Assembly: GCA_902728285.1 (NCBI GenBank)
Contig: CACVBU010000274.1
Span: 1,441,132 to 1,505,131, forward strand
Reading direction: 5' to 3'
From: Clytia hemisphaerica
Lineage: Eukaryota > Cnidaria > Hydrozoa > Leptothecata > Clytiidae
DNA: 64,000 nucleotides
In this document: positions 1 through 64,000 of the stretch, piece after piece
How positions within the stretch are numbered: position 1 is the stretch's first letter
How the letters are laid out: each line of letters opens with the position of its first letter
Made by a program: the position numbers and the translations under genes
The notes under the pieces: generated by a model
The model's database searches: none
What the model was told of the DNA's origin: nothing
What the model saw: the letters and a program-made list of their open reading frames with translations, nothing else

Positions 1-915
1 GGGTAAACATTTTTACAAAAGTCGGGAAATCAGGGAAACTTTTTTTTCGGAAACTCGGGAAATCGGGAAAACGTTTTTCCAAAAATCGGAAAAACAGGAG
101 AATTTTTCTCAAAAATCCAAAATGCGTGAGAAATAAAACTTTTCAAAAATTGCGTGAGACCATGTGGCGTGAGGCTTTTGTTTGCGTGGAGAGGGGGGGA
201 AGAATGTACTTGGACTGAATGGATGTTTACATAGGTAAATTTCTAGTGGATATTCGGTAGGATTAACATCGGGTAGATTGGGACAACCAAATCAAATACG
301 GTTGGGAAAACAATCATTCAAGGGTAGGTAACATACATTTTGGGCAACACCACACACAAGTAACGGGGGTACAAAACGAGACTGGAAAATACCCACCCCA
401 GGGCTGCTGCTTTTTTCAGTGGGATGGGTAGGATTTCAATTCATTCCAAGAAGTTTGGAAGAATGATCTTGGACAAACTTGGCTTGATCAATTTATAATA
501 GAACAACTTTACATTTCTGTTTTAGCAGATAATTTCTGAACCTTTTTGTTTCCATACTGTTAACATCGATTTTGGACCCAACAACCCTATTTTGGTACAC
601 AGGTAGTAAAAATCAAAATCGATTTTGGACCCAACACCCCAATCATAGTACACAGGTAGTACATGACAAATTTTTTTCTCAAACACCCACCCACCCCAGG
701 ATACATGCCACCTTCTGGTACACTGACCCCCCCTGGTCAAACTGGGGGCTGAGCTGAAAATAATTTCTAATAATGCTGCTGCTTTTGTTTTTGTATTTTT
801 TGTATTTTTCAGGGAAAAAATAACAAAAAATAACAAAGTTGCAAATTCTTCGTGTCCAATTTATATGGTGTTTGGTACACGGTTACTGACATTGTTCTGC
901 TTGACACAAAGGACA
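1..915. other. Gene-free upstream stretch with simple repeats
   Basis: No coding exon is recognisable. The first 130 bases are a degenerate run of 'gggaaa(a)tc' units. Bases 300-830 are rich in short direct and inverted pieces such as 'cccaccccagg' and 'gctgctgctttt', suggesting mobile-element debris. The promoter of the PCMT1-like gene that starts at 916 should lie here or just upstream, but I see no clear core element. Confidence 0.5.
565..670. repeat. 53-bp tandem duplication
   Basis: Two adjacent copies begin at 565 and 618 with ATCGATTTTGGACCCAACA and share the following 'gtacacaggtagta' block. They differ by substitutions in the middle, so the duplication is not brand new. Confidence 0.7.
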
Positions 916-3900
916 ATGGCTTGGCGCTCACATGGTAAAGACAACGCACATCTCATCCAGCAACTTCAAAGTAAACATTTATATTTGCAATTTGTTCAAT
1001 TTTTGTATATTTTGATTGGAATATTGAAATTTACTGTAAAGAAGTTAACATTGATATTAGGTTTACGTTCGCCCTTTAATGACCACAGTTCTATAAATTG
1101 AATTTGAAAATAAAGAAAATTTCTAATATATTTCAAAAAATTAAAAATTTATTTTCCCTTAGAAAATGACATTCTAACATCCAACAGAGTAGCAAGTGCC
1201 ATGGCAAAAGTGGACCGACAAAACTATTGTTATGAGAATGCTTATATGGATTCTCCACAACCCATTGGTAAGTAGAAGTTTCTGCCCTAGTTGTACTCTT
1301 ATTCTACAATGAGGAAATCCTTATACCCTGGTTTATTTGGTTCATTCTTGCAAATTTCAATTAGGACCCAACCTCTGGCCAGAAAAATTATAAAGAATTG
1401 AAGAGAGTTACAGAATAAATTGTTGCAAAGGGCATTTGCTTTAACCATATTGAATGATTTTATTTTTTATTATTCAATTTAGGATACTCCGTCACTATCA
1501 GTGCACCTCATATGGTATGGACTTCAGTTGCCTACTTTTCACTACTTTCTATTTCTCATGATAATAGTTTTTGTCTTCTTATTGAATAAATAAGTTGTAC
1601 CTAATTGCTTTCGAAAAGAAATTACTCCAAGGCTTAGAAATCAAGAATTAAGGAAAATTGGTATTTTATCATAATCACAAAAACGAACTTAGGTCCCATT
1701 AGAGATAAGGTAGAGAACGACAAGTTAGATACTACTATTGTTTATAGAACGACATAATTTGATAAAAGATCGATAAAGGTTTTTCCCTTTTTAAAATGGG
1801 ATTGAGATGAACTCAACTGTTTTTCTTTCTCATTCTCTAGCATGTCCACGCATTGCAGCATCTTGAAGGACATTTACAGGAAGGAATGAGCGCACTCGAT
1901 GTTGGCTCTGGTAGTGGTTACCTTGCTGCTTGCATGGCCTACATGGTGAGTGCGGTGCATTTTCAATTACATTGTTTCATAATACTGTCATTATTCTGAA
2001 ACTCTACTCTTTGCTTTCAAAATAAAAGAATGTGTAAATTTCTGTCACGAAAAGAAATTGCCTCAAAAATTCAGATATTTTATCCTACAATTCTACGATT
2101 TTCCTTCAAAAATACATATATTCCACCTTACAATAGTGGTGGCAAGACAGATTCTGTCTGAAGAATTTTCCTTTATAAATACATTCGAATATATGGAATA
2201 CATTCGAATTTATGGAATATACATTAAATACATCAAAATATGTATATTCTTATTTATTGATGATATTTTATTCAACAAAAGATTGCTTGGAGGAAAGCAA
2301 AAGCGTGATGGAATGATAATTGGTAGTAATGAAAAAAAATTTCACTGCTTCCAATTATCGTATTCCATCTTACAAAATGTTGGTGAAAAATCCAGAGAAA
2401 TTTTTATACAATAATAATGTTCATTCTGTTCGTTCTGTGCAGTTTTGTGCAGTGAAATTTTCCTTAAAGAATACATGGATTTCTTCGAGGAAGTTTTCGT
2501 TCAAAAATTTGATTTTTCTTCCGAGATTCTGTTCTTAATTATCCTTAAAATCAATCCATGGTAAAGTTTTTCTCAATATAATCCGCAGCGGAAACAAAAT
2601 TGCTGTAACTTTTGATCAATTAGATAACGGTCATAGAATCAGAAGGTGGGGTATTATCAAAAGGAAAACACTATGAAATTGGAAATACAAAGATGAAAAA
2701 AAAAAAAAATCAACTTCTTTTAAACTTGTCCTTAACGTCTTTCTGAAATGTATGATTCGTTTATAACGAAAATTCCTTCAAAGATGCATGGTATTTTCCT
2801 TCAAAAATACATTGATTTCTCCCATGGAAGTTCCAAATAGGCCAAATAAAAACAATCCATCGAGAAACCTGGCAATCGAGCGGAATCTGATATATGGACA
2901 AACCAGCCCTGACTGTATGAAATAATTGATTTTGATGCAGAAGTTTTCCTTAGAAACGCATTGATTCTTCCTGAGAGAATTATCCTTGAAAATACATTGA
3001 TCGTGTTTGGTAAATTTTCTTCATATCTTATAAAAATTTCTCCAAGGAGGTATCTCTTTTTAAATGCATCGATTCTACACAACGAGCTTCTCGTCAAAAA
3101 TACATGGATTTTGACATGATTTTTGTCCAAAGAAGCTTTTCTAAAACACATTGATTCTTTATGAAAAACTTTTCCTTGAAAATACACTGATTATGTTTGG
3201 CAAATTGTCTCTCCAAAATACGGACCTTCTCCACAGTAATTGTTTTTCAAATTGTATGAGAAAAAATTGAAATTTTTCTCCTAAAATCAATTTTAGCCAA
3301 CTAAATTTTCCTTCAAATATTTACAGTAGCATTTTACTTCTGTACAAGAACAAAATTTTCTCTCAGGTATAATGCACAGGTTTTGTCTTTTCCTTGATTG
3401 TAGGTGAACAGAACACAAAATGCCCATCATTGTGGTGTGAATGATTTGCCAGACAACCACTCTCTGTGGGAAATTCAATGTACTTTGCAAACTTTTCTAT
3501 GAATAGTTTCACTATTGAATCTTATGTTCATTCTGTTGATTCAAGTATAATAATAATAATAATAATAATAATATGAGCTGTCAAGTGTGTTCGTCATTTA
3601 TTAAAATACCAAACTTTTTCGCAGAATTTCTGTCCAAAATACCTAAAGTCTGTTCCAAAAGAATTGGGAGTCTGTACATTTCGCTTTCAAAGGAGATAAA
3701 AACGTACTGAAACGTAGTACCTTGGAGGAAAGAAAACGTTTTTTGTGACACCAGTATGACGTTTTTCATCAAACTATTTCCAAGCAACCTTTACTTCACT
3801 CAGAGAACATTATTTAAACTTTCATTTGAACTTCAAAAGCGTCTAAACTGAGAGCCGTTGTACCAAATTTATAAGAGTTCAAATTATAATTACGACTTTT

Positions 3901-6900
3901 AATTAGAATAGAAAATCTTTTAAAAGCAACTATTAGCTCAATACGAAACTTGTTTCAGTCACAGCCGGTCATCTCAGCCAAGGTGTGTAACTATGTGCAT
4001 CATGACAGTTTCGTCATACTATATGAATTCTTTCCAAGCAATGCTTTGTTAGTTATTATCATTTCTCCAGGAAAAGGAAGAAAAATATAGTTTTTTGAAA
4101 GATATTGTAACTTATCATTGGAAATAATTTTTTCGAACTCTTTTTTTGGACCTACCCCGGTGGGGTAGAGGTCCTTTAAATTAACCGATGTCCGTCCGTT
4201 CGTTCGTTCGTCTGTTCGTTCGTCCGTCTGTTACCAGCTTTTCTCAGGATTGGCTCATTAGTTTTTTTTGATTTTTGGCACAATGATGCAAAATGGTAAT
4301 GCCCAAAATGTGACGGAGCCTGATTTTCGAAAAAAAAATATTTCCGGCCGAAAATGCCGGAAATATGCCGGAAAAACCGGTTTTTTGGCATTTTCTCGAG
4401 ATTTCATCATTAGTTTTTTCTGATTTTTTGCACAAAGATGCGTATTAGCAATGCCCAAAACTTGGCCGAGTCCGATTTTTGAGAAAAAATTTTTTCCGGT
4501 CGAAAATGCCGGAAATATGCCGGAAATCGCCATTTTTGCAGATTTTCATCGGACTTTTTCCTTATATTTCGTTGTTTTTTCACTCAAAAACATTATTAAT
4601 AGCAATGCCCACCATTAAGCATGGTTCAATCGTCAATAGAACTGAGTTTTGAAGCCGGAACTTTCTAAAAATCGCCGGTGCAGCCCATTTTCGCCGGAAA
4701 AACGGTATTTTCTGATTTTTCTCGAGCTGTACTTTATATTTTTTTATGAAATTTTACACACTGATGCAAAATGATAATACCTAAAATGTGACGGAGCCCG
4801 ATTTTGGAAAAAAAAAATTTTCCGGCCGAAAATGCCGGAAATATGCCGGAAAAACAGGTTTTTTGACATTTTCTCGAGATTTTGTTATTAGTTTTTTCTG
4901 ATTTTTTGCTTAAAGATGCCTAATAACAATGCCCAAAACATGGCCGAGTCCGGATTTTTGAGAAAAAAATTTTTTTGGGGCCGAATATGCCGGAAAAACT
5001 GTTTTTTTCGGCATTTTATCATTAGCTTTTGCTGATTTTTTGCTCAAAGATGCGTATTAACAATGCCCAAATCATTGCCGAGTCCGACTTTTGAGAAAAA
5101 GTTTTTTCCGGCCGAAAATGCCGGAAATATGCCGGAAATCGCCGTTTTTGCAGATTTGAATTGGGCTTTTTCCATACATTTCTTTGTTTTTTCACTTAAA
5201 AAAATTATTGATAATTCAATGCCATCATCAAGCATGATTCAATTGTCAATAAAACTTTTACAATTTTACAACCGGAACTTTCTATTTCTTTTTTCCCTAA
5301 ACCCCTCCCCCCCATCAACAATCAATGATGACATTTAATGCATTTTCGCTAAGCGCTATATTTTCGCTAAGCGCTATATTTTCTTAATGATTGTTTTTCT
5401 CCTTATTGCTATCTAAGTTTCATCATCAGGTAGGTCCATTCAGCATGTTGCTTGTTATAGGTTGGAAAAACAGGATGTGTTGTTGGCATTGATCACATTC
5501 CAGAATTAGTGGAAAGATCTGTTCAAAATGTAAACAAAGGCAATTCTGATATTCTCACAAGCAAGAATTTGGAACTCGTAGGTAAGTAAGCCTCTTTGAT
5601 CACTTTTTCTAGCTTCAATTGAATTTCGATTTCCGATCACAAAGTGTCGGATTTTGCTGAAATTTTGCAGTTAGCACGCATGCATCTTGGGTGAATATTT
5701 GGGAATAATCTTTTAATTTTTCAAAAGTTTTTATTTTGTGCCTAAAGATTCTCATTTTTGCTACATTTTTGTGTTTTTGATATTCGAAAAATGAAGCCAA
5801 ATGTTCAACTCTCGAGTGTATCTCTGTATAAATAGATTACCACAAGAGATTGACTAAGAAGAAAAAATAAAAGAACATGTGTAGACGCTGTGCGTCTATG
5901 CTGTGTGTCTATTACTAACTACTTAATGTGTTTTATCAACAGTATTACATTACCATTGACAATGAGGTTCAACCGAGTCGTGGTTATTGCTAATTGAAAA
6001 CTTTTCCCAATATCCCGCTAGACGTCATGAAACACTGACGGCTATGCAATATTTGGAGGTCTCTTAGGAGACTATATTACACTAATTGAAAGATGCTTGG
6101 ATAAAGGCACTTAGGGCCTGGACGAATTTCTGTTTTGGTGTAGACATTTGGGATCAATTGTATTGTGGTTCAAGTGTTTACCGTATAGTGGCAACCTATA
6201 AAAATGTTCGTTGTAAGGGTCAGCCACCTTTGTTTATCAGTCTAAAGCTCGTATTAGCAATTTTTCAAATTTTGGAAAAGATTGCTACACAACAAAGTCT
6301 ATTTGTCCCATTTTTATCATTAAAAATATCGTTTTTCCTGAAAGAATATTTGAGATGTGAGTTTTCGAGATTCTATTCTAATGTACATTATGACTTGACA
6401 GATTTTCTGAGATTGACACTTCTGATTTTCCAAAACTGTTCTAATAGGTGCCAATTAAGTTGGGAAAATGTTCAGAAATTGTAAATATCACCACAATTAA
6501 ATTTCTAGCGTTTTAATGTAGTCAAGAATGAAACCCCCTGGAAAAATCAGCTTTGCGCAGTGGCATTACCATTGACAATGAGGTTCAACCGAGTCGTGGT
6601 TATTGCTAATTGAAAACTTTTCCCAATATCCCGCTAGACGTCATGAAACACTGACGGCTATGCAATATTTGGAGGTCTCTTAGGAGACTATATTACACTA
6701 ATTGAAAGATGCTTGGATAAAGGCACTTAGGGCCTGGACGAATTTCTGTTTTGGTGTAGACATTTGGGATCAATTGTATTGTGGTTCAAGTGTTTACCGT
6801 ATAGTGGCAACCTATAAAAATGTTCGTTGTAAGGGTCAGCCACCTTTGTTTATCAGTCTAAAGCTCGTATTAGCAATTTTTCAAATTTTGGAAAAGATTG

Positions 6901-9900
6901 CTACACAACAAAGTCTATTTGTCCCATTTTTATCATTAAAAAATATCGTTTTTCCTGAAAAAATATTTGAGATGAGAGTTTTCGAGATTCTATTCGAATG
7001 TACATTATGACTTGACAGATTTTCTGAGATTGACACTTCTGATTTTCCAAAACTGTTCTAATAGGTGCCAATTAAGTTGGGAAAATGTTCAGAAATTGTA
7101 AATATCACCACAATTAAATTTCTAGCGTTTTAATGTAGTCAAGAATGAAACCCCCTGGAATAATCAGCTTTGCGCAGTGGCATTACCATTGACAATGAGG
7201 TTCAACCGAGTCGTGGTTATTGCTAATTGAAAACTTTTCCCAATATCCCGCTAGACGTCATGAAACACTGACGGCTATGCAATATTTTGGAGGTCTCTTA
7301 GGAGACTATATTACACTAATTGAAAGATGCTTGGATAAAGGCACTTAGGGCCTGGACGAATTTCTGTTTTTGGTGTAGACATTTGGGATCAATTGTATTG
7401 TGGTTCAAGTGTTTACCGTATAGTGGCAACCTATAAAAATGTTCGTTGTAAGGGTCAGCCACCTTTGTTTATCAGTCTAAAGCTCGTATTAGCAATTTTT
7501 CAAATTTTGGAAAAGATTGCTACACAACAAAGTCTATTTGTCCCATTTTTATCATTAAAAATATCGTTTTTCCTGAAAAAATATTTGAGATGAGAGTTTT
7601 CGAGATTCTATTCGAATGTACATTATGACTTGACAGATTTTCTGAGATTGACACTTCTGATTTTCCAAAACTGTTCTAATAGGTGCCAATTAAGTTGGGA
7701 AAATGTTCAGAAATTGTAAATATCACCACAATTAAATTTCTAGCGTTTTAATGTAGTCAAGAATGAAACCCCCTGGAATAATCAGCTTTGCGCAGTGGCA
7801 TTACCATTGACAATGAGGTTCAACCGAGTCGTGGTTATTGCTAATTGAAAACTTTTCCCAATATCCCGCTAGACGTCATGAAACACTGACGGCTATGCAA
7901 TATTTGGAGGTCTCTTAGGAGACTATATTACACTAATTGAAAGATGCTTGGATAAAGGCACTTAGGGCCTGGACGAATTTCTGTTTTGGTGTAGACATTT
8001 GGGATCAATTGTATTGTGGTTCAAGTGTTTACCGTATAGTGGCAACCTATAAAAATGTTCGTTGTAAGGGTCAGCCACCTTTGTTTATCAGTCTAAAGCT
8101 CGTATTAGCAATTTTTCAAATTTTGGAAAAGATTGCTACACAACAAAGTCTATTTGTCCCATTTTTATCATTAAAAATATCGTTTTTTTTTTTTCCTGAA
8201 AAAATATTTGAGATGAGAGTTTTCGAGATTCTATTCGAATGTACATTATGACTTGACAGATTTTCTGAGATTGACACTTCTGATTTTCCAAAACTGTTCT
8301 AATAGGTGCCAATTAAGTTGGGAAAATGTTCAGAAATTGTAAATATCACCACAATTAAATTTCTAGCGTTTTAATGTAGTCAAGAATGAAACCCCCTGGA
8401 ATAATCAGCTTTGCGCAGTGGCATTACCATTGACAATGAGGTTCAACCGAGTCGTGGTTATTGCTAATTGAAAACTTTTCCCAATATCCCGCTAGACGTC
8501 ATGAAACACTGACGGCTATGCAATATTTGGAGGTCTCTTAGGAGACTATATTACACTAATTGAAAGATGCTTGGATAAAGGCACTTAGGGCCTGGACGAA
8601 TTTCTGTTTTGGTGTAGACATTTGGGATCAATTGTATTGTGGTTCAAGTGTTTACCGTATAGTGGCAACCTATAAAAATGTTCGTTGTAAGGGTCAGCCA
8701 CCTTTGTTTATCAGTCTAAAGCTCGTATTAGCAATTTTTCAAATTTTGGAAAAGATTGCTACACAACAAAGTCTATTTGTCCCATTTTTATCATTAAAAA
8801 TATCGTTTTTCCTGAAAAAATATTTGAGATGAGAGTTTTCGAGATTCTATTCGAATGTACATTATGACTTGACAGATTTTCTGAGATTGACACTTCTGAT
8901 TTTCCAAAACTGTTCTAATAGGTGCCAATTAAGTTGGGAAAATGTTCAGAAATTGTAAATATCACCACAATTAAATTTCTAGCGTTTTAATGTAGTCAAG
9001 AATGAAACCCCCTGGAATAATCAGCTTTGCGCAGTGGCATTACCATTGACAATGAGGTTCAACCGAGTCGTGGTTATTGCTAATTGAAAACTTTTCCCAA
9101 TATCCCGCTAGACGTCATGAAACACTGACGGCTATGCAATATTTGGAGGTCTCTTAGGAGACTATATTACACTAATTGAAAGATGCTTGGATAAAGGCAC
9201 TTAGGGCCTGGACGAATTTCTGTTTTTGGTGTAGACATTTGGGATCAATTGTATTGTGGTTCAAGTGTTTACCGTATAGTGGCAACCTATAAAAATGTTC
9301 GTTGTAAGGGTCAGCCACCTTTGTTTATCAGTCTAAAGCTCGTATTAGCAATTTTTTCAAATTTTGGAAAAGATTGCTACACAACAAAGTCTATTTGTCC
9401 CATTTTTATTATCATTAAAAATATCGTTTTTCCTGAAAAAATATTTGAGATGAGAGTTTTCGAGATTCTATTCGAATGTACATTATGACTTGACAGATTT
9501 TCTGAGATTGACACTTCTGATTTTCCAAAACTGTTCTAATAGGTGCCAATTAAGTTGGGAAAATGTTCAGAAATTGTAAATATCACCACAATTAAATTTC
9601 TAGCGTTTTAATGTAGTCAAGAATGAAACCCCCTGGAATAATCAGCTTTGCGCAGTGGCATTACCATTGACAATGAGGTTCAACCGAGTCGTGGTTATTG
9701 CTAATTGAAAACTTTTCCCAATATCCCGCTAGACGTCATGAAACACTGACGGCTATGCAATATTTGGAGGTCTCTTAGGAGACTATATTACACTAATTGA
9801 AAGATGCTTGGATAAAGGCACTTAGGGCCTGGACGAATTTCTGTTTTGGTGTAGACATTTGGGATCAATTGTATTGTGGTTCAAGTGTTTACCGTATAGT

Positions 9901-12900
9901 GGCAACCTATAAAAATGTTCGTTGTAAGGGTCAGCCACCTTTTGTTTATCAGTCTAAAGCTCGTATTAGCAATTTTTCAAATTTTGGAAAAGATTGCTAC
10001 ACAACAAAGTCTATTTGTCCCATTTTTTATCATTAAAAATATCGTTTTTTTTCCTGAAAAAATATTTGAGATGAGAGTTTTCGAGATTCTATTCGAATGT
10101 ACATTATGACTTGACAGATTTTCTGAGATTGACACTTCTGATTTTCCAAAACTGTTCTAATAGGTGCCAATTAAGTTGGGAAAATGTTCAGAAATTGTAA
10201 ATATCACCACAATTAAATTTCTAGCGTTTTAATGTAGTCAAGAATGAAACCCCCTGGAATAATCAGCTTTGCGCAGTGGCATTACCATTGACAATGAGGT
10301 TCAACCGAGTCGTGGTTATTGCTAATTGAAAACTTTTCCCAATATCCCGCTAGACGTCATGAAACACTGACGGCTATGCAATATTTGGAGGTCTCTTAGG
10401 AGACTATATTACACTAATTGAAAGATGCTTGGATAAAGGCACTTAGGGCCTGGACGAATTTCTGTTTTGGTGTAGACATTTGGGATCAATTGTATTGTGG
10501 TTCAAGTGTTTACCGTATAGTGGCAACCTATAAAAATGTTCGTTGTAAGGGTCAGCCACCTTTGTTTATCAGTCTAAAGCTCGTATTAGCAATTTTTCAA
10601 ATTTTGGAAAAGATTGCTACACAACAAAGTCTATTTGTCCCATTTTTATCATTAAAAATATCGTTTTTCCTGAAAAAATATTTGAGATGAGAGTTTTCGA
10701 GATTCTATTCGAATGTACATTATGACTTGACAGATTTTCTGAGATTGACACTTCTGATTTTCCAAAACTGTTCTAATAGGTGCCAATTAAGTTGGGAAAA
10801 TGTTCAGAAATTGTAAATATCACCACAATTAAATTTCTAGCGTTTTAATGTAGTCAAGAATGAAACCCCCTGGAATAATCAGCTTTGCGCAGTGGCATTA
10901 CCATTGACAATGAGGTTCAACCGAGTCGTGGTTATTGCTAATTGAAAACTTTTCCCAATATCCCGCTAGACGTCATGAAACACTGACGGCTATGCAATAT
11001 TTGGAGGTCTCTTAGGAGACTATATTACACTAATTGAAAGATGCTTGGATAAAGGCACTTAGGGCCTGGACGAATTTCTGTTTTGGTGTAGACATTTGGG
11101 ATCAATTGTATTGTGGTTCAAGTGTTTACCGTATAGTGGCAACCTATAAAAATGTTCGTTGTAAGGGTCAGCCACCTTTGTTTATCAGTCTAAAGCTCGT
11201 ATTAGCAATTTTTCAAATTTTGGAAAAGATTGCTACACAACAAAGTCTATTTGTCCCATTTTTATCATTAAAAATATCGTTTTTCCTGAAAAAATATTTG
11301 AGATGAGAGTTTTCGAGATTCTATTCGAATGTACATTATGACTTGACAGATTTTCTGAGATTGACACTTCTGATTTTCCAAAACTGTTCTAATAGGTGCC
11401 AATTAAGTTGGGAAAATGTTCAGAAATTGTAAATATCACCACAATTAAATTTCTAGCGTTTTAATGTAGTCAAGAATGAAACCCCCTGGAATAATCAGCT
11501 TTGCGCAGTGGCATTACCATTGACAATGAGGTTCAACCGAGTCGTGGTTATTGCTAATTGAAAACTTTTCCCAATATCCCGCTAGACGTCATGAAACACT
11601 GACGGCTATGCAATATTTGGAGGTCTCTTAGGAGACTATATTACACTAATTGAAAGATGCTTGGATAAAGGCACTTAGGGCCTGGACGAATTTCTGTTTT
11701 GGTGTAGACATTTGGGATCAATTGTATTGTGGTTCAAGTGTTTACCGTATAGTGGCAACCTATAAAAATGTTCGTTGTAAGGGTCAGCCACCTTTGTTTA
11801 TCAGTCTAAAGCTCGTATTAGCAATTTTTCAAATTTTGGAAAAGATTGCTACACAACAAAGTCTATTTGTCCCATTTTTATCATTAAAAATATCGTTTTT
11901 CCTGAAAAAATATTTGAGATGAGAGTTTTTCGAGATTCTATTCGAATGTACATTATGACTTGACAGATTTTCTGAGATTGACACTTCTGATTTTCCAAAA
12001 CTGTTCTAATAGGTGCCAATTAAGTTGGGAAAATGTTCAGAAATTGTAAATATCACCACAATTAAATTTCTAGCGTTTTTAATGTAGTCAAGAATGAAAC
12101 CCCCTGGAATAATCAGCTTTGCGCAGTGGCATTACCATTGACAATGAGGTTCAACCGAGTCGTGGTTATTGCTAATTGAAAACTTTTCCCAATATCCCGC
12201 TAGACGTCATGAAACACTGACGGCTATGCAATATTTGGAGGTCTCTTAGGAGACTATATTACACTAATTGAAAGATGCTTGGATAAAGGCACTTAGGGCC
12301 TGGACGAATTTCTGTTTTGGTGTAGACATTTGGGATCAATTGTATTGTGGTTCAAGTGTTTACCGTATAGTGGCAACCTATAAAAATGTTCGTTGTAAGG
12401 GTCAGCCACCTTTGTTTATCAGTCTAAAGCTCGTATTAGCAATTTTTCAAATTTTGGAAAAGATTGCTACACAACAAAGTCTATTTGTCCCATTTTTATC
12501 ATTAAAAATATCGTTTTTCCTGAAAAAATATTTGAGATGAGAGTTTTCGAGATTCTATTCGAATGTACATTATGACTTGACAGATTTTCTGAGATTGACA
12601 CTTCTGATTTTCCAAAACTGTTCTAATAGGTGCCAATTAAGTTGGGAAAATGTTCAGAAATTGTAAATATCACCACAATTAAATTTCTAGCGTTTTAATG
12701 TAGTCAAGAATGAAACCCCCTGGAATAATCAGCTTTGCGCAGTGGCATTACCATTGACAATGAGGTTCAACCGAGTCGTGGTTATTGCTAATTGAAAACT
12801 TTTCCCAATATCCCGCTAGACGTCATGAAACACTGACGGCTATGCAATATTTGGAGGTCTCTTAGGAGACTATATTACACTAATTGAAAGATGCTTGGAT

Positions 12901-15900
12901 AAAGGCACTTAGGGCCTGGACGAATTTCTGTTTTGGTGTAGACATTTGGGATCAATTGTATTGTGGTTCAAGTGTTTACCGTATAGTGGCAACCTATAAA
13001 AATGTTCGTTGTAAGGGTCAGCCACCTTTGTTTATCAGTCTAAAGCTCGTATTAGCAATTTTTCAAATTTTGGAAAAGATTGCTACACAAACAAAGTCTA
13101 TTTGTCCCATTTTTATCATTAAAAATATCGTTTTTCCTGAAAAAATATTTGAGATGAGAGTTTTCGAGATTCTATTCGAATGTACATTATGACTTGACAG
13201 ATTTTCTGAGATTGACACTTCTGATTTTCCAAAACTGTTCTAATAGGTGCCAATTAAGTTGGGAAAATGTTCAGAAATTGTAAATATCACCACAATTAAA
13301 TTTCTAGCGTTTTAATGTAGTCAAGAATGAAACCCCCTGGAATAATCAGCTTTGCGCAGTGGCATTACCATTGACAATGAGGTTCAACCGAGTCGTGGTT
13401 ATTGCTAATTGAAAACTTTTCCCAATATCCCGCTAGACGTCATGAAACACTGACGGCTATGCAATATTTGGAGGTCTCTTAGGAGACTATATTACACTAA
13501 TTGAAAGATGCTTGGATAAAGGCACTTAGGGCCTGGACGAATTTCTGTTTTGGTGTAGACATTTGGGATCAATTGTATTGTGGTTCAAGTGTTTACCGTA
13601 TAGTGGCAACCTATAAAAATGTTCGTTGTAAGGGTCAGCCACCTTTGTTTATCAGTCTAAAGCTCGTATTAGCAATTTTTCAAATTTTGGAAAAGATTGC
13701 TACACAACAAAGTCTATTTGTCCCATTTTTATCATTAAAAATATCGTTTTTTTTCCTGAAAAAATATTTTGAGATGAGAGTTTTCGAGATTCTATTCGAA
13801 TGTACATTATGACTTGACAGATTTTCTGAGATTGACACTTCTGATTTTCCAAAACTGTTCTAATAGGTGCCAATTAAGTTGGGAAAATGTTCAGAAATTG
13901 TAAATATCACCACAATTAAATTTCTAGCGTTTTAATGTAGTCAAGAATGAAACCCCCTGGAATAATCAGCTTTGCGCAGTGGCATTACCATTGACAATGA
14001 GGTTCAACCGAGTCGTGGTTATTGCTAATTGAAAACTTTTCCCAATATCCCGCTAGACGTCATGAAACACTGACGGCTATGCAATATTTGGAGGTCTCTT
14101 AGGAGACTATATTACACTAATTGAAAGATGCTTGGATAAAGGCACTTAGGGCCTGGACGAATTTCTGTTTTGGTGTAGACATTTGGGATCAATTGTATTG
14201 TGGTTCAAGTGTTTACCGTATAGTGGCAACCTATAAAAATGTTCGTTGTAAGGGTCAGCCACCTTTGTTTATCAGTCTAAAGCTCGTATTAGCAATTTTT
14301 CAAATTTTGGAAAAGATTGCTACACAACAAAGTCTATTTGTCCCATTTTTATCATTAAAAATATCGTTTTTCCTGAAAAAAAATATTTGAGATGAGAGTT
14401 TTCGAGATTCTATTCGAATGTACATTATGACTTGACAGATTTTCTGAGATTGACACTTCTGATTTTCCAAAACTGTTCTAATAGGTGCCAATTAAGTTGG
14501 GAAAATGTTCAGAAATTGTAAATATCACCACAATTAAATTTCTAGCGTTTTAATGTAGTCAAGAATGAAACCCCCTGGAATAATCAGCTTTGCGCAGTGG
14601 CATTACCATTGACAATGAGGTTCAACCGAGTCGTGGTTATTGCTAATTGAAAACTTTTCCCAATATCCCGCTAGACGTCATGAAACACTGACGGCTATGC
14701 AATATTTGGAGGTCTCTTAGGAGACTATATTACACTAATTGAAAGATGCTTGGATAAAGGCACTTAGGGCCTGGACGAATTTCTGTTTTGGTGTAGACAT
14801 TTGGGATCAATTGTATTGTGGTTCAAGTGTTTACCGTATAGTGGCAACCTATAAAAATGTTCGTTGTAAGGGTCAGCCACCTTTGTTTATCAGTCTAAAG
14901 CTCGTATTAGCAATTTTTCAAATTTTGGAAAAGATTGCTACACAACAAAGTCTATTTGTCCCATTTTTATCATTAAAAATATCGTTTTTCCTGAAAAAAT
15001 ATTTGAGATGAGAGTTTTCGAGATTCTATTCGAATGTACATTATGACTTGACAGATTTTCTGAGATTGACACTTCTGATTTTCCAAAACTGTTCTAATAG
15101 GTGCCAATTAAGTTGGGAAAATGTTCAGAAATTGTAAATATCACCACAATTAAATTTCTAGCGTTTTAATGTAGTCAAGAATGAAACCCCCTGGAATAAT
15201 CAGCTTTGCGCAGTGGCATTACCATTGACAATGAGGTTCAACCGAGTCGTGGTTATTGCTAATTGAAAACTTTTCCCAATATCCCGCTAGACGTCATGAA
15301 ACACTGACGGCTATGCAATATTTGGAGGTCTCTTAGGAGACTATATTACACTAATTGAAAGATGCTTGGATAAAGGCACTTAGGGCCTGGACGAATTTCT
15401 GTTTTGGTGTAGACATTTGGGATCAATTGTATTGTGGTTCAAGTGTTTACCGTATAGTGGCAACCTATAAAAATGTTCGTTGTAAGGGTCAGCCACCTTT
15501 GTTTATCAGTCTAAAGCTCGTATTAGCAATTTTTCAAATTTTGGAAAAGATTGCTACACAACAAAGTCTATTGGTGTAGACATTTGGGATCAATTGCATT
15601 GTGGTTCAAGTGTTTACCGGATAGTGGCAACCTATTAAAATGTTCGTTGTAAGCCACAAGCTATCCATTACAGTATCGTTACCTTAATGGAATGTAAAAT
15701 TTAGTTCCCGTAAGATAAGCCGTGCTTTTTTAACCAAAATTTGATAATTTTGATAACTTTTTAACTTTTGGCGCGATAGTAGCATCATCGACTTTTATGG
15801 GTTCAGAATATACCAGCACGTTTTCGTTTTTAAAAATCCTTCATATACATATCACGATATTTTTATTGACAACCCTTACGTTATATAGTGTAAAATCCCC

Positions 15901-17742
15901 CATTTTTTAAAATGATTTTTTTCAAACGGTGTCATCTCATTTACTTTCAGTCGGTGATGGACGGTTGGGTTATTTGCCACGGGCACCTTTCGATGCAATT
16001 CACGTTGGAGCTGCTGCTCCCCATCTTCCTCAAGCTGTAAGTGTTCTACAATAAAAACAGATAGAGTCTATTAGAGTAATACTAGACGGTTCCCGTCGTC
16101 GCAAACGCCGGTTTAGCATGTGCCTTAAAAGCCCTTAGGATGGTATTGTTGATGCTCTCTTACTTTATTTTTAAAGGGATTTCGAATTAGTTTTTGGAGT
16201 ACATCGATTAGTTGGAAGATTTCTTGTAAATACCTCTTTCTACTTCAAATTGAATGTGAGAATATGACTTGAAATCTTCACCATAAAATTAGCTTAGTAA
16301 ACAATAAACTGTCAACTATGAGAGTTTCTTCAGGAAGGTTGAGGGCTTTTTCAATTTAATCGAAAACGGAACTTATTGAGTAGTAAAATGTCAAATTGAG
16401 AGCGTCAAATGTATCATCAGTGTATAAGAATGAAAAAGTTTTAAAAAATGTTGCTGTATCTACGAATTTGAGGTCGACATGACGCGCCTAAAAAGACCAA
16501 AAAATAAATACTTTGATTTCGAAACAATCATGAATATATCCAAACTTACAGGCAACAACTTATATCCACTTCTCACACGGAAAACCTCCGTTTTTTACCT
16601 GTGCATTGACTATTTGAAAACCCAATTTTTACTAACTTTTTCGTAGAAAGTGCCACGCCTTCTAAAACTCCAAAATTTATGTCACATGATGTTTAGAATA
16701 ATTGAAGTCAGAATTATTTTCGTTAAAAAGTCACTGTAGGGGCTTCTTCGATTCAAACGCCAAATCCTTTTGAGGACGGGGGTTTTATCGGAAGGCAGTG
16801 TTAATTTTCGCACTCAATCATAGATGAAAACTAAACTTTAAACATAAATTAAAATCACGACGTATCATCAACTGCTTTTTCGAAATACAATAAGATATTT
16901 TTTGTCACAACACTGCAGGAAATCCAACTTTCATACTCGAATCCTTCGAATCAACCCCCTGGCAAATTTTTGAAATAACAGCTCAGCTACCATCTTGCGT
17001 TAGACACGCTTTTCGTAAACTCATTTAATATATAAAGATAACTTAAGTTCCGGCGAGATATTTCTTTTCTATTCTTTATGTTGTTTTGTAAGGCAATCTA
17101 ATCCTATTTGAAGCCACCTCTTTTGCAGATTTTAACAAAGTAAAAGCTATTTGGTTAATTTTTGAAACCTTAGTAGCACATTCCAATCGAATCTGGTAAG
17201 GGTAGCTCCCAGTATCGTTTCAAAATACAAACATATTGAAATTAGAAGCTTTCTCTCATTAGCTCATTGATCAGTTGAAACCTGGAGGTCGGCTAGTCAT
17301 TCCTGTTGGTCCTGAAGGAGGAAATCAGAAACTTCTGCAAGTGGATAAATCCCCTGATGGAAAAAGTATCGAGAAGAAAACACTAATGGGTGTTATATAT
17401 GTTCCTTTGACCGACAAAGATCGCCAGATGAAGAGTAGGTTATGTTCTTTGATTATGATGCTAATATTTGAAGTGAACATTTTCTAAAGAATTGTCCCAA
17501 AGAATCACTAGGAAATACGGTGTGTCCGATAAAAAAACGGACCAGATATTATACAAAGCAAAATCTTCAAAATTTACCATTAGATAAGCCAGGCCCAAGG
17601 TATTCAAAATTAGTTTTTAAAAATAAATGAGTGATTATGTCATAAAAACTGATATAAATAATGAGCATTTTCTTTTATTTAAATCCTTTTCCCTTTTTTT
17701 TCCGGACACAAAAAAAAATCTTTTAACTTTTCAGGTCGATGA
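916..17742 (+). CDS. PCMT1: Protein-L-isoaspartate(D-aspartate) O-methyltransferase (PCMT1-like)
   Basis: A cytosolic repair enzyme that methylates L-isoaspartyl residues of damaged proteins using S-adenosylmethionine. Coding exons, each with GT/AG borders and consistent phase: 916-970, 1163-1267, 1483-1514, 1841-1945, 5461-5581, 15951-16036, 17263-17434, 17735-17742. They sum to 684 nt, or 227 aa plus stop, the usual length of animal PCMT1. Motifs in order: MDSPQPIG before residue 55; the active-site SAPHM (60-64); AdoMet motif I LDVGSGSG (83-90); GIDH (108-111); VGDGR (140-144); [10 protein letters not shown] (154-163); [13 protein letters not shown] (173-185); GVIYVPLTD. The last coding exon is only 8 nt and supplies the terminal Ser-Arg and the stop. 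The ATG at 916 opens MAWRS, as in other PCMT1 proteins. Intron 4 holds a foldback element and intron 5 the U4 snRNA array. Confidence 0.95.
2080..3240. repeat. Degenerate minisatellite in PCMT1 intron 4
   Basis: Many diverged, loosely spaced units resemble 'TTTTCCTTGAAAATACATTG' followed by 'attcttc', roughly 35-60 bases apart (clear at 2790, 2945, 2985, 3170). Open frames across it on both strands are products of the repeat and lack codon structure. Confidence 0.6.
3548..3572. repeat. (TAA)n microsatellite
   Basis: About eight perfect TAA units within intron 4 of the PCMT1-like gene. Confidence 0.9.
4147..5438. mobile_element. Foldback/TIR element with internal CCGGAAATATGCCGG-type repeats
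   Basis: Ends are inverted: TGGACCTACC at 4147 and GGTAGGTCCA at 5429-5438. After the left end comes 'gtccgtccgttcgttcgttcg', then four or five diverged internal units of about 200 bases, each holding 'attttttgcacaaagatgc', 'aatgcccaaaa' and 'gccgaaaatgccggaaatatgccgg'. No transposase frame is present. Two further partial copies of the left end lie at 23531 and 24338. It sits inside PCMT1 intron 4, just before exon 5. Confidence 0.7.
5948..6073 (+). pseudogene. U4 snRNA copy 1, 5'-truncated
   Basis: Matches the other copies from 'cattaccattgac' to the 3' stem-loop, but the first 15 bases, AGCTTTGCGCAGTGG, are replaced by unrelated intron sequence. The upstream flank has no TCACC-type PSE. 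The lost bases form the part of U4 that pairs with U6 (stem II), so this copy should be non-functional. Confidence 0.85.
6488..6504 (+). promoter_or_regulatory. Candidate proximal sequence element (PSE) of U4 copy 2
   Basis: TCACCACAATTAAATTT starts 61 bases before the U4 5' end, the position and general shape of metazoan snRNA PSEs (SNAPc sites, roughly YCACC followed by A/T-rich bases). The same string lies at the same offset before each of the 15 full-length copies and is missing before the truncated copy. There is no TATA box at -30, consistent with Pol II transcription. The identification is by resemblance only. Confidence 0.55.
6549..6689 (+). ncRNA. RNU4: U4 spliceosomal snRNA, copy 2 (first full-length)
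   Basis: U4 base-pairs with U6 in the U4/U6.U5 tri-snRNP and is released on spliceosome activation. Sequence landmarks: AGCTTTGCGCAGTGGC at the 5' end (U6 stem II strand); the 5' stem-loop with the k-turn halves CAATGAGG and CCGAG that bind SNU13/15.5K; TTATTGCTAATTGAAAACTT (U6 stem I strand and linker); TTTTCCCAATATCCCGC; a central stem-loop; the Sm site AATATTTGG; and the terminal hairpin GTCTCTTAGGAGAC. The length of about 141 nt is close to the 145 nt of human U4. The exact 3' end is estimated from the hairpin. Confidence 0.95.
6700..6712 (+). promoter_or_regulatory. Candidate snRNA 3' box of U4 copy 2
   Basis: AATTGAAAGATGC begins about 11 bases after the U4 terminal hairpin, the distance expected for the Integrator-dependent 3' box (loosely GTTT, AAA, purine-rich). 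It recurs after every copy. The match is loose and inferred from position. Confidence 0.35.
7166..7307 (+). ncRNA. RNU4: U4 spliceosomal snRNA, copy 3
   Basis: As copy 2 except for one extra T in the Sm site (AATATTTTGG), making it 142 nt. It is the only full-length copy with a change inside the RNA. A longer U run in an Sm site may still bind Sm proteins. Confidence 0.93.
7784..7924 (+). ncRNA. RNU4: U4 spliceosomal snRNA, copy 4
   Basis: Sequence reads identical to copy 2 over 141 nt. Its downstream spacer has the longest poly-T tract in the array (about 8185). Confidence 0.95.
8407..8547 (+). ncRNA. RNU4: U4 spliceosomal snRNA, copy 5
   Basis: Identical to copy 2 over 141 nt; PSE-like string at -61. 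Confidence 0.95.
9023..9163 (+). ncRNA. RNU4: U4 spliceosomal snRNA, copy 6
   Basis: Identical to copy 2 over 141 nt. Its spacer has a 3-base insertion near 9410 and a longer T run near 9353. Confidence 0.95.
9644..9784 (+). ncRNA. RNU4: U4 spliceosomal snRNA, copy 7
   Basis: Identical to copy 2 over 141 nt; its spacer has three single-base or short T-run expansions. Confidence 0.95.
10265..10405 (+). ncRNA. RNU4: U4 spliceosomal snRNA, copy 8
   Basis: Identical to copy 2 over 141 nt, in a unit of the modal 616-bp length. Confidence 0.95.
10881..11021 (+). ncRNA. RNU4: U4 spliceosomal snRNA, copy 9
   Basis: Identical to copy 2 over 141 nt, in a 616-bp unit. Confidence 0.95.
11497..11637 (+). 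ncRNA. RNU4: U4 spliceosomal snRNA, copy 10
   Basis: Identical to copy 2 over 141 nt. Single-T expansions occur downstream at about 11928 and 12077. Confidence 0.95.
12115..12255 (+). ncRNA. RNU4: U4 spliceosomal snRNA, copy 11
   Basis: Identical to copy 2 over 141 nt. One extra T lies between its PSE-like string and the start, so that string sits at -62 here. Confidence 0.95.
12731..12871 (+). ncRNA. RNU4: U4 spliceosomal snRNA, copy 12
   Basis: Identical to copy 2 over 141 nt. Its downstream spacer has an extra A near 13090. Confidence 0.95.
13348..13488 (+). ncRNA. RNU4: U4 spliceosomal snRNA, copy 13
   Basis: Identical to copy 2 over 141 nt; T-run expansions near 13750 and 13768 in its spacer. 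Confidence 0.95.
13968..14108 (+). ncRNA. RNU4: U4 spliceosomal snRNA, copy 14
   Basis: Identical to copy 2 over 141 nt; A-run expansion near 14376 in its spacer. Confidence 0.95.
14586..14726 (+). ncRNA. RNU4: U4 spliceosomal snRNA, copy 15
   Basis: Identical to copy 2 over 141 nt, in a 616-bp unit. Confidence 0.95.
15202..15342 (+). ncRNA. RNU4: U4 spliceosomal snRNA, copy 16 (last)
   Basis: Identical to copy 2 over 141 nt with an intact PSE-like string at -61. The unit is cut off about 230 bases downstream of the gene, but the U4 gene and its 3' flank are complete. Confidence 0.95.
15573..15655 (+). repeat. Rearranged array end: second copy of a spacer segment
   Basis: The last spacer stops after 'caacaaagtctatt' and jumps back to a diverged copy of its own segment starting 'ggtgtagacatttggg', with several substitutions (for example 'caattgcattg', 'accggatag'). 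Unique intron sequence follows. Confidence 0.8.
16037..17262. other. PCMT1 intron 6, no further feature
   Basis: AT-rich intron sequence between the exons ending at 16036 and starting at 17263. I see no repeat family or RNA gene in it. Confidence 0.6.
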
Positions 17743-17923
17743 ATCACGAGCACGAAATAGTGACATTCTCGAAGGAAGATATTGATTAGATGCAGACTTG
17801 TCTTTTTTGATGGTGCATCAAATTGACTTGTATGTATCAATGGCTGTAAAAACGGACAATTCTTGGATAAAATTTCACCGAATTTCTCCATATAAAACAT
17901 ACAGCTATAATTTATTTAGTTTG

Positions 17924-17929
17924 AATAAA
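17924..17929 (+). terminator. Candidate polyadenylation signal of the PCMT1-like gene
   Basis: AATAAA about 180 bases after the stop at 17740-17742, on the gene strand. A plausible 3' UTR length, but not proven. Confidence 0.5.
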
Positions 17930-18049
17930 GACAACACACAAGATAAATGTGGAGATCATTACAACACTCCAGCTTTTGGATTAATTCGAATTTGGAGAGT
18001 GGTGAAAGACAAATAAGACAAATAATTTTGCCTAAGTCTGATTTTTTTT

Positions 18050-18570
18050 TTGCTCTATTTTGAATTATTATTTAGGGAAATAAATGAATGCCAACATATA
18101 TTACTCGTATTCGTATTTTTTATATTTGTGTTTCGTTTAATACTTTCAATTTATACTACTGCACCGTTTCTAAAATTGACTCTTACACTAAGTTCGATAA
18201 GTTCCTCGTGCCCGCAGAGCAACTTGCGCCACTCATTCATATCCTTTCGGACCCTTTTGTATGTATCGCTTACCTTCGTGAATGCTTATCGCAAGAATCA
18301 TACAGTGAACTAAGGGACTGGGCTCGAGTTTGAATAGCTCTTTTCTAATCTCTCATCAATGGATCAGAATTTGCTTGCAGAAATTACCGTCTAAACGAAT
18401 GCGTGCCATGCGCGAAGTAGTCAAGGCCAATCGTGGAAAAACTCATTATTCATCAGCGAAGCGCGCGCATATCTGCAGTCGGGCTCAAATAGTCCTTACC
18501 GCTTACGCCACTATATCACATCAATCCAGTCAAAAACCCAATCATTTTTTGCTACAACAAGCTACGGTTT
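18050..18570 (+). other. Unidentified coding-like stretch, broken frames
   Basis: Frames at 18088-18333 and 18330-18572 overlap and look more protein-like than the surroundings (for example KFDKFLVPAEQLAPLIHI and AYLRECLSQESYSELRDWAR). GC content is higher from about 18170 to 18500. No ATG-to-stop gene, splice structure or known motif is evident. It could be a decayed mobile-element or captured coding fragment; I do not recognise the family. Confidence 0.25.
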
Positions 18571-18942
18571 GAAGTTTATTTTAGACGGACCCGACTGCCA
18601 AACAAAGTAGATCAGATGAAAATAGAGGAAACAGGATCCAACATTCTGACTCAGGCACCAACATCAAAGTTTTAAGTTGAAAGCTTATGAGGTAATCTTT
18701 AATACTTCAAAAAACAAAGTTCATTCATTTCTAAAACTTTTTTTTTTTTTTTAATACGAATGGAAAGGTAGAACCCTGCCGACGCACCAGACTGTCCGGT
18801 GTATTTGTCCCCGGTGCCGGTGGCAAAAAGTATCCTTTCGCTACACCTGACGCAATAAGTCCGGTGTCAGCCCGGTGTTGCATACAGGGAATTTTGAACG
18901 CCGGACATTTATGAAACAAAAAATTAAGAGAAACACCGACAC

Positions 18943-19987
18943 AGGGGCAGGGGGGGGGGGTACAGAGGCAGGGTACTAACCCATTGGGGTACTAACTTGA
19001 TTTTCCACTCAATTTCTTTTTAGTACCACCCACCCTTATTTAGTACCGTGAGTGGTCCTAAATCCGACAGGCCTGCCTAATTCCGACCCCCCAAATAACT
19101 GTTATGAAAAAAATTCTATGTTTACATAAACATTCCCTCTCCAAGTTGAACAGTAAACTATTGCAACATGCAAGAGCTCTAGAAACAAAACATCTAACAA
19201 GATGACTATAATGTCAAGATACCAATTAATGTAATTTAAAAAGCGTGAATTGTAAAAAAAATAATTACTTTTTATGATGCTGTTACTGCTGTTGTACATA
19301 TTGCAATAAAAAAATGATCTTTTGTATACATAGCAATTATTGTTATTTCTATTTGGTTCAATTGGTTCAATGATCAATGTATCAAATTTCTCAGTTTAGT
19401 TGACACTTTGGTATCTTCGTTGCGTCACAGCGAAAGGCTTGTTTTTATTTTAGTTTGTATCTTTAAAAGACCCCATCGGATTTAGGCAGGGCTGTCGGAT
19501 TTAGGACCACTCACGGTACCGGGTACTACTTCATTTTTGCTGTAAAAAATAGAGGAACCACCCCCTAAAATCTTATTTTACAGATTAGACCAAAAGAGAG
19601 GGTACTATGTTAGTTTTTCTGACTGAAATGGACAGATAATTCAAACAAACTATCATTTTAATAACACACTTCTTGACCATTTCGGAAGTTTTGTCTTCAC
19701 AAAAACCAAAAAATTTCTATAAAAAGAGTAAAAAATACTCTCAATTATTCAAAAAAATTTCAAATCAAAAAAATAATATTTGAAAAAAGTCAAAATATAA
19801 CAACAGACTACTTTTTTATTGAAAACTCTGTGAAAAAGTACCCAAATAGCACCCTGTACTTGCTAGAAGAGTGAAAAATACACACCCCCACCCCTAAAGT
19901 AGTACCGGGTACTAACTTTTTTGAAATGCAAAAATAGACACCACCACCCGGCTATGGGTTAGTACCCTGCCTTTGTACCCCCTGTCT
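18943..19987. mobile_element. Middle TIR element inserted in the 18770-20413 element
   Basis: Left end ...GGGGGTACAGAGGCAGGGTACTAACCCA and the mirror image at 19955-19987 (...GGGTTAGTACCCTGCCTTTGTACCCCC) form TIRs of about 30 bp. CCGACAC occurs just outside both ends (18936-18942, 19988-19994) as a likely 7-bp target duplication. 'GGGTACTA' motifs recur inside. Non-autonomous. Confidence 0.7.
19043..19519. mobile_element. Innermost TIR element of the nest
   Basis: TIRs of about 45 bp: GTACCGTGAGTGGTCCTAAA at 19043 and its reverse complement ending at 19519, each followed inward by 'tccgaca..cctgcctaa'. The ends overlap GTAC on both sides, which may be the target duplication. The interior of about 390 bp is AT-rich and holds only a low-complexity minus-strand frame. 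Confidence 0.75.
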
Positions 19988-20413
19988 CCGACACCGGACA
20001 TCCGACTTCCTTAGGCGGCCATCGAAAAAATGCCCTGTTCGCGTCGCAACAGGTGTTCAAAATGCATGCGGGTGGACGGGCGGTCAGAAAAATTCCCGGG
20101 TTTTTGAAAATCGCGTCAGTAATTTGGAGACCGGTGGTGACGTGAACAAAACGATTTTTTGATGGCCGTCAGAGCGATTGAGAAAAAAGCTATACTTTAA
20201 AAGAATAAATATGCTTTTCCCAGATTTTTTTTCCGCGTCTCCGCACTGGAAAAAAACCGGAAAATATGATGCGGGGGTGACGCAGATAGAACAATTTTTC
20301 GAGGGCCGCCTTAAGTCCGGTGTGGAGATTGTCTGGTGGTAAAAAAAATTCTCATTTTACGCCGGACTTTAGCGTGTCCGGTGTTCCTAAAGTCCGGTGC
20401 GTAGGCAGGGTCC

Positions 20414-21290
20414 TGGAAAGGTTTGTTTGATCCCTTTTTTTTCCTTTTGCTATAACTAAAAAAGTAAAACTAATTTAGGCTAACTTCATTCTGGCTTGAT
20501 CTTGTAAGTATTGAGCTATTCCGAAAAATTTGTACAGGGGTATCAACAAACTTTTCTCACAAACCCCCTGGAAATTTTAGATATTAACAAACTATACCCT
20601 GCTGGAAATTAGGGTCAAACCCCTTGAAAGTGAAGTTTTGTGGAAAAGGGTATTGATGTCAGTTTATGAGGAGAGAACTTGGAAAATCTAAAAATAGAAC
20701 AAAAACCCCTTTGTATACTGATGGCGAAATATATAGCATGGTATGGGCTGACAGTTTGAATTTCCCATATCGTAATAACGGTTGAAAACACAGCCAATCA
20801 AATCCTTGTTATTGTTTTACTGGTCACACTTTCTTAAAGAAAGCGCAAGTTCCGAAATTTGGTTTTTATTTTAGTAAGTGAGGACAGCGCTGAATTCGAA
20901 TTTCCCACTGAAATTTTTTTGAGGCCAAAATTGGACTCTGACCCGTCAAGTATTCATCAGATTTAAAAAAAATACGCAGACGGGTTCCTGTCTACTTATA
21001 TACCAGACCCGATCAATCAAACATGTCAAACCAATCGAACTTGTTGAACCAAACAAACAATCAAACTAATCGAACTATTAAAATCAGTTTGGTGCATGAT
21101 AAAACACTGAAAGAAAAAGTCTGAAAGTTTAGTATATACGGTATCAATGGATTTTTTGTAAGGAAGCAATCAAAAATATGTTTCCATTTGGGTTGTCCGA
21201 CCAACTATTTATTTACAAGAAAACCCGATTCAGAAAGTTGGTAAAATCGTTGGGTTTTTTTTGGCGCTGTTGGCAGGTTCAGATCTTTCC
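20414..21290. other. Gene-free stretch
   Basis: Contains loose repeats of 'aaaccccctggaaatt' near 20560-20630 and 'aatcaaac/aatcgaac' near 21010-21080. No gene seen. Confidence 0.5.
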
Positions 21291-21297
21291 CATAATG

Positions 21298-22104
21298 GCA
21301 GGCTACAAAGGAGTAGGGAGAAACTCTATTTTATGCCGCCAATGTAAAAACTACATTCATAAACGATGCTCGGGCATAAAAGGGCGTTTAAGGGAAGATT
21401 TTAACTATGTTTGTCCTGCTTGTCTAAATCCTATTGTTGTACCTCCCTCCCCTGTGTTTTCTATGTTCAGATCTTGAGGTAGTACCCACATTCTGCTACC
21501 TAGGTGATATGATTGGGGACAATGGAGGCTGTTTTGATGCAATTACCTCAAGGGTGAAGTCTACGTGGAATAAATTTAGACAGTTGTTGCCAATTTTGAC
21601 TAATAAGAGCATCCCATTGCAATGTCGTGGTCGTGTCTTTACTTCGGTCGTAAGGGGTGTTTTGCTTCATGGAAGCCCGACCTGGGCAGTCACGGTTGAT
21701 GACTGTAGCAGGCTTGTTCGAAATGACAACGCGATGGTTCGTTGGATCTGTTCAACTCGTCTGGCTGATAGGATTTCGATGACCCAGCTTAGAGAAAGAC
21801 TTGGTATTCCATGTATTGAAGACTTAGTTTCCCAAGGTAGACTTCGTTGGTTCGGTCATGTACAGCGTATGCACAACGACTGTTGGCAAAAAATGATGCT
21901 CACTCATGTAGTGCAAGGGAAATATGTTGGCAGACCAAAAAAGAGATGGTCGGACAATATCAATGCGGACATGAAGTCCCTCAATGTCAACATCGACCTG
22001 ACAAACGATCGCATTGCATGGCGTATGGCCATCAAGAGAGGAAGGCGTCCAACCCCAGATGCTGGGAACAATGGACGATAAACCGTGCAGTAAGTAAGTA
22101 AGTA
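21298..22104 (+). pseudogene. 3' fragment of a non-LTR retrotransposon (reverse transcriptase C-terminus)
   Basis: An upstream frame (to about 21475) holds a Cys/His zinc-finger-like piece, GVGRNSILCRQCKNYIHKRC then CPACL. A second frame (about 21475-22081) holds the typical post-RT region: CYLGDMIG, VLLHGSPTWAV, MVRWICSTRLADR, GRLRWFGHVQRM, GRPKKRW. The two are in different reading frames around 21440-21475, so the copy is frameshifted and 5'-truncated, without the endonuclease and most of the polymerase domain. It ends in a short (TAAG)n tail at 22090-22104, as many CR1/L2-like elements do. Dead remnant; the exact clade is not assigned. Confidence 0.8.
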
Positions 22105-22184
22105 GTATGTCCAAATTCAGCAACGCGGTAGGGCCAATACCCTGGGGGCCGAAAATAAGGGTCGCTTTAAGGTTAACACATGTA

Positions 22185-22510
22185 ACACCCCAGTTTGCAG
22201 AGTATTGCAAGGCTGCACTCGAGGAAAAATTCGGAAATACCAAGTTCCGCACTTGAAGAGCGCATCTGATAAACTTTGGTCTGGACAAGGTGCACCTTTA
22301 CCTCAGAAATTGGCCCAAAAAGGCAAAAAATTGCCAAAATTAGCTGCACTTTAGAGGAGAAAATAGCGGAACTCTGCACTTTGGGTTAAAAAAACGTCTG
22401 CACTTGCACCTGAAAACCTCAAATTTTGCACCTGCATTTGACTTTTTCCGAGTTGTGCACTCAAGATCTCGAGCAAATGTGCCACACTCTGCAAACTGGG
22501 TAACACCACA
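22185..22510. repeat. Small foldback with CAGTTTGCAGAGT ends
   Basis: CAGTTTGCAGAGT at 22191-22203 is mirrored by ACTCTGCAAACTG at 22486-22498, with 'gtaacacc' near both. The interior repeats 'tgcacttt' motifs. Probably a MITE. Confidence 0.4.
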
Positions 22511-23530
22511 GTTAGTCACACTAGGAAGTCAAGGTTTCAGAAAAAACAACATCAGTGGTCTAAAGGATGTATTTGAAACAACAAGGGTGTAAGTTACCTG
22601 AATCAAGTTGAAGATCCCAAGACAATTAAGTAAAAATTGAAAGCTTGAAACAAAACATAATGACCAATTACTAACGTGCAGCCATCCGGCTTACAAACCA
22701 ACCAAAATTTGTTATTCAATTCCCGAGATAGCACCTTGATTGTATTGCCTTGATTACACTAAATTAAAAATGACTCTGCACATGTAAATGGGTCAGTTTA
22801 TGAGCTCCGGCAAGATTTCTGGGAAGTAGTCTATCCGGCGGTGGATGGATCTAGATGGTTGTCTTCTTAACCATAGATCTTTTTTCTTGGGAAGTTGTTC
22901 TTCAAATTAGTTTTTAAGGTTGGCTTGGTTCAAATTTTTTCATCTATGGCTTAAGATTTAGGTAATTTTTCATAGTTTTATCTTGTGTTAATTTTGTTAT
23001 AAAGCACCAGGTATTTTTTCATAAATCCCTCTAGAAGTCCAGTAATTGATAAAGTGCTTCCACAGCACAGATACGTCATTTGGCGGGACGCTAGTGTGAC
23101 TAACTGCCAGACAGTTTTGTCAAGTGTAATTTAAATTTCAGTTCTGGACAGTCCAGTGCATTTACATGGTCATGGTCTTTTTTCATCTAGAAATTGAGTA
23201 TAAGGTAATTGCCATTTTTTTAGACCCCAACTTTGGACCTCTTGTTAAGGGGTCTATTGATGATGTAAAGAGCATTGAGCAGTTTGGATATGAACTTAAA
23301 GTTAATGTTATAAGAAAGAGAAAGCTGTCTTAACTTAAATTTTGAGCTGTTTCTTTTCAAATTTGGTTTAGTAGTTTTTGAGTAGTCGATTTTGAAAATA
23401 AGATTCCACTTTTTAAAATGAGTGAAAGTGGTTGAAAAAAGGGTGATCTAAATTAACAAGGAGAAAGAGATGAAACTAAAATAGACATGTCTTAATAATG
23501 ATTGTACTGGCACATTTTTTTAATCATTTT
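22511..23530. other. Gene-free stretch
   Basis: AT-rich sequence in which I see no gene or defined repeat. Confidence 0.5.
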
Positions 23531-23700
23531 TGGATCTACCTTGAGGTAGTCCTATATATTAACTCTTGCTGTCCGTCCGTCCGTTCATTACCAGCCTTTC
23601 TTGAGAACGTCTCATTTAGTTTTTTCTGATTTTTTGCACAATGATGCAAAATGATAATGCCCAAAATGTGATGGAGCTCGATTTTTCTAGATAAATCATG
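23531..23700. mobile_element. Partial copy of the TGGACCTACC element
   Basis: TGGATCTACC followed by 'gtccgtccgtccg', 'attaccagcctttct' and 'aatgatgcaaaatgataatgcccaaaa', parallel to the left part of the 4147-5438 element. No matching right end found. Confidence 0.6.
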
Positions 23701-24337
23701 CGATCCTTCCCCCCCCCCAGGAAGATCAACTTTTGTCCTGGAGGGAGAAGTGAATATTGTCCTTGATAAGGGGGACTAATTTCAGGATACTTTATGGGAA
23801 GTGGGATAGAAATTCCTGAAGATGGATATAATATTTCAAATAGATGATTAAATAATGCTATATTTCCAGCATTTATGTGTTCATTGCAGGGAAATTGTTA
23901 TTTTTATTAAGTTATTATATGAAATATAGCAAATTGTAAGGTGCAAAGGGTAGGTAGGGTAGGAAGACCAGATTGGGGTTCTAGGCCCTAGATGGGGAGA
24001 CCTGAAAATCTGGAGGACACCTTGTAAATTCCAGCCAAAAAATAGTGGATCATTAAATTTTCCTCTTTTTTGCATGAAAGTAGGGTACCATCATAGGTAA
24101 AAGTTGGCTCAAGTAAGTCCAAGCCGAGTTGAATATAATACATCCCCTTGGTTAATAAATGTCAATAACCAACTTTTACCTATTGAATAGCTGCTTACTA
24201 TTTTATTGATAACTAAACAATTAGCAAAAAATAACTTGTGAAGTTCATGCTAATAAAGAAATAGAAATAGAAACAATTTTGTGATTTGATCAGAAACAAA
24301 AAACAATCAATTACATAGAAAGCGTGTAATAGCTTTT

Positions 24338-24510
24338 TGGACCTACCTGGAGGTCCTATAAATTAACCTGTGTCAGTCCGTCCGTCTGTCTGTTACCAAC
24401 TTTTCTCAGGATTAAATCATAGGAATTTTTTGATTTTAGGTACAAAGGTGCAAAATGGTAGTGGCCAAAATGTCACAGAGTTCGATTTTCCAAAAAAAAA
24501 TTTGGGCCAA
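24338..24510. mobile_element. Partial copy of the TGGACCTACC element
   Basis: TGGACCTACC, 'ggtcctataaattaacc', 'gtccgtccgtctgtctg', then 'ttctcaggatt', as at 4147. It fades out near 24510 without a right end. Confidence 0.6.
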
Positions 24511-25232
24511 ATTTGGGCGGGGTTTTTTTTATTTTAAGACTGTTAAAATTCGATGAACACCTATTTGCCAGCCTTATGAAGGTGCAAGAAACTTAATTTC
24601 AAATTTTTGAAAAAATGGACACAAAACAGCTTTATATCTTTGTTTCAACCAATTATGGCCTTGGAAATCTATTTTTGATTTATATTGAAACTCAATTTTC
24701 AGAGGCAATCGGTGGTAGGGAAAAATACTCAAAGTAGTTAGGGTAAATTTCTCATAAATATCAGCATAAATAGACTTTTAGATAAATACTCTAATACCTC
24801 ATAATTCAAAAAAAAAAGATTTGTCTTTTTTTCTTGATTTTACCTCTTGATTAGAATGTTTACATTTTTTTCTTTATCCAATTCTATAGAAGAGCCTGTT
24901 TTTTAAGTGATTTTCCTGCAAATTCTGCCATTCACTCTGCTAGTTGGCAGACAATTTTTCCAATTCAACCATGCCTGCAGATGATAAACCAGTCATCAGT
25001 TTTTCTCCTAGTTGATTTTTTTTCTGACTCTTACTGTAGTGTGGCGATTTTACTTTTAATAAACGATGTTCTGTCTAATGTCTTTCCATTAAAAAAGTTA
25101 CATGTTTTATATTCTGTAATGGTCTTTTTCCTTTTGTGAAAAGCTATGTAGGATATTCTTGATGATTTAAGCTTTGGGTGCTCAATCTTAGAGAGGGGTT
25201 CCAAATAGGTTCATTCAGAGAAATTGTCAACC
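24511..25232. other. Gene-free stretch
   Basis: AT-rich, no recognisable gene or repeat. Confidence 0.45.
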
Positions 25233-25759
25233 ATAATTCTGCCGTGATCTGACAAAAGGAAGTAACCATCAATTTTTGAAATTTCATACTTTTGCAAAAA
25301 TCAACTCCTAAGAGTCCAGTTTGTGTTTTCCAGTAGTTGATTTCTAGTAAAAGACTTCTTTTCATCAATTTTTTTTTTGGACTAAAGTTTCATTTTATTT
25401 TCTGACAAAAGGAAGTAAGTCATTACTTCTTTTTATAGCCTGAAAAATGAAAATTGCTTGCAATATTTTGCAGTTTATTTTCTGACAAAAAGAAGGAACT
25501 TCAAAATTTTTAGCTTGAAAGAGCTTGAGTAGAGTAAAACTTGTGTAGATTTTTCCAAAATCAAGTTGTTGAAATCCTTTTATAAGTCCTTCCTTTTAAA
25601 TATTATACTATTCTATAGGGTTTGGTCTTTCACAATCAGCAAAAGTTTTAATCTTAAAACGATACCATTGAATCTTGAATAAGATCAACTCGTTTATGCA
25701 ATTATCTCAAAATGAGAAAAATGCAGCTACTTCCTTTTGTCAGATCACGGCAGAATTAT
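25233..25759. repeat. Foldback with a perfect 30-bp inverted repeat
   Basis: Bases 25235-25264 (AATTCTGCCGTGATCTGACA then aaaggaagta) are the exact reverse complement of 25728-25757. The core 'tctgacaaaaggaag' also occurs in direct orientation at about 25401 and, less exactly, 25482. No terminal duplication is obvious. Confidence 0.65.
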
Positions 25760-26057
25760 TGAAGCGCCTACATAGGTGCTATCAAGTGGTGCATCATGGC
25801 TGGAACCCCCCCTGGCCTGAGGGGGGGGGGCTAAAAGGTCGAGCAGCAATTGGTACCTGATTTTAGCCTGTGGCTAGGGGGGACTAACCATGTTAGGGGT
25901 CACCTAAATTTTTTCAGATAGACCTGGGGGCTAGATTCTATGTTTGGTGATTGAATTATAAGCAGCCTACCAGACCATAGGTTGGCACTTTCTCATCTTA
26001 TATTTTAATCTAAGCAATGCTCAAAAACTGACAATTTGGTATCTAATATATTATCTG

Positions 26058-26299
26058 CAGTGCTGTAGCAACTGGGGGAGGGGGCAAGGGAGGCTATGCC
26101 CCCTAATATTTTTTTCAAAAATGGTTATTCTGCAAAATGCAAATTTTTTTTTTTTAATTTGTCATAATTGTCTTATAAGTGCATGTTTTGAGTGCATTTT
26201 CAAGCAATCTAGAGCTCAAATTTTCAAAATTTTCCCCCTCGGGCCAAACCATGGTTCAACTTCAGCCCCCCTAATATGAAAATGCTTCGTACGGCACTG
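26058..26299. mobile_element. hAT-like MITE
   Basis: Ends CAGTGCTGTAGC and, reverse-complemented, CAGTGCCGTACG, with ATCTG directly outside both ends. The 242-bp interior has the poly-G/poly-C blocks 'ggggcaagggaggctatgccccc' and 'cagcccccctaatat'. No coding capacity. Confidence 0.55.
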
Positions 26300-26529
26300 A
26301 TCTGTAAAAATTCTTTAATCCTGTTGCATTTACTTAGATAAAAAATCTGTCTGGCAAGGGATTTGCACCCTGACTTACAAAACCTTGATAATCTGGCATG
26401 AACCTTCAGTACTTAGCTGATCTCTTATTTCTCAGGGCATTTATTCTATTTAGCAATAAGCTGAACTAACTGTTGTATTTGTTTGATTGTTTGAAAAGGA
26501 TTTTCGAAAGAATTTGACGTGTCATTGGC

Positions 26530-26612
26530 TTAGGGGTCACCTAAAATATTTGCCAACCAGGGGTTACCTAAATCTTAGGGGTCACCTGAATTCTTAGGGG
26601 GCACCTAAAACC
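26530..26612. repeat. Short direct repeats of TTAGGGGTCACCTAAA
   Basis: Four imperfect copies in about 80 bases; an isolated fifth lies at about 25893. Confidence 0.6.
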
Positions 26613-28120
26613 TGCTGCCAAGCCATGTGCATGGGTTGCGATGCTCCTAGGTCCCTACTGGCAGTATCCAGTCAAAATGAGTATGAGGTAAAATACTCCT
26701 TCTTTGGGAACAGCAGAATTGCAAGAAAGTCAGAATATTCAAGATGTAGTGTTTTTTTTTTGAAGATTTAACCTATTGTGAGGAATTCTTCGCAATCGAA
26801 ACCCATCTGTAAAGTGAATTAGGTTGTAAATTTTCTTTTTGAAAGAAAAGTGACATTTTCTTGTCTTTTCATGCCTGTAATTATGTCAAAATTACTACAA
26901 ATTTTTTTTTTTCGTCATTTTTAAAGTATCAAAGTTTAACATCCTATTAAAATTATTATGTGGAAGCTCCATATTAGGCATTGACGTATTAAAAGTTTTG
27001 AGACAGGGGTTACTTTGGTCGCCAGCATAGGAAATTTGTGTATCCGGCTTCTGCATTTCTTTCTTTGTTTTTGAATATAAAATGCTTTTGAAACAGAAAT
27101 TTACAAATTTTCATTTCTTGCCTTGGAAATTATGTATTTTTTTATGAAAAATTTTTTTCCTTCAGCATTTCAAATTCTGAAAATGGTCATTTTTAGCTTT
27201 TTGTCCATTTTACTTTTTATTAGTGATACATTATAACCATCTACTTACTCAATAATACTCAGCCAATTACAGTTTATTAACTTTAGCGCTAAAAATAATT
27301 CACCTATATTATGCTTCAGAAAATTTCTGTGTTGTCTAGGGGATGATGTTACTTAGTAACAGTGGCTCCTTAGTTACTTTCGTCAATGAAAAAGTTATTT
27401 ATAAAAACAGTTCTCAAATTTCGTTCACATGCTTTAGTCAGATCGTTAATTGGGAGAAAAGGCCAAAGGTCAATTTGTCACCAAAATTAGCCCCGGGTAA
27501 AGTTTCGTTGCTAGGGATTTAGAGTTGTTGCTAGGATAAATTTTAAAGTCTTAAAAGTCAAATTGTCAAGTGTAAACATTCTCGGTTGTTTTAAATCCTT
27601 TCGTCTATTTTTTGTTGCTAAGGGATGGTTGCCTTGGAAATGTTCTTGTTGCTATGAGTTGTTGTCAAGTAAACGTAGTGCAGCTACCAATGGGAAAGTA
27701 ACCGCTTAGGTTTTTGTATTTTTCATTGAATTTTATTTCTTTTAATTTTTAGATTGAAATGTCTGTGTTGAATCATGCAAAAATCACTCCTATTCTTTAG
27801 TGTTTTTTAATAAGGTGAGGGTAATTAAGAATAAAGAAGATACGGTGCAAGGAATCACAGATTTAAAGATATCAGACCTAATTTAGCTAGTAAAATTGTC
27901 GGAGAAGGAGTTCTTGAGACATCTTTATTTATATGATTTTGAACTGATTTGAATCATATTTATCCTTTTAAATAATGCAGGTGATAGGTGCTCTAAGAAG
28001 GTTGAGTCGATTAATGCTTATTATTCAGGTGTGTTGGCTTTAAGATGAGGGTTTGAGGAATTTTATCTTAACGAGGTAGGTTCAATAATAGCTGCCCTAA
28101 GTTGAGTAATTTCCTGGGTA
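26613..28120. other. Gene-free stretch
   Basis: AT-rich; nothing recognisable. Confidence 0.45.
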
Positions 28121-28124
28121 AGTT

Positions 28125-28375
28125 TTTCCTAGTAAGTAAGCTTATTGACTAGTGTACCACGTTGTACTACGTTGGGCAAGGTTGTGGGTTCAACCCACTT
28201 GGTACTTGATGCCTCTCTGCTAGATGCTCAGCAATTAAGAGAAGGATCAAGGGTAAATAGAGCAATCCTGGTAGAAATAGTGGCACCCTCCCCTACCTTT
28301 GGGTAGATAGCTATCAAGAGAGGAGCCTTCGGGTCGCTTCCGACTGCGGTCACAGACTTACTTACCACTACACTT
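28125..28375. repeat. Possible tRNA-derived SINE
   Basis: A block of higher complexity bounded by 'agtaagtaag' and 'cttacttac'. It contains GTGGGTTCAACCCAC (about 28185), which resembles a tRNA B box. No full cloverleaf can be drawn and there is no clear A box. Confidence 0.3.
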
Positions 28376-31268
28376 ATGATAAAAGAAACACTACAGAAAC
28401 GAATGGGTCGTCCGTGATTTTATGGTACACACATTTTACAAAATATATGACATAATCTTTTTAAGTAATAGTAATGCCTTAAAGACATGAGCGTTTATCG
28501 TTTGTTGAGATTGGCCTTTATGGCATTTATCTCACGCTTAGCTGCTCCCCTCCTCGTATAAAATAATAAAAAAAGACTGCACTGCCAATCATAATCACAA
28601 CCGGAAAAAATTCTATCACGATTTATTTGTTAGATCACAACGACCCTTATCCCATTGTATGGATCGAAATAAACGGTCGTTGTAATATTACGGTTTGTCT
28701 GTCTGCCATGTTTTTGAGAAAATATTTGCACTGAAAGTACTCTTTATAAACAAGAGCTGGTGTTTTTTTTCTTGTCTTTCAACTTGAAAATTGATCTGGG
28801 GGAATATTTTTGTCACGAAATGATTAATTAGCTACTGGATTGTAACCAATCCGCTTTTTTGACTTTCGCGCTTTTCCTACTGGCCAGATATCTTAAACTT
28901 AGTGGAATGAGATTAAAGAAAGTCTTTGAGGTTGTTTTCTTTGGTCTTGATTTTCACAGGTACTATTTTGACTAAAAAAACTTGATGTAGAGAAATGTTA
29001 AGATTTGCACTATGCTCCTAGTTGAACAGAGTTGTTTTGTTGTTTAGCTGACTTGTTAATGTCCAATTTGAGCTGTGAATACATCTTTAGATTATAATGA
29101 AAGTTGATATTAAGTCTTTCGAATTCCTCCAAAGGGCGTTAACATTTGAATATAATTGCAATATCGAATGATGATCAATGCTCAATTCTGTATCTCTTAT
29201 TTCTACTCATAAGGAATGACGCTCCATGTGCAGTTTTTCAAAATGGGTTAACCAGATCGGTTTTATTATAAGATATATAATACTGGCTTGGTCGTTCTTA
29301 TACAGCAGATTCTTTAGCGGCAAAAAGCTCGTCAGCACAAATGACGAAAACGAAATCGCTTCGTAACGAAATTTTTCCGATGAATTTTTTGAGCCGCTGA
29401 ATATCCTGGCATTTGAATTTTAATGGACTTTGTAGTAAATAGTGATTGATTGCTGTTTTACTGTTTCGAGCCTTTTTTTCTTTGAAAACGCGATATTACT
29501 CAGCAAAAAGTAACGAAATCTTTCGCCGAATAATTTTTTTTCGAATAATTTTTTTTATACGAATATTTTTGTAAGAATAAAATTCGCACCTTGCTCTAAG
29601 TGTGATCGCCAACCAAAATAACAAAATTTTCGGAGGTTTACCTTGGTATTGTATTTATTTCACGGTCTTCTTTTATAGTTTTTAAGGATTACTTTTTCGT
29701 CACATTTTTGAAGAATAATCGTAAGGATAATAGTTCTTAATAGAGGTTTTCAGGGTTAAAAGAGTCATTTTTGCGCAGAGAACCGTACAAATTTCTTTTA
29801 CCTATCTAACTTTACAATTGCTTTTATTAAGAGGAAAAATTCTTGATTTAAAAGATTACCTATAAATAATTAGGGTTTCAACTCCACCTCTAAACTGTAA
29901 CAAATCAGTAATTACTTCAGATTATTTTATTTTAAAAAGTAACCCCTGGATTCACGCTTATATTTTTGAGTTAATCATTCAACTTATGACCATACAAAAC
30001 CTTTTTCATCTTCCAGAATTTATTTTTGGGTGACCACACCATTTTTTTAACTTTTGCAGGAAAACGATATTTTCGAAGAAAATTATTTAGAAAAGACAGT
30101 GTATTTTCAAAGGAAAATCACAATGATATGCCGCAGCCAAAAAAGAATCAATAGTTTGGCAAATTTAGCCTCTTGTCTGACTCGATAGACTTGTGCATTG
30201 GAAAAACTTTTTAAAACCTTTTAAAAGTAAAAAGTTAAAAAATTATATGAAAGTATACATACTTTGGAGAAAAACCTGTTTTTTTCACTTGTGTCTTAAA
30301 TGAGTTAAGCCTGATAACCTTATTGAAAGTGAACACCTTAAAAAGGTGTGAACATAGCCAGTTGATTTTAAATCTCATTCGAGATTCGAGAAATCTCATT
30401 CGATTTCTTTTTACGATGGTCTAAATCCATCATAATAACTTTAATTCACAAGTCCCCCAAAAGGTTAACTAGAGCCAAAACTCAACTAACTCGTTTTCAG
30501 TTCATATAACCAAAAACATATACCATGGTTCATAATGAGAAATCCGATGATTGATTTTTCTGAGGTCCACCCCTTAAGTTCGTAATAAACAATAGCAACA
30601 TTGAGATCTAGAATCTAGAAAACTATGGTTATTTTAGATCTAGGTTTATCATTGATTGGTCTTATTTTTAAACATCTAAAAAGTAAGGTTAAATGCCCTC
30701 TCAATTCAGTTTTGAAAAATTTACAGTCTGTTCTTCTTTTAAACATTGGTCTAGATTGAATATCATTAAAAGTAATACCTTGTTGAAAAGATAATTATGA
30801 GTAGATTGATTTCCAAAAATTTAGATTTAACACTTTTTTTGAAACTGAAAAATTTTTTAATGAAAAATCATTATGAAATGATCATTTAAAGATTAAAATT
30901 TAGGCAATATTCTCAAGGAATAATTTTTACCATCTATAATGTCCATATAAATATTTTTCTAATTAAAAATCATGTGTTCAAATTGATCCATCAATTATTA
31001 CGAAAGTATTGAATTTTTTCCATATATTTTGATGGTGGGCTTTACAACAGTTGTCAGACGATTGTAAAATGTTTTCTTTGATGCATGGATTTCATGATAT
31101 CATCATTACGATAGCCCATTCATTATGGTTTTTGTAATGGTATTGTTGTCAAAATAAATGATTCGATAATTATAATCGTTTGCATCCGAATGCTATTGAA
31201 ATGGAATTTTTTTATTACTGGTCTTGATTAACAGTCCCGCGATTTCAAGCCGTGGAAGGCCAGTCTCC
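28376..31268. other. Gene-free stretch
   Basis: About 2.9 kb of AT-rich sequence without an exon, RNA gene or clear repeat that I can support. Confidence 0.45.
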
Positions 31269-31272
31269 TTAA

Positions 31273-31979
31273 GGGCTCTGACCATAGTCGGAAAATTGAT
31301 TTTAGTATTTGAACATAAAAGTTATGTTTTAGGTTCTTTACACTTTCAACAAAGAATTGCCTTTATAAATTGCTTTTTAATCAAATCCCTTAAGAGTAAT
31401 TAAGAATTTAATTGCAAAAATGACGTTATGGACTTTAAAAAGACGTTAATAATATGTTGCATCACCCTCTTTTATAAAAAGTGCTAAGTTTTAATGGGTA
31501 ATTAACCTTTTTGTTTCGAAGTTTTTTCAAACTGTCCGCAAAGAATTGAACTATTTTAAAATTTTCGTAAAAATTTTCTATTTAAATTAATGCATCAAAA
31601 GTTATGGCTGTTTTCCCATGAAAAAGTGGGATGGAAAATTGATCAAAAAGCACCGTTTTCAAGATTTTGAAGCAAATAAGCTTTTGGAAAGATTTTCCGG
31701 AAAAATAATTTTAGTTCGATAAAAGATACACCACTTACCGCAAAAAAATTTTCAAAATGTTTCTTCTTCGACGAAACTAAGCTTATCAAAGCTGAAGTAC
31801 TCTTTTTCGCAAAAGTCTTCATTTTCTTCTTTGTCAAATTTTTTCATTGCGATTTTTAAATTTTCAGACTCACATATAGTTGGCCTAACAGAATACGCCA
31901 CAGTTTTGTGGGCTACAATCAATTAGAAATTTATATTTTGTAAGTGGCAAATATTAAAAATTCACTATGGTCAGAGCCC
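31273..31979. mobile_element. TTAA-flanked TIR element (piggyBac-type MITE candidate)
   Basis: GGGCTCTGACCATAGT at 31273 and its reverse complement ending at 31979 are each flanked by TTAA (31269-31272 and 31980-31983). The 707-bp interior has no transposase frame. TTAA duplication is characteristic of piggyBac-type insertion, but the end sequence alone does not prove the family. Confidence 0.65.
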
Positions 31980-31983
31980 TTAA

Positions 31984-33853
31984 GTGCTCTTAAAGCAATT
32001 GATCTGTTCTTCTGTTGGAATCATATTTTCTTCAAAAAAGGATTATAAAGTCAGGAAAAAGTATTGCGCGCTCGATAGACCAACGTCCGAGATTCAGAAA
32101 AGGCCTTAAAAATGGTTCAGGTAGGGCACCCATAGATCAGGACAAATTTTTGATATTATGCTCCTAATAGGGTGTAGAATTGACAAAAAAACCTCAGTCG
32201 CTGGTCTAAAGTCGAAGATGCTTCATTTTTTCTATTGTTGCCTCAGACCGACAATGATCAATAGCTTCATTTTCTCTCGACCAATGCCTACATTTGCTAT
32301 AGCTTTGTTATATTTATCCTTCCTGAACATGGAGTCTATTTGTGTTCTTCTTTTTCATTTAAGAAACCTATCCAAGCTTTCGGATGTTCATAACTTTTGG
32401 ATTCTAAAAGTGTTCTTATTTATGTCTTATTTTCAGCATTTTTTGTGTTAGTTCCCAAGAAATTGAAAATTCAAATTGTATTCCTTTTAGGACTACTCTT
32501 ATGTTCCTTTTTTTCGTATACAAAAGTGCATTTGCTCGTTGACTTACGATATCCCTCGTCCGTATCCCTATAATTTTGTAATCAATCTTTTTCATTGAAT
32601 TTGAAATTAAAGTTTCTTTGTCTATCTGGCTTTGAGAAGCTTATTCTTGACGTTTTTGGTTCGACTATATTGTTTTTAAAGAATTATAACACAATCAAAC
32701 CATCACCATTTCTAAGATAAGAGGTATTATTTATCATATTGAGCATGAAAACTAAATTCAAACTTTGTTTTTCAATTTTTTTGCAACAGTTTATCAATAT
32801 TTTTCAGTTTTCACATTTTTGAATTTGTTCTTAAAACACAAAAGCCATAATGGTGGTTCAAAGTCTTGTTTTTTGGCAGCCGCGTTGATTTGGTCGCGAC
32901 CAAATTTATCTTTTAAAACTTTGATATACAATGCATTTCCTACTCAGCCAGAAATTTTATTATAAGAAATTTATTCTTTTTCTTAATTTGAGAATATTCC
33001 GTTTTTTGTCAATCCTCTCATTGCCTGTATTTGTTTTTTATTTGGAGCAGTTTTAATTTTGAAGGTATTGGAATGACCATCTTGTTTTCATTCGGTCAAA
33101 AATCTGAGAAATCAGGCTCAGTTAGCACTTGAACCAGTTGATTCAGTTGATCATTTGGAGCTGAAAAAGTGGAAAAGGTTTATAAAGTTTATAAAGCGTT
33201 CTTATGACTAAGTTAAATGTATTATCACGGGAAGTTTGAGTTATAATTTCGTGGAGTAAAGACACTCGTTTATTTATCTGAACACCTATTGGACCACGTT
33301 GATACTGATCACTGGCTTTTCAACTTTTTCACGCCTAGGTCATTTTTCATGGTTATAGGTATATACCAGAATTCAGAGGAAGCTGGAATTATTTCTGCAT
33401 TTCGATCAGCAGTCAAAAAGAGGAAGCCAGAATTCAAAGATTTATGCAATTTATTTTGACCAAACTGATAGCTGACTTTCATACTTAATTAAAGTTTGAA
33501 GACTCCCCGAGGTTGCGCAGATTACTACATAAATTCAATTACTCTCTTTGCAATTTTGACTCCTATCCACTTCTAGAAAACGCTATATCAAATTTAAGTA
33601 TTCATTTCGTGTACGTTTTCATGGGGTGGGTCTTTATTTTTGTTGTTTCTAGTATCATAATATGGTTATACTATAATTTACTTGAATTGCTTGAAAGATT
33701 AGGTACTAAAAGTTTAATGCACTTTTTAAAGCCAAGTTCCTTTTATCTGGAATTAAATAAAAGTAAATTAATTTATTTTACGCTGCAGGTGGAAAGCTTA
33801 GAATGCCAGAAAACGTAGAATTTTAACTTAAGAACGCCCCCACTTTCCACGAT
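31984..33853. other. Gene-free stretch
   Basis: Short frames occur, but none has a motif or splice context. Confidence 0.45.
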
Positions 33854-33962
33854 CAGTAGCGTAGTGGGTCGACCGAAATTCGGGCAAACCTTGGAGGTAA
33901 TTTTAGAAAATTTTGATTTTGGTGCCCCTATTTTGGCACTGCACCCTGCCACCACACTACTG
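33854..33962. mobile_element. Short hAT-like MITE
   Basis: Ends CAGTAGCGTAGTGGG and, reverse-complemented, CAGTAGTGTGGTGGC; 109 bp in total, with 'gtgcccctattttggcac' inside. Target duplication not clear. Confidence 0.5.
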
Positions 33963-34891
33963 TCAAACCATGCTCATTTAGCACAACAGCCTTCAGGAAT
34001 TCTTGAAAATTCATACTTTCTAGGAAGCATAGAGTTTTCATGTTGAATTATTAATGTCGTGGTTTCGTAGTTATGTATTTCTTTCTGGTTTTAACTTTGT
34101 TACACTTGTTTTTGATTCTTTATTCTTCTTTCTTGAAAACAGGAAAAATTTGACTAGCTGTCAACATACTGTTTCTCAAATTTTGGGTATTATGAATGTT
34201 GAGGCTGTCACATCATGGGAAATGGTACATCCATTGAAAAAGTTCCAGTCTTTTTATTTCTTCGACCTTTCAATTGGGACAGTTTGGTTTAGGGAAGGTT
34301 TGATAAGTGAAACAATCACCTAAATTAAACTCTTTTATAAATTTTGTGCTTTTTTCTGGTAATTATAAAAAGTGCTTGCACTAGTGACCACACTGGGTTC
34401 AGAGGTCGAAATAGAGAAAAATAAAGAAAGTTTAAAATCTTGAATAAATTTCTTATCAGATTCTAAAATTTCAGTTATTATCTGATCCAAAAACTGAAGT
34501 TATAGTTAAAATTCATATTTTGCCTGAATTTCTATTAAATACATCAAAGGTTATTGAGTTTAACCATGACAATTTTTAGGAAAGCTTTCAGGTTCAAAAT
34601 ATGTTAGCGTCCTTCCCCTAGTCTAGGACCTAGGACATTTTCTTTTAGGAATAACTGCCTGACTGGATGGCTCTCAAAAATATTTTGTTAAGGAGTACAC
34701 GATTTTTTATAAGGATATCCAAAAATTTTAAGTCTTTGGATGTTCTTTGACATGTTCTTATTTTTACCATTTTGTGAAATTTTTGACCATTTTCCTATTA
34801 AGAAATAGGGTGTTTTTTAGTCCTCAAAGCCTTAAGATGTTCTTAACTTGTTCTTAACATTTTGGCTATCGAAGCCTTATGTTCTTATATA

Positions 34892-36020
34892 CCGGGTGCA
34901 CCAAAAAAAAGTATACAGGTTTGTCGAGATATTGTGAGCTTCAGAATTTAATTTTTTTGTTCATTCTTTTTTATCGTAAAGAGGATGCTCTAACTTGAAT
35001 TTTGAGCTATCATACATTAAATTTGAAAAAGTGGTTCGAAAGTTATTTAAAAAAAACTGATTTTTTTTCTGTGTCGAAATTTCAAAAAAGCATTAAAAAC
35101 AGCAATCACGCTATAAATAAGACAAAATGGCAAAAACACAATTTAATTGTTTTTTTGTTGTTTTTTTTCTTCCTTATTTATGTTTTGCCAACAGTTTCTC
35201 CATCTTATTTGCTCGTCCTGAACATTTCCAACACGAGCAAACTCAATGAAGACGCAAGTTCTTTGAGCAACTGGTGATGATGGTGATGGTGATACACGTT
35301 TTTTTTTTATAAGGAACACGTTTATAAGGAACTCGAGGCTGAAAATGGTTCAAAAAATAAGGAATTGTTAAGGAACTGCTCAGGCTGAGAATATGTGGAT
35401 TTGAAAATAATGTACCTTATTGGGACTTATTTGACCAAATTTTGATCTTTCAAGGGGCAAAAAGTTCAAAATTTCCTATGTAGTAAGGAACTCGATAAGG
35501 AACTTTGAGACTGAAATTTTCTGTAAAAATAAGGAACTCCAGGCTCAGAGCAAAGTTAAGGTTCCTTATGAAAAAAAAAACGTGTAAAGTTTTTAAAAGG
35601 TTTTCTCACATAGCAAACACATAACATCAAAACCTCTCTTGGAGATTTCCAAAATTTTTTGTCAGCTTTTCCAAAAATATTATCCCACATGGGAATAGCT
35701 TGCTTTACCATAATTTTAAATTATGTAATGAGTTTTGGTGAACATAGTTGCATTTTTTGGTATTTTTATGTGTAATGAAGTTAAGTGTCAAGAGAAAAGT
35801 TTGCTCGCTGTTTTTGATGATTTTTTGAAATTTCGACATAAAAAAAAAATCAGTTTTTTTAAATAACTTTCGAACTACTTTTTCAAACCTAATGTATGAT
35901 ATAGCTCAAAATTCAATTTAGAGCATCCTCTATACGATAAAAAAAGATTTAAAAAAAAAATTAAATCCTGAAGCTCACAATATCTCGACAAACCTGTATA
36001 CTTTTTTTTGGTGCACCCGG
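34892..36020. mobile_element. Long-TIR, TA-flanked (Tc1/mariner-type) element nested in copy A
   Basis: TIRs of about 210 bp beginning CCGGGTGCACCAAAAAAAAG, with TA at 34890-34891 and 36021-36022. The arms include 'tttgtcgagatattgtgag' and 'gaggatgctct' in inverted orientation and remain highly similar. No transposase. It carries a further MITE in its middle. Confidence 0.8.
35295..35584. mobile_element. CACGTTTTTT MITE copy B, nested in the 34892-36020 element
   Basis: CACGTTTTTTTTTTATAAGG at the left and the mirrored CCTTATGAAAAAAAAAACGTG at the right, TA on both sides (35293-35294, 35585-35586). Its internal units read AAGGAAC rather than AAGAAC, marking a subfamily distinct from copy A. 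Confidence 0.75.
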
Positions 36021-36046
36021 TAGTTTGTTCTTATAAAAAACGTGTA

Positions 36047-38085
36047 TTGTTCAAATGTGAGACTGTTTTAAGTAACGAGTCTTTTGCATGGTACCTTGAA
36101 TCCTGATGCTCATGCGTTTGATGCCTTAGACCCTGGTAATGTTAAAGGCATCTCTCGAGCTTATTTTACTCGATGTCTCTCTGACCAATAGTGGCAGTGC
36201 AGAACGTCATTGCCGTATTAAAACGAGTCCAGATCAGCCTTCGCTAATTGAATAATTTCAATTGTTACTTTCGATTATCTGAACATACAAAACCTTTTGT
36301 CTTCGATATTTAATTTGTATTTAATGATGATAGATAATTAAATGATAATTTCAAAAATGCCACGCCACTGTTTTTTTTTTCAAACTAAATATTTTTTGCA
36401 GGTTTGCTTTTTCTATTTTTTATCGTAGTTTCAGGCTTTAGGGACAAAATTGGTTCATGTTTCACCATCTTGTAAACTCGTACTTAAAATACCGTTTACC
36501 ACTTTATTTGTGTTTAGCTGGCTAAAAGGTAAAAGTAAAAAATGCTACAGGAGAAAAGTGAACTAGCAAAATTAATTAGAATTTTTAAGATTTCATTTTT
36601 AATTCTGATAATATCTGATTGTTATATTAAGAGGGCCATCTTAATGAAACCTTGCCAAAAGCCAGTTTACGTAATTGAATAGCCATTCGATATTGAGATC
36701 ATCAGTCAGGAGACGCGTAATTAAAAACTTGTTGTAAACATGATCATAAATGAACAATAGACGAGATAATTACATTCCATTCAGCGTGTAAGAATCATCC
36801 GATCTTATTTCCTTCCACTCTCTTACATACTTGCGTGTTCGTGTTTTTATTAATACCCATCTTTGCTTAGTTAATTTTTATTGTAAAAGTTGTTTTTGTC
36901 GATTAAAGCGCACACAGACTTGTAGTTTTGGTTTGTTTAAAATGAGTTGACTGGTTGGTTGTGTTTTGATAATTGTCTTTTCGCAGAGTTCTTTTTCAAA
37001 ATTTTCAAATTCAACAAGATTTTTCGATCGCTAAAAAAGATAGGTAAAAAAGGTAGGTAACTTTTTTTTAATGGCCCCAAAATGTAGTTTGCAATTTTAG
37101 CGATTTCTCGAGATCTCTTTAAAATATGAACACAATTTTTTTACCACAATTTGGATATTTGATTGAGTGAGAGGGTTTTGGGCATAAATTTGTTTGATAA
37201 ATTTTTTACAATTCACCCCTGGTTGTTAAAACGCAGGTTTGGGGCCCCCAAATGTTAGGTGTAGTGAAAATTTAATTATGAAGCCCAGTGGTAATAGGGG
37301 GAGAAACTATGAACATATAAGAGTTGTGTGTTGTGATGAGAGAAAGAACATGAGTGAAAAAAGGAAGAAAAGTGGTGCAGAAAATTAAAAAAAAAAAAAC
37401 AGAAAAGAAGACTAGAAGAAGAGTCAGCTCTAAGAATTATAGTTTGAATAGCAGACCTCTATAGATATACTTCCTATAACAAACTATTTTCGCTAGAGGA
37501 TGAGCAGAAGCCTATAAGAATTTAGTATTAATTTTTGATTTTCACCTTCATGATGGTAAGGCTTTTCGGCAGTCAGTGCATAATTTCAGAAAAAAATCTA
37601 TTAGAATAAACATCAGATATATCATCTTTTAACAAGAGAACTGCTTTATTCTTCTCATTCTCATTCTTCTCATTCAAGTTTCGCCTCAAAATTTTCCGCT
37701 TTCGATTAGTAGTGGTAAAGATAAATAAGAGGGTAAAACGTACTGGGTTTGTTTTGTTATCTCTTGTTTATATGCGCAAATCTTCTATGGCTGTTATTTT
37801 TTGGTCTATGGTATTTCTTATATAGTTCTTACATTACGTCATTGTTTTTGAAATACGTGCCATTGAACACGCATACATGATTCTCTTTTTAATATGATAG
37901 GGGCAGTTGACATGTATAAGTATAAGTTTAGTTTTGCCTTTTGATCTATGGTTGGCGAATCACAAAATGTTATGTTGGGTATACACCTATTTTGCTATCT
38001 TATATCTAAATCATGTTTTGGGCAGGAGTATATGGAATGTACGTAGGGTAAACACTTATTTTACTACACAAACATCCGATTTCTT
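36047..38085. other. Gene-free stretch
   Basis: AT-rich; may lie in or near the 5' UTR intron of the nuclear receptor gene. No exon recognised. Confidence 0.45.
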
Positions 38086-38170
38086 AGTAAAATGGGTAAA
38101 AATGGTCGAAAAATGGCGAAAATAAGAACATATTAAGAACATTTTTAGGCTTAAAACCCAAAAAAATTTT
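38086..38170. mobile_element. Fragment of the CACGTTTTTT MITE family
   Basis: 'ttcttagtaaaatgg' and 'aataagaacatattaagaac' followed by 'atttttaggctt' match the middle of the copies at 52736 and 59088. Both termini are missing. Confidence 0.5.
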
Positions 38171-38808
38171 CTAGCGAAGAGGTGTACATTGCACGCTTGC
38201 ACTTTTTTATAAGAAGCATTTTACATGAACAATAATGAGGCTCAGAATGTCTAAAAAGTAACAGCAGCTAAAAACAATGCTTAGATTGAAATGACTAATT
38301 TTTAAGGCACATGTTAAAAAACAGGATAAAAAAAGAATTTGAAGTTCATAGTTTAAAAAGATTAGAACAGACTAGTCTCCCCGGAACTTACAAGTCCTGA
38401 TTAAAAATGCGTGTAATTTAGAAGCCTGTACTGAAATCCTGTTTCATGGTCTTTGCTGGCTGCTTGTCCAGTCAGTACAAATCTTAATTACCCATCAATG
38501 TAGTTTCTCAATCTACTAATGACTGTTTAGGTCGTTTGGGAGTGATTTCAAGCTAAATAATATAGTTGTCCTTAGAGATTAATGGCATTAACGTCGTTTT
38601 GATGTGACGCTGACCTAACCTGACCCGCTCAAGGTCAAATGCACATAAATTAGTGGTTTGCATTAAAATAATGTCTTTTTAAGGGAAGCGTTTTATGCTT
38701 AGTACTAACAACTTTAAGACCGTTCATGTTCAAAATTGAATTCTGTACAATTTTTTTCATCCTATACTTTCAGAGAATATGTAAATAAAAAATAAACAAA
38801 ATATAATC

Positions 38809-41432
38809 ATGGATGTTGATGAGAAAACGCCCTTGGGTGAAAAAGACGCCAAACCTCAGACCGCCCAAACGCCACAGACCGCCCTTCAGAACCGCCCACA
38901 AGGACCAATTAACAAGCAAGATGCTAACTTCTTATGTGTCGTATGTAGTGACCGCGCCTCTGGCTACCATTATGGTGTTCCAGCCTGCGAAGGCTGTAAG
39001 GCATTTTTCAAACGTAGTTTACAGTCTAAAGATTTGAATTATAAATGCCCGGCCAAAGGGAATTGTGTGATTGATAAGATGAGTCGTAAATGTTGTCAAG
39101 CTTGTCGATTAAAGAAATGCCAAGATGTTGGAATGTCCAGAGAATGTAAGCTTGTTTTCCTTCTTTTCTTCTAAAGTAAAATCTCTTTATGGCGTGCACC
39201 GCAAAACTGATATACGATTTTTTGGAATTTTTTTTCGACCGTGAAAATAAGTTTTCACTAAATTAGTTGCCTCCCCGTTTTCTCAAAGCAAAGGTAACGA
39301 AACCTTTTTATAAAAGACTTACAGAGATGATTGAAGATTATCATTATCTCCATCATTTCTGAATTTTATTGATTATCTCCCTAATATTCATTGTTCAACG
39401 ATTCAATCATTTTTCATTCAGTTCTTGGCAGTAAAACCAAGAAGGTGAAAGGAGAACGTGGCAAAGATTATAGCAAGCCTTCCAAACAAAAGAAAACAGA
39501 ACAGAGTGAGCAAACTGAGAACTTAGTGGAAAGTACAATAAGTGCGAAAGAAGTCGAGCTGGAAAACATGGTTGATAAATTAAATGTTCTCCATTCTGAA
39601 TACTTCCTGAAAATCAAAGATAAATCAGAACCCGGACAGGATGTTAAAGAACAATTGTGTACAACTGTCGGACAACAATTAATACGGATAATTGACTGGG
39701 CTAAGAAACTGCCAGGGTATTGCCAACTAGCTATTAGTGATCAAGCCATTTTGTTACAAGCTGCTTGGGTAGATTTGCTTGTTTTGAACTGGCTTTATTT
39801 CTCAGTGATCTCCGAAGGTGGACTTAACATTTCGAGATCATGCCATATTACTAAGGATGACGCTAAAGAATTGGGATTCGATAATATTCATTCACACATT
39901 GTTTTATTGATTGATCGAGCCAAGAAATATCGAATAGACGAAGAAGAAGTTGCATGCTTGAAAGCCATCAGCTTAACGAATGCTGGTAAGTCAATTTCCA
40001 AGGCTGATTTTTCTGATTTTTTCAGTTTGATTTTGGGATTGCCGTTTAATTTCTTGCAGGGGTAAATCCACTAAGAATTATACTTTCCCTAATTTTATTT
40101 TTAAACAGCCAAAAATATTATCTGCTGTCATCCTCAGAATTTAGTGAAAATCGTTGTGTCAAAGTGACCTAATTAAGAAGGAGATGCTAAAGTCCAGAAC
40201 GATTGTAATTGAAGTAATCCTTGTGATAACACTTAAATTCTCTTGACACAGATTTCAATCCAAATATTAGCGTAATAACAGAGTGATTCTACCATATCGT
40301 GCTTAAAAAACGAATATATTTTCTCCACCTGGGTCAAACCAAGGTCATGAGTTCAATTTTTAATATTGTGAAAGTTGAAGGGCTGCCATCGAAAATATTA
40401 AAATAAATAAAAAACTTCCTGAGAGCCAGACGTTTTGTCCTGACTCAGCTCGATGTGAAAGTTTTGTGGTTCTTTCATCCTGTTTTTGATACACTCACTT
40501 ATCTTAAGTGCTTTTTTCGCGTTTTTCGAATTCTAGAGTCACGAAATGACATTGTTAACCGGAAAGTTTCACTTTTTTGTCAAAGGAATAATGATGCAAG
40601 TTCTCATCACAAATGCTTTGCAAGGAATATTGTCAAGCCTTGTTTTTGATAAGGAGTATGACGCAAAGAGAAACTAAAAAAAAGTCCATTCAAGAGCGCT
40701 AAAATCTATGATTCCTAAAGTTTTTTTTTGAGAGAGAGACAGTCCTTCCGATGAACGGAGCAGACCCTATCCAGGACAGCATTCACTATCCTAGAATAGG
40801 GAGATCACTGTGTTTACCTGACTCTGCCAACTCGTGCTTATGACACATCGAGCAGCTGGTGTATAGTTACTATACTCGAACGACTCGTGGTCAAACCTGA
40901 CAAGTATTAGCAACCACACCACAGGGTCAGGCAAAGTTTTTTGAAAATGGAGAAAAAGAAAAAGAACTCTTTTTGTTCATAGGCGCAACGATGGCCTTTG
41001 GACTGGAGATGGCTCGTTGAAATATTTTGAAACAGTTTCTGCTCCCTATCAACTGAACATTCTTAAGACTTGAAATCTAGTTAAAACCTTTCTTAATTCT
41101 TGTCTGAACCCTAAACAGAGAAAGAACATGGTCAGGAATGGAATCTAAAATTTCTTTTTTTTTCATCTTTGATTTTAGAGTCGAGCAGCCTTGAGGGTCC
41201 AGACAAAGTGAACGACCTTATCACGCAATTCAGCTCAGCCCTCCAATACTATACAGCGACCCGACATCGTGAAAATCCACAGAAGTTCGCTAATCTCGTC
41301 TTGATTTTACCGCAACTAAAATATTTAGTGAATCAATTGATCGAATTCTTGTACACTATGAAAATTAACTGCTCGGGTCCTGCGTTGACAGATCTGGTCA
41401 TTGAAATGTTGGAAGCAAAACAACGGTTATAG
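38809..41432 (+). CDS. NR3-type nuclear receptor (ER/ERR-like; NR3E candidate)
   Basis: A ligand-regulated or orphan transcription factor acting in the nucleus. Coding exons 38809-39145, 39422-39985 and 41179-41432 join in phase to 384 aa. A 5' UTR acceptor lies at 38773. DNA-binding domain residues 43-108: zinc Cys 43, 46, 60, 63 and 80, 86, 96, 99. The P-box [11 protein letters not shown] has the ER-like spelling (CEGCKA), not the RXR-type [17 protein letters not shown] and [17 protein letters not shown] follow the NR3 pattern. A basic hinge ([20 protein letters not shown]) precedes the LBD. LBD signature: [20 protein letters not shown]. The C-terminus [12 protein letters not shown] is an AF-2 helix very like that of ERR. 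A full-length receptor appears encoded. Medusozoan cnidarians are known to have an NR3E group; assignment to it is inference. Confidence 0.9.
39986..41178. other. Nuclear receptor intron 2, SINE-like insertion at about 40733-40932
   Basis: The intron divides the LBD. Inside, a 200-bp block of higher GC ('gaacggagcagaccctatcc' to 'ccacagggtcaggc') is bracketed by AAAGTTTTTT at 40717 and 40933, like target-site duplications of a SINE. It contains a GAGAGAGA stretch but no clear tRNA promoter. Confidence 0.35.
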
Positions 41433-44127
41433 AGAAAGTGATAGTGAATGTTTTGTTTTGAGATGGATATTGGTGCTGAGGCTTTGAGAACCTTCCTCGA
41501 ACGAATTCAAAAATATAGTGAGTTTGGTCCAAAATTCGCGCTATCGGTACCTTAGAGTCGTATTTTTACTCCAAACTGTAAGATGAAATGAGCTCGAAAA
41601 GATGAGTTAAATATGTTGACTCCAATAATCCGTTGCTTGAAAATCGGAAATTCTTTTCAAACAATATATCGCATGCTAACGGAGATATGAAGACAGAATC
41701 TTAAATGAATAAGATAAAAATGAAAGCCTGCAATCATTAAATGTGATTGTCTCATCAGGGAACATGAATGTGTGGAGGGAAACACCTTCCATAAATTTGA
41801 AAAAGTGTGACCTTGTTCCAAAAATGACGATAAGTTACAGAATAGAGCGTATTTGTTTTGATATGCTCATAAACCCAGCTGACACACAATGTTGTTTATA
41901 TTTCAACATTTATAACTCTAATTTAACATGGGTCGAGCGTAAGTAGCGTTCTATGCCTTCTGAGAATTTTTTAAATCTACATCGCTTTTCATAAATTATA
42001 TCGGAAACAACGTTTACCTCGTTTTCAAAAAATTGCTATGGTGATTGATTCCCAGAGGAGTTCACAAGAAGTTTACTATATTTACAATAATAAAACTTAA
42101 TCACCTTGGTAATGGTTTCAAAACGAGGTAGTCGTTGCACTCAAAATAATTTATGAAAAAGCCTAATACAATAAGTATTCATCTGATCTTGTTGGACGTT
42201 CTTCTACACAAGAAAATAAGGCCAGAATTTTACCGCATAATACTGCAAGAAATTAGCTCAATCATATTACGTTGTTCAAATTTTACAATTGGATGAAGAT
42301 AATCCATCAATTAAAACGAATCTAACATTAGATTGGTTACATCCACAGATTTCTGAAGAAATTGAAAGAATATTGCTACTATTGTTTTCGAAAACCCGCG
42401 AAGCTTCTTATCGGTCAAGCGTTGAAATTATATTGTAATGTTACGTGACCTAGGTAGGATTTCCTACCTAACCTCGGCACACTTTTCAGCCAAAGCACGA
42501 CCTCTAGCCCGCCGGGCTTTATAAATCTTTGGTTACACCCCCTGTAAATTCTTGCTCGCTATACTCTACGTAGTTTTTAGGCTATATCTATACTGATTCC
42601 CCTCTTTAATTTGTATATATTTATGCTCGATTTTCAACTTTTACATTTTATTTACAGTTTTTGAATTTTTTTTCAAATCATCGGGGAATAGTATTTGGCG
42701 TGTAGCCATGATAAAAATGTAACGTTGCTCTTTGCTAAAAGACAGTTGACAGTTGGGCGGGGCGCTTTTATATACACGTTCCTCTTTTGAGGGGCGTCCT
42801 TCGATTTGTAGAGGGCCTTTTGGCCCTTTCGAGCACCTGCGTCTTTTCTTTTTTTTCTCGCATAGATTGGTCGAATGTTTTTCAAATGAATCAACAAAAA
42901 CAAAACTTAGCATGAAACTCATTCAAAGCTACATTTGTAAGCTTAATTTCCGCCTAAACAGTTTTGAAATGATCTGCGCAATCTAGCCTCGTATTGACAG
43001 GTCGATAAGTTCAGGGACTTCTGCCCGAAAGTCCTTGCTTTTCCAACTGGAAATTTGAAGCGCAAATAAGGATCAACTGGAATACTTCACTGTGTGAATT
43101 CTACAAGGAAATCCTTCAGGACATTGGAAACTGATTTTTAAAGAGATTATAGGAAATATTTCTTAAAAAAATCCTAAAAGCCAAAAATTATTTCGTGACG
43201 CATATAAGTTGTAAATTCCTTCGCGACCCACTTTTTCGACACTACATACCTTCAAAAGTGTAAACTATAGTGACGTTGTGACTGAGAAATTACCCACAAA
43301 TCTGATTAAAATCCCACCATCAAAATAAAAGCTTCAAAAGATTTCTCACAATTCAGGTAAGAGTATGAGATAGTGACTCCTTATAAGGTATGTTTGGGAG
43401 ACCTTCAGAAATGTCTCATTGATAATTGGATGTGTTTTCTCCCTCACTTTATCGCATCGCTATCAACTTTTTGAAGATACATAAAAAAGCCTTGTCTCTC
43501 CTGCCCACTAAAGGTTGAAACTTTTACCTTCCAAAAGAGCTAGGTAACATTATAGTGGGCATTTTATACCACCAAAGAGGTAGGTTGATACGCGGGTAGC
43601 TTATCTTATCTAAAAAGAAACTATTTGTAACAAGGTCTATGAAATAATGACAGTGACCAGAGCGTATTACAAAAGTATTATTCCTTGTATTACGCTCTAT
43701 TACCAATCTATTATGACTATTTAGTTTAAAGCACCGAAGGCACTAGATATGAAACTCTTTATACCACCGAAGGGGCTGGAGTTGAAACTCTTCATTCATC
43801 CGTCGTTCTAGAATCGCAAAAATCTTTCTTTTGCTTAGGAAAAGGCATTTTAGGCTCTAAATTTTATGATCATGACAGCCGGTCACAGCGTAGTACAGTA
43901 TTACATTATTACCCCGTAATACTCTCTTATTATCAGTCTATTATGACGTACAAAGTTGTCACAAATTTACTAATGTGATAAGCTATTACCGCATGACTTG
44001 ACTAATGAATCGCTCCGTGGGGAAGTGCTCGTCACTCCTAATGGCAGCTTATTGCGTGGACACGAACCCTCCTACACTGATTGTTTTGTGGGTTCGAGAC
44101 GATCTCGATAACAGTTTGTTAAATCAG
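41433..44127. other. Intergenic stretch with a half-copy of a palindromic MITE
   Basis: At 41875 CCCAGCTGACACACAATGTT is the left arm of the element found whole at 54956-55055; the right arm is absent. 'accgaagg' motifs recur near 43735-43780. A possible B-box string GGGTTCGAGAC at about 44090 has no cloverleaf. No gene seen. Confidence 0.45.
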
Positions 44128-44135
44128 TATAAAAG
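44128..44135 (+). promoter_or_regulatory. Candidate TATA box of the cystine-knot hormone gene
   Basis: TATAAAAG lies 145 bases before the ATG of the cystine-knot gene. It would place the start site near 44160 and give a 5' UTR of about 110 nt. The call rests on position and sequence only. Confidence 0.4.
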
Positions 44136-44272
44136 AGAAGCATTTTATAAATCAGTATATGTGTTGATTGATATTTATATGTGATTATACAGTAGATCAA
44201 GAGAGGAAATTTGTACGAAAAGACAAGAGGGCAGGTTTATAAGACAACTTGCTGGTAAATTAAACAAGAAAG

Positions 44273-44650
44273 ATGACAAACTCTTTGGTTCTTTTGAAAT
44301 GTTTTGTTTACTTAATGACTCTCATGAATCTAACATCAGCTGAAGATGCATGGTCTTATAACCAGATCGAAACATTCTGTTACCGAGAACAATACCAACG
44401 AACTGTTACTCGCCCTGGTTGTAAACCAGAGTCGTTTCTCGTTTACGCATGTCTCGGAAATTGTCGGTCTTACGAGAAACCACTACAAGATATTCCATAT
44501 TTTCAAACTGTATGTTTATGTTGCAAAGCGTCGACGAGTGTCCGAAAAATATTCACTCTGTCCGAATGTAACGAAGGAGTTGACCGGACAGTAGAGATCG
44601 AATCGGCTTCGACTTGTAATTGTGAACACACTGATAAATGCAAATCATGA
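44273..44650 (+). CDS. Secreted cystine-knot hormone, bursicon/glycoprotein-hormone-like
   Basis: A 125-aa single-exon protein. Residues 1-22 form a hydrophobic signal peptide (LVLLKCFVYLMTLMNL). The mature part has eleven Cys (36, 50, 60, 64, 81, 83, 84, 99, 115, 117, 123). These give the cystine-knot ring motifs CLGNC (C-x-G-x-C, 60-64) and CNC (C-x-C, 115-117). RPGCKPESF followed by ACLGNCRSY and CLCC closely parallels bursicon alpha (PGC.P, FAC.G.C.SY, C.CC); glycoprotein hormone alpha-2 has a similar layout. Members signal through leucine-rich-repeat GPCRs, often as heterodimers; no partner gene is in the window. An overlapping plus-strand frame at 44346-44594 is a shadow. The exact family (bursicon, GPA2 or another CTCK) is undecided. 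Confidence 0.85.
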   Translation: MTNSLVLLKCFVYLMTLMNLTSAEDAWSYNQIETFCYREQYQRTVTRPGCKPESFLVYACLGNCRSYEKPLQDIPYFQTVCLCCKASTSVRKIFTLSECNEGVDRTVEIESASTCNCEHTDKCKS

Positions 44651-46062
44651 TTCTCGTTTTGGTCGTTAGCTACAAAATGTAGATGGTAGGAAAGGGAATT
44701 ACTGTCAGATCCATACAACAGAAGGCTTGGTGATTTGGTCAAACGAAATCAATGGCATGGGGACCATGGGGTATCAGCTGGCAATCATGTAATAATGAGA
44801 CTATGAGACTGAAAAAATCATCTCGAAGAATCATTGTCTGGATTTCGTCTTAGGAAAATCATTATGAATTCTCCAATGAAACACGTGGTGATTTCTTCGC
44901 ACCCATTGCAATATAAAGAAAAAACTTGGAATTTTCATTGTTTGTTGAGAATAATAGACTTAAGTAGCCTACTTTACCAACGACAATTCATATAGACTTC
45001 TTTTATAACACCCCCTTCTCATAAACCCACTGGGATCACTTCCCATTGGAAAAAATGGCCAAAATATCGTCCACACTGGAAAATTATACTAAAATTCTAC
45101 CGGGCTTGTGAGAGGGGGTGTTTTAATGTTTATACGAATTTCATTATGATATCTTCTTTTGTGAAAAGTCAATTAGTTTCCTTTGGGAATGAGGATGGTT
45201 ATGTAATGCTCGATGCAATGTTTGTTTCTTTCTTGATTGGGGTACTTTTAACCTGACTAACTAAAGATATGTTATTTTATTTCCGGACAAGCTGTATGTT
45301 TTAAGTCGTATGTCATTATTTTTAAATCGTCATATTTTAAGATATTTATGAAACATTTATTGTTAGTTCTGTTTTCATTTAGAAATATTATCAAAAATTA
45401 AGATCCTGACATGGCCTTTGAAGACTTTATTTTCTCCAATGGACAACCCACTGTGGTTTTGAGAATCTAAAAATTGACAAATTCAAAAAGTCATCTTTCT
45501 ATCAAAGAATGATGGAAAATAAATTATTTAGAATTTTTGGGACCTATTCAGTTTCAGTTATCGAGCTATTTTGATTTGGTGAATGAAATTGGGAAATTTA
45601 AGCATTACTGTCATTGAATATTCAGAGGTTTCAATTTTTTAAGAAGAACTTTATCTTCTAATTTTAACGTTTCCAATTTTGCTCCAAAATGTCTTATTTC
45701 GTAGCTTCAAGTAAGTCAGTGAGCTCAACTTTTAAATACAATGTCTAAAGCACAACACTTGCTAATCTATTTTCATGTACCTATTTTCTAAAATTTCTAA
45801 AATTCTTATAATCAAACTTTTGTCAACCCATGAATAACCCATTGAAAATTTTATCAAATTTTTACAAAATTATTCATGAGGTGGTATTCAGGTTTTTGCC
45901 CAAATTCAATATCTCTTGAATCGACACGAACATAATTTTTGTATAGAGTTTCTTTTCCTGCATTGATTTGATTTGTCTTGCATGGATTACTGAAAATAAA
46001 ATTTCTTGGCCAGAACTTGGAAACATTCAACTGAAGAAGTATTAAACATAAAGTTCATAAAA
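44651..46062. other. Intergenic stretch
   Basis: Contains the small foldback at 45007-45122; otherwise AT-rich without recognisable genes. The promoter and 5' UTR of the EF-hand gene should lie near the right end. Confidence 0.45.
45007..45122. mobile_element. Small MITE with AACACCCCCTTCTCATAA ends
   Basis: The left end is mirrored at 45104-45122 (TTGTGAGAGGGGGTGTT), with 'acccactggg/taccgggc' inside each arm; 116 bp in all. Confidence 0.55.
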
Positions 46063-48604
46063 ATGGTAAGAAGTCAACATAATTAGCTTTGTACTAATAG
46101 TTTCCGACGTTCTAGAGTTTGATATGAATATATTTACAGGCCCGGCGGAACAACCGTTAAAGTGGGGAGGCTGAAGGCTCAAAATGAGATGAGATTTAGC
46201 TTAACAATTAGAGCTTAGAAAGGGATGCAATCATATTCAAAACTTTAGGTACCATCTTTTAATGACTCGTTGAGCTGCATTGAGGCTAGAGCAACTTATA
46301 TTTCACTTATACGGAGATGTTGAATCTTTCAGGAGCGCTGTCAGGTTCTTTATCACATATGAAAGCCAACCAGAGACTGGGAACGAATTTGAAACATTTT
46401 CCAATTTTTTTTAGGGTGGAGGGTACAAATTCTCAGACGAAGAAAAAAGACGTAAGTACTGCTACTGGTTTTGAAATTCAAATTTTCAAGTCCGAAATAT
46501 TTAAAATTCTCTTTGGCATGGCCAATTCAATCTCTTTTAAGCACCTCTTATTCGCTAAATCTTCTATGGTGTATATTTGCCATTCTAGAATAAAAGTGAA
46601 TTTCTTTGTTCAAATCTAGGATTCTTTGTTTTATCTTGAAAGAAAGTTTTTCGGTCTTTTTGACGATAACATCTTAAATTATATATAATCCCTTATTTGT
46701 GGAAACTTCTTAGAACTTCAGAAGATTTTCAACGATGCTGATGATGATTCTTCCGGAAGTATTGATAAAAAAGAATTCAAAAAATTATCCAAGAAGTTGA
46801 ATATTTTCCCTGGTGAAAAAGAATTCGAATCCATGTTTAGAGAAGTTGACGCTGACGGTAAGTGGATTCGAAAAGCTGATCAGAATATCCATTATTAAAA
46901 CCCTAATAACACCCCTGGCTCACAGCCCCGGTGAGACTTTTTCCCACAGCGGGGATGAAATTTTCTATTGAAAACCCAGTGGAGATAAAAATTCTATTGT
47001 CCCTAGGTCGAAAAATCCGGTGGGATGGTTTTGGAGTGCAATTTTTTTACATTGAATTTTGAATGGGGCTGAAATCAAAGTCAATTCCTCAATGGGGATG
47101 AAATTGTAGGGTAGAAGAAAACGGGGACAAGATTTTGGCCGAATTTTCAGCCGGGCTGGGGTCCCAGCGGGTCTGTGACACAGGGGTGTCTAATATCAGT
47201 TTGGTAAACTTTTAGCTCTACATAAAACGGGGGAGGCAAAACCATCCTGTTATAAAAAAGTATATTTCTCAACAAATGCAGTGGGGGAAAAAGCGATACA
47301 AATAAATCGTTTTGGTCAACATATTTTGCTGCTCTAGAACGTTTAAAGTAGCAGTATAAGGAGACAAAAATTCTCATAGCTGCGGTGATTTTCTTGAAGT
47401 GTTGTTTGTTATAAATAGAAATTTTCACAATTTAATCGAATTTCCCATATCTAACAATTGGATACTAGACTTTCTTTTTTTCTGTATTATTATAGGTTCT
47501 GGTGAAATTGACTTCGAAGAATTCATGACGTTATTGAAGAAGATTTTAGCCCCACCATCTGATGAAGAACTCTTAATGAAATTCAAGGTGAGGATTACGT
47601 ATTTTCAAGCTCTCTGTTCATCAATTGTTTGGGAAAAATTAAAAGGCTCCTTATTCTGCCTTAGTTCTAACTAGCCCCTCCTGGATTCAAAAGGTTTTAC
47701 CACCAAGGATTTCTTATTCGACCTATATTCCTACTTTAACTTTTGACTTAAACAAAGAATTACACTGAACCAGGTTATTAGATACCTCGAAAGGAAGACG
47801 ATTTTGTTTAACGTTTAGAACCTTGAAGAATATATAATAACAATGTTCGCCTTCATTCTTGATGAGTTTTTATCTTATCGTCCCATAATTTTCACCATTG
47901 ACTTTCTTTCCAATATCCATTAGAAACTTGATCAAGGAAACAAAGGTTATTTGACGTTCAAAGATTTGAAGGCTGGTTTCCAAGCAATGAATTATCAGAT
48001 CAGTGACAGTGCCATCAAGGATATGATCGCTGTTGCCAGTGATGATGGTGATGATCAAGTCTCCATTGAAGGTAATCTAACACCCCTGTCTCGAAGGTCT
48101 GAAAGTAATACCCTGTCTCGTTGAACTAAAACCAACACCCCTGTCTTGTTGATTTAAAGCAACACTGGTATCGTAGGTCTAGAGCAACACCCCTGTCTCG
48201 ATTGAAGGTAATACAACACCCCTGTCTTGTAGATCTAAAAGCAAAACAACTGTCCCGTAGGTTTGAAGTAGAACCCCTGTCTCTTAGATCTAACAACACC
48301 CCTGCTTCAGAGATCAAGAGCAACCTTTATAATGAAGAGTGTATAACACCCTTGCATCATTGTAGAAACCATCACCCCTGTATTTACAAGAGTACCACAT
48401 TCTATCTTAAAAAGATGACGAATCATCAATTAGATCAAGACCATACAAACTCCTGTCGCTCACGCATCAATAACGGGCCCTGTCAAAAAACAAATCTTTT
48501 GTCTATTTTCCATCTTATCTGAGCTTTTGAAATTAAATTTTAAATTTCCATATTTTCTTTCTCAAGAATTTTCAGCAGTTGCGAAACGACCAAGGAAATT
48601 ATGA
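46063..48604 (+). CDS. Calmodulin-like EF-hand calcium-binding protein
   Basis: Exons: ...46063-46065 (ATG only, immediately followed by donor GTAAGA), 46415-46451, 46714-46857, 47496-47587, 47934-48071, 48567-48604. Joined in phase they give 153 aa beginning MGGGYKFSDEEKRQLQ, close to calmodulin length. EF1 loop at residues 23-34 (D, D, S, G, I, E in positions 1, 3, 5, 6, 8, 12) and EF2 at 59-70 (DADGSGEIDFEE) are canonical. EF3 (95-106, DQGNKGYLTFKD) has Gly at position 3 and Asp at 12. EF4 (131-142) begins with Ser and has Asp instead of Gly at position 6. Calcium binding is therefore expected mainly in the N-lobe. The basic tail AKRPRKL is unlike calmodulin. The last exon has two in-frame acceptors 9 nt apart. 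The single-codon first exon is inferred. Confidence 0.85.
46141..46196. repeat. Dispersed repeat CCCGGCGGAACAACCG, copy 1
   Basis: CCCGGCGGAACAACCGTTAA then 'agtggggaggctgaaggctcaaaatgagat'. It recurs at 52400 with a few differences. Lies in intron 1 of the EF-hand gene. Confidence 0.65.
46909..47189. mobile_element. MITE with ACACCCCTG ends in an EF-hand gene intron
   Basis: ACACCCCTGGCTCACAGCCCC at the left; the right end, reverse-complemented, reads ACACCCCTGTGTCACAGACCC. 'cggggatgaaat'-type units repeat inside. 281 bp. Confidence 0.55.
48078..48390. repeat. Minisatellite of AACACCCCTGTCTCG units
   Basis: About nine diverged units of roughly 30-38 bases, 'aacacccctgtctcgt' plus 'aggtctaaaag', in the last intron of the EF-hand gene. 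The unit core resembles the end of the 46909 MITE. Confidence 0.75.
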
Positions 48605-48693
48605 AGACGACCTATGATACAACGCTGAAGTTATATTCTTTGGTGTAGATAAGGCTTTACATCCGGATGATATCTAGAATTGTAACTAGATTA

Positions 48694-49058
48694 CACGTTT
48701 TTTTCTTTATTAGAACCCAGTTTATAAGAACATTTAGGCTGAAATTCGTCGAAAAATTAAGAACATCGTAAGAACATGCCCAGCCTCAGTTTGGAAAAAT
48801 GTGACAAGAAACTACAATTTTTTCCTCTTTTCAAGCAGTTTTAACCAAACTTAGGGATGGATTTTCTAAAATCGAGAGTCAAATATTGTCCAAATTTTAC
48901 CAACTTTAAGTGCTCTTTATTTTTCATGATGTTGTCGATTTAAGGTAGTCCGAAAAATTAAGAACGCATTTAAGAACATTTTAGGCTGAAAATTGCTAAC
49001 AAAATAAGCACTTCCAGGCTCAGCCAAATTTTAGGTGTTCTAATAAAAAAAAAACGTG
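48694..49058. mobile_element. CACGTTTTTT MITE copy C
   Basis: CACGTTTTTTTCTTTATTAG at the left and the mirrored TTCTAATAAAAAAAAAACGTG at the right, TA on both sides (48692-48693, 49059-49060). Internal 'aagaacat' and 'aggctga' units. Lies between the EF-hand and minicollagen-like genes. Confidence 0.75.
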
Positions 49059-49333
49059 TAATATTATTTTGTCATGTGTCTTTAAATATTTCCACCTTTT
49101 TATCAAAATTATCTACAAAATGAAAATATTGGGTGTCAATCCTTGAAAATAAAAAATAATCATTCAATCTTAGTAGCATTAAAAACTTGGATGAATTTAT
49201 AGTATATTAGGAAAACAAGCTTTTTTCTATCTTATGTTTTCAGTTTTTTGAAAGTTTTAACCTAGTACCTGGCCACGTCATATTAAATTAAAAAATATCT
49301 AAAATTCTTCATAAAATCTAAGCAATGCTAATT

Positions 49334-50501
49334 TCAATCTTCTTCATCGACATATTTCTCCAAAACACTTCGGATCCATTTACCAGACTTTCCATACCTG
49401 CCATGGTAACCACAGCAACCAACCAAACAAGCTGGTTCACATCCAAGACCAACACCTGTGGAAGGAAAAGTAAAATTTTGAAGTCAACATAAACTGATTT
49501 GGACAATTTTGGGTGGGCTATGACTTTTGATCTAAAAAGGATAGTTGGAAAAATCTGAATAAAAATCATAAATCAGCGAGATTCAAAGTTCGAAAAAAAG
49601 GCTAAATTAAGTCGAGTTAAAAATGTTTCACTTTTTTCGTCTTCGTTTTCAGATTTTCCGAAATATACGCCTTTAACATCAAAAACCGTAAATTAGAAAG
49701 TATCTTTCTTACAAGTTATTGCTTTAGGTCATACAAAACGCAAACGCAAAATTGTTTGAGTTTAGGAAATTTCGAGTTATGTATGGAGTAACGTTTATGA
49801 GTTTATGAGGCATTGTTAACTGAAGGGACGAGAAAAACTTGTTCGAGTTAAAGAGACATTCGAGTTATATAGGAATTTCTTTAACTCGAACCTCTTCAAC
49901 TCGAAATTTCCTTAAATCGAACAAGTTTGTGTTCCCCGTGCGTGTTCGAGTTATAGAGATTTAACTTTCTGACACCATTTCTTCAATCTTTATGTAACAA
50001 GCTCTACTCAAGTACTCTTAATTGTGCAGAGAAACGCGAGAAGAGAGACTCAACTGTACATATTCATGCATGTTCTTATAAAGAGTAGTAAGCCCCTCCC
50101 CTATTTTTGGAGATTCAATTTCATTAAATTAACTCCTCGAAAAGTATTACTTACATTCCCCAGTACAAGGAGCTGGCGCTCCCGGTGGCCCGGGTGGTCC
50201 CCGAGGGCCTGGTGGACCCATCTCCCCACATTCAATTAATCCAAAAATCATAAGGGTAAGAGCCATAATGATTGCTAAGATCTTCATACTGCTGAAATAT
50301 TTTTACTAATACTACTTCTAAAAAAATGTTAACATAAAAATCATGCAATAATGAGATTTTTCACTTACATTCCCCTGTACAAGGCGCTGGAGCGGCAGGC
50401 ATACCGGGAGGTCCTGGTGGCCCTGGTGGACCTGGTTCTGAGCCACATTCAATTTGACGAATGGTGAGACAGATAACCAGAAAGATTGCTACAGATTTCA
50501 T
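49334..50501 (-). CDS. Minicollagen-like secreted Cys-rich protein (distal first exon)
   Basis: Exon B 50369-50501 joins exon 49334-49455 in phase to give 84 aa. A signal peptide (MKSVAIFLVICLTIRQIECG) is followed by EPGPPGPPGPPGM, APAP and the domain C-TGE-C-VGLG-C-EPA-C-LVG-CC (residues 41-59). It ends in a basic/acidic tail GYHGRYGKSGKWIRS...EKYVDEED. Minicollagens of cnidarian nematocyst capsules have Gly-X-Y repeats flanked by C-x3-C-x3-C-x3-C-x3-CC domains. Here one spacing is four residues, there is only one domain, the collagen stretch is very short and polyproline is nearly absent. It may be a reduced minicollagen or another capsule protein reusing the fold. A second complete first exon lies between the two. 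Confidence 0.75.
49603..49955. repeat. Foldback of TTCGAGTTA / TAACTCGAA units
   Basis: 'tcgagttaaa', 'tttcgagttat', 'attcgagttatatagg' occur in one orientation and 'tttaactcgaacctc', 'caactcgaaatttcc' in the other, centred near 49880. Lies in the intron of the minicollagen-like gene. Confidence 0.6.
50155..50287 (-). CDS. Alternative (proximal) first exon of the minicollagen-like gene
   Basis: Encodes 44 aa: signal peptide MKILAIIMALTLMIFGLIEC, then GPPGPRGPPGPPGAPAP and CTGE. It ends with donor GTAAGT in the same phase as the distal exon. Both are exactly 133 nt and share the last residues (APAPCTGE), so they arose by tandem duplication. Both can splice to 49455 and complete the same Cys-rich domain. 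Only one downstream exon is present, so this is either an alternative-promoter isoform or a duplicated gene that lost its own 3' exon. Confidence 0.7.
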
Positions 50502-51094
50502 CGTTTTGGACAGCTGTGTATGGAATGTGTATCAGTTCTGAGCTATAAACAGTAGCACAAAAAGAAATAAAATATAGAAACCAAAAATAAAGTGAAATGC
50601 AATGAAAATAAATGAAGAAAAGCAAGAAAATATAATTATTTTGACAAAAAAATCCAGATAATGACGTTTAGAAAAAACTGCAAGAAAATTTTCAAATCGA
50701 AATTCAGAAGATGTGTTTGAAAAAAATTGTAACACGGTCAAGAGATTAACGATGAAAAATTCGAACGAATGTTTTCTATGTTTTGATATTTAAAACTATT
50801 GTTTCTTTGTTTGAAAAAGCTGAAATAAAGAAATTCTCGTTGGAATTACAATTAGATAGATTTCACAAATGTAACAAACCAATTCTTAAAAAATATAATA
50901 CATAGGACAAAAATACCCATAAATTCTCTCCTCACAAATCGTAAGGAAGCTACTACAAATTCTTCAGGGTTCAGAGTTTAATTCGAAAAATTTGAGGTCC
51001 GTGGTATAAAAAGGAATACAAAATGTACAAAAATATGAAAATTCTACTCCTAAAATCATATTGTATCCAAAAATAATATAAAAAATAACTTTTT
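50502..51094. other. Intergenic stretch
   Basis: Between the minicollagen-like first exon and the 3' end of the CASD1-like gene. AT-rich, no feature; the minicollagen-like promoter should be in its left part. Confidence 0.45.
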
Positions 51095-54000
51095 TTAAAT
51101 TTCCCACAAAAGAAATTCCAAGCCGCTATGAGTAGAGCTCCATATTCTTTGCTGAGTCAGCAAATAAGCCAAAGTGTAACATAATGACATCCATACGGTA
51201 CCGAGAATAATATTCTTAACAACAACATCACCGTTGCGTGGCAACATATAACTACTGAAAAACACGGTCAAATGAAACAGTTGATAGGAGACGGCAATAT
51301 AAAGTAAAGTCGATACCGTAAAATTTAACATTGGATAATGAGGTAGGTACACCAGAATCTTCTGCGCACTGTCAATCATATAGATATGAATTTGCGAAAG
51401 GTATGTTTCCAAGGTGATCTTCCCGAGCCATGTAAACAAATTCAAATGATAGTTCCGTAATACGGGATGCATATTTCGCAGCCATGTATAAATACAAATC
51501 GGAATCGGTGACAACCATGGGTGTAAATTTAAATATTCTTCCCGAGGTTTACACATGATGTAATGTATCCATAACAACAAACAAACAAATAATGTTAGCG
51601 TGATAAAATACCGAATGAACTCTCGCATTTTCTTGGTTCTCGGATCGTCCTTGTCAAGGTAGAGAAGGAATTTTTGGTAACGATCGAAGTTAAAAGCGAC
51701 AAACATCCCGACAATCGTAGACCAATGATCATATCTGGAAAAAAAATTGAAGATCAGAGTAAAGAATTGCTGTTGTGTCCAAAGAATTGAAACTAAATTC
51801 AAAAGAAAGATCTTAGAGATTTCAGAATATGGGGTTCAATTGAGTGTTCATGAGCGCCGTGAACAGAGAAGAAAAACGTAAAAAATGACACATGAAAAAA
51901 CGGAGTGTGTATTCAACATTTGCAACGGTTTTTTATTTTATATTTATATAACGGACATTTATTGGCCCAGCCGTGGCGATCCGGGCCTTTCATTAGCAAT
52001 TTTCCTTCCTTCCGCCCAAGTGTGTAATCGAATACAGCTTGTGTTAGGTATTACAAAGTGCATCGAGTCGATTACAAAGGGTGGTAGGTATTACAAAGGG
52101 ATTACTAAAGGTTTTCGTACAGCTTCCAATATCTACTTTTTTGATTCGCTAGGCCCCAACGCCCTAGGGGCTTCTTGTTTCAAAAAAAAAAAAAAGCGTT
52201 CCTTACGTTGATCGTTTCTTCCAATAATCCAAAGTTCCTTTGTCATCTTTCAACGCCCAGTGGAAGGGCGTGAACACCTTCTCAAACACGCCAGGGACGT
52301 TGAAAACCACAAAGTTGCAGATGATGTAGATGAAAAACTTCAACAGAATGAAACTTTCGTGCTGAAATTGAAAATAATGAAATGTATCAGAAAACCCGGC
52401 CCGGCGGAACAACCGTAAAAGTGGGAAGGCTGAAGGCTAAAAATGAGATAAAATTCGCTAGGAACTTGAGAATAAAATCTCATTTGCTCATTTGCTTTGC
52501 TTAGATGGTTGGAGACAGACAAAATATGGCGAAGTTGAATCAATGTCGGTCATTTTTATCATTTTAGTTAGAAGGCTATTCCTCTATCGCAGAGTTTATA
52601 ACTGCTTAGTATTGAAATTTGGCTTCCAAAGAGGTCATTTTAAGAAACCTGTTCTAAAGCTTATCTTCAGTACTGATGGATCTGGTTTCAAAATTTCAGA
52701 TTTCATATCCGAATATTTATCGCGTTTGTGACATACACGTGTTTTTTATAAGAACAAACTATATAAGAACATAAGGCTTCGCTGCCCAAAATGTTAAGAA
52801 GAAGTTAGGAAGATTTTAAGGCTTTGTGGACTCAAAAACACCCTATTTTTTAGGAAAATGGTCAAGATTAAGAACATGTTAAGAACATTTTTGGGCTTGA
52901 AACTCAAAAAATTAAGAACATCCAAAGGCTTCAAAATTTTTTGATGTTCTTATAAAAAGACGTGTACTATATGTTACAGATTGACAAATAATAACATAAC
53001 AATGACATGATATTACCTTATTATAGCGATTCATAACGACCATACAAACCCACACAGAGAGAAACCAATACGTATGCATAGCACAGATGTAATATCGAAC
53101 AAATGTGTGATCTGTTACAGCCATTACACAGAACACCAAGAAATTCAGTCGAAACAACATCTTGAGAAGACGGAATATGGAGTAATCTTTACGGGCTGAG
53201 AAATAGTGATAATTACCTATGGAAAAAAAGATATGATAATTTGAGGTCTTTGTCTAGTAATGTAATGTAATGTAATGTTAGCCTCCTAAGCAGCACACAG
53301 GAAGAGATTTTGTATACCTAGAATTCCCCCTCCTATCCTTAAAGGTTAAGCCAGAAGGTAACTTAGGCAAGAATACGGTAAGGGTTAGTTTTTGATCATC
53401 CCAAATCTATCTAAAACCATGAAAAGTAAAAAGAATCTCTCTAAGGTTAGGGAATTTTTCTGAAAACTGTCTCTGTAAGGGTCGATCTTCAGAGGTCTGG
53501 TTCGCACATATCCGACATTCTCTAACGCTAGTACCCACCCCTACCGGGAGAGTGACAGAATATATTTTCTCACCATATCCGGTCATCCAGACATACGCAC
53601 CAACATACACACGAACAGAATTGAACACTTCTTGAGCATTGAAGTAATGATACCACACAAATTGAACCTGAATAAAATAATGTGTTCTTTCACCATGTTT
53701 AGAATAAGAAATGTAGTGGATTGACCCTATAGATTTCCCAAACAGGCTTCTTTTGAACACAATAAACTATTTAAACCAGACCATCAGAAGCAAAATCCTT
53801 AAAGCATTATTCAAAGGTTCATGTGAAGATAAGAACCCTAAAAAGCCTGGTCAGCAAAAGGTTGGTTTAAGTGTCAGTAATGTCGAAAGCTCCTTACCTG
53901 CATCCAGCCTTTCCATTCTTCCGTTTGATCCCTCACGAGGAGTTGATCCTTCGTTTTTCGAATGGTTAAAACAAACGCCACGAACACCAACAAGAAGAAT

Positions 54001-56165
54001 AAAAAGACGAACATGTCTCTTGAATAGTGCTTCTCCACTTTGGGCCTGAAAACAGAATGATTTTTAGAGAAATGAATTATTTTGGCGAGAGCTAAAAATA
54101 ATAATCTTTCTTAGTTACTTAATTTTCAAGGCGTGTGAAATCAAAGCATGGACAGTGAAAAGGAAATATATAAAAGCGTGTATATAAAAGATACAAACAC
54201 ATAAAAGATGTTAAGGGGGTCCAAGCAATCTCCGAAAAAAGCCGTTAAATTAACAAGGCGAAAAATAACGAAGATTAGATAAGGACTTTCGGGAAACGTT
54301 ACGCATGCGCGTAAATCACAGACCTACCATATCCTAAGACCATCACATAGCCAGAAATAAAACATGAACGCTCCAAACAACATCATTTTGAACAAGAACT
54401 GTTCCAACTTTGGTTGGTCTTTATCATGTGAAAAACATATCTTCTTGATCTTGATGATGACGGTTTGTATTAAAGGTCCTTGCGTTGTACTGTCTTCCCC
54501 TAAAACAGAAATATCATACATTCGTGAGTTTTAATAATAACGTAACACAGTATTAGTAAACTCACAGTAAGTATTAATTCACCGACATTACATATAGCTG
54601 ACACCCTATGTTAGGCAACATCCACTTTTTTGCTACAATGTGGAATCCATACCAGTGAATTTAAGACTAATTCCCTTGAGAATGGTGTCCACATGGCAGT
54701 AAGAAAAGAGCACACTTAAAAAGCAACTTATTAAAAAAATGAACACAACTCTGCTATCATTAAAAAACCCTCGTAAAACTAGCGGTCATTTTTTGACCAA
54801 AGTTTACTACTTCTTTGGAGTATACGTAAGTCATAGTTTCTCATTTAATCAAAATCTTTGATCGGAAACCTGGAATTACTCGAAGTGGTACTGCCTTTTT
54901 TATAAAGGAGAGTGCTTTGGAAGTACCCATATTGAATGGGTAAGGCTTTTCTACATCCCAGCTGACACACAACGTTGTTTCAACGTTCATCTAACGTTAT
55001 ATGGACGTTGTGAATATTAGAAAAACGTTGAAACGACGTTGTGTGCCAGCTGGGATACTTTAATTAATCAAAGATGGTGGGTATAAGGAATTCCTGCTCC
55101 TGGGGTTTTGTAGAGGTTTATGACTCAGACTAAGGAAGACAAGGAACAGGAACTAATCAACAAGTTTGCTTAACCTTCTCCAGTGTCATCAGATTTAGTA
55201 CTGAACTTTGGACTTTTGCTATTTTCAATGTCGTCATCATTGACATGCTTGTAATCTGATTGGTCCGTTCTGCGCATGACAAGTAAGAATAATTTCGCCA
55301 CTTGCAATGTAAACCATGCTGCAATACATGACATCCAAAATGTAAATAGGGCCTTTTGATGAAGACTGATGGTCGGAGCAGACGGTAACCTGTGATATGA
55401 AAATAATATTTCTTTAACAGGGTGAATTTGAAGACATAAACACCTATCGTTCGAGTGTGTTCGATAGGGTTGACTACCTTGTAGGAGTTAACACGTGTGC
55501 TTTAAGCAGCATACATCGGAATTGTCTCTATTATATTTTCTTGGATAAGAATCCTCACGTGTCCGGAGGTTATATCTGTAAAGCCTTAAAATGTTCCTAG
55601 AATTCCTTTCCTAGATTTCGGGCCTTGTACTGTAGCATTACGTTCTTATACACTTTTTTCTTACATATAAAAAACGTTCATTGGACAAACTACCTGAAAT
55701 AGCCAAAATAGCCGAAATAGCCCGTAAAACCGTTTTTTGAGAAATAGTGCTTCCCGGGAAGCTGTACCAAGAAAACAAGTCAAAGACTGTTCATTCTGGG
55801 TCATTTGCTTTTTCCATCGCGTTATTAAAAAAATATGACCCTATTGAACTTAAGGTAACTGGGGCAGGTCGAAAAGAGCGCTGACCAAACAGGTACAGGT
55901 GACATTGATAGTTTGCTGGCCGTTGAACCGATAAAAATAATCTAAAGTTCTAGATTATCAAACTACCCACGTTCAAAACATCAATCACAGGTGCAATATG
56001 AAATGAATTCGAGCCTTTGGATGATGGACAGTGAATGGAGATACAAACTAACCTTTTATAAGTTGTTTCGAAATTCAAATAGGTGTTATGTTCAGTGTAG
56101 TTGAGACCACCAGGGTCATCAGTTTCCCACCAGTGCATTCTTGCAAAGATTATCTTCTCTTTTTT
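51095..56165 (-). CDS. CASD1: CASD1-like sialate O-acetyltransferase, membrane domain (5' end not found)
   Basis: CASD1 is a Golgi enzyme that O-acetylates sialic acids from acetyl-CoA. Visible exons in transcript order: 56053-56165, 55175-55389, 54328-54499, 53898-54045, 53574-53667, 53017-53216, 52207-52361, 51095-51734, all in phase, about 578 aa. Landmarks: FTFWMSCIAAWF (first TM), an Asp-rich linker, MFYFWLCDG, RDQTEEWKGWMQ, WYHYF, VYVGAYVWMTGYG, MLFRLNFLVF, GVFEKVF, then the last exon with HPWLSPIPI and FTWLGKITLETYLSQIHIY. These follow human CASD1 in order, including EEWKGWMQ and TGYG. Human CASD1 is 797 aa; the missing N-terminus carries the SGNH esterase-like catalytic domain. I found no GDS-R codons to the right on this strand. 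The first visible exon (KKEKIIFARMHWWETDDPGG) is the least certain. Confidence 0.85.
51950..52190. repeat. Repeat-like block in CASD1 last intron
   Basis: Higher GC than its surroundings, with 'gtgttaggtattacaaag' and 'ggtaggtattacaaagg' as direct repeats and 'ggccccaacgccctaggggc' followed by an A-run at 52180. The A-run tail suggests a retroposed element. Confidence 0.35.
52400..52455. repeat. Dispersed repeat CCCGGCGGAACAACCG, copy 2
   Basis: Same orientation as the copy at 46141, sharing 'gtgggaaggctgaaggct' and 'aaaatgagat'. Lies in a CASD1 intron. Confidence 0.65.
52736..52964. mobile_element. CACGTTTTTT MITE copy D
   Basis: Left end CACGTGTTTTTTATAAGAAC, right end GTTCTTATAAAAAGACGTG, TA on both sides (52734-52735, 52965-52966). 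Intact and in a CASD1 intron. Confidence 0.8.
54956..55055. mobile_element. 100-bp palindromic MITE (TCCCAGCTG ends)
   Basis: TCCCAGCTGACACACAACGT is mirrored by ACGTTGTGTGCCAGCTGGGA, with AACGTTGAAAC/GTTTCAACGTT inside the arms. Nearly the whole element is a hairpin. A left half-copy lies at 41875. Confidence 0.75.
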
Positions 56166-56336
56166 CTGAAAAATGAAGAAGAGCTTGATAGATCAGAGAG
56201 TTAATGTCCCAAAAAGGACGAAATACACTCCCCATCTCCTGACAAATGGTTGTATAGAAATTTCACAAATTTCTTCACATATATGTAAGACCCAAGACCA
56301 GGGTGAGAGACAGGCAACGCTTTCGAATTTCTAATA

Positions 56337-56536
56337 CACCTTTTTTACATAAGAATAATTTTATAAGAACAATGACGCTCAAAATCGCCAAAAAATAAGA
56401 ACAATTTAAGAACAATGCTGAGCCTGAATTAAACAAGTAAGAACATGATAAGAACAATTTGAGGCTGAAAGTGCCAAAAAAATAAGAACAGACGAGCCTC
56501 AGAAAAATTTTACTGGTTCTTATAAACAAAAACGTG
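56337..56536. mobile_element. CACGTTTTTT MITE copy E
   Basis: Left end CACCTTTTTTACATAAGAAT, right end GTTCTTATAAACAAAAACGTG, TA on both sides (56335-56336, 56537-56538). Internal 'aagaacaat' and 'gaggctga' units. Confidence 0.75.
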
Positions 56537-56837
56537 TACGTTGTTAAACAAACAAAAGAAACAAAGAACAAAGCAAGACCAACTCTTAAAACAACCAGAG
56601 TTTGAAATAATAATAACTGATTTCGGAAATGAAACAAAGTTTTGTTTCAAATTTTTAAATACTGAAGATGTGCTAATCCAAGCGGCTATCTACAAAAACA
56701 CATATTCTGTATTTCAATTCCACCCTAAAACGCCCTCTCCGCCCTATCTTAAACACAAAAGTGTAAAAAATACAACCTCGTTACCTGCGTGTTATCAAGA
56801 AAAAAGATTTACCCCCACTGTTGAGGATATTGATTTT

Positions 56838-57000
56838 TCGAACCCCCTCCTGGATATCCTACTTTATTAGTAAAGACCCCCTGGATATCCACTCTTAAAA
56901 ATATGCTCAACCCCCTGGATATCCTCTCTTATAAAGATGCTTACTCCTGGATATCGTATTTTTTACTTGAAAAGACACTTTACCCCTGGATATCCGCTCC
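56838..57000. repeat. Minisatellite of CCCCCTGGATATCC units
   Basis: Five units of about 35-45 bases sharing 'acccc(c)tggatatc'. Only the core is conserved; linkers vary. Confidence 0.75.
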
Positions 57001-57040
57001 CTTGTTGATATTCTCAACAGGGGGGGCACTGACTATTTCT

Positions 57041-59087
57041 GGAAAATCCCATTGTCTGTTTTTCAAATGCGAAAGGTTACCATGATTTAAAAACAAAACG
57101 TCGGACTTAACGTCAGATTTAAATAACGGTCTCAAAATATTTTTAAATATTTTTCTCCCCTAAAACTTAGCCAAAGTGGCGAATCGCCAACATTTAAGAT
57201 AAAAGACTGGGTAGAAATACCATGTAGGGATTTCAATAGGGAATGAAATTTGTGACTAGGATACCTTGTGATGCTAATGTTAAGCAGTCTAACGTTTAAG
57301 CACTTGAAATACTGTTTTCTTACGGATCTCCTCTTTCAAGGAGAATATTTGAATTCGAATAACTAGCAGTTCCAAAGTAGCGAGTACCTCACCAAAGAAA
57401 CTAGATTTTTCATTCCGTTTCTTGGTGAGTTCTATTCTGACGCATTTTGAAAAATAAAAGCCTTTCGAGTGCTTTGACGCAAATTCGATTTTTCCGGAAA
57501 CCTGCTCCAAACATTCGAAAAAGTCGCAAAGTGGAATAGACGTTAATTGCGTAGAAAAAACGCGGGTAACGTCTAGTATAGGCTAGTTCTAAAGCGAATG
57601 TTTAGGGTTTTAGAACTCATTGACGGCGAAACATAAGCTAGACGTTTGAATCAACTGTTAATCGGTGTTGAATTGCGCACAAGAAATCCGTGGATGGAAG
57701 ATGAGATCGTTTTGAGCAAACAGTCGACTGAAGATCAATCAAACCAAAGGATATCCAAAAGGACTGAGTCAAAAATTGCGGAACTAAGATCACTTGACAA
57801 AAACCGTTCTTTGAACTTCACCGCTCAATTCTAAGTTCCGCATTTTGATTTTTCAAAGAGAGGTTTGGTGATTGTGAACGTGTTGTGTGTGAGCTTTGCG
57901 TGTGGCCAGACTTTCTATAGTTACATCATCTATTGAAACGCGAAAAGCACACGCTTAATTCATACCCTCACGTCATTGTAACGCGTGGTAGGAAAGAAAA
58001 CAAGGACTTTTATACTTTGTCGATAATTCTCACATGGTTTATGTCTTTTAAAGCCCAGCTACCTATGAACTAGACAGAACATGGAAAGAACAGAGAGTGG
58101 AAGATATAAGGACCTCGTAACAGTAATAGCTTTTCGTACTAAGTTGTTCGAATTGTTCATCATTCCTTGGGAAAATAATCAGAGTATTTATCAATGTGAA
58201 AATGCGCTACTTGAATAATAGTGGAATTTTTTCATCGAAGCTTTTGTCGTTCTCAAGGAGTGGGAACTACAATCATGCACTTTAATGTTTGAGAAAAATA
58301 CTGTAAAATGCTGGAAAAAGAATGGAATTGTCCCCCTTCCCCAGTGACAATGTTTAGTGCAACCGGCCTTCCCACCGATATTTCCAATGCGTTCAGAACG
58401 TTCAGAAGCCGTATGCTTCATTCAGTTCATGGGTCTATATAAATGAAATAGCAGAGTAGAAATATTGATATAGTTGGCATATAATTCATTACTTTACGCG
58501 TACAGAAAGTTTATACATTTTTTAATAAGACACTGTCGAAAAAAAATTTAAATAAAGAATAATATAGATTTTTCTTTTTTCTCTTTATCATATGTAATCT
58601 AGTTTAGACTGATTACCCCTGAGAGGGTACGGCTATACAAAAAAGAGGTATTTTGTAGCTTTACTAAGGTTTGAGTTTCCTTTCATATAGAACAAAGTAC
58701 CGCGTGGTCGCGTAAGGCGGATTACTGACGTTTGAAGATCGACATGAGGCAAATTCAGGTTTTTTTCATGTCGTTTTTCGAACGTCTTGTAAACGTAGCG
58801 ACTTTGTATTTTAACTTGTTGAAAATGGTGGACACTGACAGTGTATACGTTAGACGCTCGCGCTGTATAGTAAACTCGACCTTTTCTATGAGCAGAGGGG
58901 AAAGGAATAACGCGTTCTGAGTATTTTTGAGAGATGTACTGGAAGCAATCGAAACGAAATCGAAAAGTCTCCTCTTCGGTATTTTGTTTTTATTTCTAAA
59001 ATTAATGTTTTTTTTACCGATTTTTGAATGAAATCCCGTCAACACGAGATTTCGCGTAAAAACAGGTCCAGGTCGAAATACCAAGAT
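57041..59087. other. Gene-free stretch
   Basis: Upstream (5') side of the CASD1-like gene. I looked for its N-terminal exons and found none I can support. Several short frames are without motifs. Confidence 0.45.
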
Positions 59088-59325
59088 ATAAGAACAAACT
59101 ATATAAGAACATAAGGCTTCGATGGCCAAAATGTTAAGAACAAGTTAAGAATATTTTAAGGCTTTGGGGGCTCTAAAACACCCGATTTCTTAGGAAAATA
59201 GCCAAAAATACTCACAAAATTGGGAAAATAAGAACATGTTGAAAATATTTTTAGGCTTGAAACTCAAAAATTTAAGAACACCCGAAGGCTTTGAAAATTT
59301 TGGATGTTCTTATAAAAAAAACGCG
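59088..59325. mobile_element. CACGTTTTTT MITE copy F, left end lost
   Basis: The body from ATAAGAACAAACTATATAAG onward is very close to copy D; the right end TTCTTATAAAAAAAACGCG is followed by TA. The left terminal dozen bases have been replaced. Confidence 0.7.
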
Positions 59326-60547
59326 TATGCCCAAACTTCCAATACCTAAAGTCTTAGCAGTACCTAACGTATTTCTACTCTTTTTTGTCTGGTATGGAAA
59401 TCTTTTTTCTTTTTTAATCAAATTTTATACATTTTTTTCTTTATTTTAATTTTTATATAAACAAAAAATTGATTCGGTAAAGATCAAAAAATTGTATCTA
59501 TTATTCATAATGCTAAAGTTGATACCCTAATTAAGCCGCACGGGATTTGAGGGTAATTTTCTCACTAATCAAAACTAAGACACTGTGCTTTAAACCACCG
59601 CGGGGAAGCGTTAAGACTTCTAAATAAGGCAATGTTAGCCTTCAACAGTGTTTCATTTGAGATGTTAATATATGAAGAAATTCAGAGTTGTTTCTTAAAG
59701 GGGTAGAGAAGTTAAGGTCTCTGCAATGGTGTGTACATGTTAGTCGCAGGATACTCATTTTGGCTTGATTTAAGCTCCACCTCGGTGGGTCTTTTTAGGT
59801 CTGACAGCGATGCAACCATTTTCCAAGCGTTTCAACAAAATGGTTATACAATGGAAAAATTAGACACAGACTACGTAGAAAAGAAGGAAAATTTTGATAG
59901 AGTTAATTAATCATCATACTATGGGTTTCATGTATTGTTTACATGAGAATTTTATCATGTGCGGCACACACGGCACTTCACAAAATCACAAAAGAACGGG
60001 GAAAACTACCAAACATTATATTTTGCAAGTAAACTGGAACTGCTCATCAGTAATATGATGCATTGCATTATGGTCAAACTTACTAAAATAAAAATAATAT
60101 AAGATGTTTAAGAGTTTCAATACACCACTTAAGAGTTGGAAGGCTTTATTGATGGACGGGAGTATCACAACGTGCTCTATGCTCTATAAAGAATGCAATC
60201 ATTATGATTTTTTTTGAAGTACTTACTTTCAGGTTGTCAATATATTGCGGTAGTTCTGTGTGGAAATGTAAGACAATGTCTAATGTTAGGAACACTTTTA
60301 CTGATTTTACTACTGAAGAGGAATATGGCTAGAGATATAAAATTGAGATTAGTTAGGAAAATGAAGAAAAATTCATTTTATTCGTTCCTAATTCATTCTG
60401 AAAATTTGAAGTGTAGAGTCGATATAAAAACAAACTTTTTGTCAAAGGGGATTTAGTCAAGTGTATTTTGGCTTATTTATTTGTAGGAAAGATTTTAGGA
60501 TATTTTTGGTATTATTTGATCGTTATTGTAGGTAGTGTGATCTTAAG
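59326..60547. other. Gene-free stretch
   Basis: AT-rich sequence without a recognisable gene. Confidence 0.45.
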
Positions 60548-60669
60548 ATGAAAAGTCAATATTATGGTCAAATGGTTTTGGTGACAAAAGAGAAAATGAG
60601 AAGAAGATTTATTTATTTGATTTTGTTGATCATTTTGCAATTGAGAATGTTGACTGGACAGCAATGGAT
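60548..60669 (+). CDS. Candidate first exon with a signal peptide or signal anchor
   Basis: ATG at 60548 opens 40 codons, MKSQYYGQMVLVTKEKMRRR followed by FIYLILLIILQLRMLTGQQW, ending at donor GTAAGT (60670). A second ATG just before RRRFIYLILLIILQL would give a classic cleavable signal sequence. No following exon can be tied to it in the window, so the protein family is unknown and this may be chance. Confidence 0.3.
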
Positions 60670-60670
60670 G

Positions 60671-62648
60671 TAAGTTCCTTTTTTTATACAAGACTGCGAA
60701 AGGTGGCACACATATAGATAGGCGCCACTCACATATCGATTTTTCTCACGACTAACGTCAAATTGACGCGAGAGGGTGGGGGTAAGAGACCGTGGACTTC
60801 ATCGTGGGAAAATTTGATATGTGAGTGTCCCCTGACTGAATGATTTTATAATAAGGGGAAAGCCGGTCTTATAAACCACGTCTACTAGGTAATTCTTGAT
60901 TTCCACCAGTTCCTAGTGGGGCGGGGGGATCTTTCCCATATAATCCGGCTTCATTCATATCTTGGCTTCATGGCAATTAGATTCTCTGGAGGCTACACAT
61001 TTATAGTAGGTAGGGTTTTCGAAGTTGAAGTAATTCGAACTCGACAAGAATATTTTCCACAGGTGAATAATATTTCACGTTCTACATTAGATTTAAAATT
61101 CAAACGCTCAGGGTCTGGGATAAGAAAGCTTCCCACTACATAAAAAGGATTCTATAATATGGGGAGCTTAGTCCGTTTTATGAGTAATCGGTCTAAAAAC
61201 AACAAAATAAAGAATTCGCGACAATGCAATTTTAGATGGAACTCACACAGATATAATAAGCGGCTTATGGTACCATACCGGTTATAGCTTTTCGCAAATT
61301 TTACGAATTTCGCGGATTTGTCTTTTGCGGAATTTACGATACACTGCCATTTCCGAAAAAAGTTCTAATTCACAAAAGTCTATTAGTTTTCAATTTGAAT
61401 CTTTTTAAAATGTTGCCGTATTTGGGAAATAGTCTTCCAAGAATACGTAATAGTTATCGGACATTTACGAGTACAATATGAGAAATATTTTACGAGCTCC
61501 GAGATTTTTCCGTACAATATTTTCCGAGCCTTTAGGCGAGGAAAATATACGGGAAATCCGGAACGAGTGAAATATTTCCATATTATACGAGCAAATGTCT
61601 GATAACTAGTTTATCGGTGACCCAAAAAATACACTTTTTGTGTTGGAAAAAAGCGTAGGCCATTTTTGTAGCAAAGTGACGTTAGATTGCTGCTTACCGC
61701 TACAATGCAACAACATCTTTCGTCAATTTATATTTTTACATGTAAAATACAAGATATATTGTACTTGTACAAATCAGATTGCAGATATTTTTTGGATCAC
61801 CGATAAGAGGTCATATCAAATATGGTAATGACAATAGGTCAAAAAAGATAAAACCCTTTTTACGGTTCATTTTGAATGACCTTGGAAACTTTTCACTTTC
61901 CAATTGTACGTCACTTTCAGTAGCGTGATGGTAAGAAGTAGTATCCCAAACCATTAGCTGATCCCTTTTCTGGAGAGGGCGCCGAAAGACAAAGTAAAAG
62001 GATTTAATTTTTTCTTTTTCGCACCAAAATTTGAAAAAGATTTTGCACCCACTTCTTAATAGGAGGGCAACCAAGTCATAGCTCTACCAGTCATAGTCAA
62101 GCCACCGTGAGACTAGTTATAATGAAAGGCTCTTCATTCAGATGAGATGGAGTTTTTATAAGATTTAGAAGACTTTAATAATTGGTCATTTGAAGTAATA
62201 GAAATGACGCGTTCTCTAGAAAAAAGTAACAAAATTGTTTTATTACTGGTTAACGACCAACCAAATCAAATAAGAGCTTGTAAAACTCTATCTTGTCCCT
62301 CTTCATCGGGGTGTTCGAAATCATCTGATTCTTATTTTTATTACAATACCTGACGAAAACAAGTTAAGAACTGACTGACGCATTATGCTTTGTATTTTTT
62401 TGGAGGAGTCAATCTTTCAGTGTGGTTATGTGAGAGTTGTTTCAGCAAAATATAAGGTAGAGAAACTTTGGCAAAAGCGTAGAACATAAACCGCAAACTG
62501 AAAGAGCTATCTTTTTATTAAGAAACACACTGAATTGGCTAAATGTTTTATTAAAATGTCTAAATTCAACTATCATCAATTTATACCTCGGGGAAAGATA
62601 CTCATTGATTCGAGTTCCAGCGAAAATACTTGCACCCATTGAGTTTAA
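60671..62648. other. Gene-free stretch
   Basis: Includes a block at 61280-61570 of 'tttacg/cggaaa' motifs in both orientations that may be repeat-derived. No supported gene. Confidence 0.4.
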
Positions 62649-62767
62649 AGCCCGAAGGGCTAGAGTCGAATCTCTAATCTTCCAGAGGCAAGAAAAAGTG
62701 AAACTTAATTCTCATCCAAAGTGGCTTCATTTCCCATCCAGGAGTCTCGAGTCTAGCCCTTCGGGCT
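62649..62767. repeat. Small inverted repeat AGCCCGAAGGGCTAGAGTCGA
   Basis: The left arm at 62649 is mirrored (one mismatch) by 'tcgagtctagcccttcgggct' ending 62767; 119 bp in total, MITE-like. Confidence 0.6.
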
Positions 62768-64000
62768 TGGAAGTCAATGCTAACTAAGACTCATAATTCA
62801 ATATAGCAAAGAAGGTTAAAGTTTTCATGTGAAACTTATTTTTGATAAAGGATATCTCAAATATTTTGTCCTATAGAGGAAAAAGAATCACCGGGCAGAG
62901 TGAAGCAGTGACATACAGCTCTGAACTGTAAGGGGGGAGAGGTAACAAATCGAGAAAATCTGATTATTCATTTCGAATGTAGTAACGATATGTTTTTAGG
63001 ATTAAATTTCGATCTAGTTTACCGATTGATGATCCAACTACGAAAAAATTCCAATTTTTAACATCCTCGTGCCAAATATTGTACCTCTATTTAGATTTTT
63101 TCGTAGCGACAAATTGAATTTTCTAGCACTTTCATCAGCAATTTAAAAAGATCCGAATTATATACCGTATTTCATTTGTCCTCTATTAAGCGCCGCACCT
63201 TAATTTTTAGTTATGAAAAAACCACCGCCCTCTAACCGTCGCCCTCCAATAAGATAAAACCAAGAAAATCACGAGAATATATGGTACACCTACTAAGTGA
63301 AATTATTTAAACCAAGGCAAGAATGGCGACTTGGGTGTCACTAGGACGAACGTTTAACAATGGAGCGAGGATAACTGCTAAAACTGTTTCCTCAAGAACG
63401 GAAAATATATCGGAGCTGATGTGATGTGATGAATTTTAGGTACACTGTCGCGAGAATAGCTCTCTGCCATGGTAAACGATTTTCAGATATAATTTCTTTT
63501 CGGACTTTTTTATACTGGGATAAACCACATCGACAAACCGTCGCTGTATCTAAGGAGGATGGGTTTGAGTTTACAAGGGTCGAGAAACGTAACTAGCACT
63601 AAATTTGACGTCTTTGGGCCCTTGGTTCAATGTTTTTGCCACCCTTAGAAAGACTATTTTCACAGAATTTAGTCCAAATTTCAAGAATTTATGACCCTTC
63701 GAGGGTAATTTTTTTGTAATTTTAGAGCCCTTACAGAGACTCGATTGCTTTTTAATGCTTCAACTATCGAGATGGATACCATATTTTGCTCTTACAAAGA
63801 GATGCTTATACAAAAACATTTTGAAGGCATTTTAAAAGAGTACTTGAACTAAAAATGTCCCTTTTACATCAAGAGCGTTCATAAGAAGGATCTTACTAAG
63901 TATACTTCAACCTGACATGTTTATGAAAGCCATATGACTCAACATGCCAAAACAAAAAACAAAACACAGAATGTATGGTGTAGTTCTACTCCTAGACTAA
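62768..64000. other. Gene-free right end, one weak candidate start at 63323
   Basis: ATG at 63323 in a good context (aagaATGG) opens MATWVSLGRTFNNGARITAK, Arg/Ser/Thr-rich and free of acidic residues like a mitochondrial presequence. It stops after 33 codons without a clear donor. Nothing else is recognisable. Confidence 0.3.

Follow-up and report, generated by a model that had tools for sequence, protein, structure and literature searches.

The PCMT gene and the U4 copies in its fifth intron

The 64-kb window analysed here (the whole stretch of Clytia hemisphaerica DNA to which all coordinates refer) carries a gene for the protein-repair enzyme protein-L-isoaspartate O-methyltransferase (PCMT). 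Its spliced translation is identical to C. hemisphaerica protein P0001 over the full 227 amino acids, and the protein matches PF01135 at 5e-67. All exons lie on the plus strand and the introns are GT-AG. Genome-wide, five of five PCMT matches fall at this locus (17 candidates were scored, in a search that would miss remote relatives). The possibility that the host is a duplicate or pseudogene was rejected on the basis of the complete protein and these matches: as far as seen, it is the sole copy detected in the genome, with no spare.

Intron 5 of this gene is filled by U4 snRNA units, which occupy 94% of its length. When the window was examined by cmscan at the Rfam gathering cut-off (46 bits for RF00015), 16 matches to the U4 covariance model were found at 5941-15340, all on the plus strand and all above the cut-off: 14 copies score 120.8 bits (E 5.7e-27), one 115.7 and one 94.1. 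The U4 identity proposed in an earlier note from the sequence alone is thereby confirmed, as is its repeat period of about 616 bp, since units 2-15 are 616-623 bp each and run head-to-tail. The array starts at 5948, within the first U4, and ends at 15653 with an 83-bp remnant. Exon coordinates and translation likewise agree with the placement in intron 5 of a PCMT1-like gene on the host's own strand: the array lies wholly inside this intron of an intact gene. The whole row is probably read and spliced out each time that PCMT is expressed.

The top 14 copies are 139 nt in length and identical letter for letter. The earlier count of at least 15 intact copies stands for these 14; the fifteenth, at 7166, has one extra T in its Sm site (AATATTTTGG vs AATATTTGG in the other 15 of 16). 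This site lies between the two 3' stems in those 15 copies, including the truncated copy at 5948, which lacks approximately the first 15 nt. The extra T may be a sequencing error, as it falls inside a T run, and 15 of the 16 indels found in units 2-15 lie in runs of T or A (discussed below). When the array U4 is cofolded with the genome's own U6 (from L012), stem II, the 5' stem-loop and stem I are predicted, and the array RNA would pair with U6 in the standard way. Folded alone, U4 shows little advantage over shuffled sequence (z -1.81, with 10 of 200 shuffles doing equally well).

Table 1. Positions of the PCMT gene, the U4 units and example motifs within the window
Feature	Position	Strand	Basis
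PCMT host gene, coding part (8 exons, 227 aa)	916..17742	+	spliced translation, PF01135
PCMT exons 1-4	916-970, 1163-1267, 1483-1514, 1841-1945	+	spliced translation
PCMT exons 5-8	5461-5581, 15951-16036, 17263-17434, 17735-17742 (to stop)	+	spliced translation
PCMT intron 5 (10,369 bp)	5582..15950	+	GT-AG
Unit 1, U4 lacking ~first 15 nt; remainder 4 substitutions vs core units	5948..6548	+	cmscan, unit comparison
Unit 2, complete U4 6549-6687	6549..7165	+	cmscan, unit comparison
Unit 3, U4 7166-7305, one extra T in Sm site	7166..7783	+	cmscan, unit comparison
Unit 4, complete U4 7784-7922	7784..8406	+	cmscan, unit comparison
Unit 5, complete U4 8407-8545	8407..9022	+	cmscan, unit comparison
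Unit 6, complete U4 9023-9161	9023..9643	+	cmscan, unit comparison
Unit 7, complete U4 9644-9782	9644..10264	+	cmscan, unit comparison
Unit 8, complete U4 10265-10403	10265..10880	+	cmscan, unit comparison
Unit 9, complete U4 10881-11019	10881..11496	+	cmscan, unit comparison
Unit 10, complete U4 11497-11635	11497..12114	+	cmscan, unit comparison
Unit 11, complete U4 12115-12253	12115..12730	+	cmscan, unit comparison
Unit 12, complete U4 12731-12869	12731..13347	+	cmscan, unit comparison
Unit 13, complete U4 13348-13486	13348..13967	+	cmscan, unit comparison
Unit 14, complete U4 13968-14106	13968..14585	+	cmscan, unit comparison
Unit 15, complete U4 14586-14724	14586..15201	+	cmscan, unit comparison
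Unit 16, complete U4 15202-15340, shortened spacer	15202..15570	+	cmscan, unit comparison
Diverged spacer remnant (83 bp, 96% to unit positions 203-285), right edge of array	15571..15653	+	sequence match
PSE-like ACCACAA (example, -59 of unit 5 U4)	8348..8354	+	motif position
3'-box-like AATTGAA (example, starts 13 bases past U4 3' end)	8558..8564	+	motif position

Promoter and 3'-end signals

The PSE-like motif ACCACAA lies exactly at -59 in 14 of the 15 full units and one base farther from the gene in the unit starting at 12115. Elsewhere in the genome it occurs at -58 in U1 and in both dispersed U4 loci (C658 and C193) and at -57 in U2, and so is found at -57 to -59 in all five Pol II-type snRNA loci examined (the array, C658, C193, and one U1 and one U2 of a composite repeat, with U5 not included). 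The chance of this per locus is approximately 2.3e-4 at the motif's frequency in the rest of the window, or 3.5e-4 to 1.15e-3 when each promoter is shuffled. The U6 repeat C782 has ACCACAA at -64 and TATA at -25; the motif was not found at two located U6-like starts (L014 and L015). ACCACAA is also present on the minus strand in every array spacer, with ~0.03 expected per unit; this could be one chance site copied along with the unit, rather than a second promoter.

Downstream, TAATTGAAAGA follows each of the 15 full U4 copies, with AATTGAA beginning at base 13 after the U4 end, which keeps this 3'-box-like sequence within some 19 bases of it. A similar box lies past the C193 U4 and past U2, and a weaker one past U1 and C658.

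The array differs from other snRNA loci further upstream. U1 and the two dispersed U4 loci carry a distal element (ATTTGCAT/ATGCAAAT or GCATGCG) at -81 to -84, which in U1 is the octamer ATTTGCAT at -81. The dispersed U4 pair has TACGCATGCGTAA at -87, a sequence missing from the array, where neither the octamer pair nor GCATGCG occurs within 400 bp upstream. The array promoters, missing upstream elements seen elsewhere, could be weak. ATTTGCAT/ATGCAAAT and GCATGCG are absent upstream of U2 too, and therefore this distal element is not general in C. hemisphaerica snRNA genes.

Homogeneity of the array and alternative explanations

No substitution separates any of the 14 core units (units 2-15; 91 unit pairs), and this homogeneity covers spacer and U4 gene alike; unit 1 differs from the core units by 4 substitutions in 596. 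As judged from the assembled units, zero substitutions over their whole length shows recent homogenisation rather than selection on U4, and the combination of identical inner units with diverged or broken outermost copies is, on the same grounds, a pattern of concerted evolution. Unequal exchange would keep the inner units identical, with old or damaged copies left over at either edge. The 16 indels in units 2-15 are all insertions relative to the consensus and 15 of them fall in T or A runs; these homopolymer length differences look like long-read noise.

The array U4 differs from each dispersed U4 at 3 of 139 positions. Two of the three differences in C658 compensate each other as the pair 21-51 of the 5' stem, and the array has A at position 134, giving a UUAG loop in the 3' stem, vs C and a UUCG loop in both dispersed copies. 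The dispersed copies can be told apart from each other at positions 21/51, 74 and 83. The 616-bp unit aligns to the dispersed loci over only 161 and 147 bases. The idea that the unit belongs to a dispersed repeat was not supported: the matches of a DNA search were confined to these two U4 loci and covered the gene plus a few flanking bases. The search skips common words, did not return the array itself and is thus weak evidence of absence elsewhere.

We consider it likely that the U4 units at this locus are autonomous Pol II-type genes in a homogenised tandem array, which lies within intron 5 of the only detected PCMT, on its strand, and through which the host is read uncut. The chief alternative is a silent repeat, in which the intron received a duplicate of U4 that then expanded like a satellite, with working U4 supplied by C658 and C193. 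The missing upstream element common to the dispersed U4 loci, the broken unit 1, the changed Sm site of unit 3 and the equal homogeneity of spacer and gene are all compatible with this. However, the proximal element and 3' box are correctly placed even though the outer flanks cannot be aligned with those of the dispersed loci, which is hard to explain by RNA-only copying, and 14 of the 16 U4 copies are full-length and identical; we regard a silent repeat as unlikely.

An assembly artefact, with an array from elsewhere or with the wrong copy number joined into intron 5, is less probable still, and we give it little credence. The noise-like insertions would suit it, as would the failure of the one-unit search to return the array, by which copies elsewhere could be missed. 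Against it, the window contains no N, the array sits on a 2.1 Mb contig, and the two edges bear different diverged unit remnants, as a natural array edge would; moreover, the U1 array of the same assembly retains substitutions between units (at 12 of 31 U1 places compared), so repeats were not simply flattened. Excision of U4 from the host intron in the manner of a snoRNA, with host and U4 output forming one transcript, would fit the intronic, same-strand position but is highly improbable, given that each full unit carries a PSE-like element of its own where an snRNA gene would have it and that U4 maturation requires a 5' cap.

Transcription through the array and known systems

If the units are autonomous U4 genes, each would start its own short transcript approximately 58 bases downstream of ACCACAA, presumably by SNAPc-type initiation, and the 3' end would form at the AATTGAA box immediately downstream of the gene, presumably by Integrator-type cleavage. 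Cleavage at the 3' box is coupled to a polymerase that started at an snRNA promoter, and therefore the host polymerase could pass the boxes unprocessed; it would treat the array as an ordinary intron, which is then spliced out of an uncut transcript. The dilemma posed in the earlier note, that either the units tolerate read-through or host output is limited, is plausible. Human U1 and U2 polymerases continue ~600 bp beyond the 3' box (PMC3874203). The 616-bp unit is of about this length, and because of this resemblance neighbouring units might, by analogy, interfere with each other. A further idea, that PCMT transcription opens the chromatin and is coupled to the 15 embedded Pol II starts, with U4 demand tuning PCMT output or the reverse and the 616-bp units handing polymerases on, is speculative and, in our view, doubtful.

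Single snRNA genes can be nested in protein-coding introns: human RNU4ATAC, intronic like the Clytia array, lies in CLASP1, but it is a single-copy gene of the minor spliceosome on the opposite strand. Tandem snRNA arrays as such are not new. The expectation that U4 genes are few elsewhere is right for Drosophila, which has three (PMC4291461); that tandem snRNA arrays are better known for U1 and U2 needs qualification, as those reported in cnidarians, in the portions of the sources available, cover U1, U2, U5 and U6 in Hydractinia, U5 in Nematostella, and U1/U2/5S in Acropora (PMC11067881, PMC8167085). The Hydractinia arrays, in a fellow hydrozoan, comprise rRNAs, U1, U2, U5, U6, U3 and tRNAs and have near-identical, evenly spaced snRNA copies, separated by hundreds of bases or more; in the available text of that study, U4 is the one major snRNA without a listed array, no intronic location is mentioned, and of the other cnidarian genomes only that of Nematostella yielded arrays (PMC11067881). 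The Acropora repeats link U1/U2 with 5S and were mapped by FISH, and the text available mentions neither U4 nor a host gene (PMC8167085). C. hemisphaerica also has large U1/U2/5S/histone arrays. Because of these and the reported cnidarian snRNA arrays, the U4 array is only partly surprising.

Other systems share single features with the array, as far as the accessible parts of the sources describe them. Human RNU2 is likewise tandem and homogenised, and its Pol II snRNA genes have a PSE and a 3' box, but these are U2 genes in 6.1-kb repeats, ten times the Clytia unit, with no intronic location mentioned (PMC3874203, PMC13083260). For Arabidopsis U4, the authors use the term "tandem arrays" (11 U4 copies in total, with 7 U1-U4 clusters), but these are pairs of two different snRNAs at several places on two chromosomes rather than head-to-tail U4, again with no intronic location mentioned (PMC545797). 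In the dinoflagellate Symbiodinium, U4 belongs to a mixed cluster of U1, U2, U4, U5 and U6, and no U4-only repeat is mentioned (PMC4083563). The MIR in the first intron of Polr3e is an intronic small-RNA gene that alters host output by transcriptional interference; it is single copy, antisense and Pol III, whereas the Clytia array is multi-copy, same-strand and Pol II-type (PMC5358760). Neither a U4-only tandem array nor the same-strand nesting of one in a single-copy gene was found in print in a limited open-access search.

The array joins the U1, U2, U5 and U6 arrays of another hydrozoan, and gives one Pol II gene, seemingly single-copy, 15 internal sets of Pol II-type snRNA start and 3'-end signals. 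It allows one to ask, in a natural setting, whether a polymerase that set out from an mRNA promoter ignores snRNA 3' boxes, and whether genes on one strand interfere with each other's transcription. As Clytia is a laboratory animal, the arrangement is testable.

An intronic U4 array and its host gene

The repeated units were proposed in the earlier note to be U4 snRNA genes, and the Rfam U4 model bears this out: it gives 16 matches in the window, which score far above the cut-off and all lie on the + strand from 5941 to 15340. The array coordinates proposed there were correct to within a few bases. The array is absent from the output of Tandem Repeats Finder, whose longest period is 500. The 139-nt U4 is identical in 14 copies; the copy at 7166 differs by a single additional T within its Sm site. 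Approximately 15 nt are missing from the 5' end of the first copy. Units 2-15 are 616-623 bp in length and are free of substitutions across the 56,067 positions aligned in 91 pairs; they carry 16 insertions relative to the consensus, 15 of them inside T or A runs. Unit 1 differs by 4 substitutions over 596 bases. On the right, the array ends with a cut unit and then an 83-bp remnant (96% identity). An identical middle with worn ends is the pattern expected from repeated unequal exchange.

In the same assembly, 12 of 31 U1 places of the U1 array were compared as 3.2-kb stretches; between neighbours (11 pairs), 1 to 513 aligned sites differ, and the higher counts may be inflated by gaps. The U1 units thus retain substitutions, suggesting that the identity of the U4 units is not simply an assembler effect.

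A 182-aa stretch of protein flanking the array matches, with 100% identity, a 227-aa Clytia hemisphaerica protein, all 227 residues of which are spelled out by eight exons with GT-AG introns. This protein is PCMT (PF01135, 5e-67; nearest solved structure by sequence, 1i1n/1kr5), confirming the prediction of a PCMT1-like host with the array in intron 5, and on the same strand. The array occupies 94% of this intron. In a whole-genome search with the PCMT protein, all five matches fall at the array locus, so a second PCMT copy was not found among the 17 candidates scored. Imperfect 134-152-bp tandem repeats are present in PCMT intron 4, upstream of the array.

Features of the window and of other Clytia hemisphaerica contigs (C numbers; L numbers are stretches fetched from the genome)
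Feature	Location	Strand	Remark
Imperfect tandem repeats	window 4255-5127		PCMT intron 4
PCMT intron 5	window 5582-15950	+	contains array
TTGTGGT	window 6163, 6779 ... 15432, 15599	+	motif match
Nuclear receptor	window 38785-40062	+	C4 zinc finger (PF00105), ligand-binding domain (PF00104)
Short ORF	window 44264-44647	+	weak cystine-knot/DAN match
Cas1p-type 10-TM acyltransferase domain	window 51098-51835	-	PF07779
Dispersed U4	C658:230687-230825
Dispersed U4	C193:257132-257270
Composite repeat	C212, about 124.9-284.9 kb (L033 = 153800-163700, L034)		tandem, mostly ~6-kb units
Composite repeat, unit read	C212		U2(+), U1(+), 5S rRNA(-), H2A(-), H2B(+), H4(-), H3(+), H1(-)
Composite repeat, second version	C869, 863-910 kb (L039, L040)		to about contig end
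U6-5S repeat	C782, 149500-159400 (L043)

Dispersed U4 genes and putative promoter elements

The genome contains at least 18 U4 matches (41 candidates scored), including two loci outside the array, on C658 and C193. Relative to the array U4, each has 3 differences over 139 positions; on C658, two of these lie at positions 21 and 51, which pair with each other in the 5' stem-loop, and have changed together. Past the gene, the flanks of the array and dispersed loci are scarcely alignable. Co-folded with the genome's own U6, the array U4 is predicted to adopt the Y shape expected of U4/U6. The stability of U4 alone is little above that of shuffled sequence (z -1.81; 10 of 200 shuffles equally stable).

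The motif ACCACAA is found at all five loci compared: at -59 in the array, -58 in both dispersed U4 genes and in U1, and -57 in U2. Outside the array it occurs five times in 108,480 bases (window, both strands), a chance of approximately 2.3e-4 per promoter (3.5e-4 to 1.15e-3 if each promoter is shuffled). By analogy, we take ACCACAA to be the core of a putative Clytia proximal sequence element. Of nine U6 loci taken, four (L012, L016, L014 and L015) have the U6 start motif that was sought, with L012 and L016 overlapping on C782. U6 on C782 has the element at -64 and a TATA at -25, a proximal element plus TATA being the known layout of U6 promoters; the L014 and L015 starts have neither.

All 15 full units have a 3'-box-like AATTGAA that starts 13 bases past the end of U4. 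Similar motifs lie downstream of C193 U4 and U2, with weaker ones downstream of U1 and C658 U4. Both dispersed U4 loci share a palindromic TACGCATGCGTAA at -87, and U1 has an octamer at -81; the array promoters have neither, suggesting that the units may be weak or reliant on copy number. The U2 promoter likewise lacks both. TTGTGGT, the inverted proximal motif, occurs in each U4 spacer approximately 90 bases past U4 (17 in total): it may be a chance site that was multiplied along with the unit, or else an antisense element.

Other snRNA repeats in Clytia and elsewhere

At least 25 U1 copies are located on C212 and 6 on C869. The unit read from the C212 array makes it a composite histone-snRNA-5S repeat (its five histone genes named by eye from ORFs), and the array U4 lies outside it. 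In the C869 version, both stretches read contain low-scoring variants of U2. C782 carries a short U6-5S tandem repeat with a spacing of 588 bp, both between its two U6 starts and between its two 5S rRNA genes, which lie on the opposite strand.

Tandem snRNA arrays are already known from vertebrates and cnidarians. In Hydractinia genomes, "four of the five" snRNAs, namely U1, U2, U5 and U6, form arrays; that study identified arrays in Nematostella and in none of the other cnidarian genomes (PMC11067881). U4 is absent from the Hydractinia list. Other studies describe a 5S-U1-U2 repeat in Acropora (PMC8167085), seven U1-U4 pairs in Arabidopsis (PMC545797) and one cluster of five snRNAs in Symbiodinium (PMC4083563), U4 being a member of mixed clusters in the latter two. 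Among the matches listed from open-licence PMC texts (titles and abstract beginnings), there is no report of a head-to-tail U4 array or of a tandem snRNA array within an intron.

Proposed working of the nested array

Judging from its motifs, every unit is probably a separate small Pol II gene, and host polymerase would pass through the 9.7 kb of array as intron. In work mainly on vertebrates, from which Clytia may differ, 3' boxes act only on polymerases begun at snRNA promoters. The intergenic gap is 477 bp per 616-bp unit. Human U1 and U2 transcription is described as stopping approximately 600 bp beyond the 3' box (PMC3874203), so transcription of one Clytia unit may reach the next. A nested small-RNA gene is able to reduce host output, as described for Polr3e (PMC5358760). 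The Clytia U4 array is real, and combines known parts in an unusual arrangement.
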